Virus record (IMG/VR): IMGVR_UViG_3300028734_000003
Location: 1-64,000 of that record
Reading direction: 5' to 3' (one strand)
DNA length: 64,000 bases
Origin: a virus
The first letter of the stretch is position 1. Each line of letters starts with the position of its first letter. The position numbers and the translations under genes are program-made. A model generated the notes under the pieces. The model had not been told where the DNA came from. It saw nothing but the letters and a program-made list of their open reading frames with translations, and made no database searches. This document shows positions 1 through 64,000 of this stretch, piece by piece.

Positions 1-1
1 A

Positions 2-211
2 ACCACTACATACATCGGAGAATGTCCAGCACCTGCCGCAGGATCTACTGTAGCAGATACAGACGCTAAATGGAGAATCCAAAGAGTTGTCAAGGACACA
101 ACAGCTAAAACAACTAAGGTAGAATATCCAAATGTAGCTGGTAAAAACCCAACTGGAGCACATTTCCAATGGTCACAAAGAGCATCATACTCTTGGTCTT
201 TTGGAGCTTAA
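2..211 (+). CDS. C-terminal end of a virion structural protein (partial)
   Basis: The frame is open from the left edge to TAA at 209-211, giving the last 69 residues; the start lies outside the window. The sequence is rich in Thr, Ala and aromatic residues (a WRIQR segment, then a terminal WSFGA) and has no TGA codon. It precedes fibre-like genes on the same strand, so a head, neck or tail protein is the best guess. The exact family is not recognised. Confidence 0.6.
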   Translation, partial: TTTYIGECPAPAAGSTVADTDAKWRIQRVVKDTTAKTTKVEYPNVAGKNPTGAHFQWSQRASYSWSFGA

Positions 212-279
212 TTTATCTATTAACTATCAACTTATGTTTAAGGTAAAAAAACTGAGAAATTGTTGCTGACAACCAGCAT

Positions 280-1377
280 ATGCAATCATCTATTATTGGT
301 GAATTTAAATGATTTTTCCCAAAAGAAAAGGATTGTCCGCCTCTAAATGAGAATGACTCTGTATATCTTTTCTCTACAAACACTACCTGGACTATGGTTG
401 ATGGTAAATTGATAGATTCTTGAAGAATCGTTATTGCCCAAACCGTCGTTCCACAAGTAGTCGTTTCTTTGGATGTTATCAAAGAAGCTCTCAATCAATT
501 TGACTTCTTGCAACTCATTCAAGAAAACCCAGAGCTTTCATCATTTTTACGCTGAGAAGATGGTAAATCTGTGAAGATTGACGAACTTGCAGCTTATCTA
601 AAAAATGATCCAGAATTTGTAAAATCAATCGAAGATAAGCCAGGTAAAGAAGGTAAAACATTACCTGCACAAGAACCAGATCTAAAACTTCTTGCAAAAG
701 AATTAAAATCTGATCCAACATTTATTGAACTTACAAAATGAAAGGATGCTGACAAGGTAATCCCAGTATCTTTGAATGATGTTGTCCTATCTCTATCTAC
801 AAACGAAACATTCATAAATAAAGTAAAAAACTCTGTATCATTGGCAGAAATTATTGCTGAGAATGTTGTAGAAAAGGTTGCTGACTGTTTAGCAAATGAC
901 GAAGAATTTGTACAAGCAACAACAGGTGCTCCTGGTAAAGAATGACCAAAACCCACAAAAGATAAAATAATGGAAGCTGTAAAAGAAATTGATATTATTA
1001 GCCAATTAAAAGCAGATTCAGAATTTATTGAAATGTCTAAAGGAGAGACTGGAACTAGTGTTAAGGCTGAAGAAGTGGCTGCTATCTTAATGAAAGACCC
1101 AACGTTCCTAGAGACTGTTACAGGTAAAACTGGAGATACAATATCTAAAGAAGAAATATCTGCTTTCTTAAAAGCTGATCCAGAATTCATTAAAATGACT
1201 ACTGGTCTTCCAGGACAAACACTTCCAGGTAAGCCAGGAGAACCAGGAGAGGGAATATCTATTGGACGATCTCCAGATGGTAAAGCCGATTTCACTACAG
1301 AAATGAAAGATGGTGATAAATATATCTCTATCGGACTTGGTAGAAGAATACCAATAATATTTAGATCAATACCATAG
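280..1377 (+). CDS. Repeat-containing, collagen-like tail/fibre protein
   Basis: 365 residues, ending at TAG, with about five TGA-encoded glycines. After an N-terminal beta-rich part (residues 1-80) comes a series of degenerate repeats of roughly 30-60 residues: a helical segment, a D-P-x-F-[IV/L] motif, then a short Gly-rich collagen-like turn such as TGAPGKEG or TGKTGDT. The last repeat expands into a true G-x-y stretch (LPGKPGEPGEG), followed by a 35-residue cap. Such triple-helix segments are typical of phage fibres. ATG 280 is the first start after the TAA at 244-246. It lies between a virion gene and a large fibre gene. The exact family is unknown. Confidence 0.75.
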
Positions 1378-1383
1378 TTATAT

Positions 1384-4140
1384 ATGACAAGAGGCTGAGT
1401 TAGTTACGATAAATTTCTCAAAAAAATAAGAGAGAGTGACGACACAGCCGTTATAGAATTTACTAATCTTTGAACAACATATTGAGAATATATTTGACAA
1501 ATAGCTCTGGTACCTGGATATTGAATATATTCATGGAACGGGGCTATTTGGGAATCGGAAGGATGAGTAGCAGATCACTCAGCACTGAGTAATCTTGATT
1601 TTGAACACGCTGGACATATTGGGTTCGCTAGTGAAGCTATGCTGGCAGACTATGAAAAGTTAGCAATTTCAACAACGCAAGATAACCTCTATACAAACCT
1701 AATACCTAATAACCTACTCATACCAGATAGAACCTATTTGGTAAGTTTATGAAATACCTGAGAACATTATTATATACAAGCTATCACAACAAATACATAC
1801 AAAAGTATAAGATGAGCATCAAATCTAGTAGCTTATGAGCAAACACAATTTGATTTGAATTACGACAACGAAGCGGGTATTCAATGGAATCGTTTTGATA
1901 ACCGAGAAAAACAACAGGTTGTCATTTGAACCACAACAAATGAAAATCAACGAGGTATTGCAAACGCAACAAAAGTGACTTTGCATTCTTCTGCGTATGA
2001 TATGTTCAAACGAATTTCAACAACACCTTGACAGGAATATACATTTTCAATTCGAGCAAAATTCGACACAGTGACAAATCTTGCGATCACAATTATGAAA
2101 AACTATTTGAACTGGAACAATTGCGTATATTATACAGAAACAAACAAAGACTGACGACAGAAATGTTCGGTTAGATTCGTTGCAGAATCAACATCAACTG
2201 TTGTATTTATTGGTTGAATGAACAATGTTTGATGATGAGTACAACAAACGGCAGGTGACTGTTATCTTTGTTGTTTCAAATGTGAGGCTTCTGAAAAAAC
2301 AGATGAGATGAACTTCTTGCCTGTCTTTGATTTGCTTAGGTGAGTTGGTAGAGATTACAGAGCAACAGCAGGTTGGGTAAATAATGGTTGAACGATATCA
2401 GTAGGATATCCAGATGTTGTCTGAATCAAAAGAGCTTCTGCAATCACATTTGCATCAGAAGCACAAGCACAAATGGGACATTATTACAATATCACAAATA
2501 GAGTTCCAACACTTGAAGTAGGTAAGAATTACATATACGGAATTCGATTAAATAAAGTTTTTGCTTGAAATATAGTGATCACGCTTGCAGATAACAACTG
2601 ACGGTTTGAATATCCACAGCTTGTCGATAACAATCTTTGATGACGACAATACTATGAATTAGAGTTCACATATAAATGAAATTGATTGTTCTTTTATTTT
2701 TGAGGTAGTGGAACGATCAGACAAACAGCTTGAACGTTCTATATGTATTGACTTACACTTAGACAAGCACCACTTCCACTTGTTTCGTGAGTACAAGAGA
2801 TTATTGCAGGTGATTGAATAGCTGTTGATAATTCAGACCCGTCTGCTCCAGTAGTTTCTGCTGTTGGTTGATGAAATTGAGCAGTCCAAAGATTCGAGTA
2901 TTGACAACTGACTATTGCAAAAATGTCGTGACAAATTATTCCAACAATGTCAGCTCCATGAGTAAATGCTTGATATAGCAACAAAGACATCAACATAAAT
3001 CTGCAAAAATATCTGAAATGTTTTGTTGATATCATTGAATATCAAGATTGATATGAAGTACAAAGACGAAACAAAATGAGATTTGCAAATCAAGATGACA
3101 TATTTCTTTTCTGTTCAGAAAATTGTTCAACATTTTATAATGAAAATGATGTTCTTTCTTATTCAAACACGATCATCGCTTTGTTCTATGATATTATTGA
3201 TTGAAGTATTCAATGAATCCCGAAAGTCAACGGTTGAAATACTTTCTATCAAATGCTTAGATGAAAACACAGAGAACTTGCAACCAATGCTTGACTAAGG
3301 CACTTACAAATAGTTTGAAATGAAAATCAAAGAATGCCCGAGCCGTTGTATTATCAATTCATACAAATGGCTTTCGATAATATGTTCCCAGAGCGATGAC
3401 TTGTTGCCGAAGAGTGATTGTATGATTGACCAATTGGAAGTTTATTTTGGTTCGGTGCTTCATACAAAAAGAGATTCAATCTTTTGAAAGCAAACGCAAC
3501 CATACACCCGATTGAATCATCTTGAAACAGCAGGTCATATCTGAAATATGACTTAACTGTTCCAGAATATACACGAGCATATTGAGTTTGAGATAGCGAA
3601 CGAACAATTGACCAATCAAGAACAAAATATATTTGATATGAAATGGGAACTTCTTATTGATTGGAACTTGCAAATAAAAATGAAGTTTCAATACTTATAC
3701 AACGAATAAAAGCAGAAAACAAGTCAATTGTTATTTTGTATTGTTTGACAAGACAAGACCCAATCAATGCGTCACAAACACAATATGCAATCTATGTGAA
3801 GCCTGTGAATATAGATACTTTGTATGTTTCACCTTTTGATGATTCGTTGTATGAATTGAACGCTGTTTGTGAGTGAGATTTGCAATATCAAAAATTACAA
3901 ATACCGTATTTCAGTAGCATGACACCGAAAGAATTCGATTCTGTGAGAATACAAAAATGAAATCGATATGCTTTGTTATGAAGAAAACAACGGAATCTTA
4001 GATGATCAAAAAATCCGTCTGTCAGATTTATGCTTCGCAGATTGAGTGATTGAATGATTTGACCAATCACAAAACAAAGAGCAGTCTTTGAGTGACCACG
4101 CAGAGATAGACCAATCACGACAAAAATATCATATACATAG
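1384..4140 (+). CDS. Large tail fibre / receptor-binding protein
   Basis: 918 residues; starts 7 bases after the previous gene and ends at TAG 4138. Near residues 65-95 there is an A-L-S-N-L-D then G-H-x-G-F-A pattern, common in the shaft of phage tail fibres. Residues about 160-320 and 350-460 look like two carbohydrate-binding type beta-sandwich domains (alternating aromatic/Thr strands, Trp-Asn pairs). More than 50 in-frame TGA codons are present, including runs such as TGA TGA TGA at 2230. Its use of CGA for Arg and of TGA is higher than in the capsid genes. Host adsorption is inferred from composition and position only. Confidence 0.75.
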
Positions 4141-4188
4141 TTCAGATATGTTTGCAGGTGCGCCCAGTTGATGTCGTACTCCATATTT

Positions 4189-4314
4189 GAGCAACCATAT
4201 TATTTGCTCACAATACTGGGTTGTCCATTTAATTCAGCCCACATTATCCCCCTAGAAATAGGGGGTGAAACCAATACAATAGGTAGTATTCGAGTTCGAT
4301 TCTCGATGTGTTGA
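4189..4314 (+). ncRNA. Four-hairpin structured RNA candidate, tRNA-like
   Basis: This gap holds four consecutive stem-loops: 4189-4209 (GAGCAA/TTGCTC), 4217-4241 (TGGGTT/AGCCCA), 4248-4265 (CCCCCTA, GAAA tetraloop, TAGGGGG) and 4290-4306 (TCGAG, loop TTCGATT, CTCGA). The last one is a perfect tRNA T-arm with a TTCRANN loop. Bases 4307-4313 can pair 6 of 7 with 4211-4217, giving a cloverleaf outline. The D-like loop is too long and the middle loop is 8 bases, so it is not a standard tRNA. It could be a tRNA-like element, a decayed tRNA or an attachment-site remnant. Confidence 0.45.
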
Positions 4315-4357
4315 TATTCAGTAATAGATGCACAGCTTTAGTTCTTAATCTTATAGG

Positions 4358-4699
4358 ATGGAGAGAAGAGTAGCTAGGTATATGAGAAATGACCAGAATG
4401 AACACAAGTATAATAATCATCATATCTTATGACACTGCAACTCTAATCTCTATAATGTAGATATTGCTGAGAACCTTATAAGAGTTCTAAAGACCGAACA
4501 TAATGCCTATAATTGTATTGTGTGAAGTCTACCAGAACAACAAACTCCTAGATGAGTATTCAAGATGGCTCATAAATGGACTAATCAAGTCCTAAGTGAT
4601 TATGCTCTAACACTATTGACTACATTGTGTGAGATGCCAGACAAAGAACTACTTGCTCCAGAATTTATTAAAAAACATCTTGTAAAACAGGGGGAATAA
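4358..4699 (+). CDS. Small His-rich protein, possibly HNH-related
   Basis: 113 residues from ATG 4358 (preceded by ATAGG) to TAA. Near residues 20-50 a H-H-I-L-G-H then N-S-N-L-Y-N and a later H are arranged like the core of a compact HNH-type nuclease, but the match is not complete. It lies directly after the structured RNA and before the holin. Contains a few TGA glycines. Function not established. Confidence 0.6.
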
Positions 4700-4736
4700 T
4701 GTAATAAGAATATGTTTATATTATAAATTCAAGAGT

Positions 4737-5249
4737 ATGATAACACTCTCAAATATCCGATACTATATTAAATGACTGTTTGTAAATGTTTTCTGGACTA
4801 AATTTATATTATGACCATGCTTAGTGGTTCTTGCTGACTTTGCCGGAGTAGATAATATGCTTCATGTACAATACATATTTGTATGATGGATGCTTACAAT
4901 GGTTATTGGTACTATAGCGGGCAGTATGACTGAGTGATTCTCTTGGAAGAAATTTTGACTATGAGCTCTGCGTATGTTCTGATATATTGTTATGTTATTT
5001 TTGGGACACGCTTTTGATAAGTGATTCGAAACAGAGTTTGTATTTGACTTCATATATGCTATAATTGCATTAGACCTAATACATAGCTTTCTCAAACATA
5101 GCCCAGTATTGGGAATCACTTTCTCAGTAAAAATACTTAGATTCTTCGAAACTATAGAAAATAGAGTAAGCGGAATATTCCTAGCCAAGTGAGGATTTGA
5201 CCAGATAGTAGATGATATTATACCGACAGACACAAAAAAGAAGAAGTAA
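4737..5249 (+). CDS. Holin of the Holin_4 / TcdE type
   Basis: 170 residues with three or four hydrophobic segments (about residues 14-36, 45-60, 75-95 and 100-115) and a lysine-rich C-terminus (last residues KKKK). The order L-x-D-x-x-x-G-V-D-N then G-x-x-x-G-S-M-T-E resembles the phage lysis holin family 4 (toxin-secretion/phage lysis holins). Many of its glycines are TGA-encoded, several in the membrane segments. It heads the lysis cassette, so it should form the membrane lesions that release or time the endolysins. Confidence 0.75.
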
Positions 5250-5348
5250 TATGTCGGGTGTCTCATACTAAGCTGGCAAAGGATGGGACAGACTTGCAGA
5301 GAGGTGGGATTGCAAGTGATATTTGTTGGTTTATTCTTAAAAAACAAT

Positions 5349-5618
5349 ATGGAGATAGTCTTAGTGCTATTACCGTTATATGCTATTGGTTACATGATTA
5401 TGTTTTTCAAAGATAGATGAGATATGTTTTATATCAAACATAAGCGTATGCAAAATTTTTTAAGTAGAAGAGAATATCTCGAAGGAGAAATAAAAAAACT
5501 TGAGGAAGAATTGATAAAAGTTGAGTCATCTTCACTCAAAGATAAAGATTCAGTTATAGAAGACATAAAAAAAGATATAAAGTTTAGAAAAGATGACCTT
5601 AAATCGTTTTATAACTAA
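5349..5618 (+). CDS. Small membrane-anchored coiled-coil protein
   Basis: 89 residues: one N-terminal membrane helix (about residues 3-20) followed by a highly charged Lys/Glu coiled coil. This architecture is that of a spanin-like or accessory holin component, but no family can be named. An upstream in-frame ATG at 5283 would add 22 residues; ATG 5349 is preferred because the hydrophobic segment then starts at the N-terminus. Sits between the holin and another small membrane protein. Confidence 0.65.
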
Positions 5619-5630
5619 CCAAATTGGCTT

Positions 5631-5903
5631 ATGATAGCTATACTAAAATTTCTAAGAGATACTTTTGTTACCTTGTCGTGGATTGGTCAACTCGTTGATG
5701 AAAAACTCATTTCTAGCACGACTGCCAGAGTAATTGAAGGAGCAATTTATACGCTTGAGCTAGGTTTGTTGACATATATTTATAATGGTTTGAATACTGG
5801 AATATTTACAGACTTCAATGCAACGTTATGGGTATTATTTGTTTGATTTTCAAAAACAATAATTGAGTGTATTGTAAAATCATTTAGAAATAACAAAAAA
5901 TAA
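5631..5903 (+). CDS. Small two-helix membrane protein of the lysis cassette
   Basis: 90 residues, two hydrophobic stretches (about residues 42-58 and 67-82) and a basic end (NNKK). Thirteen bases after the previous gene and two bases before the peptidase gene. It could be a second holin or antiholin; this rests on topology and neighbours only. Confidence 0.6.
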
Positions 5904-5904
5904 T

Positions 5905-6543
5905 ATGACAGCTGAGGAACAAATCACAGCGATTATGAAAAATAGATTTTTTGAACCAAAATATTTTCCAAAAAAATTCAAAATAAAATCGAATCTCAAT
6001 AAAAATGTAAAACTTCACACACAGACAGGACCAAACTGTTGGATGTTTGCTGCATTTAATAATGTATCGCTAGATTATGGTATTTATGTAGATGAGGCTA
6101 AGGCTCAGAAATTTCTGTGACAGTTCTGAATGAAGCTAGAACAGTGATGATCTACCGCAGCAAGTTCTATGATGCTCTCTGAATATCTATCTATAAATGG
6201 GAAAGATTATGTTGTTTATTCTCTAGACATACTTACACAAATTAAAATATTTGCAGATATGTTAAAAGCTGGACGATGGTTTATTTATTCTAGAGATTGT
6301 TCAAAGGAGGTACTACAAGACATAGCCGACAACGATGTGATAGATTTGATTCATAAATGAACCACTAGCCCACACGCAGTAAATATTTGATGACAATTTG
6401 GCGTTGGTTTACAGGAACTATGAAATTGGGGAGATGAAAATAAATATAATGATTTCAGATATAAAGATCCTCAGCTATTTGTCAAACTTGTAAAATCATG
6501 AATGATAGAGAGAACCGTATTATTTATTTCCGAAAGACAATAA
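5905..6543 (+). CDS. Papain-like cysteine peptidase in the lysis cassette
   Basis: 212 residues. Residues 42-49 read TGPNCWMF, the C1-type signature around the nucleophile (C45). A later PHAVNI places a histidine at 157, and GNWGDENKY gives the Asn at 174 of the usual N-x-W-G motif. Cys-His-Asn order and spacing fit a papain fold. No signal peptide is visible. Lying between holin-like genes and an M15 endolysin, it probably cuts host-wall peptides or a surface protein. Four TGA glycines cluster around residues 72-82. The substrate is unknown. Confidence 0.7.
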
Positions 6544-6545
6544 AA

Positions 6546-7001
6546 ATGGATATATTAAATAGTATTGAATTATTGGTTGTACCATTCAAATGAAAAATTA
6601 AATCACTGATGGCTGTTGTAAAGGGCAAATACCCAAATCTTGCCGCATTTGAAACTATGCGTACAAAAAATAGACAAAAGCGGCTTGTAGATAATGATAA
6701 GTCATGGACTATGAATTCTCAACATCTTGTTGGGAAGGCGGTTGACTTTGTATTTCTAAATAAGAAAGGACAACCAACATGGACAGGAGATTACAAATAT
6801 CTACACTATGTTGGATACATGTGCTGAGTTACACCAATCATTGTGAAAGGGAAGTTACTAGAGCAATGTCATCTCCAGGATACGAATATTTCTATCCAGG
6901 ATCAAATAGCAATAAACAGCGATCGCTGGCATAAAGCTACGGAACAATGGGAAAAAAATCTTCTACACATGGTAAACAATGAATTGAGAAAATACATATA
7001 G
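6546..7001 (+). CDS. M15-family peptidoglycan endopeptidase (endolysin)
   Basis: 151 residues. The zinc motif S-x-H-x-x-G-x-A-x-D is at residues 58-67 (H60, D67) and the third ligand His is at 109 (QCHLQ), matching VanY / L-Ala-D-Glu peptidase endolysins. It lacks a signal peptide, so the upstream holin would release it. Last gene of the rightward lysis operon, stopping 26 bases before a strong terminator hairpin. Only two glycines are TGA. Confidence 0.82.
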
Positions 7002-7027
7002 GTATGGGGTGTCTCCCATACGAGAAA

Positions 7028-7055
7028 GGGGGGTCCTAGCTAAGGACTCCCTTTT
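7028..7055 (+). terminator. Rho-independent terminator of the late operon
   Basis: Nine-pair stem GGGGGTCCT/AGGACTCCC (7028-7036 with 7042-7050, one G-T pair), 5-base loop, then TTTTT. A second inverted repeat (GTATGGG/CCCATAC) lies just upstream at about 7003-7021. It separates convergent transcription units. Confidence 0.85.
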
Positions 7056-7230
7056 TATGTTCTAAATATTTTTCTAAGTATCTTTTGGCCTGTTCCCTTG
7101 TTTTGAATTTAATCACGCAGTCGTCTCAATCTTCAATATATTGTGCTCATTGATTTTCTCAGTTTGGTGCTTTTATCATTATTCTAAATCTTCACGCATG
7201 ATTAGATACCCTTGGAACAAATTCAGCCAT
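7054..7230 (-). CDS. Small basic orphan protein
   Basis: About 58 residues from ATG at 7228-7230. Reads MAEFVPRVSN, then a short beta/turn region with NGENQG and DGDD, and a basic helix containing TREQAKR. A DNA segment close to its C-terminus resembles the end of the neighbouring zinc protein (7232-7429), suggesting an old duplication. The stop is taken as TAA at 7054; a one-base difference would move it to 7039, so the C-terminus is uncertain. Function unknown. Confidence 0.5.
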
Positions 7231-7231
7231 A

Positions 7232-7429
7232 TTATTTGTAAAATTCTAAAAATTTTTCTAGTTCTATTCTTGCCTTTTCTCTTGTTTCTCTCTTTGACAT
7301 ATAGCACACAGCCCTTGATCTTAGTCAGTTGATTTTTCTTCAGCAAGGAAGGCAGTATTTTGCTTGACATTTTTTTCTGTTTCAACACTTACAATAATCT
7401 TCTTTATAGGCTCTTGCGAGTTCATTCAT
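7232..7429 (-). CDS. Small zinc-binding protein
   Basis: 65 residues. N-terminal MNELARAYKED is similar to part of the 55-residue protein at 17096-17263. Residues 12-30 hold C-K-C-G, then C-x4-C-x2-C-G, a compact zinc site whose knuckle glycines are TGA codons. The C-terminal helix is KRETREKARIELEKF. Its start codon overlaps an in-frame TGA of the upstream gene (ATGA), and the first 108 bases overlap that gene's C-terminus in another frame. Confidence 0.6.
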
Positions 7430-7641
7430 AATTTTTTGTTTATGGCAGCTAAAATTTTCTTTGTTCACTCCCTATCCGCAAGCCTTCTTAGAACCTCATC
7501 ATTTGCAAGCGTCTCCATAAATGTTTTTGTGATGGCCTCATCAATTCTTTTCCATCTTGTGTCAGAAATTCTGTCAAAATTTATTCCTAATTCGTATGCG
7601 ATAAACTCAAGTAGTTTTGGGTTATTAACTGGCATCAACAT
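7321..7641 (-). CDS. Hypothetical alpha-helical protein
   Basis: 106 residues to TAA at 7321. Residues 1-70 form a compact helical region (PKLLEFIAYELGI, then IDEAITKTFMETL). After an in-frame TGA (7426-7428) the frame continues for 35 codons over the start of the zinc protein. If TGA terminated here the protein would be 71 residues with a classical ATGA junction; under code 25 it carries the tail. No family recognised. Confidence 0.65.
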
Positions 7642-8056
7642 CTTGTGTATAGATTAAGGGTAAAACAACATCTGCTCTTTTGAACTTTTTTTGGAGTTTT
7701 TGTCTCAAATTTTCTCATCTTTTATCGAGCTCTTTTTTGAAATTTTTCTCATAATATTTTTTCCTTTCTTCCAGGACAGGTTTCAATATCTGATCAATAA
7801 TATTATTCATATTTATTTTACAAATAGATCTGATATATTTAGCATTACTATTCTCTTTATTTTGTTTCTCGCTGTTATAGAAATCATAATCTTCCTGGAA
7901 CTTATAGTAGTTCTCAAGTAGCTTCTCATTTCATTCTCTATAATTCGCTTCAACATATTTTATCTTGGAATATGACTTTAGATCTTCGTCTAGCCATTTG
8001 CATACTAGTGCCTGTTCCCTATCTCAGAAAACCAAATTTCTTCAGAGTAATTCCAT
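7622..8056 (-). CDS. Hypothetical coiled-coil protein
   Basis: 144 residues, strongly charged, with Lys/Glu-rich heptad-like segments in the last third (EERKKYYEKNFKKELDKR). The N-terminus has FGDREQALVCKWLDEDLK. Three TGA glycines. It overlaps the next gene's start by 20 bases, as is usual in this leftward operon. No family recognised. Confidence 0.7.
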
Positions 8057-8059
8057 TAT

Positions 8060-8353
8060 CTATTCCATATCAGCTAAAAGTTTTAGTTGTTCTAGATGCT
8101 CATTATCTAGCTCTTCTTGCCTTAACCTAAGTTTTGTAAATCAATATTCCATAGCATTTTTCATCGCATCAACAACATTATACCATCATTGTTGATAGGA
8201 TATTCATCTTTCACAGAACATATAATTTTTCTTTTCTCATTGTCTATCAATAATAGATACCTGCATCTTTACATAATCAATAAGAATATCTACTCATATT
8301 CAATTAAGAGGCACTGACACCCGTTCTTTTCGGATTTTTGTTTCCATGAACAT
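8060..8353 (-). CDS. Hypothetical protein
   Basis: 97 residues. An N-terminal beta-rich part (METKIRKERVSVPLN, GVDILIDYVKMQVS) and a C-terminal acidic helix (RQEELDNEHLEQLKLL). Seven glycines are TGA-encoded. Two in-frame ATG codons (8353 and 8347) are possible. The TAG stop lies three bases from the next start. Function unknown. Confidence 0.7.
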
Positions 8354-8474
8354 ATTGATTAAATATTAAAAAATTTTCAAGAACCAATCATTCACTCATA
8401 GATCTTCTAGTTTCTGGAAATTTTGGATCTTCAAACGTAAATTTAAATCACCTTTTTACTATCCTTTTCAGCAT
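8307..8474 (-). CDS. Small hypothetical protein, overlapping
   Basis: 55 residues; contains FTFEDPKFPETRRSMSEG and ends KRTGVSAS. It overlaps the genes on both sides by 30-47 bases in other frames, which lowers confidence. The central part looks protein-like. The start could also lie further in, since the first nine codons overlap the previous gene. Confidence 0.45.
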
Positions 8475-8742
8475 TGCTTTTAACATCACTATCCCCATTA
8501 CTTGTAAGTACATCATCGGAGACAGATTCTTCCAATAGCTCGTTTTGTTTCTCTGCATCTATTTTTTGGCTAGGAATTAAAAGTTGTGTATTATTTGTTT
8601 TATACATAGCAAAGATTTTTGTATACTCTTGGCTTAGTATAATTACTTGTCTAGCGTCATCTTTATTGAGCTCATTAACAAGTTTTACAAATAAGGAATC
8701 CTTTGATCATTCTTCTCTAAATACTTTGATTGTCTTTCGCAT
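8443..8742 (-). CDS. Hypothetical acidic protein
   Basis: 99 residues. Residues 1-60 look folded (FREEGSKDSLFVKLVNELN, then ARQVIILSQEYTKIFAMY); the last 35 are Ser/Asp/Lys-rich and probably disordered. A single TGA glycine. Part of the continuous leftward operon. No family recognised. Confidence 0.7.
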
Positions 8743-8749
8743 AACTATT

Positions 8750-9004
8750 TTATATTAGAAGGTAAATATTTTTGCTGTTTGGGTTATAGTTTAGTATTTT
8801 TACATTAGGACTTACCTGCTTATCTATTCTTTTGCTGGGTAGATCATCTAGTAAATGTATCTTTCTTTCTCAATCTAATATCTTTACTAAAGCCATCTTA
8901 GTATCATTCTTTCGGATTTCCAAACTTCAATAAGTCTGTAATGTATTAGTGAATCCCTCTAGGGTGTCATCTGGTTTAGGATAGTTCATCTTTCTTATTA
9001 TCAT
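8750..9004 (-). CDS. Hypothetical protein
   Basis: 84 residues from ATG 9002-9004; an alternative ATG five codons further in gives 79 residues. Contains DDTLEGFTNTLQTYGSLEIR and a C-terminal LNYNPNSKNIYLL. Two TGA glycines. Overlaps the end of the membrane protein at 8976-9101. Unknown role. Confidence 0.65.
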
Positions 9005-9101
9005 CTAAATATTTTCATAATTCCAATAATAGCATCATAAAAATTGTAAATGCCAATAGTATAAGAAAACAAATTATTGAAGCAAACTGTATATCGTTCA
9101 T
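8976..9101 (-). CDS. Single-span membrane microprotein
   Basis: 41 residues: MNDIQFAS then a membrane helix (about residues 9-30, ICFLILLAFTIFMMLLLEL) and a charged tail (DDNKKDELS). It belongs to a set of small membrane proteins in this early operon (also 10543, 10767, 12506), which could act on the host envelope. No family recognised. Confidence 0.6.
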
Positions 9102-9121
9102 CTATGTAATTATTAAGTAAA

Positions 9122-9328
9122 TTAACATCGTACAATAGTTGGATATATTGGATAATCTCATACTTTGTATGGTGGTATTGGTAATGTATTTCATACTGAT
9201 CTTGGAGGGATTTGTTTATATGGATTCTTTAATAATTCTAATTCTCTTTCTAGCTCTTTGATTCTATTGTCTTTTCTAAGTTCATCTAGCTCATTTTCTA
9301 GTTCTTTAATTTTTTGGTCTTTATTCAT
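9122..9328 (-). CDS. Short coiled-coil protein with Pro/Tyr tail
   Basis: 68 residues. Residues 1-38 form a clear Leu/Glu coiled coil (IKELENELDELRK, IKELERELELL); the remainder is Pro/Tyr rich (IPPYKVGDYPIYP), suggesting an extended interaction segment. Function unknown. Confidence 0.65.
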
Positions 9329-9339
9329 AGGGTGGTGGT

Positions 9340-9924
9340 TTACTTAGATAAAAGATGCTTCTTTATTACCTCACTTATTCTATCATCATATAATCACATA
9401 TTATTAAAATCTTTTACTATCAATTCCACAAGATTATCCTCGCTAGGAGATTCCTGTACTTCGTGAAATTTTCAATATTCTCACATAACAGATGTATATC
9501 AGCATTTAGGACAAGGGGTAGTAGTTATTTGTGATGGTTGTATTGGTTTTATATCATCACATTGCATATAGTTCTGTACTTCGTTCTGTTGGGGTTCTTT
9601 ATATTGATATACTGGCTTTGTAGTAGTTTGCTCACTTACATATTGTTGTTTATCTCCCAATAATCCTTTCTCTTTTGCTTCTTCGTAAGTGATTATGGTG
9701 TATCAATTATCCTCTGGTCGTTTATTCATACTTTCTCATACATTACATACGATATTGTTTCAACTCTTACATAAAATAATAGGCAGTCTTTTATCTGTAT
9801 CAAATCGAGATAGGTGTATATCTAGTCTTTCTTTTGGTTCATCAAGTTCAATATGAATTGACTTTATACATTCTTTAGCCTGCTCCTCTGTGGAACATCT
9901 AATGGCGTATTTCTGTTGGGGCAT
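9340..9924 (-). CDS. Zinc-motif protein with disordered linker
   Basis: 194 residues. The N-terminal domain (about 1-90) begins QQKYAIRCSTEEQAKECI, which resembles viral and host 'single domain' sensors only vaguely. A Gln/Thr/Pro linker (about 95-135) leads to a C-P-K-C-G half zinc knuckle (TGA-coded Gly) and a helical C-terminus. Its ATG is directly preceded by the TAG of the next upstream gene. Not recognised. Confidence 0.7.
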
Positions 9925-10143
9925 CTATCTTCTTGGGTTATATCATAAATATTGAGCTACCATAATTATTGTTTTTTTGCTATCTCATCTATCAATCATA
10001 TCTAGTATTTCTTGTAGTGTAGAATAACATCTAAAACAGGACTCGTGCATATTATTACCACAAACATTTATAGTTTTGGTTGTAGTTGGATATGTTTTAA
10101 TTAGTTCTAATCATACTGGTGGTGTATTACTAGTTGTTTCCAT
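9925..10143 (-). CDS. Hypothetical small protein
   Basis: 72 residues with three Cys (NVCGNN, ESCFRCYS) that may bind metal. TAG stop abuts the start of the following gene; the start overlaps the previous gene by 14 bases. Contains KKTIIMVAQYLGYNP near the end. Function unknown. Confidence 0.68.
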
Positions 10144-10534
10144 CTATAAGGTTGTTAGATAGTAAATAAATTAGCATTAGTCATAATCTTTCTACATCCA
10201 GAGATAAACAAATCTGTCAAAGATTTCATTCTTTACCTCCACTTTCTATGTATGATTTCCATATCAATGCTTCTCTTCGTGAATTTTCTCAGATTTCTGC
10301 TTTCTCTTTTACCCATTCTTTTAGATACTCCATAAGTTCACTTGCTGTATAGGCAGGATATGATTTATCTCACTCTTCTTTACATTTTCTCCATACTTCA
10401 TATATTTCTACACATTCTTTTAGTGTCATCATCTCACAAAATTCAATCCATTCCCAATGACTATCCTTACAAAATCATAAGTCAGATAGCTTCTTTGAAA
10501 TTTCTAAATTGGTTACCTGTTTAGCTAATTCCAT
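10130..10534 (-). CDS. Hypothetical phage protein
   Basis: 134 residues, mixed alpha/beta. MELAKQVTNLEISKKLSDLG is followed by SHWEWIEF; such an N-terminus (residue-count switch then W-x-W) is common in uncharacterised phage proteins of unrelated hosts, but no function is known. C-terminal part has QICLSLDVERLGLMLIYLL. Six TGA glycines. Confidence 0.7.
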
Positions 10535-10542
10535 CTGTGGAT

Positions 10543-10707
10543 ATGTTAGTTAGTAAAATATATAGATAAATAAATCAGAATTATTCAAGGTAAGATTGTA
10601 TATGTAGTTCAGTTATTTACGGATGGATATATTGTTCATCATATAATAATACCCAACCCAAACCAAATAAGCGCTACTCATATCATAGATTTATTTTTCT
10701 TCTTCAT
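10543..10707 (-). CDS. Two-helix membrane microprotein
   Basis: 54 residues: basic start MKKKNKSM, helix 1 (about 9-27, GVALIWFGLGIIIGG), a polar loop and helix 2 (about 40-52). Four or more glycines in the helices are TGA-encoded. One of four small membrane proteins of this operon. Confidence 0.65.
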
Positions 10708-10766
10708 TGTTGCACAAAAACATAATAATAGAATAATAATATAAAAGTATTTTTGAGTCTAAACTC

Positions 10767-10928
10767 CTAGTATACTCTATTTACTCAGTGCGTATCTACC
10801 ACAAAACTTTCGTCTAATGGTAGTATCATGAAGCGCATAAATAACAATAGCGATAATATTCATAATCAGATCATAACCACTTCTGGCCAATCCATCTGAT
10901 TTTTAATCATTCGTTCTGGTTTTCGCAT
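10767..10928 (-). CDS. Single-span membrane microprotein
   Basis: 53 residues with a helix at about 18-38 (VVMIGLGILSLLLFMRFMIL). Its ATG overlaps the TAA of the amidase by one base (TAATG), so the two may be translationally coupled. A role in placing the amidase at the envelope is possible but not shown. Confidence 0.62.
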
Positions 10929-11836
10929 TATTTATTGTTAGGAAATAAAACTTCTGATATGAGTACATAATCTCAAGCAGGCCATTTTATTTTTTCAATA
11001 GCCTCTAATCATTGCATTCATATTCACATCCATAGATCTAGATGTTTTCACTTAATGGCTCATCATCTATCTCTACAAGTCACCCATCAATATCATTCAA
11101 TCTTAAACTTAGTATATGATGGGAACTGTTCTCAACAAGCTACCATAAGTCCTGCTTCTTCGTTTGTTAGTATTCATCAGAACGCCGGAAACAAACATCA
11201 GCTATTTCATATATTAGATGCTCAACAATTCATTGTGACATCTGCTTCATATGATTTTCATTTATAGTATCTCTCTTGTCACTTTATTGGAGAATAGTAT
11301 CTTGTTATTTCATAATAGCCAGTTATGCCATTTGATTTTTTTATTGTCGTAGGTTTATTTTTGTCCACGATGATACCTGCCTTTAGAGGGTCAAAATATT
11401 TCCCTGGGCATGTTGATCACCATGATCGGTGTGGTTTTATTTTAGCATCTGGGAATTGTGTTCTTAAAACCTGGAGCAATATGTTCAGTGCTTCGTATGC
11501 TTCTTGCGTTGGCTTCTCCTTATTAAAGTTTCAAACCAAGGCGACACCTATACTTGTGCTGTTGTTCTTTTTGTTGTGGAATCAAATATTGTTTATACAT
11601 CTAGTCTGCACAACTGTTCAGTCGCTAAATACTAGATAGTGATATGCAACATCTGTATCCTTACAAGATTCTGGTTGTCATGGAAATCTTTTTGAATGTC
11701 ACCTAGAGATATTATCAACTACTTTCTGATAATCCACTCAATCATTTTCCGTATTATGGATTGTAATTTCCGTGATGTTTCTAGTAAAAGCAGTTTTACC
11801 TGTTACTGTAGCAGGTTTTGAAAAAACAATTTTCAG
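10928..11836 (-). CDS. N-acetylmuramoyl-L-alanine amidase (Amidase_2) with C-terminal 3D domain
   Basis: About 302 residues. The amidase fold is clear: ITIHNTEND (zinc His near residue 27), DVAYHYLVFSDGTVVQTR, STSIGVALVGNF, and the second zinc cluster KPHRSWGSTCPG (His and Cys). The C-terminal ~110 residues match a 3D domain (TGYYEITRYYSP start; later CRDRGGAIKGKHLDLWMG with the Asp residues). Together they would cleave and remodel peptidoglycan. There is no ATG in frame before the catalytic domain: the frame opens with CTG 11834-11836, overlapping a TGA of the upstream membrane protein gene, or is reached by a -1 frameshift from it. It lies in the early block rather than in the lysis cassette. 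Confidence 0.82.
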
Positions 11837-12264
11837 CTAGCTGTCATTCCATCATCTTTTACAGCTTCTTCTGTATTGATTTGTAAGAACTCTGGCTTTT
11901 CGACTCTTGATATTCCCTCATCAGCCAATTTAAGTGTATCGTCTGTAAGGTTCAAAAGGTCATTACTGACCATACCTGTTTGCTGTTTGTTTTGGATAGC
12001 TACATATTCGATAGTATCTTTATATGAAAGACTATCCAATACGTCTTGTTTGATTTCCCAAAGAACTTCTTTGTCGGCCATATATAATGACTTTCTATCG
12101 TATCCACTATCCACATAGAATGAATGGATTCTGTTTACGGTTTGTATTGGCGATTCTACTGGTTTCGATTTGTTCACTGCGTATACTCAATAGCTGAGTC
12201 CTCATAAGACTACAACCATAATAGCTACTCTAAATATTGTTGTTATAAGTTTTTTGAGTTTCAT
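11803..12264 (-). CDS. Membrane-anchored protein preceding the amidase
   Basis: 153 residues. An N-terminal KLKKLITTIFR then a membrane helix (about 12-30, VAIMVVVLGGLSYGVYA) and an extracytoplasmic-looking acidic domain. After TGA at 11833-11835 the frame continues for ten codons to TAA; in the -1 frame it runs straight into the amidase. A T-rich stretch (TTG TTT TTT) sits at the junction. It may therefore supply an anchor to the amidase through frameshifting or coupling. Confidence 0.7.
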
Positions 12265-12272
12265 GTAGGTTT

Positions 12273-12518
12273 TTAGTGGTTAAAATACTTTCTTGCTGCA
12301 ATTCTTTCCTTATGACGTTCTCGTCCGCCAGTTCGGTTTTCATACCATTCTTTACATTTTTGCGCATTGATAATATCATTTTTCTTTTTCTCCTTTTCGT
12401 ATAGAACTTCTCTTTCTGCCTCCAATTCTTCTTGGGTTGGCATTTCTATCATTACTCTTTGTGGTTCGGCTATATCTTCATCGAAGAACATAGGAAACAA
12501 TCGTTTTAACAAGCTCAT
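12273..12518 (-). CDS. Charged helical protein
   Basis: 81 residues starting MSLLKRLFPMFFDED, followed by a Glu/Lys-rich helix (QEELEAEREVLYEKEKKK) and a basic Arg-rich end (TGGRERHKERIAARK). No TGA glycine. The ATG overlaps an in-frame TGA of the upstream gene. Function unknown. Confidence 0.68.
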   Translation of the reverse strand: MSLLKRLFPMFFDEDIAEPQRVMIEMPTQEELEAEREVLYEKEKKKNDIINAQKCKEWYENRTGGRERHKERIAARKYFNH

Positions 12519-12688
12519 TTCGTTATGTATTTTATTAAATAAAACAACGCTGATCCAATAATCCATCCAATAAAGAACCATACCCACACCGTAGAATAGT
12601 TTGTTTTCTCGATCTTTTCTAGATCATCTTCACTGATAATAATTTTTTCTCTCTTTGGTTTTGGGACTTTGTAATCCATAACTACCAT
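12506..12688 (-). CDS. Tail-anchored membrane microprotein
   Basis: 60 residues: charged N-terminal half (YKVPKPKREKIIISEDDLEK) and a C-terminal membrane helix (about 35-54, VWVWFFIGWIIGSALFYL). The natural end is YITK followed by TGA overlapping the next ATG; under code 25 three more residues (GAC) precede TAA. No family recognised. Confidence 0.68.
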
Positions 12689-12818
12689 GTTTCTGATTAA
12701 AAATTAAAATATGACAATAGTGACTATACTCAGGTTTTGATAATAATCAAGCATATCGAACATCGTCAATATATTTTCAAAACAAAAAAGATGTATTTAT
12801 ACATCTTATACTTGACAT

Positions 12819-13058
12819 TTAGAATGGAAGTGACGGATCATCTTCCTGGGTCAATGTTCTTGGGGCTGGCTGTTCATCTGCCATCTCTATATCGAATATT
12901 AAATAGTCTGGATGCCTTCTCTCCATTTTATAATTATTTTTTCTGATCTTTAACTTGTAATTTACTCAATCGATATTCATCAATCAGGTGAATCATTCGA
13001 GTCACAGATTGCCAACCTTTCACCACAGCGCTCAAGTATTTGTTGTATCTTTTTGCAT
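12819..13058 (-). CDS. Small OB-like single-strand-binding candidate with SSB-type tail
   Basis: 79 residues. TGALWGKVGNLGLEGFTG and IDGVNYKLKIRKNNYK then HPDYLIFD resemble the short beta-barrel of DUF736-like / phage ssDNA-binding proteins. The C-terminus DDPSLPF is the classic acidic SSB tail that docks helicases and nucleases. Six of the glycines are TGA. A terminator-like hairpin and a CCTTTACAAC element lie between it and the next SSB-like gene upstream. Confidence 0.65.
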
Positions 13059-13075
13059 TGGTGTTGTAAAGGATT

Positions 13076-13114
13076 AAAAAAGCCAACCGGATTAACGATT
13101 GGCGTTGGCATTTT
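13076..13114 (-). terminator. Hairpin terminator inside the replication operon
   Basis: Inverted repeat GCCAAC/GTTGGC (13082-13087 with 13104-13109) followed on the minus strand by six T (13076-13081). It also has T residues on the plus side, so it could act in both directions. It would reduce transcription past the DUF3127-like gene. A second perfect repeat AGAAGCTA/TAGCTTCT is at 13117-13134. Confidence 0.6.
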
Positions 13115-13135
13115 TAGAAGCTACCTAGCTTCTAG

Positions 13136-13444
13136 TTAAAATGGCAAATCTCAGCTAGCTTCTGCTGGCTTATCATTCTTTACTTTTCGACAAATAATTG
13201 AGTTGAAGAATTTACCTGGTTCTTTCTTTGATTCGTTTGTTTTGAAGTTGATATATGCTGTGATCACATCTCCCACAACAAATTGCTTGATAAGGTCTCT
13301 CTTGTCGTTATTGAAGTCAACAACGAGACTAGCTGGATATTCCTTATCTGAAACCTCTTCTAGTCTTACCACTTGCTTAGAGAATTTTTCTCCGAACTTT
13401 TCTTCGTAACCGATATGCGTAACTACTCCTTTAAATTCTGACAT
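13136..13444 (-). CDS. DUF3127-like single-stranded DNA-binding protein
   Basis: 102 residues. MSEFKGVVTHIG, KFSKQVVRLEE, YPASLVVDFNNDKRDLI, FVVGDVITAYINFKTNE and GKFFNSIICRKV follow the strand order of DUF3127 OB-fold proteins found in phages and Bacteroidetes. The end is EASGDLPF, where the Gly is TGA, giving an SSB-type acidic LPF tail. Probably coats ssDNA during replication and recombination. Confidence 0.75.
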
Positions 13445-13469
13445 TACTATATAATTTATAGGTTAAAAA

Positions 13470-13724
13470 CTATCTACCTCTGTTGGCCTTAATGGCTCAG
13501 AGTTTTCTATTTAGTGTTCTACTGATGATACGAATATTTGATTGGCCATTACCAGATCTTACTCACTTGATATGATCAACCTCTTTCCCATCACCAGTAT
13601 GAACTCTTCACTCAGCTGCTGCTTTTCTTCTCGCCCTCATTCTAAGTTTGTTTTCGTGTTGCTTTTCTGGGGTACGATACTTCTTCATATACTTGCTCAT
13701 ATACTCAGATGAATTGCTAGGCAT
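13470..13724 (-). CDS. HNH-type nuclease-like basic protein
   Basis: 84 residues, rich in Arg/Lys. EVDHIKGVRSGNGQSN then IRIISRTLNRKLG matches the D-H-I ... N-x-R-I-I-S ... N-R core of small phage HNH proteins (His of the betabeta-alpha metal finger). The first zinc-binding pair is missing, so it is a minimal form. Five TGA glycines. It could be a nicking or homing-type nuclease, or a decayed one. Confidence 0.62.
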
Positions 13725-13727
13725 TGG

Positions 13728-14117
13728 CTATATTTTTTTGAAGTAAATAACAAAGCTATCTCTGTCAATTTGGAATCTGTCTGTTCCAGGATATGACTTA
13801 AATGTTTGCAATGGGATAATCATATCCCCATCTTCAACATCATATTTTTGGAAAGATGTCATGAGTGACAAGCCCTTCTCTTGACTAGATAATGAGAATA
13901 TAATTGCTGGACCGTAGATTATTTTGATTGTTCCTGCTCCAACTACTACAAGTTTGTTATTGATTTGACAACCAGAATACAGAATATAAACTGATCAAAA
14001 TCTTTTAACTTTATCTAGGTCGATACCTAGGAGTTCGTAGTCTTGTTCCTCTTGTGACTTTCTTCTTTTCACTTCTGGAACCTTTGCGTTCAATGGGACT
14101 TCCACATCTTTTATCAT
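13728..14117 (-). CDS. Hypothetical replication-module protein
   Basis: 129 residues with a basic N-terminus (EVKRRKSQEEQDYELLGIDLDKVKRF) and a beta-rich remainder (KLVVVGAGTIKIIYGPAIIFSLS, DRFQIDRDSFVIYFKK). Start codon overlaps a TGA of the upstream gene. Only one TGA within it. No family recognised; position between HNH and helicase genes suggests DNA metabolism. Confidence 0.68.
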
Positions 14118-14395
14118 TCCTTATGTTGTGTAAAATATAAAACAAATGGACTATGTCTGATTTTGTTTAAATAATATAATACCTCATTGAATTTTTTAAG
14201 AGCTACGTCTTGAGCTAGTGCTTTACTAAGCATATCATTACTTCAAGATTTTTCAACCTCATCATCAAAGATAGCTTTCAATAAGAATTTTGGATCTCAT
14301 GCCAATCTAAGTTTCAAGCCTTCTTCTTTGTTTTCTCGAAACATACCACCAGCATCAAATCATTTTTTGAAGTATACCTTTCTATTACTTAGCAT
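14111..14395 (-). CDS. Hypothetical protein
   Basis: 94 residues, starting YFKKGFDAGGMFRENKEEG; contains GDPKFLLKAIFDDEVEK. Its frame ends TGA TAA at 14111-14116, where the TGA overlaps the next gene's ATG. The start overlaps the helicase stop by one base (TAATG). Function unknown. Confidence 0.68.
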
Positions 14396-15768
14396 TACAT
14401 AACGTTAACCGATAAAGATTTTACTAGGTCTTCTGAATATTTTTCCGGATCTCACCATCACCTGCTTTTGTATGCTGCAACTCTTTGACGATATTGTAGA
14501 TACATTGGTGTAACAATATCTGAGAAGTCTACCATGATTGGAAGTTTTTTTCAACTCTCAACTCTTAGAATTCTTCAAATCAATTGCTTGACAGTTGCTG
14601 AGAATTTCACTCACATGAAGTAAAATGCTGTATCGAGTTCTGGATAATCTACTCAAGCCTTTAGTGTTTGGTAGGTAGCTACGATCACTCAGTTTTTTCA
14701 TCTAAGTTTTTCTATAAGCTCATCACGTTTCTGTGCCTTACTTGTATAGGAATAACATTCGACTCACTGAGATCTAAGCTCTTCACAAACTCTATTGACC
14801 ATTTCTATTCTGTCACAGAACACAACTCACATCCATCTATGCGCCATAGTTTGTTTAACTATCTCGCACAGTTTACTTATTCTCTCTTGATGTTCAAGTA
14901 ATATTTCTTGAAGATGTGGCCAGTCTCTAAACATCTCTATCCCATCGTTGTACCTATAAACTAGGACCTTTGGATTTGGCTGATGTCACTCGGCTATAAT
15001 CTTTTTTCAAAAAACATACTCAAAAGAATTATTGTCAACATCATTACTTTCTGGTGTAGCTGTGAATCAAAAGAAATATCTACACTGGAATCTACAATAA
15101 ACTTCCATTCTATCTGTAAACTCGCTATTCTTCTTTTTCTTTGGCCCTGTATGCACAAAGTCCATATGCGCCTCATCAATGATAAGCATCTCGAAATCTT
15201 GTTGTAACATCTCTCGATACTTGTTGAATGTAGGTCATACCACTATTGTAATATCTGTTGTTTTTGCTCCTGGTTTGTAGATAGATACTTTGTCTTTTCA
15301 AAAATATCATTGCATCTTTTTTAACATACCAGTGGCGATACCAACAAGGGGAACTACAATTAGAGTGGGGACTTGTTTTTGAAATATAGTTGCGGCCATT
15401 ACGATTGTCTTACCCCATCATTCTCTAGCGATTACGAGTCATGTCTTTCTAGACACAAGTTGGTCAACGATAACCTGCTGATAGTCATATGGTGTACAAT
15501 CGAAACTGGGCAAATCTATCTTTCTTTCAGCATACTTGTTAGGTATTTCTTGATAGTCTCGTTCATATATCTGGTCAAGAACTCATTTTGGGAAAAAGAT
15601 TTTTCATTCTTCAAAGCAAGACAGTTTATAGTGTTTTGCTCAGAAGAATCATTTTTTCTTCATCTTATAAAATTGCTTGTTCTTAGGCTGATACTTACTA
15701 ACGAAAAGATTCATAACATCTGGAGATCAGAACGATCAGAAGATTGTAGTTCAGTTATAGTAAAACAT
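14395..15768 (-). CDS. SF2 DEAH-box helicase
   Basis: 457 residues. An N-terminal ~95-residue region precedes the Q-motif-like YDYQQVIVDQ; Walker A is AREGWGKT (K120), where the first Gly is TGA; motif II is LIIDEAHMDFV (D198-H201); motif III is FGFTATPES. The C-terminal RecA lobe (about 255-420) holds the expected VLVYRYN-type and Q-x-x-G-R-like segments. DNA or RNA unwinding driven by ATP; neighbouring Cas4-like nuclease and annealing protein suggest a recombination/replication restart role. The stop overlaps the next ATG. Confidence 0.82.
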
Positions 15769-16484
15769 TATCCTAGTCTTTTATCTAAAGCTGCATCATA
15801 ATACTTTTTACAGAAACTTGCTAACTCACAGAACTTACATCAACTATTGAGATTCTCTTCGTGGATTCCAGTTTCTTTTGCAAACATATAGTTTTCTAAA
15901 ACTTCATGTACTTTCTTTTGTGCTTCTTCTTTTGTGATATATCTCTTTACTTTACTGAGATGTACTCTTGCTGAGTTTGATTTCTCCATAGGAATATACT
16001 CAAAATATAGTCCGTCGATTCATAGATACTCACATGCTAAAAACGTATAGCCATAGTGTTGGAAATATTCATCTCGGACATCTCAACTCAAATAGATGTC
16101 AGCTTTCTTGCAGGTTTTGAAGTCAACCATATACCATTTTCAATCTACACAATATAATTTATCTGCCGTCCCTTCTAGAAACAAGTCTTTATATTTGTAT
16201 ATGAATGGTGTTTCTGAATGTGACTCATCCGCTATTCATTCTATTGCTTTGTTCCGATCTCTGATCTTTGTTGCAAGATTTAATCCTATCTGTCTCAATT
16301 TCATATCTGAATTGATATGATTATTGTAGTAGTCAAGCCATCTTGTAACATCATATCATCTCGCTGCGTAGTGCTGTATTGTTCAAAAGAATAGATTCTT
16401 TGGATCTCCATTGAATTCTGTTTCAAAGAAAGCACGAGGACATTTTACAAAGTTATTTAATGATGACGCTCTTATGATTTCCAT
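15768..16484 (-). CDS. PD-(D/E)XK exonuclease, Cas4/RecB-like, with Cys cluster
   Basis: 238 residues. MEIIRASSLNNFVKCPRAFF matches the N-terminal S-x-L-x-x-F-x-x-C-P motif of Cas4/AddB-type nucleases. The catalytic core is LEGTADKLY (D near 108) and MVDFKTCKK (D121, K123). The C-terminus NSCCKFCELASFC gives cysteines 215, 216, 219 and 225, which with the N-terminal Cys could hold an iron-sulfur cluster. Probably resects DNA ends for the annealing protein encoded nearby. Confidence 0.82.
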
Positions 16485-16486
16485 AA

Positions 16487-16714
16487 TTAGAATGGTAATG
16501 AAGATAAAATATCCTCTTCTTCTGTTGCTGGTACTTCTATGTCTGGCTTTTCGTGTGAGAAGTTTTCTATAGGATATTGTCAGCGTTCTACCTTAACCAT
16601 AGTCACCGTTCTTTTTAGAGCAGTGACCTGGAAGGTGTCTAATATTTCATAGAACTTTCAAACTTCTATTCACCTCAAGATAATATCTCAACATTTGTTT
16701 GATATACAGTACAT
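16487..16714 (-). CDS. Small protein with SSB-type acidic tail
   Basis: 75 residues. Reads MYCISNKCGDIILRGIEV, FYEILDTFQVTALKRTVTMVKVE, then an acidic tail EEEDILSSLPF. The terminal D/E-rich SLPF is like the SSB tips of the two proteins at 12819 and 13136. It lies two bases from the nuclease start. It may bind ssDNA or act as an adaptor that mimics the SSB tail; no family can be named. Confidence 0.62.
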
Positions 16715-16735
16715 TTTTGGTTGGCTACTGATAAA

Positions 16736-17095
16736 CTATTTTTTCTTTGTGTCTTTCTTTACCGTGATGCTTGTGCTTGTTTGGATGTCTAGGATCTTTT
16801 GTGCTGATGGAAGTTGTTGAAGTAATTTCATATCAATCGTTTTAGATTCTGGAATAATTTGTTCTGGTATAATCTTGATAACATCTGGGAAGTCCATCAT
16901 AATATCTACATCTGTGATTCCTTCTTTTAATACCGGGGTCATTCTTGTTGTAGTATAAACTAGGAATCCATCACATGTACCAGTTTCAAAACCAGTATCA
17001 ATAAGTTCTTGTTTCAAATCTTTTAATGTTACTGTATCGTCTAGTATCCTTTGGTTTACTTCAACGATTTTTGCTAGTAGTTCGTCTTGGCTCAT
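16736..17095 (-). CDS. Hypothetical protein of the recombination module
   Basis: 119 residues without TGA. N-terminal helix (DELLAKIVEVNQRILDD, LKDLKQELIDTG) and a beta-rich middle (GFLVYTTTRMTP, ITDVDIMMDFPDVIKII), ending in a basic KKDTKKK. Starts directly after the TAA of the 55-residue gene. No family recognised. Confidence 0.72.
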   Translation of the reverse strand: MSQDELLAKIVEVNQRILDDTVTLKDLKQELIDTGFETGTCDGFLVYTTTRMTPVLKEGITDVDIMMDFPDVIKIIPEQIIPESKTIDMKLLQQLPSAQKILDIQTSTSITVKKDTKKK

Positions 17096-17263
17096 TTATT
17101 TTTTGAGTAAGTGATTTAAAAATTCTTCAAATGTTGGAGGGATAAACCAGTCAATATCCAAAGACAAGTTTATATTCTTGTCGATGGATTGCTGGAATTT
17201 TATGTCCTCACAATATTCTTTATACGCTCTTGCAAGCTCTTTGAATATTATATTGAGGTCCAT
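17096..17263 (-). CDS. Small hypothetical protein
   Basis: 55 residues, no TGA. MDLNIIFKELARAYKEYCED shares the ELARAYKE core with the zinc protein at 7232-7429; the second half is acidic/aromatic (LDIDWFIPPTFEEFL). Between the annealing protein gene and 16736-17095 with 1-2 base spacings, so translated from the same message. Confidence 0.65.
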   Translation of the reverse strand: MDLNIIFKELARAYKEYCEDIKFQQSIDKNINLSLDIDWFIPPTFEEFLNHLLKK

Positions 17264-17264
17264 A

Positions 17265-18491
17265 TTATTTTTTAGATTCTAAAGCTGTCTTGTATTTATT
17301 GAAGACGTCTGTCGCTTGAGAGAATATTGCCGTTCCTTCTTTCACTTGATGCTTCAATCGGAATCCCTTTGTGAGTTCCTTGAGTCTAGTGATAGTGAGT
17401 TCTCATTTCACATCAAAGAAGTTTATATCTTCCTCAAACGTAATTACTGCTGGATCTCTAGGATCTGTTGTTTTTTCCTTGGGTTCTTCCACTGGAGCCG
17501 TCGGTTCTTCTTTCGTTGGTTCCGGCTTCGATACTGAATCCACGAGGGCTTCTGTTGTTTCTGGTACGACCGTCTCAACAATAGGGTCTTCCTTGACTGG
17601 AGCAACCTCTGCTGGTGTTTCTTTGCTAGCTTCTTTAGGTTCTCATTGCACAGTTCACTTCTTGAATTCTTCGAGATTCTCAACGGTTTTCTTTGACTCA
17701 TTGAAGAAGTTTGTTGCGGAAGTAAATAGTGGTGTATCTTTTTGGATGTTATAGTCTGACCAGATACCCTTGGTAATTTCTTTGAGCTTATCCATATCTA
17801 GTTCTTTTGCTTTGAGTGACTCTTCTACTTTTCTTTTGTATGCTTCAATAACCTCTTCATCTGTGACTTTTGGGGCTGGTTGTCCAGCAGATCATCCAGA
17901 TTTTTTAGTTGCTGTCGCTGTATCTACTATGTCAGTAGGTAGGTCTTCTCCACGATATACATATAATCCAAGTCCATGCATTGAGATAGCTTTTGCAAAT
18001 GCTCTTTGATATGCCTTATTGATTGACATTGAGTCAATACCTTGTACGGTAATATCAATGTTCATTTTCTTTTGTCTATCGAATCTTGAGTAAATATATG
18101 CTTCTCTCTTCATAGCATCGTTTCTATTATTCATGATAGGAAGCCACGCTGTCTTTGTAATGTCATTGATCGTTACACTTACCTTAGCATATCAACCGAA
18201 GTCATCAATAAATCAAAGCGTTCCGTGCTCGTTTTCATGCCAATGATACGATGCTTCTGGATAGATTTTAAGCAACTCATTCCAGGCGTCAGCCCAAGAG
18301 ATATAAGTGAGTCAATCTTTTTCTTCTGTCTCACAAGCAACTTTAGATAACCTTTCAAAGATAGATAAAACTCTTTGTTCTTCTTCTTTTTGTTTCACAT
18401 CCTTAGCTTTCGCCTTGAATGTTTCAATCTTTTCTGGGAGCGTGTCTACTTCTTTAGGCTTTGCTCCAGCTTTCTTCGCTTCTTCTGTCAT
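17265..18491 (-). CDS. Rad52-superfamily ssDNA-annealing protein (DUF1071/Sak-type)
   Basis: 408 residues. Residues about 50-195 match DUF1071: LTYISWADAWNELLKIYPEASYH, then VSVTINDITKTAWLPIM, SMSINKAYQRAFAKAISMHGLGLYVYRGEDLP. After a hinge (KKSGGSAGQPAPKVTDEEV) come two similar C-terminal repeats (LKEITKG and the later LKELTKGFRL, each followed by F-x-x-A-T-x-F-N), separated by a Glu/Pro/Thr-rich disordered linker of about 70 residues. It promotes annealing of complementary ssDNA; partners are probably the SSB-like tails and the Cas4-like nuclease. Starts at an ATGA overlap. Confidence 0.82.
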
Positions 18492-19054
18492 TTTTCAATA
18501 GTAACATTATAAAGATATTTTTTATGATAGAATGATACTTCTTCGACAAATTCTGGGTGGTTGTAAAGGAAGTGAATCATATAAGGAGTTACTTGATATC
18601 TGTAGGTTCATCCGATCTTATATGGAAATATCGTTTCATATAGTCTTCTTTCGCTTCAGTCGACATCATTAAGGTCTGTATGCTCGTAGATAAACGAGTC
18701 ACTAAGCCTATATCAATCGTCTGTCTTTTCTGTTTTGATCTCTGATTTTATTTGTTTGAATAGTCTATCGCCCATAAGTTCTAGATGATACTCAGCGTAA
18801 TGTGCAGAAAAAAATGCTGATACCGGTTTCCTTCACTGTGCAGCATACTTATTTATAAGGTGGTGGGGGAAGACTACATACATAGTCCCCCATCATCTTT
18901 CATATGAAATGCTGTTATCTCACAGGAATTTTGTAAATGATTCCACGAGCCTTTGCTTCAATACATTACTTTTTCTTTTGGTGTTTGGATTTCTATTCCT
19001 TCGCTTTCGTTTTAGTTCATGAAGCGACTGGTTTTTTTGCGATGACTTTCTCAT
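18446..19054 (-). CDS. Hypothetical DNA-metabolism protein
   Basis: About 202 residues. After a very basic N-terminal stretch (which overlaps the previous gene and may be partly untranslated) the core reads GDNSISYERGWGTMYVVFPHHL, RKPVSAFFSAHYAEYHLELMGDRL and DGYRLSDSFIYEHTDL. At 18488-18490 a TGA overlaps the ATG of the annealing protein; code 25 adds 14 basic residues. A TTG or GTG start near 18950 is an alternative. No family recognised. Confidence 0.62.
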
Positions 19055-19406
19055 CCTTCTTTACGTTATCAATTAAATCAGCGTCTTTCGTTTCTTTTTC
19101 TGGGTCAGCCGTTACGTCTGGATCTTTACTTGGTTCTTCTTCTGGTGTTACTGGAGCAGTTGGCAACCCCAATTGTTCATCAGTTAACCCTGTATCAGCA
19201 GCTTCATCATCATCAATCATCTCGAGCTCTTCTTCGATGTCTGCTTCAGGTAATACTTCTGCTTCGATACCCATTTGAGTTTCATTAACCCATTGGATAA
19301 TCTCATTTACTTTTTCTGCGATCTCTAGAATTTCTAGAGGATTGTAGTGATGATCCTCTCCGAATCTCAATCTACTTTCTGCTGGTGTTAAGAGTTTTGC
19401 AATCAT
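18993..19406 (-). CDS. Acidic disordered protein
   Basis: 137 residues. Residues 1-60 contain a short helical domain (LTPAESRLRFGEDHHYNPLEILEIAEKV); the rest is Glu/Asp/Pro-rich (EADIEEELEMIDDDEAAD, PVTPEEEPSKDP) and ends basic. The start overlaps an in-frame TGA of the ATPase gene. Function unknown; the composition suggests a flexible adaptor. Confidence 0.68.
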
Positions 19407-21709
19407 GCTTTCGCTTTGTTACGAATAAAATCGTCTAGGACGTTCTCTAAGAAATGGTCTTTATTTTTGTTCCTTCTTAAGAGCGATATCAATCAATTAT
19501 ATATATGCTTGTGTCATTTAGTCAATAGTGTATTTAGCGATATAGATATAATATGTCATCCGTCTGCGGTCTTTCATCCATACTCTTCCGTCACAGCGAT
19601 CAATTGTCTTGTCAATTTTCTGAGTTCCTTTGGATCCAATACAGCGATAAACAAATCCACTATAACATCTCCAGCTTCTTCTCTAACCTCAAGCGTATTC
19701 ACTTTCATATTCGCTAGAGCCAATGCCATAACAAGATTTGATTTCTCATCACTTGCCACGATGTATTTCTTGTGTTGGGTAAGCATATCATTCAAATAAG
19801 ATATAACCGTATCATCATCACATATTCCATAGATATTGTTTACCATCAAGATCCACTGACACGATTCATTTATTCTGGAATCGAAGTCACATATCTCCAT
19901 AGCCCAATATTTATTTTTTATGTCGTTCAACTTTATTTTGCTTATATCTTTTGTCTTCTCATATCGTTCTTCGATAATAAGACTTTCTTTTATTTTGTCA
20001 ATAGTTTTATGATTTCCTCTTCTGTATCTTTTCTGGAGATCCATCAACAATCATCTATTTACTATAGAGGTGAATCATGGAATCCTTTCTCAAGATATAA
20101 TAAGTGGACTATTGATTTCATATATCTCATTCATACCTGGTCTTCACTTGGCTGTGCTCACATTGTCATAGAACGCTCTAAGTACCACTTCCATCTTCTC
20201 ATTTACATCTCAAGTAAACTCATCAATAAATAATGGTACATGATCCTTGGCTGCTGCAAGTATTGGTTGTGGTGATAATCACTGAGCAGAATAATATCTT
20301 GACGACTCTCTTGTGGAGAATCAAAATAATTCATAGATACAACTCATCAGTGTTGATTTACCTGATTGCGATTCTCAAGTTACTATAAGCAATGGCGTGT
20401 TCAATCCTATATTTCTAAACGATACACAGGACATTGCTCATAACATTCGTATGTAAGATAGTGTTACAATAGCTGGGTCATAGATTTCTTTTAACATTGC
20501 GTGTGCTTCTTTCATTGTTATCTGAGGTTTGTTCAATGATGTTTTATATTCTTGTGATACAGTTACTGACTCGGACGTATCTCATTTCAACATCTCTCAT
20601 CAATGGATAAACGCCTTGGTCTCTGGATAGTATCCGTTCTTGTAATAGACTTCGTTTGTGCGTAGCTCTCATTCTCTTTTGAGTTTATCCAGGCAGTCAT
20701 AGAAATCCAGGATCTGTGTTTCGCTTCATCTATATGATAGTCATTTATTTAGATACCAGCGATTGAAAGCCTTTCTATCAATTTCTTTTGAAACAAATAT
20801 AGGTTCCTTCTCTCATATGCTACACATAAAATATTCTCTTGGGCAGTCGGTAATTATATTTTTGTTGAAGTCATAGATTGTCTTGGCATATCCAAATGGA
20901 TTTACTCACTTAGTAAATAGAACGCTTTTCTTTTCTACTCACTCGGCATCAACACCGTAATACTCAACGCTATTTTTCAAGAATATAACTCTCTTATGTT
21001 TATCTAGCTGTACGGTTTTGCTTCGTTCTTCTTCTATACTTACATCATATGTTTTGGACGATAGGTAGTTTTGTATCTTTTCTTTATTGACTAGCTTTTT
21101 TGTAATGACTGAGTAAACACTACCAGTCATATTCTGAGATGCATTTGAATTGAAGTCGAATAACAATCATCAATCAATAAATCAATTATAGTTTATTGAT
21201 AGATCTTTGATAACATCCTCCATTGGAAGTGTCGTATTGATCTGTGTAATTATGTTTGTGTCTTCTCGATCTATTCATAATTCATTTTTGAAAGCCATAT
21301 CTGCAATCTGTTTGATGAATCACAGATACGAAGAAGGAGCGGTCTTATTAGCCTCGAGCTCCACGAAGCCCTTCTTAACTGACTTCTCTCGTATGATAAA
21401 CGAATTGGCATATTCATGTCTAGCCGGTCCAAATATTAAATTAAAGAACTTCTTATATTGTTGCGATGACTTTATTTTTTTGGAAACGATTGTTGATACC
21501 TCATCAAAGATAAACATAATTCTATCTCAACAATCAAGGCTATATTTGAAATGTCTCTTCTTACGTTCCCAATCATCTGGCTTATCCAATATAATATATC
21601 CATCGTCTGGTCTCACATATACATTGATTCACTGCTGGTTTATTTCCTCAGCCTGGGACCTGGTTATTTTTTCGTACTTTGATTTCTCTAGTTTGTAATA
21701 TACGAGCAT
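19388..21709 (-). CDS. P-loop ATPase resembling viral primase-helicases (SF3/D5-like)
   Basis: 773 residues, the largest gene of the leftward block. The ATPase module has LLIVTGESQSGKSTLMS (K451), YYSAQGLSPQPILAAAKDHVPLFIDEFTGD (D496/E497) and a sensor-like INSPLIISGERIPGFTSIVNRGL. This arrangement (Walker A, Q-G-x-S, Walker B, sensor with an S-G-E-R segment) is that of D5-like/RecA-related helicases fused to primases. The N-terminal 430 residues have no recognised motif; a primase active site was not identified. More than 30 glycines are TGA. Likely the replicative helicase. Confidence 0.68.
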
Positions 21710-21765
21710 CCTTGGATCAAAAGAAATAAAGAGGACAATAAAAGCCCCCTATTGGAAGCTAGATA

Positions 21766-21957
21766 TTATTTGTCTTCGGTGTCATCATCAAAGACGTGTT
21801 TGTATTCTCCATATGAAATGTTGTATTGTTTAGCAAACAGTGATATTTTTATCTTATTCATCCTCGTTTTTTCTTTCTTATACTCGTTGATAACCTGGAT
21901 GAACTCTCCTTTTATAAAAGAGTCTTTGTCTTTTTCTGTGTTGAAGAATGGTTTCAT
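21766..21957 (-). CDS. Small basic helical protein
   Basis: 63 residues, no TGA. Lys/Glu-rich helices (TEKDKDSFIKGEFIQVINEYKK) followed by KIKISLFAKQYNISYGEY, which resembles a helix-turn-helix half, suggesting DNA binding. Lies upstream of the large ATPase gene with a 56-base gap. Not recognised. Confidence 0.65.
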   Translation of the reverse strand: MKPFFNTEKDKDSFIKGEFIQVINEYKKEKTRMNKIKISLFAKQYNISYGEYKHVFDDDTEDK

Positions 21958-22104
21958 CGGATTGTTTTGTAACGTTTAAAAAAATAAATTCAAGTGATTT
22001 TCTCACTCTAATTTTCTTTTGGTTTTTTACAAGCCGATTGTATCACAGAAATAAAAATGATTATGCAAATAGATATTAAATATCACATATCATTGACAAA
22101 TAAA

Positions 22105-22308
22105 CTAAAAGAATTCTATCATAAGTTTTCTGATTTTCTCAAATTGCTCGTTCGTAATTACTGTTTCTAATAGATCAACAACCTTTTGTCATTCAATGAC
22201 ATTTTGTGGTCCACTTCTTTCATTAAATTTATCGTATGGTAACGATCTCGCCATCTTAATATCCTCTTCTGTTATTGGTTCTAATTTTTGGATGTATAAT
22301 CTGATCAT
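22105..22308 (-). CDS. Small hypothetical protein
   Basis: 67 residues: IRLYIQKLEPITEEDIKMARSLPYDKF then a helical end (VVDLLETVITNEQFEKIRKLM). One TGA glycine. It ends 147 bases before the next start, a gap that contains a TG-n-TACAAT-like minus-strand promoter element (about 22037-22045). Confidence 0.65.
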
Positions 22309-22319
22309 AATTATTTTGG

Positions 22320-22556
22320 TTATTTAATTAAAACAATAATAGATAGATAGAAATCATCTCAAACATGCATATTCAATGGTCTGTTTTCGATTTCTATTGT
22401 TGCTCATTCATACTCAGTGCGACAATAGTCAGCTAATAATTTTGCGTCTGTATTGCTCGTTGTGTTGTATCAAACATACACTATTTTTGAATAGTGTTGT
22501 CAATAATATTCTTTGTCGTATAATGTTTGGATATTTATTTGGTCTTTATTAAGCAT
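22320..22556 (-). CDS. Small hypothetical protein
   Basis: 78 residues with YDKEYYGQHYSKIVYVGYN and TDAKLLADYCRTEYEGATIEI, and a hydrophobic end (DDFYLSIIVLIK). Four TGA glycines. Preceded by a CCTTTACAAC element ten bases before ATG. Function unknown. Confidence 0.65.
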
Positions 22557-22582
22557 AGAAAAAGTGTTGTAAAGGAAATAAA

Positions 22583-22705
22583 TTATCTAGAGTTCTCATG
22601 GATCTCTTGTATTTCTCAGCATTCTGGACAGGTTGTAGTTGCCTGGATATCCTTTCACTGGATTATATCATACTCGTGTCAGCAAATTTTACATTCATAT
22701 TGCAT
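22583..22705 (-). CDS. Zinc-ribbon microprotein
   Basis: 40 residues: C-K-I-C-G-H-E-Y-D ... T-C-P-E-C-G-E. Two CxxCG knuckles in the FmdB/rubredoxin-like spacing, both glycines written TGA, which supports code 25. Such one-domain zinc ribbons often regulate transcription or bind nucleic acid. Confidence 0.72.
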
Positions 22706-22713
22706 GGGTTTGA

Positions 22714-23019
22714 TTAAGCAAGATAAAATTCTAGCTCAGCTAGTTTGATTTTGTAAAATTCTACTATCCTTGGATCTTTGATTTCTCTTATATATCTTTC
22801 ACACTTTGAAATTGTATTGTGTAGTTGTGGTGGTGACATACTTTCGATCTTCACTCGATCATCTTTTGAATCGCTATACCAATAGCCTACTTTGTTGAAT
22901 TCTCGGTACATCCTGTATCTTTTATTGATTGAATAAAATCTGCTAGGCTGTGTCATATCAAAAGCCATAATCTTTTTTGTTTTGCTGTGAGCGATGAGAA
23001 TTGTAGATCTTCCATTCAA
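22714..23019 (-). CDS. Hypothetical basic protein
   Basis: 101 residues if it starts at TTG 23017-23019, or 84 from the first ATG (22966-22968). Tyr/Arg-rich middle (SRFYSINKRYRMYREFNKVGYWYSD) and a helical end (DPRIVEFYKIKLAELEFYL). No TGA codon. Start choice is uncertain because TAA directly precedes the TTG. Confidence 0.62.
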   Translation of the reverse strand: MNGRSTILIAHSKTKKIMAFDMTQPSRFYSINKRYRMYREFNKVGYWYSDSKDDRVKIESMSPPQLHNTISKCERYIREIKDPRIVEFYKIKLAELEFYLA

Positions 23020-23037
23020 TTACATCTCGTCGTTTCT

Positions 23038-23253
23038 CTATATTGTTTGAATAGTTTTTCAACCTTGTTGATAAGTTTTTGGTTTTTCATTTCTTACAAT
23101 TTCTAAATGAGATAAAGTTCATTCTCAGGTCTTTTGCATTTCATAAGGTAGTACCTGCAAAGTTATTGAGGTCCATCTAAATGTGGCTCAATTATCGTGA
23201 TTCTTAACCATATTTCAAATAGATATCACATCTCCGTTCTTGTCTTTAAGCAT
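23038..23253 (-). CDS. Small beta-rich hypothetical protein
   Basis: 71 residues; KDKNGDVISIGNMVKNHDNG then FRWTSITLQVLPYE and LSHLEIVRNEKPKTY, a strand-rich pattern. Seven TGA glycines. A competing reading frame (22943-23176) over the same bases is less protein-like and was rejected. Confidence 0.62.
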
Positions 23254-23276
23254 CTTAGGTTTTATGGAAATAAAAT

Positions 23277-23474
23277 TTAATAGCCTTCTCTTCCTGTAAA
23301 TCTTTCTTCGTACTCTGCTTTGATTGCTTCCCAAACTCTATACCATTCTCCATCCTTTGGTACTACTGGATTGTTCAGTTCTTTTTCTAATTTCCTTTTT
23401 GTATTGTAGAGATGACTGTCAACCATTTCACTGATTTCAAAATCTTCTCCTGTGCTTTTGCTTCTGTACTTCAT
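23277..23474 (-). CDS. Small hypothetical protein
   Basis: 65 residues without TGA: YRSKSTGEDFEISEMVDSHL, then KRKLEKELNNP and a terminal AIKAEYEERFTGREGY. Independent short gene of the accessory array. Function unknown. Confidence 0.66.
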   Translation of the reverse strand: MKYRSKSTGEDFEISEMVDSHLYNTKRKLEKELNNPVVPKDGEWYRVWEAIKAEYEERFTGREGY

Positions 23475-23493
23475 GATTTATTTTGGTAAAAGA

Positions 23494-23661
23494 TTAAAAC
23501 GGTTTTTTTATCATAACATCTATACGAGACAGTCAAAGTTCTTTGAGCTTCACATCTATATCGCTGGCGTCATAACAAGTAAATAGTAATTTTCATTGTT
23601 TAAATTTTGGCTTCATACCTTTTGTAATTCAAATAAGATTACATCTATAGACTCTTCGCAT
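23494..23661 (-). CDS. Small basic protein with thioredoxin-like Cys
   Basis: 55 residues: MRRVYRCNLIGITKG, KLLFTCYDASDIDVKLKELGL. Four TGA glycines. A CCTTTACAAC element lies 13 bases before the ATG. No family recognised. Confidence 0.6.
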
Positions 23662-23688
23662 AGAAAAATTTTAAGTTGTAAAGGATTT

Positions 23689-24069
23689 CTAATATGATAT
23701 CGCTTTTGCGAATCAATCATCAACCATTGCTTCGTTGACATTTTCTCACTCCAAATATATTGATCAAAGTTTTCTTCAATAAGCATCTTCGTGGTCTAGC
23801 AAGACAATATCTATTTTTCCAGGGCAACTCAATATATCTTCCAAATGCCTGGTTGCTTCGTTCCCTCAAGATTGTGTATATCAATATCTTAGCGTAGTGG
23901 ACTCGGGTGCATCTATTCAAATCATACGCATTGATTCTTCTTTTCCTTGATATTCTATCTTGATTGTATCGCCGTCAATTACATACAAAAACTTTGGGTC
24001 TTGGTGTACTAATCACAAGACAACAAAAATAATAAATAAACATATGAGAATTATTGTGTATTTTTTCAT
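23689..24069 (-). CDS. Secreted thermonuclease (SNase-like)
   Basis: 126 residues. An N-terminal signal/anchor helix (residues 5-20, TIILICLFIIFVVLGL) precedes a staphylococcal-nuclease fold: YVIDGDTIKIEY, MRMIGIDAPES (R48, D53, E56), DAYGRKLGSIYLEGENVNEAMV (R99) and a closing G-F-A-K-A. All core catalytic positions (two Arg, Asp pair, Glu) appear present. It would degrade DNA or RNA outside the cytoplasm or in the envelope; why an early phage operon carries one is unclear (competitor DNA, nutrient or anti-plasmid function). Confidence 0.8.
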
Positions 24070-24077
24070 GGAATAGA

Positions 24078-24632
24078 TTATGAATTAAAAATTTCTTTTG
24101 GTTCGTATTTCTCAAATTCACTGAGAATATCGTCTTCATCTAGGTATTGATCGCAAGCATCTTCTAATTCCCAATCTGTTTTTGTTTCTCCTTTTGAATT
24201 TGTCCATACTTCTGGCGTGTATGTTTCATAACGATAGCATTCATTGTTGAGATATTGATTCCATTCTTTGAGTTCTGCTATTGCTATTTTTTCTGCCTCT
24301 TCTTCTGTTATTATCTTTCCATCATATTCTTTTGGTACTGCCATAAATCATATGTTGCTGGCTGTATCAAATTGGCATTGTATACCTTTTCAAGCTAGAG
24401 AAAAAACAATTCCACTGTGTTCGTAGCAATCCAAAGGAAATGCATAATAAATATCCGTGAGGTTATTGATATTGCAGTCAAAATCATAATCCAATTCGTT
24501 TGGAAAATCATATCTTCTTTGTTCTCTGATACAAAGTTTAGTGAGATAGTCTCACACTTTTCTTGGGTCGTCATACCATTCGCAATCTGTTATTGCTAGT
24601 TTTCTTCAGTCGTTCAATAGATATTCAGTCAT
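24078..24632 (-). CDS. Conserved mobile-element protein of unknown function
   Basis: 184 residues. The centre reads DIYYAFPLDCYEHSGIVFSLAGKGIQCQFDTASNIGFMAVPKE; the order Y-E/D-H-S-G-I ... F-D-T ... G-F ... V-K matches a well-known uncharacterised protein of plasmids and phages of Firmicutes. The C-terminal part (EEEAEKIAIAELKEWNQYLNNE, ECYRYETY) also agrees with it. Its role is unknown. Three of its glycines are TGA. Confidence 0.7.
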
Positions 24633-24657
24633 TGGAAAGTTTGGCAGAAAATAAAAA

Positions 24658-25146
24658 CTATTTTTTTCCTCAAATACTTCGGTCGATTCGCCCATTCTCT
24701 AGTGCCATATTCACTAGAATTATCTTGAATTTTTTCTTACCTAATTGCTTGATTCTTGCATCAAACTTTGCTCTTGTGTCGTCGTTTACTTTGTTGTATA
24801 TCATTTCAAAGGTGTCATCATAGAATTTGTCTGTTCTTTTTTGTTCTGCCTTTTGACATTTTTTACATATTCAATATCCTTTGTCTTGGTCTTGATCGAC
24901 ATATCATTCCCAGGTAGAAAACCAGTCTCAACAACATCCACAAGTAAGCGTCTCACTTCTGAATTTCTTTTCTACTGTAAATTTTACTTTGTCATTATCT
25001 AGATTGTTTACTGTCCTTCTGAGGTTTTCGGCGATACATTTTGTTTTGTTCATTCAAAAATTGCTTCTCAATTCTTTTTGAGCTGGTACATAATCGAGTT
25101 GTAAAGGGCTAAATAATTTCTCTCTTAATCAATTTCTTTGCGTCAT
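24658..25146 (-). CDS. Zinc-finger protein of unknown function
   Basis: 162 residues. N-terminal LREKLFSPLQLDYVPAQKELRSNFG, then a metal site C-G-C-C-G (about 80-84) paired with C-K-K-C (about 105), followed by a basic C-terminal helix (ARIKQLGKKKFKII). Gly after the cysteines is TGA. An inner ATG (25051) exists, but the frame upstream is clearly protein-like. Possible nucleic-acid binding. Confidence 0.68.
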
Positions 25147-25149
25147 AAT

Positions 25150-25797
25150 CTAGGTCGTAAATGATTTTTTTCCGTCTTCAAATCTGTAGTAGTGAGGGTC
25201 TTTACAGTTGTCATCTACTAATTCACAATATCATTGATCTACAAAATCCTTGAGTGTCTCTTTCATAAGATCCAATACTCATTCTTTTTTGAGAATTGCG
25301 TAGAGTACACAGTAGTCATCTCGTGCTATATCCTCATATTTTGTTGGTTCTAAACTCATATATCAATCTCTACTTGGCGTCAAAATATTTTCAATATAGT
25401 ATTCAATGTTTTCTTCTAGTTTGTATTTCTTTATGCTCCAGTCTTGGTCGATAAGTTCAAGCATAATATCCAAAGTGTCTGTCTCAAAATTATATTCCTT
25501 TGGTGTAAAAAATTTCATACCGTTGTATTTGATTCAATAGTTTTGAAACATACATTCTAAATCGAATCCATAAGCATTGACTATAGCCTCTTCAATATCT
25601 CTCTTCATATATTTTGCTACATCTAATTTGAAAGCGTCAAAATCTAAGCCGTCATCTAAATCTCAAGTGTCAAAGAAATCTTTTATTCAACATTCGTCGA
25701 GATCATTTTTCATAGCGTCATACATAGAATTCATATCATCATTTTCATAGGTACTTACATTGACGTCTAGAATTTTACTGAGTGATAAGTTTGTCAT
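25150..25797 (-). CDS. Hypothetical acidic protein
   Basis: 215 residues, Asp/Glu/Tyr-rich (DDMNSMYDAMKNDLDEC, DIARDDYCVLYAILKKEG). Acidic net charge and small folded segments are like DNA-mimic or inhibitor proteins of phages, but no family is recognised. Six TGA glycines. Starts 23 bases inside the upstream gene. Confidence 0.68.
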
Positions 25798-26260
25798 TTG
25801 CATTTGCTTTAGAATCTAAAAACCCCTGGAATAATCCTAGGAAAAATTCTGTATTGTCAATTGATCTATAGATAATATCTAGCAATGGCTCTAGTCTTTC
25901 AGCCTGTACTGAGACGGCGTAGTCATAGAGATAGATACAAAACTCAGCGAATACATCGTAGTCGTAGTCAACACTACACAATAGAGAAGCATTAAACATA
26001 GCGTCTCTAAGTTTTGAGCCGTTTTCTGTTTCCCCTATTTTGATTCCAATATAGTATGATAGCTCGCAAAGATATTCAATATCATCTTTCCCTATTCATT
26101 TGTTTCGTGAGTTTGTATCTGGTTTTCCTTTTACCATAGTAGCAAAATTATCTAGTATCCCCTCCAGTTGCTCAAGCATTTCTAATCAATAGCTACCTAG
26201 GTCTTCGTCCTTTAGTGAATTGATTTTTGCTTGTGCCATTTTTCTAGTCTTTTCAAACAT
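25775..26260 (-). CDS. Hypothetical alpha-helical protein
   Basis: 161 residues; helices such as KMAQAKINSLKDEDL, LEQLEGILDNFATMV and AERLEPLLDIIYRSID. Acidic in the C-terminal half. It is preceded by the 23-base repeated spacer (26261-26283). Only two TGA glycines. No family recognised. Confidence 0.68.
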
Positions 26261-26283
26261 TGGATTTTTATAATGGAATAAAA
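26261..26283 (-). repeat. Repeated intergenic leader, copy 1
   Basis: 23 bases (plus strand begins TGGATTTTTATAATGGAATA) between a stop and a start codon, identical to copy 2 at 26900-26922 and similar at 28420-28441, 26635-26658 and 28988-28994 region. On the minus strand it carries a TATAAA-like box close to the ATG. Confidence 0.7.
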
Positions 26284-26382
26284 TTATCCTGGAATCTTAT
26301 CGTATTTTTCTGTGTCTGTATCCAAAATCTTGAAAGAGTATTGTTCTTCTAATTCTCAAGAGACGATACTATAGGACGTGAT
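26284..26382 (-). CDS. Very small ORF without ATG
   Basis: 32 codons, frame open between TAA at 26386 and TAA at 26284. The encoded ITSYSIVSSGELEEQYSFKI looks like real protein and one Gly is TGA. The only starts are ATC or TTG, so it may be a short gene with an unusual start or a read-through extension of the upstream gene. Confidence 0.35.
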
Positions 26383-26385
26383 ATT

Positions 26386-26634
26386 TTAATAAATATCTAG
26401 AGAATAATAATTTGACTCTTCAATATCAAATTTCATTTCTCTTTCTACTAAATTTTTGTCGTTTGATTCTAAATGGTGTACAATTTTCTTTCTATCTTCT
26501 TGAGAGATATAGCAAATATCTTCCATAATTGTTTTGAGCATATATTCTCTAGCCTGCTCCAAAGTGTCTACAATTTTTACTATCGAACTCATACCACCAA
26601 TAGAGGTATCATAAACAAAATGACATACAAACAT
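26386..26634 (-). CDS. Small hypothetical protein
   Basis: 82 residues, no TGA. FVCHFVYDTSIGGMSSIVKIV then a helical acidic part (QAREYMLKTIMEDICYISQ). Complete from ATG 26632-26634 to TAA. Function unknown. Confidence 0.68.
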   Translation of the reverse strand: MFVCHFVYDTSIGGMSSIVKIVDTLEQAREYMLKTIMEDICYISQEDRKKIVHHLESNDKNLVEREMKFDIEESNYYSLDIY

Positions 26635-26658
26635 TTTAGTGTTGGATAATGGATAAAA

Positions 26659-26898
26659 TTATTGATTGTTTACCGCTATTTCTGTTATATACATTTTTCA
26701 ATATCTATCATACAAGAAATATAAATCAACATCAAATCAACGATAGTCAAACATAATGTTATAGTCTTCGATATTCACTGCGTCAATATCATTTCAACAA
26801 ATTTCAAAACCTTTTCATATTTTTTCTTTTAGTTCTTTTGTGGAAAATCTACTGTGGACTAAAGTTTCCATAAATGCTTGGACTTCTTGTATATTCAT
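26659..26898 (-). CDS. Small hypothetical protein
   Basis: 79 residues: QEVQAFMETLVHSRFSTKEL, GFEICGNDIDAVNIEDYNIMF, then FDVDLYFLYDRYGKMYIT. Similar in style to immunity or inhibitor proteins but not recognised. Four TGA glycines. Preceded by the repeated leader (26900-26922). Confidence 0.65.
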
Positions 26899-26899
26899 T

Positions 26900-26922
26900 T
26901 GGATTTTTATAATGGAATAAAA
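26900..26922 (-). repeat. Repeated intergenic leader, copy 2
   Basis: Exact 23-base copy of 26261-26283, again placed between a stop (TAG at 26924) and the next start codon (26896-26898). Conservation of untranslated spacer sequence in a compact genome suggests a regulatory or translational role. Confidence 0.7.
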
Positions 26923-26923
26923 A

Positions 26924-27091
26924 CTACATATACAAATTGATTTCCTCGATCAATTTTTTTCTATTAATAACGTGTCAATCTTTCCTATAGCTTTCTATAA
27001 CTGCATTGAGACATTCTGTATAGTTTGGGTCTTCATCTCTATCCATAAGCCATAGAAAATCTCTACAGGGTCTGCTTTTTAAGTTTGCCAT
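26924..27091 (-). CDS. Small hypothetical protein
   Basis: 55 residues: ANLKSRPCRDFLWLMDRDED, TECLNAVIESYRKDG, ending NRKKLIEEINLYM. Helical. A CCTTTACAAC element lies about 25 bases upstream of the ATG, followed by a TACTATATTTT box. Function unknown. Confidence 0.64.
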
Positions 27092-27129
27092 TAAAATATA
27101 GTAAGCGGATAAAATTGTTGTAAAGGAAT

Positions 27130-27408
27130 TTATTTTATGATTCAGTCCTCCACCATTTTCACTCTAATACATTCTATCATTTTTTGGATAGCGTCTAGAT
27201 TTTCTTTATAGTGTAGTCTGCTATATGCTACGGATATTCACTCCAATCATTTATAAGATATAACCATAGCCCCATCTATTTGTCCGTATATATGCAATTT
27301 TCTTTTGTCGTCCCTATAGTTTTGTCGATCATTCGATGATATTGTATAGTATTTTTTGACAAATTTTATTCACAAGTAGTTTTCTAAAACATTTTTTAGA
27401 CTATCCAT
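27130..27408 (-). CDS. Small hypothetical protein
   Basis: 92 residues; DSLKNVLENYLGIKFVKKYY, KLHIYGQIDGAMVISYKGLEGISVAY, then a helix LDAIQKMIECIRVKM. Mixed alpha/beta. The start overlaps the ArdC gene end by 8 bases, so the two may be coupled. Four TGA glycines. Confidence 0.66.
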
Positions 27409-28237
27409 TCTTAATTTGTTTACCAATTAAAACAAATTGACTTGCTTTTTCTGCCCTACCAATTGCTTGGAATAATTCTGTCTGGCGTCCTTCTTTTTGG
27501 ATTGCCTTTGCTCGCCCTGCTATATATTGAGCGTGGTTATTGAGCTCGAAAGTTTGTCCTGCCTCTTGCATAAGAAAGCAAGCCCCAAATTCTGCTGTCA
27601 ATTCCTCCTTGGAATAGTCTTCTCTGTTGTGTTGTCCTTGTAGACTTCTCTTGAGTCTGTTGTCTGCTCCTGTACTATGAATCATTTGGTGAAAGAAAGA
27701 AGCGTAGTAGTCTTGAGCGTCCTTGAAATCGTGTAATTTTGGCATTGTAATATAGTCATCTCCTACATAATATGCTGGGTCTCCATACTTTTCTAAAATT
27801 TCCTCCCTTGCTAGGTATTCAATAATAACCATTTCTGCGTCATAAATTTCCTCGTGGTTATAGGTGCTTTCGTCTTTGAATTCCGCTCCCTCTTGTTGAT
27901 CGAGATTGAATACTGTATACAATTTTACCATAGGAATTCTCTTTGTATCGTCTAGCTTGTCAGTGAAAAACTGTCGAAAATATACGGTCGTCCCTTTTTC
28001 TCCTTTCTTTACTTGTCCCCCTGCTTCTGCTATTTGTTTGTATGTTGCCCGTCTGTTTTCTTTGTAGCTTTCCTGGTTCATTTTGTAGGATAGAATAATT
28101 TTATTCATACCGTGGTATTTTCTCCCGTCCTTTGCATTTCTTGCCCCTCTAGTATTCCAAAGTTGCTGTCGTTTTCCTGGATTTTCCATAGCTTCTAGCA
28201 CAGATTCTGTGAGCTTTTCGATGATTTCCTTTTTCAT
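27401..28237 (-). CDS. ardC: ArdC-type antirestriction protein with altered zincin motif
   Basis: 278 residues and no TGA codon. The N-terminal ssDNA-binding part (1-95) has WNTRGARN, HGMNKIILS and GGQVKKGEKGTTVYF as in ArdC/DUF1738. Then VKLYTVFNLDQQEG, ITMPKLHDFKDAQDYYASFFHQMIHSTGADNRLKR and YSKEELTAEFGACFL follow the zincin-like C-terminal domain; HAQYIAGRAKAIQKEG closes it. Where family members have HExxH, here it is H183-Q-M-I-H187, so the catalytic Glu is replaced by Gln. Protects entering phage DNA from restriction in known relatives; peptidase activity is doubtful here. GGN-only glycine use suggests recent transfer or codon selection. Confidence 0.83.
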   Translation of the reverse strand: MKKEIIEKLTESVLEAMENPGKRQQLWNTRGARNAKDGRKYHGMNKIILSYKMNQESYKENRRATYKQIAEAGGQVKKGEKGTTVYFRQFFTDKLDDTKRIPMVKLYTVFNLDQQEGAEFKDESTYNHEEIYDAEMVIIEYLAREEILEKYGDPAYYVGDDYITMPKLHDFKDAQDYYASFFHQMIHSTGADNRLKRSLQGQHNREDYSKEELTAEFGACFLMQEAGQTFELNNHAQYIAGRAKAIQKEGRQTELFQAIGRAEKASQFVLIGKQIKNG

Positions 28238-28242
28238 TGGTC

Positions 28243-28419
28243 CTATAGATAGTCAAGTAAAAGATTTTGCAAATAGTTTCTAGATTTTTTCCACAATTCA
28301 TTTCTCGCCTCCTTTTCTGTCTGTCAAGCGTCTCTAATTTCATATGTCAATACTGTTATACACTCGTCCACCAATTCTCTTTTGGTCATTTTATAAACCT
28401 CGTTTTTTGTGTAGTTCAT
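28243..28419 (-). CDS. Small charged helical protein
   Basis: 58 residues: NYTKNEVYKMTKRELVDEC, then EIRDAGQTEKEARNELWKK, ending LQNLLLDYL. One TGA glycine. Located just before the ArdC gene in transcription order. Unknown role. Confidence 0.64.
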
Positions 28420-28441
28420 TTGGATATGTTATAGAATAAAA

Positions 28442-28783
28442 TTATGCTCCAGTCCAGGTTTTTCAACACTCCTTGCATTTTTCGTTTCCAGTGTGTGAAA
28501 AGTCATCTGAGAAGCCTTGAGCTATGTATTCTTTTTGGTCCTCGTCCCAGGTGAATTCGTCATCAATAAGAGTTTCCACCCGTTTGGATTCGCTCCCACA
28601 ATGTTGACACTGGTGAGACTGGAATTTTTCACGGATAGCAATATCCTCCCTAGTTATTCCCCTATAATTTGTAGAGATTGCCCCCATTTTAATTATCCCG
28701 TCGATTGCCTCCTCCTTGTTAATTGCTCGAATTTTGTCCTCCTTTGATTCTCCAATAGAAAACATAAACAATTTCTTTTCCAT
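28442..28783 (-). CDS. Zinc-ribbon protein of the DUF-type phage small proteins
   Basis: 113 residues. KKLFMFSIGESKEDKIRAINKEEAID forms a small alpha/beta head; C-Q-H-C-G (about 59-63) and C-K-E-C-G (about 104-108) provide a four-Cys zinc site, the second Gly being TGA at the position where a standard-code reading would truncate the protein. The end KTWTGA follows the zinc ribbon. Probable nucleic-acid or protein-binding accessory factor. Confidence 0.7.
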
Positions 28784-28822
28784 TTTCCTTTAGTAGATAG
28801 TAAAAAAAGCTGTTGTAAAGGG

Positions 28823-28987
28823 TTATGCTGTCTCGTTCTCCTCCTGTAAAACCTCCAATATATTTTCCAATTCCTTATAAGTTTTATATTGTAATTCAAT
28901 TTCTGTCATTTCCAATTCTCCTTTTGTCATTGGGTATTGTTTTAAAATCTCCCCCACAATTTCCTTGACTAGATATATTTTTGGCAT
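28823..28987 (-). CDS. Small hypothetical protein
   Basis: 54 residues from ATG 28985-28987: PKIYLVKEIVGEILKQYPMTKG then a Glu-rich helix (YKELENILEVLQEENE). Longer readings without ATG were not used. A CCTTTACAAC element lies in the spacer downstream (28812-28821), ahead of the next gene. Confidence 0.62.
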   Translation of the reverse strand: MPKIYLVKEIVGEILKQYPMTKGELEMTEIELQYKTYKELENILEVLQEENETA

Positions 28988-28994
28988 TTGAATT

Positions 28995-29069
28995 TTAAGA
29001 AAGGAATAAAATTTGGACGCCCCCAAAGATAGCAAGGGCGATTCCAAAAAGGTATAAATGTAGAATCAT
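28995..29069 (-). CDS. Membrane microprotein
   Basis: 24 residues, almost entirely one hydrophobic helix (LYLFGIALAIFGGVQILFL). Starts with ATG, ends with TAA, and fits exactly in the space between two genes. It may be real, since other membrane microproteins occur in this operon, but a sequence this short can arise by chance. Confidence 0.4.
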   Translation of the reverse strand: MILHLYLFGIALAIFGGVQILFLS

Positions 29070-29094
29070 TTGTCTAATTATCTATAGATAAATA

Positions 29095-29397
29095 CTACTC
29101 GAAAGATATTTTTGGATTGTCAATTTCCACCAGTATAGATTCCTGATTGAATAAAGTTTTCAAAGTCGCTATGAATTCTCAATGCTCCTTGTCCGTGACT
29201 GTTGAGATAATGAGTGAATTTTCCTTGACAATTTCCCCGCTATCGTGGACGTAAAAGCCTTGCCCCTCCATAATTGTACCCCCTCCAAAATGTTTTCCCA
29301 CCAGATTCATAGTGATTTTGAAAGCCTCCACGATTCCAAAGGCTTGCAACTTTGTGTCCTTATCACAAAGTCAAAGATAGAATGTTTTCTTTTTCAT
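29095..29397 (-). CDS. First gene of the leftward operon, hypothetical
   Basis: 100 residues: KKKTFYLGLCDKDTKLQAFG, AFKITMNLVGKHFGGGTIMEGQGFYVHD, NSLIISTVTDKEHGEF. The beta-rich pattern with G-G-G-T ... G-x-G-Y-x-x-H is like small uncharacterised plasmid/phage proteins. Two TGA glycines. Its upstream region holds an inverted repeat and AT-rich promoter-like sequence, so it should be expressed first. Confidence 0.68.
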
Positions 29398-29426
29398 AAG
29401 TTTTCCGTTTACAATTTAAAAGTATC

Positions 29427-29460
29427 ACGGATTAAAAATTCTCCCCAGATTCTAATCCGT
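29427..29460 (-). promoter_or_regulatory. Inverted repeat in the leader of the leftward operon
   Basis: ACGGATTA (29427-29434) and TAATCCGT (29453-29460) form a perfect 8-base inverted repeat about 30 bases before the first ATG. A TATAAT box (minus strand, around 29472-29478) lies just upstream. It could be an operator or an attenuator hairpin. Confidence 0.5.
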
Positions 29461-29479
29461 TATATTTTTAAATTATAAT

Positions 29480-29765
29480 TTGCCTCGATAGTTTACGGTG
29501 AAAGTCTTATCACCTAGCCTGGAGAGTTTACCTCCTATATCATTTGCGTTGACCTCCTCGCTGTCTAGTCAAATTCCTTACAGAGTATCGACTAAGTTTT
29601 ATGGAGCGTCTTTGCCTTTTCCTACTATCTAAATGTAAAATATCAGTTGTACTCAAGACGGTCCGTCTGTTATTGTACTATATCCAGTCCCTTGCGTTTG
29701 TGCTAGATATATTTTAACGAGTTGCTTATGCTTATGCTTTGCGTCTTGTATGTATAGTATACGGA
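29480..29765. other. GC-richer untranslated island of unknown function
   Basis: This stretch is clearly less AT-rich than its surroundings and shows many short pairings (GGTGA/TCACC, GGAG/CTCC, TAGTC/GACTA). On the minus strand one frame reads protein-like (…GKGKDAP, NLVDTL, GLDSEEVNANDIGGKLSRLG…) but is cut by TAG and two TAA codons and has no start. It could be a structured RNA, a replication origin or a gene remnant. Confidence 0.4.
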
Positions 29766-30709
29766 TACACTTTTTTTAATGAGCTAGTGTTGCTCGCCGT
29801 TGCTATGTTTACTTGACGCTTTGAATTATACGAAAAAAAAATCAAAAAGCAATAGCGGTGATAACTGGATACTTGCAAAAATATACTACAAAATGATAGA
29901 AAATGATGGGCTGATATACCAGTTGAGAACTGCATTTGAATACTTTTTTTATAAAATAGAAAAAAATCTATACTTTTTTTATAGTTTTTTTGTAGTGATT
30001 TAAAAGATTATAGTTGTTGACTGGTAAAACTCAGACAAAAAAAATATAAAAATCTTTTTGATTTTGTATATTTTTGATTGAATCCATATAAAAAGCGTTG
30101 TTTTTTTGTAGTGAATATGAAAAAAAATATTTTACTACAAAAAGAAAACAGACTATATCTATATAAATATATTGTTTATATATATATATCTTTTTTGTTT
30201 CTCTACTACATTAAAAACTTATAGACTATATATAAGAAAATGGAAAAATAAAAAAAATAATTTTATAAGGACATAAGAAAACAAAAATGAAAAAGTTTTG
30301 AAAACGCTAGTTTTGTCAATTCAAGTATAGTGTTTTTATGTAGTAAAACGAAAAATTGCAGAAGTCAATAGTACCAATACTATACACAGTATACTTATAT
30401 GAGTCAATATATTTTATGTTTTATTTTTCGTACTTTGTCAATATGTTTTGTAGTGAATTGAATAAGTCAAGGGGGTAATGACCCATTGATGATAGGAGTA
30501 GGGGGGTTAACCCCTCCCTCTAAGTTTTCGCTTTTTATCTAATGGGGAAACTCTGTCAAAAAACAACTTGACTATTTTCCATCCCCTCCCAATAATAATT
30601 GATGGTTTTTTCTCATTAACGAAAAAATCACTTGATTTCCATTAACGAAAAACTATACTCAAAATATAGGAGTTTACTCCCTATCATTTATATTATTATT
30701 TTGAAACAC
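29766..30709. promoter_or_regulatory. AT-rich divergent control region with repeats
   Basis: About 0.9 kb without a convincing gene between the two main transcription units. It carries TTTTGTAGTGA three times (29987, 30104, 30446) plus several inverted TACTACAAAA copies, long A/T tracts (29940-30300), the palindrome GGGGTTAACCCC at 30503-30514 and a 13-base direct repeat CATTAACGAAAAA at 30614 and 30640. Such a mix of iteron-like sites and AT-rich DNA suits an origin and/or regulatory switch. Confidence 0.55.
30632..30659 (+). promoter_or_regulatory. Promoter-like sequence of the rightward operon
   Basis: TTGATT (30632-30637), 16 bases, TATACT (30654-30659). The second CATTAACGAAAAA repeat lies in the spacer, so a protein bound there would block it. 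First gene starts at 30710. Confidence 0.5.
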
Positions 30710-31723
30710 ATGGCAAAGTACGAAAAGAAATACAACTTCCTAGAAGAACTCAATACAAATTGAGCGTTTGACTTATCTATCTACGCCAAAAATTTTCTGA
30801 AATCTTTACCAACTATGGTGAGGATACAAGTGGAAACGCTTATCGAAACTGGTGACTATTGATTGGAAGGAACTTACCTTGTGAACTATAAATATAAAGA
30901 AGACTATGTTCCAGTTCGTGCGACATTTACACATACTTCAGTTGTTCCCATATCTCCAGTTGATTTAGAACATATCGAAATAGCTCCGCTGATATTAAGT
31001 GATGTGCCAATACTTAGCCCACTGGATCACGAAGAAGATGACGACGATATACCGGAAATATTTGATCCAGAACTAATGCCGGATATCGCTCCAATACCAG
31101 CAGATGACAAATATAAAGAATGTCCGTATTGTCATGAGAAATTCCTTTGAGATTTAGAAGTCCATTATAATGATGTGCATACACCAACGGCATATGCTGA
31201 TTGAACTCCAATCGAAAAACCTAAACAGAAAAGAAATAAGGGTAGAAATATGAAGGGTATTGAGTTTGAAATTACGGATTGAGAAAAATTCTATAAATTC
31301 GTACATCCAGGAGGACGTATTGAGTTTATTCCAAAGGACGTTCGGGAGCGGGAAATGGACGAGCTAGAATGAAAACACGTTAACAAAAAAACGGATTTAG
31401 AACCAGTGCCAGAATCCGTACAAGTTATTCCAACCCAAAAACCGGACACATCTAAATACGATGTTATCAATCCAATGATCATGGTCCTAAACTCTTTCGA
31501 GAAAGAACAGTTCCGTAAGTGGATGAAGTACCAATATAACAATACAGAAGCTGTTGTTGAAGAACGATTGTCAAAACTTATGCTATCTACCGACCAGGAA
31601 TATGTTATGAATCAAAAGATCGATCTCCTTGAATGGTACGAAACAGACCAAAAGAGCAGAAAGGAAATAGAAAATTTCGACTTCTTCTCTGATGACAAGA
31701 AAGACGATACTAAAAAGAAATAA
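30710..31723 (+). CDS. C2H2 zinc-finger protein heading the packaging operon
   Basis: 337 residues. N-terminal ~50 residues resemble a small helical repressor-like or partner domain (DLSIYAKNFLKSLPTMVRIQVETLIETGDYG). A Pro/Asp-rich linker (about 75-130) leads to C-P-Y-C-H-E-K-F-L-G-D-L-E-V-H-Y-N-D-V-H (C138, C141, H152, H157), a textbook C2H2 finger. Another acidic/Pro linker is followed by a helical C-terminal domain (about 255-335). Located two genes before the large terminase, so it could be the DNA-recognising small terminase or a late regulator; neither is proven. Stop overlaps the next ATG (TAATG). Confidence 0.7.
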
Positions 31724-31815
31724 TGTCAACCCTATTTTGTAATTGGAACTTGAAATAGTTCTCCAATACACTATCAACCAAGCATCAAATAGCTTTATCC
31801 GTAAACAAAATCCCT

Positions 31816-32184
31816 ATGGGAACTAGAGAAGACAGATTCCAGGCAATGAGTCACTCAATCAAAATGAGTATTTATTGACTTACACAATTTAAACAGAAAC
31901 CGCTTTTAGAATTTATTGAACCTATCTTTGATTTCTGGGATGCTAAACATCGAGAGAAGATCGAACAGAAATTCTCATGGATTATCAACGATGTTTATTC
32001 TAGACATAAGAGAGTTCTCAATAAACAATTTTCCGAATTCAAAGAAATTCGACTAGAGATAGGACTTCCAGTATCCGAAGAAGAAACAAAGAAACTTCTT
32101 AAGAAACTAAAGGATGTCCCAGAAGCAAGAGATATCATTCCAAAAGAAACTTTAGATTCTATGAAACAACCACTATGAAAATAG
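31816..32184 (+). CDS. Helical protein, small-terminase position; amber codon in 5' part
   Basis: 122 residues from ATG 31816. Helix-rich (MSHSIKMSIYGLTQFKQKPLL, DAKHREKIEQKFSWIINDVYS, EEETKKLLKKLKDVP). The same frame is protein-like further upstream, back to an ATG at 31723-31725 that overlaps the previous stop, but TAG at 31756-31758 (codon 12) interrupts it. So either translation starts late, or the amber is a lesion or is suppressed. The end runs through a TGA overlapping the GroES start. Small terminase is a guess from position. Confidence 0.6.
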
Positions 32185-32525
32185 AAGATACATCTATATT
32201 GGAAATAGAAAATATACAGGTACTAGGTATAAACGTACTTGTTCAAAGAATTGATGAGGCAGAAACTACTGCGTCTGGTATATTTTTAGGGACATCTGCC
32301 GAAAAAGACAATAAAAATTTCCTTGCAAATGATACATTTTTGGCAAAAGTTTTGAAAGTAGGTGAGGCTGTACAAATGGTTAAGCCAGGTGATCTCGTAT
32401 ATTGCAATAAATTCTTTGTTAAGTGAGTCAATGTTAAAAATATCGCTGGACTTAAAAATTCAGAGTATGGACTTCTCGAAGAACGTGGAGGAATCTATGC
32501 AAGAATATCTTCTTTATTTATATAA
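32175..32525 (+). CDS. groS: GroES-like co-chaperonin
   Basis: 116 residues. Pattern of the chaperonin-10 barrel: VLGINVLVQRIDEAETTASGIFLG (strand, mobile-loop region TTASGIFLG), FLAKVLKVGEAVQMVKPGDLVYCNKFF, and EYGLLEERGGIYARI. About 20 residues longer than host GroES at the N-terminus. The frame crosses one TGA (after FFVK). It works with the GroEL encoded 2.8 kb downstream, probably to fold phage capsid protein. Confidence 0.78.
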
Positions 32526-32539
32526 CCAAATCTACACAC

Positions 32540-32698
32540 ATGGGAAAGAACAAGAAAATGACAGGCAGTAGAGCAAAGACCGCTAAGAAAAAGAGAATTG
32601 ATCAAGCTATTAGAAATTATGAGATTAAACATCCAGCAAAGAAATCGGCATACGATATTGCCAGAGAAAAGGCTCTAGATTTGATGGATGGTGAATAG
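32540..32698 (+). CDS. Small basic protein
   Basis: 52 residues, about one third Lys/Arg (GKNKKMTGSRAKTAKKKR), followed by a short helix (SAYDIAREKALDLMDGE). Likely to bind nucleic acid. No TGA. Between GroES and a zinc-finger microprotein. Confidence 0.62.
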   Translation: MGKNKKMTGSRAKTAKKKRIDQAIRNYEIKHPAKKSAYDIAREKALDLMDGE

Positions 32699-32721
32699 TT
32701 TTATTATATAAATACTAAAGA

Positions 32722-32979
32722 ATGGATTGCGGTAAAACACAGTTTGTAAGCGAGAAAGTAGCACAACGTGTTATGGCCTCTATCCGCCACAATCCATGAA
32801 GAAAGTGAAAAGACAAGATTCCCAAAAGAACATACAGATGTCCAGATTGCAGGATGTGGCATATAACATCTCACGCAGATTGGCTTCCAGAACACAAAAA
32901 ATGACATATTTTTAATCTTTCACAAAACACACAATGCCAGAAGAAGAAAAAAAGAGACCGTACTCATGTACAGCAGTAA
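32722..32979 (+). CDS. Small zinc-finger-like protein
   Basis: 85 residues. Reads KIPKRTYRCPDCRMWHITSHADWLPEHKK: C-P-D-C with following His residues, like the zinc-finger/HNH-less fragments placed before terminase genes in many phages. Basic throughout. Its last 46 bases overlap the next gene. Function unknown; a DNA-binding packaging accessory is plausible. Confidence 0.62.
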
Positions 32980-33230
32980 ATTCATCAGTAAATTCATCAG
33001 CCCAAGTAAAACAAGATTGATTTGTTATAAGAATTTGGGATGCATATCGCATAGCAAACAAACAAATGGACGAACTAAACGAAACTATGTGAAAACTAGG
33101 TATAGGGCTTATGGCCGAACCGGATAGGGATTTTCCAGAAGGGGATAGTATGGAATCAGCTATTTGTAAATTACAGTATGTTCAATATGAAATAGGTAGG
33201 GCTATTACTCTCATACACAATTCCCTTTAG
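32934..33230 (+). CDS. Hypothetical protein upstream of terminase
   Basis: 98 residues, with VIRIWDAYRIANKQMDELNE and a helical end (CKLQYVQYEIGRAITLIHN). A direct repeat VNSSVNSS is encoded near residues 15-22. Two TGA glycines. Fifteen bases before the terminase gene. A phage structural or packaging accessory is possible. Confidence 0.62.
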
Positions 33231-33245
33231 TATTGAAATATTCTT

Positions 33246-35327
33246 ATGGCTGTAGATTTTACAAACTTCTCGAATGTTACAGATAAGAACTGAATATTGA
33301 GAGTGCTGGGGAACGCCATCAGCACCTCTTTTTCTATTAACTGAGATATACTTGATAACCCATTTATCTTATCCTCCACGCAATGGGATAAAATAAATCC
33401 GTTGATAAGAGATGACTTCTCGTCATCACTCATAAATAGGAAAAATATTGTCTATGCAGACAATCCAAAGATCAAAAGTCATAAGTTTTTCCTCCTAGAT
33501 GGAATAAAACTTATCGAATATATCGACAGAGAAAGCACTTGAGTAGTGGAATGAGAACAACCACTAGATGAAGATACACTGAAAGAGTCTATATTCTACC
33601 TAGCAAAATCAAAGATACTCTCAGATCTCCAGATAACCATCCTCAGAGAACTATCTAAGCAGTTCTATATCTACAAAGATGGGTCGTTGGTTCTAAGAGA
33701 GCAGGAACAACAGGCATTATTCAATGCAGATGATCCAGAACACGAAAAAATCAGATCCATATTAGATCTCCCATTTGAAATCTACTTCAACGCCATCCAA
33801 AATTTTCCGAAAGAATTAGTAGACGATGTTGTTATAGCCGAAGAACATAAATTTTTCAAGAACGATAGACTCCCAGTGAAGATTATTCCTCAGTTAGTCC
33901 GTGAGACTATGGTGAATGACGATGGTGGGACTATCAAGCTCTCCTATTGGCAGATGTATAAGGCCTATCATTCACTCAGAAAGAGATTTGTTTGGAATGC
34001 TTGTCCTAGACAATCGTGAAAAACGTTTGATGCGGTTCGTGACTGTTATCAAAGACTTCTTTCCAAAGACTATTACCGTATTATTTATATCTGTGAGACG
34101 GAAGCCGCCTTTAAGCAGCCACGGGATTACTTTGAGTCTCTATTGAAGAAGGCTGCCGATTACGGAATCATAGAACTCAACAGAAGTAACTTCACCATCA
34201 GGTGTCCTTTTGGTTGATCGACTGGAAATACGCTTACTTTCGTGTCTTCATTCTCTAAACTTGGGCCTAGATCTTTGAAGGGTAACTACTTTGTCTTCGA
34301 TGAAGGTGGAAAGATTAAGACATCTACATGGCTCGATGCTTTCCCAATTATCAATAATAATAATGCGGGCGTTTTGGTAAACTCTACTATCTTCCGAGAA
34401 ATGAAGAAGCTCGATTCGGAGCGGTTCTATAATGAACTCCTTGCTATTGAGATGTGATTTAAGCAGGATGAGGACGGTACCGATGAATGGATGGCCCTCA
34501 GAGTGAATATTGATCAGATTGAATGGCTCACACCAAAGCAAAAGAAAACAACCAAAGATACTTTGCGCCCATATCCAAATAGATTTTATTGCGAACTCTA
34601 TTCTCAACTACCAAAAGCAGACTCAACAGTTGTCCCTGAAGGATTCTTCATCATGTCTGACGAAGATAAAATTCAAAAGGACGAGTTCTTACTCCTTGGT
34701 CGGGATCTTGCAAAGAGGGTTGATACCGCAGGTATGCTTATGCTTTCTCAAAAGGACGGTATTGCATTTCGAGAAAGTAGACTCAGAGGATATACATATA
34801 CCCAACAAATAAATATCGTCAAAGAACTCAAACAGATGTATCCAGGACTTAAGGTGTGTGCCGATATATCAAATGAAGAGCAGGTTATTGAAAATAATCC
34901 AGGACTTATCGACTATCCTATCAAGTTCACCTCCGCTACCTCATGATTCAAGAAGGAATTCAGAGAATGAGTCACAATCTACAGTGTTGGTAAGGAGGTA
35001 TTGGTCAATAACTTCGTAAGTATGGCCGAAGAGGGTCAAGTAAAAGCGCTTTCTAAGCTGGAAATGTTTAGAATGGAAGCAGAAAATTACATAGGGAAAA
35101 GAAATGGTAGGGGTTGAATGAGTTATGAAGCCCAGGCTGGTACTGATGATCTTATGTCAGCTATGCTTTGTATTGCCTGGATATTCAAAACAACATATCT
35201 TGAGCCGCTTCGTATTTGGGAACAGCAAAGAGAGGCAGAAAAAAGGGCTCTCGAAAATGTTGAAAGAGATGACTATGGAAGAACTATAAAAAGAAAGAAG
35301 AATTGATATTACTGAAATATTTATTAA
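33246..35327 (+). CDS. terL: Terminase large subunit
   Basis: 693 residues. ATPase: Walker A NACPRQSGKTFDAV around residue 258, whose invariant Gly is TGA 34017-34019; Walker B NYFVFDEGGK with D352/E353. Nuclease: GRDLAKRVD (D487), VCADISNEEQ (D540) and AGTDDLMSAML (D634/D635) supply the acidic residues of an RNase H-like fold. The first ~230 residues form an extra N-terminal domain. It cuts and pumps DNA into the prohead at the portal encoded 1.7 kb downstream. A few TGA glycines near the C-terminus (NGYYGNIY). Confidence 0.93.
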
Positions 35328-35354
35328 CATTTTATACTGTAAGTTGTCGAAAAA

Positions 35355-36917
35355 ATGTCAAAAACTGTATTACTATGAGATGACGCTCGTAAAAAATTAT
35401 TTGAAGGAATGAAAATAGTTTCTACTGCCGTTATGTCTTCTATGGGTCCTTGCGGAAGGAATGCCGTCCTTGGAAGATTCGATAGATCCCCTGTTGTCAC
35501 AAATGATGGGGTTACAATCGCCAGAGAGATAAGTTTGCAAGATCCTGTAGAAAATATTTGAGCATCCATAATTAAGGAAGCCGCAGAGAAGACAAATAAG
35601 GAGGTAGGTGACTGAACTACTACCACCACTTGTCTTACCTACGCAATTGCAAAACATGGCCTATCGGAACTGCAAAACGGAACAAATCCGTTCGTATTAA
35701 GCAAAAATCTACATGAAATTGGGGATAGTATCGTTGAAAATATAAGAAAATACACAAAAACAATTAAACATACATCCCCAGAGGTAAAAGATATTGCCAC
35801 CATATCTGCACAGGACGAAGAAATTTGAGAAACTATAGCAAAATGTATCAAAGAAATATGACCAGATGGACAAATTTCTGTTGAGATTTCAAAGGAAATA
35901 GGTATCAAAGAGGAATTGAAAAAATGATACGTCATTGATGCTGGTTTGGTATCACCAATATTTATGCTCGATGAAGAAAATCTTCAATCAGACCTAAGTG
36001 ATGTAACAATATTGGTTGGTAAATGAGAGCTATCCGATGCATGAGGGGTGTTAATTTGAGTATTAGAGGAAATGCATTATGAGGGTAGAAAAAATTTACT
36101 AATTATGGCAGATGAGGTATCGTGAGGTGCTCTAGATGCTATAATAAAAAATAATAAAAGCTGAATGTTTAATATAATTGTAACATGATTACCATCTACA
36201 TGACAAAACTCTGAAGATATCTTAGAGGATGTTTATACTGTGTGTTGTTGGTGAGAAACAATTTTAGAAAGAGGATTCTCTGGCCAGATATGACGTGCAG
36301 GAAGGGTAGTATCTTGAAAAGATTCAACAGTTATTGTGGATTGATATTGAGAAGATGATTGAATAAATGAACGCATATCTATGTTAAAAAAGAAAAACTT
36401 AAAAGAAAAAAATGAGTATCGAAGAGAAAAGGTAGAAGAGAGAATCTCAAGACTTTCTTCTGGTGTTGCTATTATTTATGTTGGATGCCAAACAGAAATG
36501 GAGGCAGTCAATAAAAAATATAAAATCGAAGATGCAATATGTGCTACGAAATCAGCAATAAAGAACTGAATTGTTATTGGTGGTGGATTTGCCCTTGTTA
36601 GAGCCGCAACAGAGGTACCTGTTCCAGATTGATTTGGTGTTGCATGGAGAATACTTATAAACGCAATAAAAGAGCCAGCAAAAACCATAATATATAATGC
36701 GTGACGAGATGCAGAAAAGATTATACATCCGTGAGATATAAAATCAGAATTAGTTTTCAATTCCAAAACATGAGTATACACACCATGGGATGAATATAAA
36801 ATAATTGATCCGGCAAAGGTTGTTGAGTGCGCTGTCCAGAACGCAATATCAGCTGCTTGTATGTTTCTCACTACTGACGTTGTTGTATTTGAAACAGAAG
36901 ATATAATAAGTCAATAG
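35355..36917 (+). CDS. groL: Phage GroEL-type chaperonin
   Basis: 520 residues, near full length for Gro[21 protein letters not shown] and [13 protein letters not shown] open the equatorial domain; [15 protein letters not shown] gives the nucleotide Asp at 86 (E. coli position 87) with its Gly written TGA; later [52 protein letters not shown]. The apical domain is diverged. Over 25 TGA glycines. With the GroES at 32175 it forms a complete phage chaperonin; inserted between terminase and portal. C-terminal GGM tail is absent. Confidence 0.92.
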
Positions 36918-36970
36918 TGAACACATAAAATAATAAAAATCACTTGATTTTGACAAAAATAATGATATAG

Positions 36971-37001
36971 ACGTAGTAATCTGATTGCTACGTTTATTTT
37001 T
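36971..37001 (+). terminator. Rho-independent terminator after groL
   Basis: Eleven-pair stem ACGTAGTAATC/GATTGCTACGT (36971-36981 with 36983-36993, one G-T pair) followed by TTTATTTTTTAT. It separates the terminase/chaperonin unit from the portal gene, whose ATG is 13-20 bases later. Confidence 0.82.
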
Positions 37002-37013
37002 TATAAAATCTGT

Positions 37014-39074
37014 ATGAAAATAGTAACTGACTTTATTGCAAACGATAAGGGGTATACTAGAGTTTCACAGATTTTTGATTATTATCAAAAAAACGTTTGG
37101 CCTAAATGGATAAAAGACTACCAGTCTTATGCTGGAGATATGACTCCTAGAAAAGCCTACATAGATACTACTTGGCAATCAAATATTTCGTCTGGAATTA
37201 CAAAGAAAACGATCAAAACGTTTTTCGCACATATCTACGATAATCTAATTAAGTTCTATGTTTCTGGAGCATCTGAATCAGAGCAAGACAAGGAACAGGC
37301 AACACTTTGTGAGGAATATCTCATGTGGACATACTCAGTTTCAAAGACAAAAAGATTTTTGCATATGCAAATCCTTGATGCTTTGATTATCGGTGAGGGA
37401 TATGGTAAAGTTGGATTCAAAACCGTAAACAAGACTAAGAAATATGTTGTCCCTAAGTATGATCTTAAGGGAAATATCATTTCATGAGAAGTAAAAACTA
37501 AAAAAATATTTAAACAGAATGGTTCTTATGAATATATTTCTCCATTTGACTTACTTATCGACCCAGCAGCCAAAGATCCTTATGCTGCTCCAGTAAAAAT
37601 CAAAAGAGAATTGGTACCAGAATCCAAATTGACTGAAAAATATGGAATGTTTTTCCAATTACCAAAAGCAAAATTAGAAAAAGCAATGAATGACCCAAAA
37701 ATGTTTGCCACTAAAGACTGGACATACCAAAGAAACCAAATTCTTGTACAGGATTGACTTACGGATATCAACAGTTTCAATGGATCATACTCATTTGAAA
37801 AAAACAAGTATGTTGAAATGGTAGAGGTTTGGATTGATGATGGAATGGATGGTAGATTAGAACTTTGGATAAACGGATATTGTGTATATAACGCAATAAA
37901 TCCATATCCAATCGAAGAAGACCCATTTACATATCTATATTTCTCACTAGAGGGTGGTACAATTAGAGGTACTGGACTTGCTGGGCTACTTCGTCCATAT
38001 GACGACATGGCTTCTGCGTTTTTGAACGCATATATTGACGACCTAAAAATAAAAGCAAAACCTATTCTCCTTAGAGTTGCTGGAAAATCTCAAATAGTTT
38101 CCGGGAATAACGAGGTAGAATGGTACCCTGGACAAATTATAACCGTTGAAGATGTAAATCAACTTCAGCCATTAAATATCGGTGGTGCAAATGTGCAAGT
38201 TATCGACTTGGTAAACTTTATGGAAAATGCGGCCTTTATGGCAGCCGGTGTTAACGAAATAGTTATGGGATCTCCTATCTCAGGAGGTAAAGTACCTAGA
38301 GTTGCTGGTGATGTTGTCAATAGAGTACAAGGATTTAAGGTAAGGCTTCTCTCTTTGTTCGATTCTTTGAACGATGTTATGAGCAAGACTGGTAAATTCT
38401 GGATGGAACTTGGAAACATCTACATGCAGAAGGAAACGGTTATGAAAATCTTCAATGATGAAACTAAACTTTGGACTTGGAGAAAGATAAATGCAGAAAA
38501 TCTTGATGGTGAGTTCGATATCATCTTCGATACCGAAGCGCTCAAGACAGCATACAAAGAAATTAGAATTGCTCAGCTTACTCAGTTCCTATCCGTCATT
38601 GGAAATAATGCAATTGACCCATCTACTGGTATGCCTGTGATAAATTTCGCAGATCTTATCAGACAATTGGCTCAATATCTTGATTTGAAAGCTAATTTCA
38701 TCTATACGGATAAAGAGGCAGTAGCTAAAATTGAAAAAGCAGAACTACAAAAAATAAAGACCCAAGAAAAAGTACAAGCAAAAACAATGGAAGCAAAGGC
38801 TAGATTGGATGCTAAAGCGGCACCAGCACAACCTGCTCAACCAGAACAGTCTGCCGCAGGATCCGTAGATATTGCACAAGTTGTTAAAAATCTTGCTGCT
38901 CAATGAGGTGGACAACCATCACCAGAACAGCCAGTTCCAGAAGAACAAGCGCCAGCTCCAGAAAATATTGCAGATGTTGTTGCACAAGTAGCTGGAGATC
39001 AAAACCAACAAGCCGTTCAACCAGAAAATATACAAAAAACAGCCGTGAACGATATTTTAACCCCTCAAGACTAG
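37014..39074 (+). CDS. Portal protein (podovirus-like)
   Basis: 686 residues. LLRPYDDMASAFLNAYIDDLKIKAKPILLRV, NNEVEWYPGQIITVED and IDLVNFMENAAFMAAGVNEIVMGSPISGGKV fit the wing/stem/clip order of P22-like and related podovirus portals. Residues 560-640 form a Lys/Ala/Gln-rich helix; the last ~45 residues are Pro/Gln/Glu-rich and follow one TGA. It would make the 12-subunit ring for DNA entry and tail attachment. TGA use is low (about four codons). Confidence 0.85.
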
Positions 39075-39075
39075 G

Positions 39076-39351
39076 ATGGAATTCTTAAAAAAACTTGTAA
39101 ATGATTTCTTGGTTAAGAATGGTAAAGCCCATTTAATAACTTTATCTTTTGAGAAGAAGGATGTTTCATTTTGACAGTTTAATCTCGCTCATTATGGCGT
39201 TCTTTTGACTTATCTTAATAACAATCTTATTGATTGCTATGAGTCAGGGGACGTTGTATCAGCTGCTAGGTATAGGTCTAATATATTAGAGATCACCAAA
39301 GAGAAAATAGCCCTCGAAGAGAGAATTAGAAAGGAACAAAACCCATCATAA
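39076..39351 (+). CDS. Small head protein, hypothetical
   Basis: 91 residues starting one base after the portal stop. Helical; FLKKLVNDFLVKNGKAHLITLSFEKKD, YLNNNLIDCYESGDVVSAARYR and a charged C-terminal helix. One TGA glycine. May be a head or assembly accessory; no family recognised. Confidence 0.65.
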
Positions 39352-39375
39352 TTTTATTTATTATCTTTTTTGCTT

Positions 39376-40149
39376 ATGGCTGATTCAAACATTTCATCTA
39401 AAGACACACCAAACTATAACCTTTTTGATAAAGGTAATTACGATGAAGCCAGAAAAGCTTCTCAAGAAAAATTCAAGGGAACTGAAGTAAAAAATCCAAC
39501 TGAAGATTTTGCTGGTAAATATGGGAACACATTGGTAGGAACAAAACTTGTAAAAGCTATTGATGAATTTTCTAAACAGAATGGAATTGGCGGTGCAGAT
39601 AAACAAACTCTAGTAACCGACTATATTACAAATATTAGAAAGCCAGTAATGACTGGAGATCAAGTACAATCTGCATATAAAGAGGATTTGAAATGAAATG
39701 CTCTAGTAAATTATGGTCCTTCTATGCGTGAATGATACAAAAAATTAGAACCATATGGAATAAAGGTGGCTGATTGACAAAAGGAAGAGGTACCAGAACC
39801 AGAAAAAAAGGAAACTAAAAAATCATCAGCAATAAAAGCTGTATCATGAGCCCCAAAAAAAGAGGAAAATAAATGAACACAAGAAAATAAAGCAACACTA
39901 TCCGTAGCTAAATCAAACGATCTACATATAATGCCAACTATTTGACAAATAAATTGAATATGATCTGCTTGAGATATTTGAAAAGGTAAATTAGAAAAAC
40001 CAAAGTTTGATTTGAATAATATATGAAAGATGGCTCCAGACAACAAAGATTTAGTAAGTTTGGCCGAGACTATTCTTGACCGTGCAGCCAAAGAAAAGTA
40101 CGCTAAGCAGCGTAAACCTGGTGCATGAGACGTTGCCACAATAAAATAG
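39376..40149 (+). CDS. Head-associated hypothetical protein
   Basis: 257 residues from ATG 39376 (an upstream TTG is less likely). N-terminal 105 residues are folded (NLFDKGNYDEARKASQEKF, VKAIDEFSKQNGIG); then a TGA-rich, Lys/Glu/Pro linker; a Gly-rich segment IGQINGIGSAGDIGKGK in which most Gly are TGA; and a basic helical end. Between portal and scaffold, so probably a minor head protein or ejection protein. Confidence 0.62.
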
Positions 40150-40161
40150 TCAAAAAACATA

Positions 40162-40190
40162 TTGATATTCATCTATATATCTATATATAA
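40162..40190 (+). promoter_or_regulatory. Promoter-like element before the scaffold/capsid genes, copy 1
   Basis: TTGATA (40162-40167), 17 bases (TTCATCTATATATCTAT), ATATAA (40185-40190). The same 25-base block recurs at 63946-63974. A second TATAAT follows at 40214-40219, ten bases before ATG 40229, which also has AAGGGG as a ribosome-binding site. Confidence 0.6.
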
Positions 40191-40228
40191 ATGATAATTG
40201 TAAGGTTTTAGTATATAATTGTAAGGGG

Positions 40229-41143
40229 ATGCCACAACCACAAGTATTAGATCGTGACGCTAATCACGCCGCTTTCAACCATGCTCTAGGTAAAGGTTAT
40301 GATGAAATGCAATCATCAAAATCAGAACTAGATATCAAAAATTTTGCTCCTGAAGCAGCGGATACTGCTGAAGAACCAGCAAAACCAGAAGAACCTACAG
40401 CAGAAGCTCCAGCTCCGGAAGAAGCTCCGGAAGAAGAACCAGCTACTACTGAAGAAAAACCTGTTGAAGGTAGTGAACCAGAACCACCAGCACATGACGA
40501 GTCTAAGGCTGAACCAGAAACACCTGGCGAAGAAGATAAGACTGCTGTTGAGGAAGGGGAAGCTCTATTGGAAACAGTAAGAACGTTATTGGGTATAGTT
40601 GATGAGGCCCCGCAGCCTAAAGAAGTTGAAGATCAAAAGGTAGTTGTTGAAGAAGCCGCAAAAGCATCTGAGGCAGCGCCAGAAGATGTTGAACTTACAG
40701 CTAAACTACAAGGCGAAATTGATAAACTTAATGAACTCGTTCTCCAAAAAGAGATTTTGAGCGAACAAGATGCAAAGGAAAAAGAAAGATACAAGGCAGA
40801 ATTGGAAAATGCTAATCAGGAAATAGATAAACTAAATTCTGATACAGCTACTCTAAAGGAATCCCATGATCTTTTGAACTCTGATGAGAGAGTTAAATCT
40901 CTTGCAACATTCATGAGCAAATTTAAAGCTGGTGATGAAACCGTCAAAGACGATATCAAATCAATTCTTGATGAAATGGTCCAAGAAGTTTATGGAGTAA
41001 GTATTGATTCAATGATGAAAGACATGGCTGAGCAACAAACTGCGACAGCAGCATCCCCATCATCGTCTACATATAGCTCTGAAAAAGACAAAGCTCCTGG
41101 TGGAAGACAATTGTTAGACATCAGACAGTATATGAAGGATTAG
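40229..41143 (+). CDS. Capsid scaffolding protein
   Basis: 304 residues, very acidic: Glu/Pro/Ala-rich residues 40-160 (repeated A-E-E-P-A type pieces), a coiled coil at 165-225 (LQGEIDKLNELVLQKE, EIDKLNSDTATLKES) and a C-terminal ordered segment ending DIRQYMKD. Size, charge, coiled coil and position directly before the major capsid gene are standard for scaffolds. Not a single TGA codon; all Gly are GGN. It has one of the few good Shine-Dalgarno sequences. Confidence 0.82.
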   Translation: MPQPQVLDRDANHAAFNHALGKGYDEMQSSKSELDIKNFAPEAADTAEEPAKPEEPTAEAPAPEEAPEEEPATTEEKPVEGSEPEPPAHDESKAEPETPGEEDKTAVEEGEALLETVRTLLGIVDEAPQPKEVEDQKVVVEEAAKASEAAPEDVELTAKLQGEIDKLNELVLQKEILSEQDAKEKERYKAELENANQEIDKLNSDTATLKESHDLLNSDERVKSLATFMSKFKAGDETVKDDIKSILDEMVQEVYGVSIDSMMKDMAEQQTATAASPSSSTYSSEKDKAPGGRQLLDIRQYMKD

Positions 41144-41171
41144 CTTTTTTTATACATAACCTATAACCAAA

Positions 41172-42518
41172 ATGTCTTTTAGCGTAACTAATGATTCTCC
41201 TACGGCTGTGTTGAAAACACTCCCACAAGTAGGTGCGTACTCTTTCGAGGCGTGGAAAAATTACAACAAAAAGCTCGGATCTTGGCTCTTTGGAGACCAA
41301 TTGTTCGGAACCTCTACAGCAAAAAATGTTAGCTTCAAAAATTTGAAGATTGACGCTGTAACAACTAAGGATGGATATGTAGTTGAATGGTCTACTATCG
41401 CAATGAAGAGAGCATCAACAACAACAAGTACAGCAGGTGCTGGAACTGTTAAAACATTGGCAGCTACACAAGGTTTCTCAAAGGGTGATAAGATCATCTT
41501 CGAGGCTATTGATGGAACTGAAACATATGCTTTCGTAGCATCTGTAGATTCAACTACACAAATCACTTTGGCAGCTTCAATTACAACTGCCGCAACTGAT
41601 CTTGTTAAGAGAGTTGCTTCTGCTAAGAGAGTTGGAGATGTTGTTGATAGAACAGATTACGATCCTACTAGAAACAAGACATCAAACAACTTCCAAACAT
41701 TCCAAGCAAAATTCTCAGTTACTGACCAAACACTTAATTCTCATATGGATCTTTACTTCAGAGGTGGGCAACCAAATCCAGACGAAGCAAAATCTACTAA
41801 AGAAATTATGCTGGAAGGAATCAATAACTACCTCCAAATGAAAACAGCTCAAAAACTCGGAAACGAAATTTTCGGAGATATCGCAGCAACATTCTTCAAA
41901 GGAAAGAAAGATACTTACACAGATGGTTCTTCTAAAGTAAGATACTATGCTGGAGGATTGGCTGAAGTAGTTGATACAGTTACTATTTCTGCTTCTGATG
42001 AAGGTGATGCAATTCTAGAACAAATCTACAACGCTACATACGATGTATACAACTACTCAGCTGCATACGGAAATGAAAAGGTTGTTATGATTGGAAACTC
42101 AGCATTTGTTAAGAAATTTGGAACATTGAGACAAAACAATGTACAAATCCAATTGTCATCTGCTCCAACTGAATTCGGATTCGGTCTCCAAAAGATCAAC
42201 TTCCCACAATTCGACTACTTGATGCTTGGTTTTGAACCATCTCTTGACGAATGTGACATCAACGCACCAGTAGCATACGTTATTCCTTTGGATCTTATCG
42301 GAGCGTACAGAAAAATGTACCACGGTTTGAACGAAAACTTCGCTCCTGAAATGGGTAGCCCAGATATCCTTATCAAGAAATCAGTTACTGATGAAGATAC
42401 AATGGATACAACTACTCTTCTCATGATCTACGATCTTACTTTCATCTTCGGAGGAAACGATTCAGCTACTAACTTTGGTGCTGGAAAAGGATTGTACAAG
42501 AAAATCATCTTGTCTTAG
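41172..42518 (+). CDS. Major capsid protein
   Basis: 448 residues. N-terminal helical arm (VLKTLPQVGAYSFEAWKNY), a beta-rich inserted domain at 70-160 (Thr/Ala strands), FQTFQAKFSVTDQTLNSHMDLYF, then GINNYLQMKTAQKLGNEIFG spine-like helix and a P-domain/A-domain end (VMIGNSAFVKKFG, DYLMLGFEPSLDECD). Fold type HK97 is inferred from size, position after scaffold and helix/strand order. About 40 glycines, none written TGA, indicating codon selection for high expression. The leader ends AACCAAAATG. Confidence 0.82.
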   Translation: MSFSVTNDSPTAVLKTLPQVGAYSFEAWKNYNKKLGSWLFGDQLFGTSTAKNVSFKNLKIDAVTTKDGYVVEWSTIAMKRASTTTSTAGAGTVKTLAATQGFSKGDKIIFEAIDGTETYAFVASVDSTTQITLAASITTAATDLVKRVASAKRVGDVVDRTDYDPTRNKTSNNFQTFQAKFSVTDQTLNSHMDLYFRGGQPNPDEAKSTKEIMLEGINNYLQMKTAQKLGNEIFGDIAATFFKGKKDTYTDGSSKVRYYAGGLAEVVDTVTISASDEGDAILEQIYNATYDVYNYSAAYGNEKVVMIGNSAFVKKFGTLRQNNVQIQLSSAPTEFGFGLQKINFPQFDYLMLGFEPSLDECDINAPVAYVIPLDLIGAYRKMYHGLNENFAPEMGSPDILIKKSVTDEDTMDTTTLLMIYDLTFIFGGNDSATNFGAGKGLYKKIILS

Positions 42519-42571
42519 TATATTTGGAGGGGTAAAACCCTCCTCCTTTAATTTTTTTACCAAAATTCGCT

Positions 42572-42901
42572 ATGCTTATTGCAAAAAGAAAAACGCTAGC
42601 AATGCTAGCTCCAGCAGATACAGCCGAAGCAACATTGCTTACGATTGGTGCTGGTAAACAAGTAGAACTTAATTTGTACATTAACAATGTAACAGGTACT
42701 GCTGCAAACGTTACTGTAAAATTGGTTTCTGGTGGGGTAACAGTTTCTTTGAGAACTGCTGTTTCTTTGGCAGCTAATGCTACAAATGATGCGGCTCCAA
42801 TTAAACTATTCCTTTCTGCTGGTGATGCTATTAAGGTAACTTCAGGGACAGCTAATGCTATCGCTTTTGTTGCTAGTGGTATTGAATACCTTGCTAAATA
42901 G
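42572..42901 (+). CDS. Capsid decoration protein candidate
   Basis: 109 residues, all beta: alternating Val/Thr/Ala strands (KQVELNLYINNVTGTAANVTVKLVSGGVTVSL, then GDAIKVTSGTANAIAFVASG). Immunoglobulin-like or jelly-roll sandwich of the kind found as head decoration or fibre-head proteins. No TGA. It is similar in pattern to the 118-residue protein at 58994-59350. Confidence 0.68.
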   Translation: MLIAKRKTLAMLAPADTAEATLLTIGAGKQVELNLYINNVTGTAANVTVKLVSGGVTVSLRTAVSLAANATNDAAPIKLFLSAGDAIKVTSGTANAIAFVASGIEYLAK

Positions 42902-42924
42902 TCTACAGAAAATTTACACATATA

Positions 42925-42952
42925 AAGAGAGGGCTGTGGCTCTCTTTTTTTT
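42925..42952 (+). terminator. Rho-independent terminator after the capsid genes
   Basis: AAGAGAG/CTCTCTT stem (42925-42931 with 42940-42946), loop GGCTGTGG, followed by eight T. Limits read-through from the capsid unit into the connector genes. Confidence 0.82.
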
Positions 42953-43020
42953 ATATTTGTATTGTATTTTTGTATTTTTTTAATATAAGTTGGATGATTT
43001 TAGATTATAATTACTAAAAA

Positions 43021-43650
43021 ATGTTTGATAATGTAACGGCAAAACAGTTCATGTCTACAGTTTTAGCTGATTGTAACCAATATGTTTGACAGGCGTTATT
43101 TACTCCAACATATCTATATGGAAAGTTAAATAATGCTATTTTTTATATTCTGAATTATAGAAAACGATACTGGAATGTCCAGGTAGATATTTTATGAGAC
43201 GGAGTAACTGAACTAAGTACATATTCACTTTCTATAAGACCAAAGCTTATAGAATTTGTTAAAAATGCTTCGGATGAAGATTATAAAAAACTAAAAATGT
43301 CTGTTACAGGATCCTCAACAAAAAAATGGTTCACTATAAATGGTACACAACTTGTGTTATGAGAGCCAGTAACAAAAATTCATGTACAATATGAAAAATA
43401 TTTCACAAGATATACTGTTGTAAATTCAGATTTGGAGCTTCCAATCCCTCCAGAATACAATGAAGCACTTGAGCAAAAATTTCTTTCTTCAATATCTGGT
43501 CTATGGCTAGGTGAGGGAATGGGAAATCTACTTTCTGGATATAGAAATGGCGCAGTTGATGCATTAAATAATTTAGCAAAAACAGATAGTTATGATGATC
43601 CAGTAGATCAAATTAAATCAAAAATTTTCTGAAATTGATGAGCTGTTTAG
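43021..43650 (+). CDS. Head-tail connector / adaptor protein
   Basis: 209 residues. MFDNVTAKQFMSTVLADCNQYVGQALFTPTYLYGKLNNAIFYILNYRKRYW is like the helical ring adaptors of podoviruses; then LELPIPPEYNEALEQKFLSSISGLWLGEGMGNL, an adaptor-like amphipathic helix set. Ends with four TGA glycines. Position between capsid and tail nozzle genes fits an adaptor ring below the portal. Confidence 0.68.
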
Positions 43651-43666
43651 TTTTTTATAAAAACCT

Positions 43667-45460
43667 ATGGTAGTACAACTATTGGATAAAATGCCAAAAG
43701 AAGGGTTTAATGATCAATTTACGGAGATAATAAATTGAGAAATTACCAACCCCCCATATAATCAGAACTTTGCTGATAAGGCATTTTTTATAAAAAAAAG
43801 ATACGGTGTTGATTTGTTGAAATCTAAACCAGGAGAAACATTCTATGACATTATCGAATATCGTGATGCAAATAAAACAGAGGTACTTGTTTCATCTATG
43901 ACAGCGACAAAAATTATTGTATATAAATTAGACCTAAACACTTTGGTGCTTACGGAAATATTGAATCAGAATAAAGGAAATAATGCAAGAATGTTCAAGG
44001 TACTTGCTGGATGAGAATCTGTCTTGGCCACATGAACTGCTGTGTCTGGTACGATCAACAGCATTACAAAAACATCTGCATGATGGACTGTAAATCAATT
44101 CGCTGGAGCCTATATTTATTTGGCAAGTGGAACTGGTGCTGGTTCTTTATGTAATATTCTTTCAAATACTGCTGATACTATCACAGTTTCTAATACTGGT
44201 GGTGGAGACCCGTTCGATGTCGCTCCTGCTTCAGGGACTGTCTTTACAGTATATAATTCCCTCACAAGCAATATTATGATTCAGACATCTGACTCATATC
44301 GAAAATATGATGGAGCTAGTTTTGTACAAGTAGTCCCTACACAAGGATCAAAAATAGCCGATGCTACGATGTGGAAAAGTATCTTCTGGTATGCTGACGT
44401 AAAAGGAAATGTTTTCTATTCTGATGAAAGAGATATTTTCAAATTTTATGATGGGGCCACAGCTTCTGCAAGAATTTTAAGAACTGGTGAAACGGATATT
44501 TCTAGATTGTATCCATTTGGTGATGTTATGCTTATTTGTACACCAAACAAAATGCATCTAGTTAAAGCTAGTCTAAATAGTTCTACTGGAAATACAATAT
44601 TCTCCACACAAGAAGTCCTATCAAATCTATGATTATTCAGTAGCGATGCGATACATTATAATAAATGATTGTATTTTGTTGGTAGCGATAAATCATTTTA
44701 CTCTTTGGCTCTTACAGTTACCGGTACGCAATATGTCGGAGATCCACAAGAACAAGGACAAACAGTTTCAAATTATCTAAATAGATTTGTATTGGGAACT
44801 GATAAGTTGAGTGTATATTCTGATAGTAGAAACATTTATATTTATGATACTATTGGTAATGCTGAAGAATTTGTCTACAATATTAAATATAAAGGTTGGA
44901 CAAAAAATGAATACGCTATAAATGTCTCTGGGAAAAAGATACTGAACAATGTTTTCTATTTTCTTGGGACATGATATATAGGATTTAAGAGTTCGTCTGC
45001 GTATACTGACCTTTGAATAGATTATACACAGAAAATAGAATCAATATTTGGACAAGATAACATTATGACTATGAAGGCGTGGAAATATTTTGCCGTATTG
45101 CTTGGAAAAACTGATTATACCCAAGATGGAATATTAAATGCTGAATGGCAAATAAATAACAAAAAGTTTTCAAAGGAATGGGATATATTCAACACTGAGT
45201 ATCTATCAAATATCTTTGATGCTTTGCAAGATACAATGTGATCTTCTCTCATGTGAGGGGAGTTGATGGGATGAGATAAGTCAGATGCTATAGCGGCAAT
45301 ATCTGATATAGAAATAATGAAAACTCCGATTGATATTGCAGGGTTTTTATGTAAATTATCATTAACAAGCATCGGATGAAGTTGAATTATGTTTGGTGGT
45401 TGGGCATGATATGAAAACGATATGAATCCAAATATTAAAACTGTAACAAATGTCATTTAA
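43667..45460 (+). CDS. Tail nozzle / tail tubular protein B-like
   Basis: 597 residues. Large beta protein with repeated S-D-S-Y-R-K-Y-D-G, W-Y-A-D-V-K-G-N-V-F-Y-S-D and V-G-S-D-K-S-F-Y-S-L motifs, i.e. blades of a beta-propeller, flanked by beta-sandwich parts. This is the architecture of podovirus nozzle (gp12/tail tubular B) proteins. C-terminal GGSGIMFGGWAG has several TGA glycines. Position after the adaptor supports it. Confidence 0.68.
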
Positions 45461-45479
45461 CCTATAACAACTTACCAAA

Positions 45480-46811
45480 ATGGTATCAGTAGACTCTTGA
45501 AAGGTAGCAGCTATTGTAGACGCTGCAAAAAAGGCTGGTAAATCACAAGCCGATATTGATGCCGCTATGGCAAAAGCAGGAATAACTCAAGGAGCTTCTT
45601 GAGGATATGTTGGTGTTGGTTCCCCAGCAATTCCATCTACATCTAAAAATTTCACATGAGGGGACCCAGGTATTGCTGATAATCCTGCTGCATATTGATC
45701 AAAAATAAACGCAAAAGGGGAGACTGTAAGAGATCCGATGGCAGCAACTACTCCGGCCGTAAAGCTAAATACTCCTGCAACAATAGATACTTCCGCACTA
45801 AACGGAGTAAAGGGTTGAAGTGCTATCGCAGATATGTTCAAACAACAATATGGAGCTCTATCTTGAGATATCCAGGCAATTGCAAAACAATTATGAGATA
45901 CAACAGGTATATTTGAGTCTAAAATTAAGACAGCTCTTATGAAAGCTGATGAAACTAGGGCTATTCAAACATCATTAAACCAAAAATTACAAGATTCTTT
46001 CTGAGTCTTGGAAGGCGCACAGTCACAGAAATATCAAGATATCCTAAATAGAATCAATAAACAAGAAGGAACAATAGACTCTAAATTTGGAGAAATGAAA
46101 TCAAATCTAGATACAATTAAAACTGGTTATGAAGCACAACAAGAGGCTGGAGACCAAGCATCTAGTATTGCAGCTTCTAGACAACTCAGAGGATTGGGTG
46201 GTGAGTCTGGACAAATAATTGCAAGTGGTATGTGACAAGCAAGAGCAAGGACATCAATGTTAAATATGGTGAAGCTCGATGCAGATCTTGCAGAACAAGC
46301 AAATACACTTACACAAAACTATCTCCAATTAAAAAATACAGTTATGCAGGATGCTAATTTGAATGATTCAAACAGACAAAACATATTGAACACATTAAAT
46401 GATAAATTCAACGCTATTGCGCAACTCCAATGAGGTACTGAACAACAATATACAGAAGCTAAGTTTGCTCCAGTTACGCAAATGCAAGACACATTGATCA
46501 ATCAAAAACTTGGTCAATATGTAAACGAAGGAAACCAAAAATGGATGAATACCTCTCCAGCTATGAGAGAATCTCAAATACAACAAATCTTGTGAACAGC
46601 TTTAAGCTCAAAAGTAAAGGTTCCTGCGAGTGTTGTAGCAAACGCTAGAAATGCTGGTACTGCAACAGATATGATGAACTACTTGTATAATTATATTGTC
46701 ACAAACATACCTAAGGCAAATACAAACTCTAGCGGTATGAGCGCAATCTCAGCTCTATTATCTGCACAATGAGGAGCTTCTTCAGCTGCTTCAACAGGAA
46801 ATTCTGTTTAG
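45480..46811 (+). CDS. Internal virion / DNA-ejection protein candidate
   Basis: 443 residues. N-terminal Ala/Gly/Thr-rich segment (about 1-120) then long helices with heptad character (QKYQDILNRINKQEGTIDS, LDADLAEQANTLTQNYLQ). Small residues and coiled coil resemble pilot/ejection proteins of podoviruses. It precedes the giant ejection-type gene. Leader is ACCAAAATG. About 13 TGA glycines. Confidence 0.6.
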
Positions 46812-46828
46812 TTCTTAACATATAAGGT

Positions 46829-49800
46829 ATGTGATTGATTGATTTCGTAAAATGAGCTTGGGATGAAGCAAAAAATGTAGTGTCCGATATCAAAGACTTT
46901 CTCGAAGTACCTATTAGAGAAGTCCAAAATTCATGAATCACATTACCTATAGGGGACTGAATACAAATAATGAAAGGGAATGAACAATGAGTATCTGATG
47001 TAATCAATACTCAAAATATTCCTGTTGCCCAGGTGAACACAGATACAATCAAAAATATGCAAAACATCTTTTCCGATAACAAAGTAACGGCGCAAGAAAA
47101 ACAATATATTTCTACTCTCCCCGAGGCATATCAAAATATATTCAAAGCATCAAAAACACTGGACCAGTTAAAAAGCTATGTTTATAACCCAGAATTTCTA
47201 AAGGCTGATCCAGCTGCTGCAACAAAAATGAAGGAAGATTATAATTCTAACCTGCAAAATCTTAATTACAACCTAAAGAGAATTGAGGAATTAGATCCTG
47301 GACACGCACAAAACCAAGAATTAGATAAACAATATTTCCAAACTGAATTTCAAAAAGCCACTCCCAAGATGAAAGATCTTGAGGATATTTTTGGTAAAAA
47401 TACAGATGTGGCAAACGCCTACAATAAAACTGTATACAACTCTATCTCGGATGTGAGCGATTTAATAACCCAAGCTAGAGATAATAAATTACAAGATGAT
47501 CCTTATTTTGTTTCAAAAATAGAATCTCTTAAAAAAATGAAGGACCAGCTTCAAAATGTCATGTATTTGAAAACTAAAAATAACGCTAGCCAGATAAAAG
47601 ACTGGAATGACGCATTTGATTTGATATCTAATGACGATTCTGCAAAAATGTTGGCACAAAACATTACAGATACCGAAGAAGATATTAGACAAGATCTTAT
47701 GAAAAAATCTGTAGCCAAAACATATGAAGAAAATAAGCCTATCCTTGGTACATATAAATGAGCAGAATACTTGTTGAGTTTCGTTACTAGGGGTTTGGAT
47801 GAAGTTATACAACAAGTTGCCCCAGTTAAAGCGACAGACCTATCGGACCTGGAATATCTCTCACAAAATAACGGTGTAATTAAAAATGCTATTGGTAAAA
47901 CAGCAAATCGAGCAATCAGAAACGGTTGAGAGCTAGCTCAGTTGTTTGTTCCTGTAGAATGATTAGTAAAATGAGCACAGATTGGAATAAAAGGTGTCAT
48001 GGATATTGGTAAGGCTGTAAAATTTGTTGATGCTGCTGCTGATGCTAGCAAGGTTATCAACTCATTAAACAATATGGATAAGGCATTTAACCTGGTAAAA
48101 GGTACTGTTGGTATTGATTCCATGTTCGATTATAATCTATCTGCTGGAATGTCAGATGCAAATACATCTACAAATATTCTTTTCAATGTAATTTGAGAAG
48201 GACTCCCATTGATAAAATGAGCAATAAAAGACTACAAAGAAGCTGGTATTACAAAACTAAAGGCAGCCGAATTTGACCAGGCATATAAAAATGCGTCATT
48301 CGATGTTGCTATTGATGGAGCTGATGCTTCAAAAACAGTCAAAGTAAATATGTTTGATCTTTTGGGTGCTAAGTGAGATAGTGTAAATGACATCATTAGG
48401 GCGGCTGGAGACTGAGCAAAAATAGATACAGAAACATTTAGAGTATCCTTGAATAATGCTTTAGATAAATTTACCACTGGTTTAGTTGCTTGAGAAAAAG
48501 CTGTAGAGCCAGAAGCTAGAGCATTTATTAGAAGTGTCTTTGAGGGTGTTGCTAATACTCTCACAGATATGGGAGAAAGAACTAAATTACTTAATGGTAT
48601 AGAGGGAAGAATAGCCACTAGAGATGGTCTTATTAGCGCATTATATGAATCTAAAAAAGTATTCAACGATGTTGCTAAATCAGAGGCAGGAATACTCACA
48701 GATATGGTCAAATACTCACAAGGCTCATTTAACGAATTAGGATTTGTCCCTGTAGAGAATATGGAAAAATTAGTAAATCATAAGCAAAATTTTGTGAAGG
48801 CTGTTGCTGATCACTTCACTGGTAAAAATATATCAGAAGGAACAAGAACCGTGGTTGATAAGATACTTTCAAATGTAAATGAAACTGGGAAAGTTTCTGA
48901 CTCTCATATTATGGGGCTTATAAGGGCTTTCAATGAATGATTTGCCGGCTGAACAGCTGAAGAATATATGAAAAAATTACAAGAGTTTTCTCAAAACACT
49001 CTTAATTATGTACCAGAGGGGTTGAAATCTATAGAGTCTATCAAAAAGATAGGCGCTCTTGCTGAAACAAAATTTCTCGATAATATAAAAGCTGCAAAAA
49101 TAAATGTAAAATTTGAAAAACTTGGTACTGGTATAGGTTGAACATTTAAGGATGGATCGGCTATAATTTCTTTATATAAGGGATTCTATAAAAATCCAGA
49201 CGATTTTGTTATTGGATTTGTTCATGAGCTTACCCACGGTCTCATCAACAAAGAATCCAAATTATACACAGAGATGGCAGTTAAATATTCCGAGGGTGTA
49301 GCAGAATTGAACACAAAATTCGCTTCTCTATACGATTGATTTGATATCAAAAATTTGGATGTTAAAAAACTCCAGGAGAAATGATTTTCTCAAGACGAAA
49401 TTGACTATCTAAAAACCTATGGATATAGATTCAAAAATACTGATGAATTTATTGCATATAATGTTTCTGAATCTCTAGTTGGTAAAGCTCCTAGTGAGGC
49501 TTTTGAAATATTGAAAACTAAAGTTAAGGCTGTTGCCGATGTCGCTTTTGATTGAAAGGTTACAGATGATATGTTTAAGGTAGCTGGAGATAAACTCATG
49601 AATGGTAGATTCAAGGCGTCAAGCGCAAAGCCGTCCGTTGCTAGGGATATTGATAACTATATCTATTCTGAATCTGGTAGAAGATTATTTTCTTCAGATA
49701 TAAACGACATTGCTAAGGCAAATGAAAATATTGGTAGCATAGCATCTTTTCAAAAGTTGATAAACGATACTGACGCTGAGACATTGGCTGCTAATATGAA

Positions 49801-52800
49801 AAATAAAGACGTACAAATTTATAAAATGCTTGTTGAAGCGTCTAAATCAGATGATCCATTGGTAGAAGAATTTATTAAACAAAGTGCTCTCAATGGTATG
49901 ATTTCTGGGAACAGATGATATGAGGCAATGGTATCTTGAGGACTATTTGAAGTATTTGGTGATTTCCAAACCTATGTGAAATTATCAGACTCTCTAGAAA
50001 GTCCAGAAAAAATGATTGAGTATTTTGAAAAAGGGCAGGGGCAAATATCAAGTATCGTAAATAAAATTGATTTCATGTTAAATAACATCCCATACAAAGG
50101 AGACAAGCAAATTAAGATACAAAAGACACTTACAGACTTAAGAGCTATGTCTCAATATTATGCATATGTTGATGTTATTGCTAAGATCGGGAATAGAGAA
50201 GGATTCGATGGAATCAAGCGTTTTGTTATGTCTAAAATAGAGGACCTAACTACATTTGGTGGAGAAAAAATATCAAATGTTTATGGAATGAAAAGGGGTC
50301 AGAGAGCTACTGAAGTTCTTTCAAGAGGAATGAGCGATATTGTTAAGGATCTACAATCAGAAATTGGGACAAAATGAGTGGAACTTCATGACTATTTATT
50401 GAGAAGTCTTACAAAAGCAGAAATCCTTAATCCAAAAATAGAATCAATTTGATTTGGTGTTTGGAAAGAGGTTGTGAATGCTCTAGGATTCAAGGTAGTC
50501 AATAAAGCTACCGTCCCTCAAGATGTATTTAATATGCTTGCTGACGCAAACTATATAAAATCAGAAGAATCCGCTGGTACACTTTATGGGCTTTGAAAAC
50601 TATTTGGATTCGATGATACAAAACTAAAAGGGAATTATTCTGCAAGACAATCTGCAATTGCAAAAATACTATGATGAGCAGAATTTAAAGACGCTATATC
50701 AAGTACAGCAAAATGAGCGGAGCCTAAAGTATCCGATGTATTGAACTTCTTAAATCTAAAGGATTTTGAGCTTATAGATGCAAACGTTTGAACAATTTTT
50801 GATACTATCTACGATAAATTTGACTTCCCTATCGCTGATAAAATAGCTAATAGAGTTTCAGATATTCTATCAACAGAAAGATCAATTGACAGCGTAGTAA
50901 AATGAAGAGAGGTAGCAAAAGAATTGGCACAGAAAAACTATGATAACATAGCAAAAAATATTTGATTTTTGGAAAATAGTCTTATGTATCCAATGAAAAA
51001 GGATATATGAGAATTGGTTGATCTCGCTAGACAAGACGTATCTTTCTCGCCAGACGGAACAATTGGCTCTGTTGTTGCACAAGATGGGCTTACTTATAAG
51101 CAAATCTGAGATAAATTTGTAGCAAATGTGAATAATTCACAAGCAATATCTGACCCAGATTCATTCAAGTGAGTTGTTTCTTCTAGTCTCGTATACGAAA
51201 ACGAAGCAAAAAATATTTATGCTTTGGCTGGTACCACTAGATGAGTTGCCGGATCTAAAAAGGTTGTCGAATTTATGAACTGAGTTATTTGGTCAAATAA
51301 ACTAAAAACTAGCTGAGTCACAAAACTTTGAGTATCTATGGAAGATCTGGTGAAACTAGATGAATTTCCTAAAGATTCTCAGGAGCTTGCAGCTTACGCA
51401 GAAAAGTATAATGAGCTATACAACGGAGCTATTGCAAATTTTGGAATCAATGATGACGTTACAAAATACATAGGAATTAAAAAATCAATGATCAACCAAT
51501 ATTCTGCACTTAGAAAAACAACAGATGATGTACAATATTTCAAAGCGTTGTGAGATATTTCATCAAGAACGTATGATATGGTCCAAGCCAATATAGATAC
51601 ATTAAATAAATTGGTATGAAATAAAAAATTAAGTGATGCGGAAAAGATTTCAAAGGCAAATGAAATGATTTCAAAAATTCGCAACAACTTTACGAAATGA
51701 ATTGAATGAAAGGACGTTAAAAAAATCATAAAAGACAAAAATAATTACATCATACCATGAAGTAATCAACCACGATGATTTGCACCTCTCAGCGTAAATT
51801 CTGTCGCAGCCATAAGAACATTCTCCAAGGCTTTGGAGTCTTCTGCTAGAGATATGTCTATGGAAGTTCTCTCAAATAACGTGAAATATAGTGCAAGGCT
51901 CTCAGAGGGTAATCGTATGTTGACTGAGCTTAGAAATTTTGCATCAAATTGAATCGCTAGTAAATCATTTTCATTCGACAATATAGATAATTTATCAAAA
52001 TATTGAGATAAACCATTTGCATTTAATGTGCAAGAAATGATTTGGAAAAAATTCAATACAGCAAAAGAAAATTTCTATAGAATTGAGAAAACTGGAGTCC
52101 CTGTTGTATCTGTAAATGCTGTAGAATCTATTAAAGAATCTGTTGCGTCTGTTATTGCTGGTAGATATTGAGTTGATAAAAGTGTTGTAAAGGATTGAAT
52201 TTCAGTCGATTATGTGAAACCAACCGTGGCCCAAGTATCCTATATTGATCCAGATTGAGTATTGAGAAGCCACTATATTGATACAAACCTACCAGAGGAA
52301 ATTAAAAATTATTACCAATTTGCACTTACTAGAGATGAAATTTTGGAAGGTAAACAAGTATCGTTTAGAATCGGTGGCGCTGGTGAAGATATGGCATCAC
52401 ACACAGCAACGATCGACGGATCTAAATATAACGGTCTTTTGGACCAACAGTTGTGAGATTCTATAGATATGTTGGAATGAGATAAATTACTTCCTGTTTG
52501 GGAACAGGCTGCTAAAAAATCTATGTGATCTGAGTATGTAAAATGAATTATGGAAAGTACATACGTTCCAAAAATATTCAGTTTCTTAATGGAAAATAAA
52601 GCAGTTCTAAGAGAGTCTGCGTACGATACATATAAGATTGTTTCTGAGTATGATAGGGTTGTTACAAACTTTGCAGATAAGGCTTCGGAACTACTATGAC
52701 ATATTGAGTCAGAGGCACCAGAACTTAAAAAATTTGGTGAAGTATATAATGCAAATATTGAATATGTCAAAGCACTTGTTCTTGGGAAAAGAATTATTCC

Positions 52801-55800
52801 AAAAGGAATGGTAAAAATAAGATGAGTAGTTACTGACAGTCTTGAGGATATTAAAAAAGCGTTTGATTCTACCACTTATAAATTAGAGGATTTTGCCTTG
52901 GAAAATGGAATCCACGGAAAAGAGATTGATGCTCTAAATAAATCCATAGTATTTGGGAAAAAGAATATGAGAGATTTTGGGCAATATGCATGAGTAAAAT
53001 ATTTCCTAGATAAGACATACTGAAAGAATGTTCTTACGGAATATAAATGAGTTTCCACAGATATGATAGACTCTATGCTAGGTTTCTACGCAGATGAGTT
53101 CAAATCTATTTACGACACTATGTGAGCAAAAATAGATAAGGATCAGATTGCTAAAAAATTGGAAGAATATCTTATGAATAAAAAGTCTCTAAATATTGCT
53201 GGGTTTGATAATGACATCAGAGGTTGATTCACAGTCTTTGAGTCTATTACAGAAGACCTTAGAAAAGCAAATTGAGGAGAGTGATTAACTACAATATATG
53301 ACTCAATGTTGAAAGGTTCGCTAGATGCAGAGCAAAGAGACAGAATCTATAAAGATTTAATGTGAGAGAGTCTCCGAGGTAAAAGTTCTCTTATGAAATT
53401 CATCTCAAGAATGAGAGGTGAAACATATGCGCTTCAACTTGGTCGATGGTCTCCAAAAGCATATATGATTGGGCTTCAGAACGTTGTTTCTAATGCGGTT
53501 GAGGTATTCTCAAAAAGAGAGACGTATTCTGGAACAGCAAAAGAAGTTATGCAATTAAATGATAGATTATTAAATAGTAAATATTTCAAAGACATTATTG
53601 AAAAATGTTATGGTCCAGACGGTAAAACACTTATAGGACTTGATATTGTTCATGCATCAAAAGGAAAAAATTTGGAAATTGGATGAGTAAGCGCTATCGA
53701 AAGATGAATAAATAAAATAGTTGATACTATGGATCATCTTAGAATGCAGGCAGAGAAATCATTATGAATCGAAGGTAAGCCAGGAGAAATTATTAAAAAA
53801 GTTACTGGTAAAGAGCCATCAAAAGAGTCTGTAAAAGCATTTGCAAACAATCCTATTGGTATCGCTGATTCGTTCATGCAATGAGATATTACGAATAGTT
53901 TCGTTTATAATAAGATATTTGATGAATTGGGCACATCCCCAAAAACATTAAACGGTCTTATCGACTCTATCGAAGTAATCGACAAGCAACTAGAATGATT
54001 GAAGTGATTAGATAGGCAGCTTCTAGAGGCGCAAAAAATAGATATGATAAATACTGTAAAAAACACAATGCAGTATGCATCTAGAGAGGCATTATTCGAG
54101 TATCAACAAATATTCAAAGCTGGGTCTATGGCTGGTCTTATGAGAAATGGATTCTCAAAACGAACTTGGTTTACTTTCTTCTCAAGTTGGGGAGCAAAGA
54201 AATCTGGAGAATATCTCTATAATGCCATGTATAAGCCATTTGCTTCAGCACATTTAGCATACAAGCGATGAGGAATGGGGGCTGTTGGTAAAACATTAGC
54301 AAACGAATTGCTCACAAATACTCACTGGAATGCTTTAGTAAAACAATCGCTATACGCAGCTAGGTCAACATTCCAACTAAACAAAGATTCAAATCTAGAT
54401 ACTGTTGGTGAAGATAATTTCGGAGAATGGTTTATGACGGTTTCTCCATTAGGGCAAGCAATCAAATCTTTCTTCATAACTAGGGCAATAAATGAGTGAG
54501 TATCTCAATATGGTGCAGCTAGAGAAGAATGACTTTGAATAGCGGACTCTGTCAAATATGGATTGAGTAATGCAATATATCAAGCATCATCTCAGTTATT
54601 GAAGGATGTAAAATTCTTTACTGGACCATTAGCACTAGCTCTAAAAGAGTCTAGTACGAAATGATCTGAATGAGATGTTTTCAATTCAACGGTTGATAAG
54701 ATAGCAAATAGTTTCATGACAAGTATGTATTATTCTATGTATGATATGTATAAGTGACTTCCTTCCGATAGATTGGACGGTGATACAATGTATCCATTCC
54801 TTGATGCGGTTATGGGAGACACAGTTACAAAATACAGATACGATATGGACAAAATGATGAACGCTGTATATGTAGAAAATAGTATAGACAAATGAGAATT
54901 GACAGTTGATTGGTTATGACAACTCTCTAGCTGATTACTATGATTCCCAAAAACATACAATAAAAGATTTGCTCTAGACCAAATGGATGCTATCAAGAGA
55001 GATGATAAGATTTTCAAAGCAATAGCTGGTGGAGATCTCAAGAGCGTTATCAATGACAAGCAGTTCCCAATAGAAATGAAATCAACGCTTATGAAATCAT
55101 TTATGGAACAAAACATGGTTGGTGAATTTGACCAGGGGAATGAAAAGGGAAAGATAGATTGAAAGGTGGCTTTGATACTCAATGAATTAAAATCAAATTG
55201 AGTAGATACACAAGACCTAGCTGCAATAATCAGTTCTTGAAACCTTAAATCAGCACAAAAAGAAATGGCTATATTAGCTGCTTCTGGAATGACAAAGGCT
55301 GAGTCAACAACTATTCTAGCATTTATGGCCAATAATGCATACAAAGAAATATCAGATAAATATACAAAAATGAAGGTTCCTCTATCAAAAAATCCACAAA
55401 TCAAGGAAGATATTTACAGACAGTTATTTGATGTAGTTATGCCAACAGCTACCGAGATAGATAAGCAAGTAGCTAGTCAAGTATTGTTCGGATATGTCCA
55501 AAGTGCTTATGGTGGAAAAATACCAGGACTAAAACAAGTTGAACTAAATCCAGACGGATCAGTTAAGGCTTGAGGTGGTACGGATCCAGATACTATAAAG
55601 ATGTTCAAACTATGATTATTGGCTGATGTTGCTGATTCTGAAACAGTTGCCTTCAATAGATGATTGCTTACAAGCGCTGGGCAAAGAGTGTTACAAGATA
55701 CTCCAGACGAACAAGTAGCTAAGAAAACAGCAGAGATGTTCCAATTTGTAGATGAGCTCAAGACGGTATCTGATAATGGAAAAATGGTTGCCAAAGCAGC

Positions 55801-56353
55801 AATGCTCTACGGAAATCTAGATAGAATGAAGCTCCTATTGAATTCAAATTACGCTCCAGGAATGCAGGATGAAATGAATAAATTGGCTGATATAATTCGA
55901 GACACAAACGAGAAGCTCCAATGTACTCCAGAATTATTGAATGCGCTTACTCATGCAGGATGAAGCGGAACCGGTAAAAAGGTCCAGAAACCAAAGAGTA
56001 TAGAGCTACAAAAAGATGTTATAGCTAAGGTAAATGATCTAGCTGACGCAATGCCAACTAAATTGAAATCATTCGCTTTGAGCTTGAAATCACAAAGGAT
56101 AAACGCTACACTCAAGGCACTATCTTTACCAACATTAAAGCCAGAAAAGAATGACACCTACACAGCTAGCAAACTTACCCCGATTGGATGATGAGACATT
56201 AAAACAGCCTCAATCAAAACAGCTGAGTCAAAGTGAGGAAAGTCAACTCCAAAAATCAAAACTGCAAAGCCAGGAAAAACCTGACCAGTGAGTAATAGTG
56301 GGATCAAAAGACCTACCCCAATTAAAATCCAAAGAGTTAAGAAAGCCGAGTAA
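46829..56353 (+). CDS. Giant 3174-residue internal virion/ejection-type protein with HELTH metallopeptidase motif
   Basis: One continuous frame of 9525 bases, uninterrupted by TAA or TAG, with over 120 TGA glycines. Mostly alpha-helical with many Lys/Asp/Asn. At residues 795-803 the text is IGFVHELTHG (H799, E800, H803), a zincin HExxH site, with E-x-x-A-Y-N-V-S-E-S-L-V some 80 residues on as a candidate third ligand. Other parts resemble polyvalent proteins that phages inject or pack with DNA: for example RDENFV-like helices and a late segment KRFALDQMDAIKRDDKIFKAIAGG. C-terminus is Lys/Thr/Pro-rich. It occupies the pilot/tape position between ejection proteins and fibre genes; transglycosylase or peptidase action during genome entry is inferred. 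Confidence 0.75.
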
Positions 56354-56942
56354 TCTAAACGAGTTCATGCAAGCCCGTGCTCAAGAGAATGAGGAAACCA
56401 TCAAGAAGGTAACCGATACTCTTGATAGGGCTGGTATGGACGATGAATATATATTTGTATGGCTTTTCAAGAGGATATTCAAACCGTCTATTATCTTAGC
56501 GGACGGAGAGTATCATTTTGACCGGTCTGCGTCTTTGAGGACAATAAAAAACTATTGAAAACTTAGATGACATATTAGGGGGAAAATCACATTGGAAGAA
56601 CTTTTCTGAATGGATTTTTCTAAGAAAAACAAAAATAGGATCAATCAACTTATTGACGAATCCTGGGCAAAATTTAAAGAGCTATATCCAGAAGATGAAT
56701 GGGGAGTAACTCCGGATAACGATGTGTACAAAAAACTTAGAGAAATCAATGAGAAAGCATATTTTGTAATAAGAGTTTGAAAAGATGAATTTGCAAGAAG
56801 CCCAGACAATTCCATTAGATGATCTGCGCATTCGGAGATGATAAAGCTAAAGCAATATCTTTCCGACGATGAAACATCAACGGTTCTTCAGTTCTTCAAA
56901 GTAGATTTAGAGAGGCAAGATAGGATCCTGGCGTTGGGTTAG
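56151..56942 (+). CDS. Hypothetical virion-associated protein overlapping the giant gene
   Basis: 263 residues. N-terminal 70 residues are Gln/Ser/Lys-rich (TLKQPQSKQLSQSEE), then EFMQARAQENEETIKKVTDTL, YIFVWLFKRIFKP, and a C-terminal segment ESWAKFKELYPEDEWGVTPDNDVYKKLREI. The first 203 bases overlap the end of the giant gene in a different frame, both readings being protein-like. Five TGA glycines. No family recognised; position suggests a terminase-associated or virion accessory protein. Confidence 0.65.
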
Positions 56943-57296
56943 ATATCCCATAGGAAACTTTTCAACCCAATCTCAATAACGATAAACAACTATTCTTTCC
57001 ACATCCGCATAATAAACCACAACTACAGCATCTCATCATAATCTTGTGATTTGATCGAGCGCATATTTTTGTTGTGGCCTAAGTGACTTATAGACATCTT
57101 CGGATGTCTTTTTTAGAAATTTATATTCTATGTGATAGGTTCAATCACTGTTTGTCATTATAGCATCATATGGCTTATAACCCATAGAGGAGTCTGATAT
57201 TTTGTAATAGAAAAATCAAAGGCTATCAAATAGTTTTTTGAATCGTCAATACATATCACTTTCTTTTTTGAAATCGTACTTTTTTTCAATATTCAT
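56907..57296 (-). CDS. PD-(D/E)XK nuclease, resolvase-like
   Basis: 129 residues. SMGYKPYDAIMTNSDGTYHIEYKFLKKT gives the D ... E-x-K core (D near 41, E near 51, K53), followed by LRPQQKYALDQITRLGGDAVVVVYY, as in RecU/VRR-NUC and Holliday-junction resolvases (Q then helix then strand). Encoded alone on the minus strand among late genes, sharing its last 36 bases with the convergent gene. Would trim branched DNA before packaging. Confidence 0.7.
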
Positions 57297-57361
57297 ATTG
57301 ATATTGGTTGTTTTTTTAATATAAAAACTTTATCAAAGAGTTTTATATTTTCTCTATAAGT

Positions 57362-57730
57362 ATGCAAGACCAAAAACAATACTATATTGACCTTACTGGA
57401 AAGTATATAAATATGTATTCAGCTCTTGAATCTGCGTGCCTATGAGGAAAGAATTTGACAAAAGATATGTTCGATCTATACTATGCAACATGTCATGCTG
57501 TTAAAAAATTCACTATCTGTATTTACAGATGCTATTTTGAAGAATGCGAAGGAGAAGTTGATAATTTTGATATTATTCTTGCTGGATTACAAGGAGATCC
57601 ACAATATGAAAAAATGGTAGATTCATACATATCTATGACTTGTTTAGAAGAGAGAATAGAATTATTTTTGAAATATATGGGCAAACCAGAAATGTCTGTA
57701 AGCATGACAGAGATAACTCCAAAAAAATAA
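57362..57730 (+). CDS. Hypothetical Cys-containing protein
   Basis: 122 residues. YIDLTGKYINMYSALESACLGGKN, AVKKFTICIYRCYFEECEGE, then an acidic helical part; six Cys. One TGA glycine. Preceded by TATAAA-type sequence and 65 bases from the divergent resolvase, so it may have its own promoter. Function unknown. Confidence 0.64.
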
Positions 57731-57751
57731 TTTAATTCCTAAAGATTAAAG

Positions 57752-58981
57752 ATGCTCTGACAATACCAATGAGAAAACTTATTCAAGACAAAATTATCAT
57801 CTGATATATTACCTTGAGTATCCACTGATCTCACAGAGTATTTTTTTGACATTGTTGAAGGTACTACAGCCAAGTCTTGTTTTGTTTCTTTGGATTTTGG
57901 AAATACTGGCAATTCAGAGGTTATTGAAGTCCACAGAACAGCGATGGACTGAACAAGATTATATTACTATCAATATAATAGAGAATTCCCAGATAGAACC
58001 CATGAAGTAAATTCATTTTGCCAGATAAATAGTGTTGCGCAATATGTCAATACAATTATGAATAATATTGACACATTTTGACGAACAAGAAAAATGGTGA
58101 ATCCTGGATTAAAAGTAAGAGTTTATGGAGGTATTGTTGAAGATTTATGAATCCAAAATATAGTTGTTGTTGATCAAGTGATGGATATGGTCGCTTGAGA
58201 TAATTATATTTATTATGACTATGTAAATAATGTTTTTGCAAAGATAGACATCATTCCTACGGAGTTCGATGTTGTTTCAAAGGTTACCGTTGTTTGAACA
58301 GATATCACAGTAGTTGAAGATTTGAGAGCGATAAAGGTTAGATTAAAGAATTGAACCGTACTTAGCAAATTATCTGAAGTTCTTGGAAAATTACAATATG
58401 ATTGATCAAATGTTTGAACTACCGGACTTACTGGTACCACTGGTAGATGAATTGTAGATATTCAAAAAACACAAACTGTTGGTTTGGTTGATACATATAC
58501 GGTAACTTTCTCAGATGCTACATCAATGTCTTTTGACGTGACAAATTGAGCCGGAGATATGAATTCTTCCATGTATGATCCAACTGGAAGGCAGCAAGAT
58601 GTTTTTGCTTATATAGATGGCTTAGTATCTGGTGTATTTAACTATAGAACTGTGTTCGATGCATCTGCTGGAACTTGGCCAACCACTGGTTGAAGTTGAA
58701 CAGCATGAGCAATTAAAAAATGAGATTGTTGGAAAATATCTGTTGCTGGTACTCTTGGGTGAAATCCAATACAGGTTGGGGATATGATTATAGCAAACTC
58801 AACTACGCCAGGGCAAACGAATTCAAAATGGGATACGTTAAACACAAACATCACATATGTTCCAGCTCCTGAGTCTAGGACAATAACTATCAATGGAATT
58901 ACATTTGATTTGTCCGCAAATAGAACATATGCTCTGGCAGACAATGACCAATCAATATTATGAGCACAAATCTTTAGTTAG
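57752..58981 (+). CDS. Tail fibre / adhesin, paralogue of 60096-63656
   Basis: 409 residues. Residues about 25-130 (VHRTAMDGTRLYYYQYNR, INSVAQYVNTIMNNIDTFGR, NPGLKVRVYGG) are homologous to the N-terminus of the 1186-residue fibre, so this is likely a shared virion-attachment domain. The C-terminal half is beta-rich with Thr/Gly strands. About 20 TGA glycines. Receptor binding is inferred. Confidence 0.7.
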
Positions 58982-58993
58982 TAACTATTCAGA

Positions 58994-59350
58994 ATGGCTT
59001 CATTTGCAAAAAAATTACTAAGTTGATCTACCGATGGTAAAGCTATAAAAGTAGTTGCTACGGCTACTGCTGGGACACTTATCCATACCGGGCCAACGGT
59101 CACATCGACATTACAAGAGATTTGGCTTTGGGCACAAAATAATCATACAGCAGACGTTGTTCTTACTCTTGAGTGGGGTGATGCTGTAACGGATAATAAT
59201 ATTATCAAAACCATAACATTCAAATCTGGGGAGCAAATGATTATTCCTGGATTTATAATTAAATGAAATGCCACACCATTGACCATAAAGGCATTTGCAG
59301 CAACAGCAAACGTTATTATGATCCAATGATTTATCAATGAAATAGCTTAA
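58994..59350 (+). CDS. Small beta-sandwich virion protein
   Basis: 118 residues: SFAKKLLSGSTDGKAIKVVATATAGTLIHTGPTV, LQEIWLWAQNNHTADVVLTLEWGD, MIIPGFIIKGNATPLTIKAFAATANVIMIQGF. All beta, like decoration or fibre-tip proteins. Three TGA glycines. Between two fibre genes. Confidence 0.68.
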
Positions 59351-59351
59351 T

Positions 59352-60086
59352 ATGCCTGAAAATTTTTACAGAAATAAGTTTACTCTTGGAGCTATACCTC
59401 AGTTATCTGGGGTTTCTAGGAATAGATGAAGATATGTAAAAACTGGTGATGTCTGATATACAACATTAGATTTTAAATGATTTGCGACTGACGATAGGAC
59501 AGCAAATTGATGGACAGTAACATCTTGATATGATAACAATGCTACAGTTTCTTGATGACTATGGTATGGTAATAATACTGATGGGCATAATCAAGTATAC
59601 AAGAATTTTGCGGCTGGATTATCAAGTTTTAAAATAATTCATAAAACAGCATCTTGTAATTGAAGTGATGCTTGATGGTGAGCGTCTTGATATTTTAATC
59701 TATCTGATACATTACATACCTGATTAAGTACATTTGATCCACCAAATATTCTCTTTTTTAATAGAGATATGTATTCATCAGCAGCACAATCCTATAATGG
59801 ATTTCCTACATATCATAGGAGTTCCTTCACTAGGAAAGTATCTTGAACTTGGACTACGACATGAGCTACTAGAGAATGATATTGAAATACAGTATGGGAT
59901 GCTGTGCTTATTACAGAAGTTGAATTCCTTAACTGAGTATTCACATACAAGGTATATTCAAATTGAACTCTTGTAGGAGACTATACATTCACTGCAAACT
60001 TTACGAAAGTCTATTCGATAGTATATTGAGTAGGATCATCAACAGGAGCACACCCACAAGTAGACGAAATATCTCTTTACTATTAA
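59352..60086 (+). CDS. Fibre protein with lectin-like domain
   Basis: 244 residues. Starts ENFYRNKFTLGAIPQLSGVSRNRGRYVKTGDVGY, then a beta-rich region with Trp-Gly-Thr-rich strands (GWTVTSGYDNN, GGLWYGNNTDG, FPTYHRSSFTRKV) that resembles LamG/concanavalin-type folds. Over 25 TGA glycines, among the highest densities in the window. Probably sugar-binding. Confidence 0.66.
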
Positions 60087-60095
60087 GCTATACTT

Positions 60096-63000
60096 ATGCT
60101 AGATCAAACACAAGGTCAGGATTGATACAAAGTAAAATCACAATCAATAATTCTTCCTGGTGTAGCTACCGATGAGGCAGAATATTATTTTGATGTATCG
60201 CAGCCAGTCTTAGTTTCTTCATGCTTTGTATATGTTGATTACCAGGATGAAACTAAAAGAGATTCTATAGAAATCCACAGAGTGTGACTTGGTTGATCAA
60301 GACTATATTTCTACCAATATAATCGTACAAACCCAACAGCAAGACATGGGACTGATGCTTATGTACAAATAAATTCTATGGCTAGTTATTGGAATATAAT
60401 TTCTAAAAATGTTGATAACTTCTGACGAATCAGACAAGAAGCAAATCCAGGATTGAAAGTTAAAATATACGGTGGTAGAATTGATAATCCAGTTTTATGA
60501 GATTTCGATGTACCGTCTATTTCTTTAGCTATGGCTGATAATGCCGTATCTTATATTTACTTCGATGATACCGACAATTCATTCAAAGTTTCTACCACAG
60601 AGCCATTTATGTTTTTTGTTCTTGGTAGAGTAACAACGGCTTCTTGAGATATTACAGAGATGCTTGATTATAGATCTTCTTATACTGGTGGTTGAGCTCC
60701 AGTAGAAATTACAGAAGTCCAGAGGGATTCTCTTACAAGTGTTAGAAATTGAGTGCATATCTACAATATCACAGCAGGGAAACTACAATTTTATAGCACG
60801 GGAGCATGGTATGATGTGCCTGTCACTGGTGGCGAAAATCAAGTTCCAAGACTCACAGAAGTTATCGAATGAAAAGCAAGATGGGCAAATATTGATGAAA
60901 TGCTTGCTGGTATGGATATTTGAGATGACGGAGCATCATTAGTGGCTAAGCCAAGTTTATTGAAATCTTTGATATTAGACTATCCAAATTTCACAGTAAA
61001 GTCTAATTATCCTCTATGAGAGCCAATAATAAATCTAGAAAACTCATTTACTTTTAAAGAAACTGCTCCTACATTTGCCAATGCTAGTAATGAATGGGCT
61101 GTATGAAATTCTGCTAGTAATACAAAAATTAGTTTCCCAGAAATAGGTACTGGAGTCACATGAAACGCTTTAAAGTTAGCACTATCTAAAGCCATGAATC
61201 CTTCGGCAGGATTGAGAATAAGAGTAGAAACTGATGTGGATGGAGCGCAGAGTTGAGTTCTTATAGATCCAAATGCTACAAAAGATATAGACCCAACAAC
61301 TATGACAAATACCCTAGACGAAGCTGCTGGTACATATACTAGTACATGAAATCTAGGTACAACAAGATATTGAATAAGAATACTTGTTAAAAAAACTAAA
61401 ACCATAACTAAAGTCACTAAGGACTCGGCATGTACAGCAACAAGGGCAACTATAAGTTCTGCTGATGGTCAGACTATATTGGCTACTGCAAATTTCTCTT
61501 GAAATGTTGCTACATTTTTATTTCCAGTTACTGGGGGTGTATACTATAATATAGAGGCGGATAGTAATGGAAGTGGATATACAAGCAGATATTGAAATAA
61601 TACGGGGTATCCAATTGTAAGAACCGATATTGATATAATTACTGGTAGGCAAGCTACTTCAGATCAAAATACAACCGCAAACATAGCAAGCATTGAGACA
61701 TCTCCAGCGCTGGAAGATTTCAATGCATTGATCTGAGCAAACATAACAAATGCCCATTGAGTTTGAATAAGCGTAAATGAAACATTACAAACAGCTTATA
61801 AGGGAATGAAATTTACATTGACGGCAAACGTTGGGGTTGTGAGCATCACTAAGGTTTCTTGATGTACAGCAACAAAGGCATATATCTATGATCTATCTTG
61901 AGCATTGCTTACTACAGCAACATTCTCAAGTAATGTAGCAACATTTAATTATAATAGCTTAGTGAACGGACAAAGTTATTATCTTATGATAGGCAGTGAC
62001 TGATCTCCCTATACAAGTGTAAAACAGTCATGAGCGTCCGCATACCCATATATATGAGGAAGATTAAATTTTATATGATGAAATATAGCATCAGTTCTTA
62101 CCTCATTACCGGTAACATCTTCTATATGAAGTTCATGAAGCAATTACTATTGATGGTCTTATGATGTTACATTTACCGTTGATACAAGCTGTAAATTAAA
62201 TAGCTTTGCCTCTACTTATTGAATAAATTATGGCTGAGTATATGCAAAATTATATCAAGGAGCGGCATTATTAGAAACATCAACAAACCAATGATGAACT
62301 AGCAATATTTTCCCCTGAACAACTGTACTTACCCCTTGAAATACATATATTATAAGAGTATATGCTTATATATCTAATGCGAATCCATATTATGCTGCGC
62401 AGACATTACCTATAAAGTTGAAGAATATTACTGTTACTGCAATATGATGACTGGCTTCCGGATGATATGATAATAATTTTACAATAAACACAACATCACT
62501 TGTACTAGGAACAGATGATACAAACATTTATAACATCGCATCTATACTTACAAATGACTTAATAATAATTCCAAAATGACAGAGAGTACATATTGTGTTA
62601 TGAATGGTATGAGACGTAGTCGATGCAGTAAATTACTATAAAGTTTGATATGCCGCAACACATACTACAACCAGAAAACTAAATACATACAACTGATCTT
62701 CATGGAATACACCAGCATTAAAGTCGGATTTATTTACAGGGAATATTATAGATTCATCGTACTGGAATAATATAGTATGAGATATGATTATCAATAATTC
62801 CTTAAATACAAATAAGTCTGTATTATGATCTTGGGCAATAGTAGAATGAGCTAATTATGTGCAGTCAAAAAATTCTATATCTACAGGAACAATATCATTG
62901 GGCGTTGACATGTCTACATCTTTTTGAACTACGCCAGGATGATATCCATCATCATCAGACTTGCATTGTTCTATGAAATTATTTTGGGATGTGAATAATT

Positions 63001-63656
63001 ATGCACAAATATTTAGTACAGGTGTTGATATTATTTGATCTGTTACATTGAAGGTTGTTATATGAGGTGTTGCTACTTATATAAACACTGCAACATATAC
63101 GGCAGCAAACGTTAAGATAGAATATGTCAAATCATCTGGAGCAATAAAATGATTCTATCGAAATTGAACTGCTTGGGTTCAAATTGGAACAACACAGACG
63201 AATGTATTTATATGAAATCCATTTATAAAACTTGAGCAATATTGATCTGCCTATACTGGATATGGATGAGTATTAGTAAATTGATATTTCAATATAGATA
63301 ATATGTATCTTACAAATTATATTTATTCATCATTGACCCCATCCGCAGTTTGATGAGCTATGTTTCCATACATATCCTCTCCATTATTCCATAATGTATT
63401 GTTATCTTTATGTAATTCAGATTATGCCTATAAAGTAGCAATATATTGAGCAGCAGCTGAACTGAAGGCGGTGTGACAATATCCAAGGGTAACTACATAT
63501 TGAATAACAAATAACTTCAAAAATATGACAGAATGAGCTACTCAATATCTAAGTAACAATCCTGGATGAATATCTTGAACAGCAGGAACAAATAGCGTGA
63601 CTGTTGGTAAAGCTAGATACACAGATAAACTGGCCATCAAAGATCTATTGGCATAG
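60096..63656 (+). CDS. 1186-residue tail fibre / host-recognition protein
   Basis: Uninterrupted frame from ATG 60096 to TAG 63654. The first ~130 residues match the paralogue at 57752 (IHRVGLGGSRLYFYQYNR, NPGLKVKIYGG). Then a series of beta-domains with Thr/Ser/Asn/Tyr; two related modules about 115 residues apart (KDSACTATRATI and KVSGCTATKAYI, each followed by A-N-F-S/ATFSSNVATF) look like repeated fibronectin/bacterial-Ig-like domains. Roughly a hundred glycines are TGA. It is the main receptor-binding candidate. Confidence 0.75.
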
Positions 63657-63681
63657 TATTTATTCAATAATCTAAACCACT

Positions 63682-63888
63682 ATGATTACTAACGCAGAGA
63701 TAATGAAAAATGCTATAGCCCATGGAATGAAGAAAGGGGAAAAATTGCAGCCTAGGGACACCTTCGCTGCAATAATGCATGAACGAAAAAATGGTCTCCT
63801 CAAAAGAAAAGATGGGACCGTTGTGAAAAGCATTGAAGAAGCCAAAGCGATTGCTAATTCTGAAACAAAGGCTAAGACATGAAAATAG
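63682..63888 (+). CDS. Small basic hypothetical protein
   Basis: 68 residues: NAEIMKNAIAHGMKKGEKLQPRDTFAAIMHERKNGLLKRKDGTVV, with a TGA before the last Lys and TAG. Helical, basic; not recognised. Followed by the second copy of the promoter-like block. Confidence 0.65.
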
Positions 63889-63945
63889 TTTTATTTCTTA
63901 ACCAATAACCAAAATGCCATGCAAATGAAAAAAGAAATAAATATA

Positions 63946-63974
63946 TTGATATTCATCAATATATCTATATGTTA
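63946..63974 (+). promoter_or_regulatory. Promoter-like element, copy 2
   Basis: TTGATA (63946-63951), 17 bases (TTCATCAATATATCTAT), ATGTTA. Nearly identical to copy 1 at 40162. It includes the perfect inverted repeat TATTGAT/ATCAATA (63944-63961), which could be an operator or a weak terminator for the fibre operon. Confidence 0.55.
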
Positions 63975-64000
63975 TGATTAGTTTTTAAATCTTACCAAAA

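Follow-up and report, generated by a model that had tools for sequence, protein, structure and literature searches.

A phage genome very probably written in the Absconditabacteria genetic code, with UGA read as glycine and CGA and CGG as tryptophan

In the present study, a phage genome was analysed that, with high probability, is written in the full Absconditabacteria code, in which UGA would specify glycine, CGA and CGG would specify tryptophan, and UAA and UAG would be the stops. The window, i.e. the whole stretch of DNA analysed, comprises 64,000 of the 64,158 bases of the IMG/VR record IMGVR_UViG_3300028734_000003. Both ends of this record carry an identical stretch of 75 bases, and an open frame spans the join when the two printed ends are read together, suggesting that the assembly is most likely complete and circular, i.e. 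a phage genome of approximately 64,083 bp, nearly all of which is covered by the window. A simple gene caller provided 75 genes. That TAA or TAG ends almost all genes, as remarked in an earlier sequence-only reading of this DNA, holds for all genes called, but by construction of the calls, in which only these two codons were allowed as ends. No close relatives were found among the IMG/VR records searched with TerL, capsid, GroEL, portal, giant ORF or Sak protein as the query, a set from which near-identical records of this virus may have been withheld.

UGA as a glycine codon

Several lines of evidence concern the meaning of UGA. First, many genes of this phage are open only when TGA is a sense codon, and in-frame TGA is dense. 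With the standard stops, only 3 stop-free runs reach 300 codons or more; treating TGA as sense raises this number to 18, compared with 4 and 5 in the controls in which TAG and TAA, respectively, are read through. Second, substitution of residues at the TGA positions favoured glycine in two proteins. In GroEL (35355-36917, plus strand, 24 in-frame TGA), where each of the 20 residues was tried, glycine reached 386.8 bits against phrog_5725, followed by glutamine with 355.3 bits, and tryptophan reached 329.9 bits. In the SF2 DNA helicase (14395-15768, minus strand), where 25 of the 31 glycines are encoded by TGA, ten residues were tried, and glycine, alanine and tryptophan scored 172.9, 142 and 120 bits, respectively. 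Third, the residues opposite TGA were tabulated in alignments of four genes (49 columns), and local codon inference gave +43.8 bits for glycine and -40.1 bits for the next residue, although this inference is noisy on its own, as the standard residue of some ordinary codons (TGC and CAG, for example) was missed by as much as 16 bits. With UGA as glycine, the total glycine content is 7.2% of residues.

The same meaning is suggested by the positions of TGA within conserved motifs, as the sequence-only reading had proposed. In the terminase large subunit, TerL (33246-35327, plus strand, 12 in-frame TGA), which matches phrog_2 and Pfam Terminase_6N, the Walker A glycine is encoded by TGA at 34017-34019 (CPRQS-TGA-KTF); homologues of TerL were found neither in phage records nor in the PDB. 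In GroEL, the glycine of the GDGTTT loop is encoded by TGA at 35613-35615 (GD-TGA-TTT), and glycine occupies this position in all aligned homologues. The earlier reading correctly located both codons, but its numbering relative to D87 of E. coli GroEL is off by one: the loop glycine is residue 87 here, and the E. coli aspartate pairs with the Asp that precedes it. The reported occurrence of TGA after CxxC was likewise confirmed in a small zinc-ribbon-like gene (22583-22804, minus strand; CKIC-TGA and CPEC-TGA) and a second small gene with a zinc-ribbon motif (28442-28783, minus strand; CKEC-TGA-KTW), and TGA directly follows 5 of the 12 CxxC motifs among all genes. Two further sites, which the earlier reading had not seen, are located in the SF2 helicase, where TGA encodes the glycines of Walker A (15418-15420; ARE-G-WGKT) and motif VI (14575-14577; QLI-G-RILR).

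Under code 4, UGA would encode tryptophan; alternatively, UGA could be a stop with programmed readthrough. No point supporting either possibility was found. Tryptophan falls below glycine by 57 bits in GroEL and 53 bits in the helicase, and would increase to 3.8% of residues if UGA were read in this manner. The 75 genes contain 563 in-frame UGA codons, catalytic loops included, together with 748 GGN and 137 TGG codons. Both possibilities are counted as already refuted by the GroEL and helicase alignments, and their probability is negligible. In other words, as judged from the sequence comparisons, glycine is the best meaning of UGA, and tryptophan and stop are excluded. The word "proven", which the earlier reading applied to this recoding on the basis of catalytic motifs, is too strong for computational support, and its description as genome-wide applies to the meaning of the codon, with the use of the codon being uneven, as described below.

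The GroES co-chaperonin gene (32175-32525, plus strand) and the GroEL gene flank the terminase gene, one on each side, and even the most similar GroEL in phage records shares only approximately 36% identity with that of the present phage. When IMG/VR was searched with a GroEL pattern requiring TGA as the loop-glycine codon, nine matches were returned, none of which was GroEL.

CGA and CGG as probable tryptophan codons

The sequence-only reading had proposed a recoding of the table 25 type, which captures UGA as glycine but is incomplete, as it missed CGA and CGG, both of which probably encode tryptophan as well. The most informative gene encodes the ArdC anti-restriction protein (27401-28237, minus strand). 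In 80 viral ArdC homologues, five columns have a tryptophan majority, and the codons at these columns are CGA, TGG, CGG, CGA and CGA in the present genome. The four recoded codons (CGA 28169-28171, CGG 28049-28051, CGA 27974-27976 and CGA 27512-27514) are the only CGA or CGG codons in the gene, and the chance of all four landing in those five columns is approximately 2e-8. Arginine was observed at these sites in 0 of the 80 homologues. Against phrog_7245, ArdC scored 205.1 bits with CGA and CGG as tryptophan and 177.2 bits with arginine (+28), and the other residues gave 186.4 (Tyr), 185.2 (Phe), 181 (Leu), 176.6 (Gln) and 175.9 bits (Lys). When the gain was split, CGA as tryptophan alone contributed +21.0 bits and CGG alone +6.9 bits.

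Two unrelated genes agree with tryptophan at CGA. In a DUF3127 protein (13136-13444, minus strand), which is annotated as ssDNA-binding in relatives, CGA at 13187-13189 lies at a conserved tryptophan position and faces tryptophan in 3 of 3 phage homologues; the score was 41.4 bits with tryptophan, the best of the seven residues tried, compared with 34.4 bits (+7). In a probable tail protein (1384-4140, plus strand), the CBM_4_9 domain scored 27.8 bits with CGA as tryptophan compared with 14.7 bits (+13), and the curated cut-off was passed only with tryptophan. The codons at 2011-2013 and 2155-2157 of this gene face tryptophan in the CBM of PDB 1gui, and a third CGA (2053-2055) falls within the same domain. 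Only three genes are informative for CGA as tryptophan, and most CGA and CGG sites are without usable homologues. For CGG, the result derives mainly from the single ArdC site, where tryptophan is present in 72 of the 80 homologues; elsewhere, small gains were observed in TerL and the exonuclease, and a loss in the small endolysin. Taken together, these alignments suggest that CGA is very likely, and CGG likely, a tryptophan codon.

Two other explanations were weighed. In plain table 25, only UGA would be recoded, CGA and CGG would encode arginine, the host might belong to Gracilibacteria, and the sites in ArdC, DUF3127 and the CBM would be coincidental arginine substitutions. This possibility is consistent with small losses observed when CGA and CGG are read as tryptophan, amounting to 4.0 bits in the amidase, 2.6 bits in the small endolysin, 3.5 and 3.7 bits in two weaker exonuclease families, 2.8 bits with Pfam Terminase_6N and 2.3 bits with ResIII, and with the finding that CGA and CGG are no rarer than the four-fold codon box predicts in this genome. 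However, all four ArdC codons fall on tryptophan columns devoid of arginine, and the two unrelated genes agree. Moreover, CGT and CGC act as arginine in the same proteins in which CGA and CGG do not: in TerL, GroEL, the helicase and the exonuclease, reading CGT and CGC as tryptophan costs 2.4 to 6.5 bits, compared with shifts of -1.7 to +2.8 bits for CGA and CGG. Plain table 25 is therefore considered unlikely.

Alternatively, the genome might be of mixed origin, with ArdC and a few other genes captured from Absconditabacteria with CGA as tryptophan, and CGA in the remaining genes encoding arginine or being read ambiguously. The codon usage of ArdC is indeed atypical (TGA for 0 of 20 glycines, with high GAC and GGG), and the other CGA sites are mostly uninformative, with a few mildly in favour of arginine. 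Nevertheless, the CBM evidence is located in a TGA-rich tail gene typical of this phage (59 of 84 glycines), the DUF3127 evidence belongs to the replication gene block, and one host would decode every CGA alike, rendering a mixed origin very unlikely. Two further approaches did not distinguish the meanings: a sequence-context classifier for arginine versus tryptophan had no power (AUC 0.52), and a paralogue comparison was uninformative, involving only two related genes that share the same CGA. These tail genes (57752-58981 and 60096-63656) have in common an N-terminal domain of 193 residues with 42% identity, in which the same TGA-CGA pair is kept. With the double recoding of UGA and CGA/CGG, the tryptophan content of the genome increases from 0.75% with TGG alone to 1.17%.

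Uneven use of the recoded codons and the head genes

The share of glycine codons that are TGA varies among genes (chi-square 245, 50 d.f., P 1.6e-27), ranging from approximately 0.8 in the helicase and endolysin and 0.7 in the tail protein to nearly none in the head block (37014-42901, plus strand). This block includes the genes for the portal (37014-39074) and for a putative scaffold (40229-41143), capsid (41172-42518) and decoration protein (42572-42901), all on the plus strand, with the latter three named by position only. The head genes use TGA for 3 of 97 glycines, compared with 560 of 1214 elsewhere (P 1.5e-20), and CGA or CGG for 0 of 14 tryptophans, compared with 76 of 199 elsewhere (P 0.0025), although both P values are flattering, as the group was picked after the data had been seen. 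In the putative capsid gene alone, TGA is used for 0 of 35 glycines (P 5e-9); the AlphaFold model of this protein was unusable (pLDDT 31). The head genes avoid both kinds of recoded codon, and ArdC, devoid of TGA, uses CGA or CGG for most of its tryptophans.

Herein, we propose that the head genes shun recoded codons owing to a cost in speed or accuracy in abundant proteins. In this proposal, UGA, CGA and CGG would all be decoded by host tRNAs, selection would keep all three from the most abundant virion proteins, and recoded codons would be slow or error-prone even in the native host; we give the proposal as a whole an even chance of being correct. The main rival, which is possible but less probable, is that the block was recently captured from a standard-code phage and has yet to gain the recoded codons. 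The strength of the depletion is in line with such a capture. However, the head genes also carry further codon marks expected of high expression: AGA accounts for 0.91 of arginine codons, TTA is reduced (0.08 versus 0.24), as is ATA (0.17 versus 0.38), and more C-ending codons are used for Phe, Tyr and Asn. In addition, a gene inside the block (39376-40149) is not depleted and uses TGA normally (12 of 25 glycines), and the portal has only remote homologues, which belong to podovirus-like phages (Erwinia, Acinetobacter, Rhizobium) with sizes of 75-80 kb and are approximately 20-23% identical.

Several other features of the genome were observed. A single ORF of 3,174 aa (46829-56353) contains 91 in-frame TGA codons and had no match in PHROGs, Pfam or the PDB; its product is possibly a tape-measure or giant virion protein. 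The region 29000-30700, between two divergent gene blocks, is AT-rich, has almost no called genes and is crowded with imperfect repeats, both direct and inverted; it might be an origin or control region. Two endolysins of the lysis type, one with Amidase_2 and 3D domains and very rich in TGA (23 of 29 glycines) and the other short and peptidase-M15-like, are encoded at 10928-11737 and 6609-7001, one at each site and listed in that order.

Host and comparison with known systems

No tRNA or tmRNA gene was detected in the record by ARAGORN or Rfam, and no release factor or aminoacyl-tRNA synthetase was observed among the scanned proteins, which form part of the gene set. A phage without a tRNA gene should depend on the tRNAs and decoding of its host. 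UGA would presumably be decoded by a host tRNA-Gly(UCA), and CGA and CGG by host tRNAs with UCG and CCG anticodons charged with tryptophan; the phage would thus follow the host code, with no code switch during infection. A pattern search for tRNA-Gly(UCA) over all genomes was rejected, as it returned eight irrelevant loci and the pattern also fits tRNA-Glu(UUC).

In Absconditabacteria, UGA is predicted to encode glycine and both CGA and CGG tryptophan, and in some Gracilibacteria only CGG is predicted to encode tryptophan (Shulgina and Eddy 2021, PMC8629427). Since the combination found here has been reported only for Absconditabacteria, we infer from the code that the host is probably a member of this group. 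The sequence-only reading had named either Absconditabacteria or Gracilibacteria, and the recoding of both CGA and CGG favours the former over the latter. The present genome has the same three codon meanings as those bacterial genomes, and its frequencies per 10,000 codons (CGA 35, CGG 7) are close to the bacterial range (CGA <37, CGG <7; PMC8629427).

In Absconditabacteria and Gracilibacteria, phages and prophages that use code 25 are known (Liu et al. 2023, PMC10746230). The present phage resembles them in having dense in-frame TGA read as glycine and genes intact only under code 25, but CGA and CGG, apparently recoded here, are unmentioned in that report. The phage RSA-ATP1 of Absconditicoccaceae (PMC13059738) is likewise a tailed-phage genome with UGA as glycine. 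However, four tRNA genes, one of them for tRNA-Gly(UCA), are present in RSA-ATP1 (39 kb) and none in the present phage (64 kb); the carriage of GroEL and GroES also sets the latter apart, and CGA and CGG are unmentioned in that report as well. Two phages with AGG as methionine match recoded Bacilli (PMC8629427) and, as here, follow a sense-codon reassignment of the host without carrying the tRNA, although the codon and host phylum differ and no stop-codon change is described for them. In self-recoding phages, whose hosts use the standard code, recoded stops are believed to be placed in late genes so that the expression of these genes is delayed (described in PMC10746230). In contrast, a suppressor tRNA was absent here according to ARAGORN and Rfam, and the recoded stops are not concentrated in late structural and lysis genes, being frequent in the helicase and scarce in the head genes, although the endolysin is rich in them. 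No report of a phage with CGA and CGG as tryptophan was found in the searchable literature, with preprints and most subscription papers lying outside the search. Thus, code-25 phages and AGG-methionine phages are known, and a phage combining UGA as glycine with CGA and CGG as tryptophan is apparently new.

These results might have several consequences. First, a sense-codon reassignment that has so far been a computational prediction would gain support from a genome other than those of the bacteria themselves. Second, phages of Absconditabacteria and Gracilibacteria could be separated by their code without spacers. Third, standard annotation would mistranslate the proteins of this phage, and translation of the phages of this host with table 25 would introduce a wrong residue at each CGA and CGG. 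Finally, the comparison of the head genes with the rest may allow the cost of recoded codons to be tested within a single genome.
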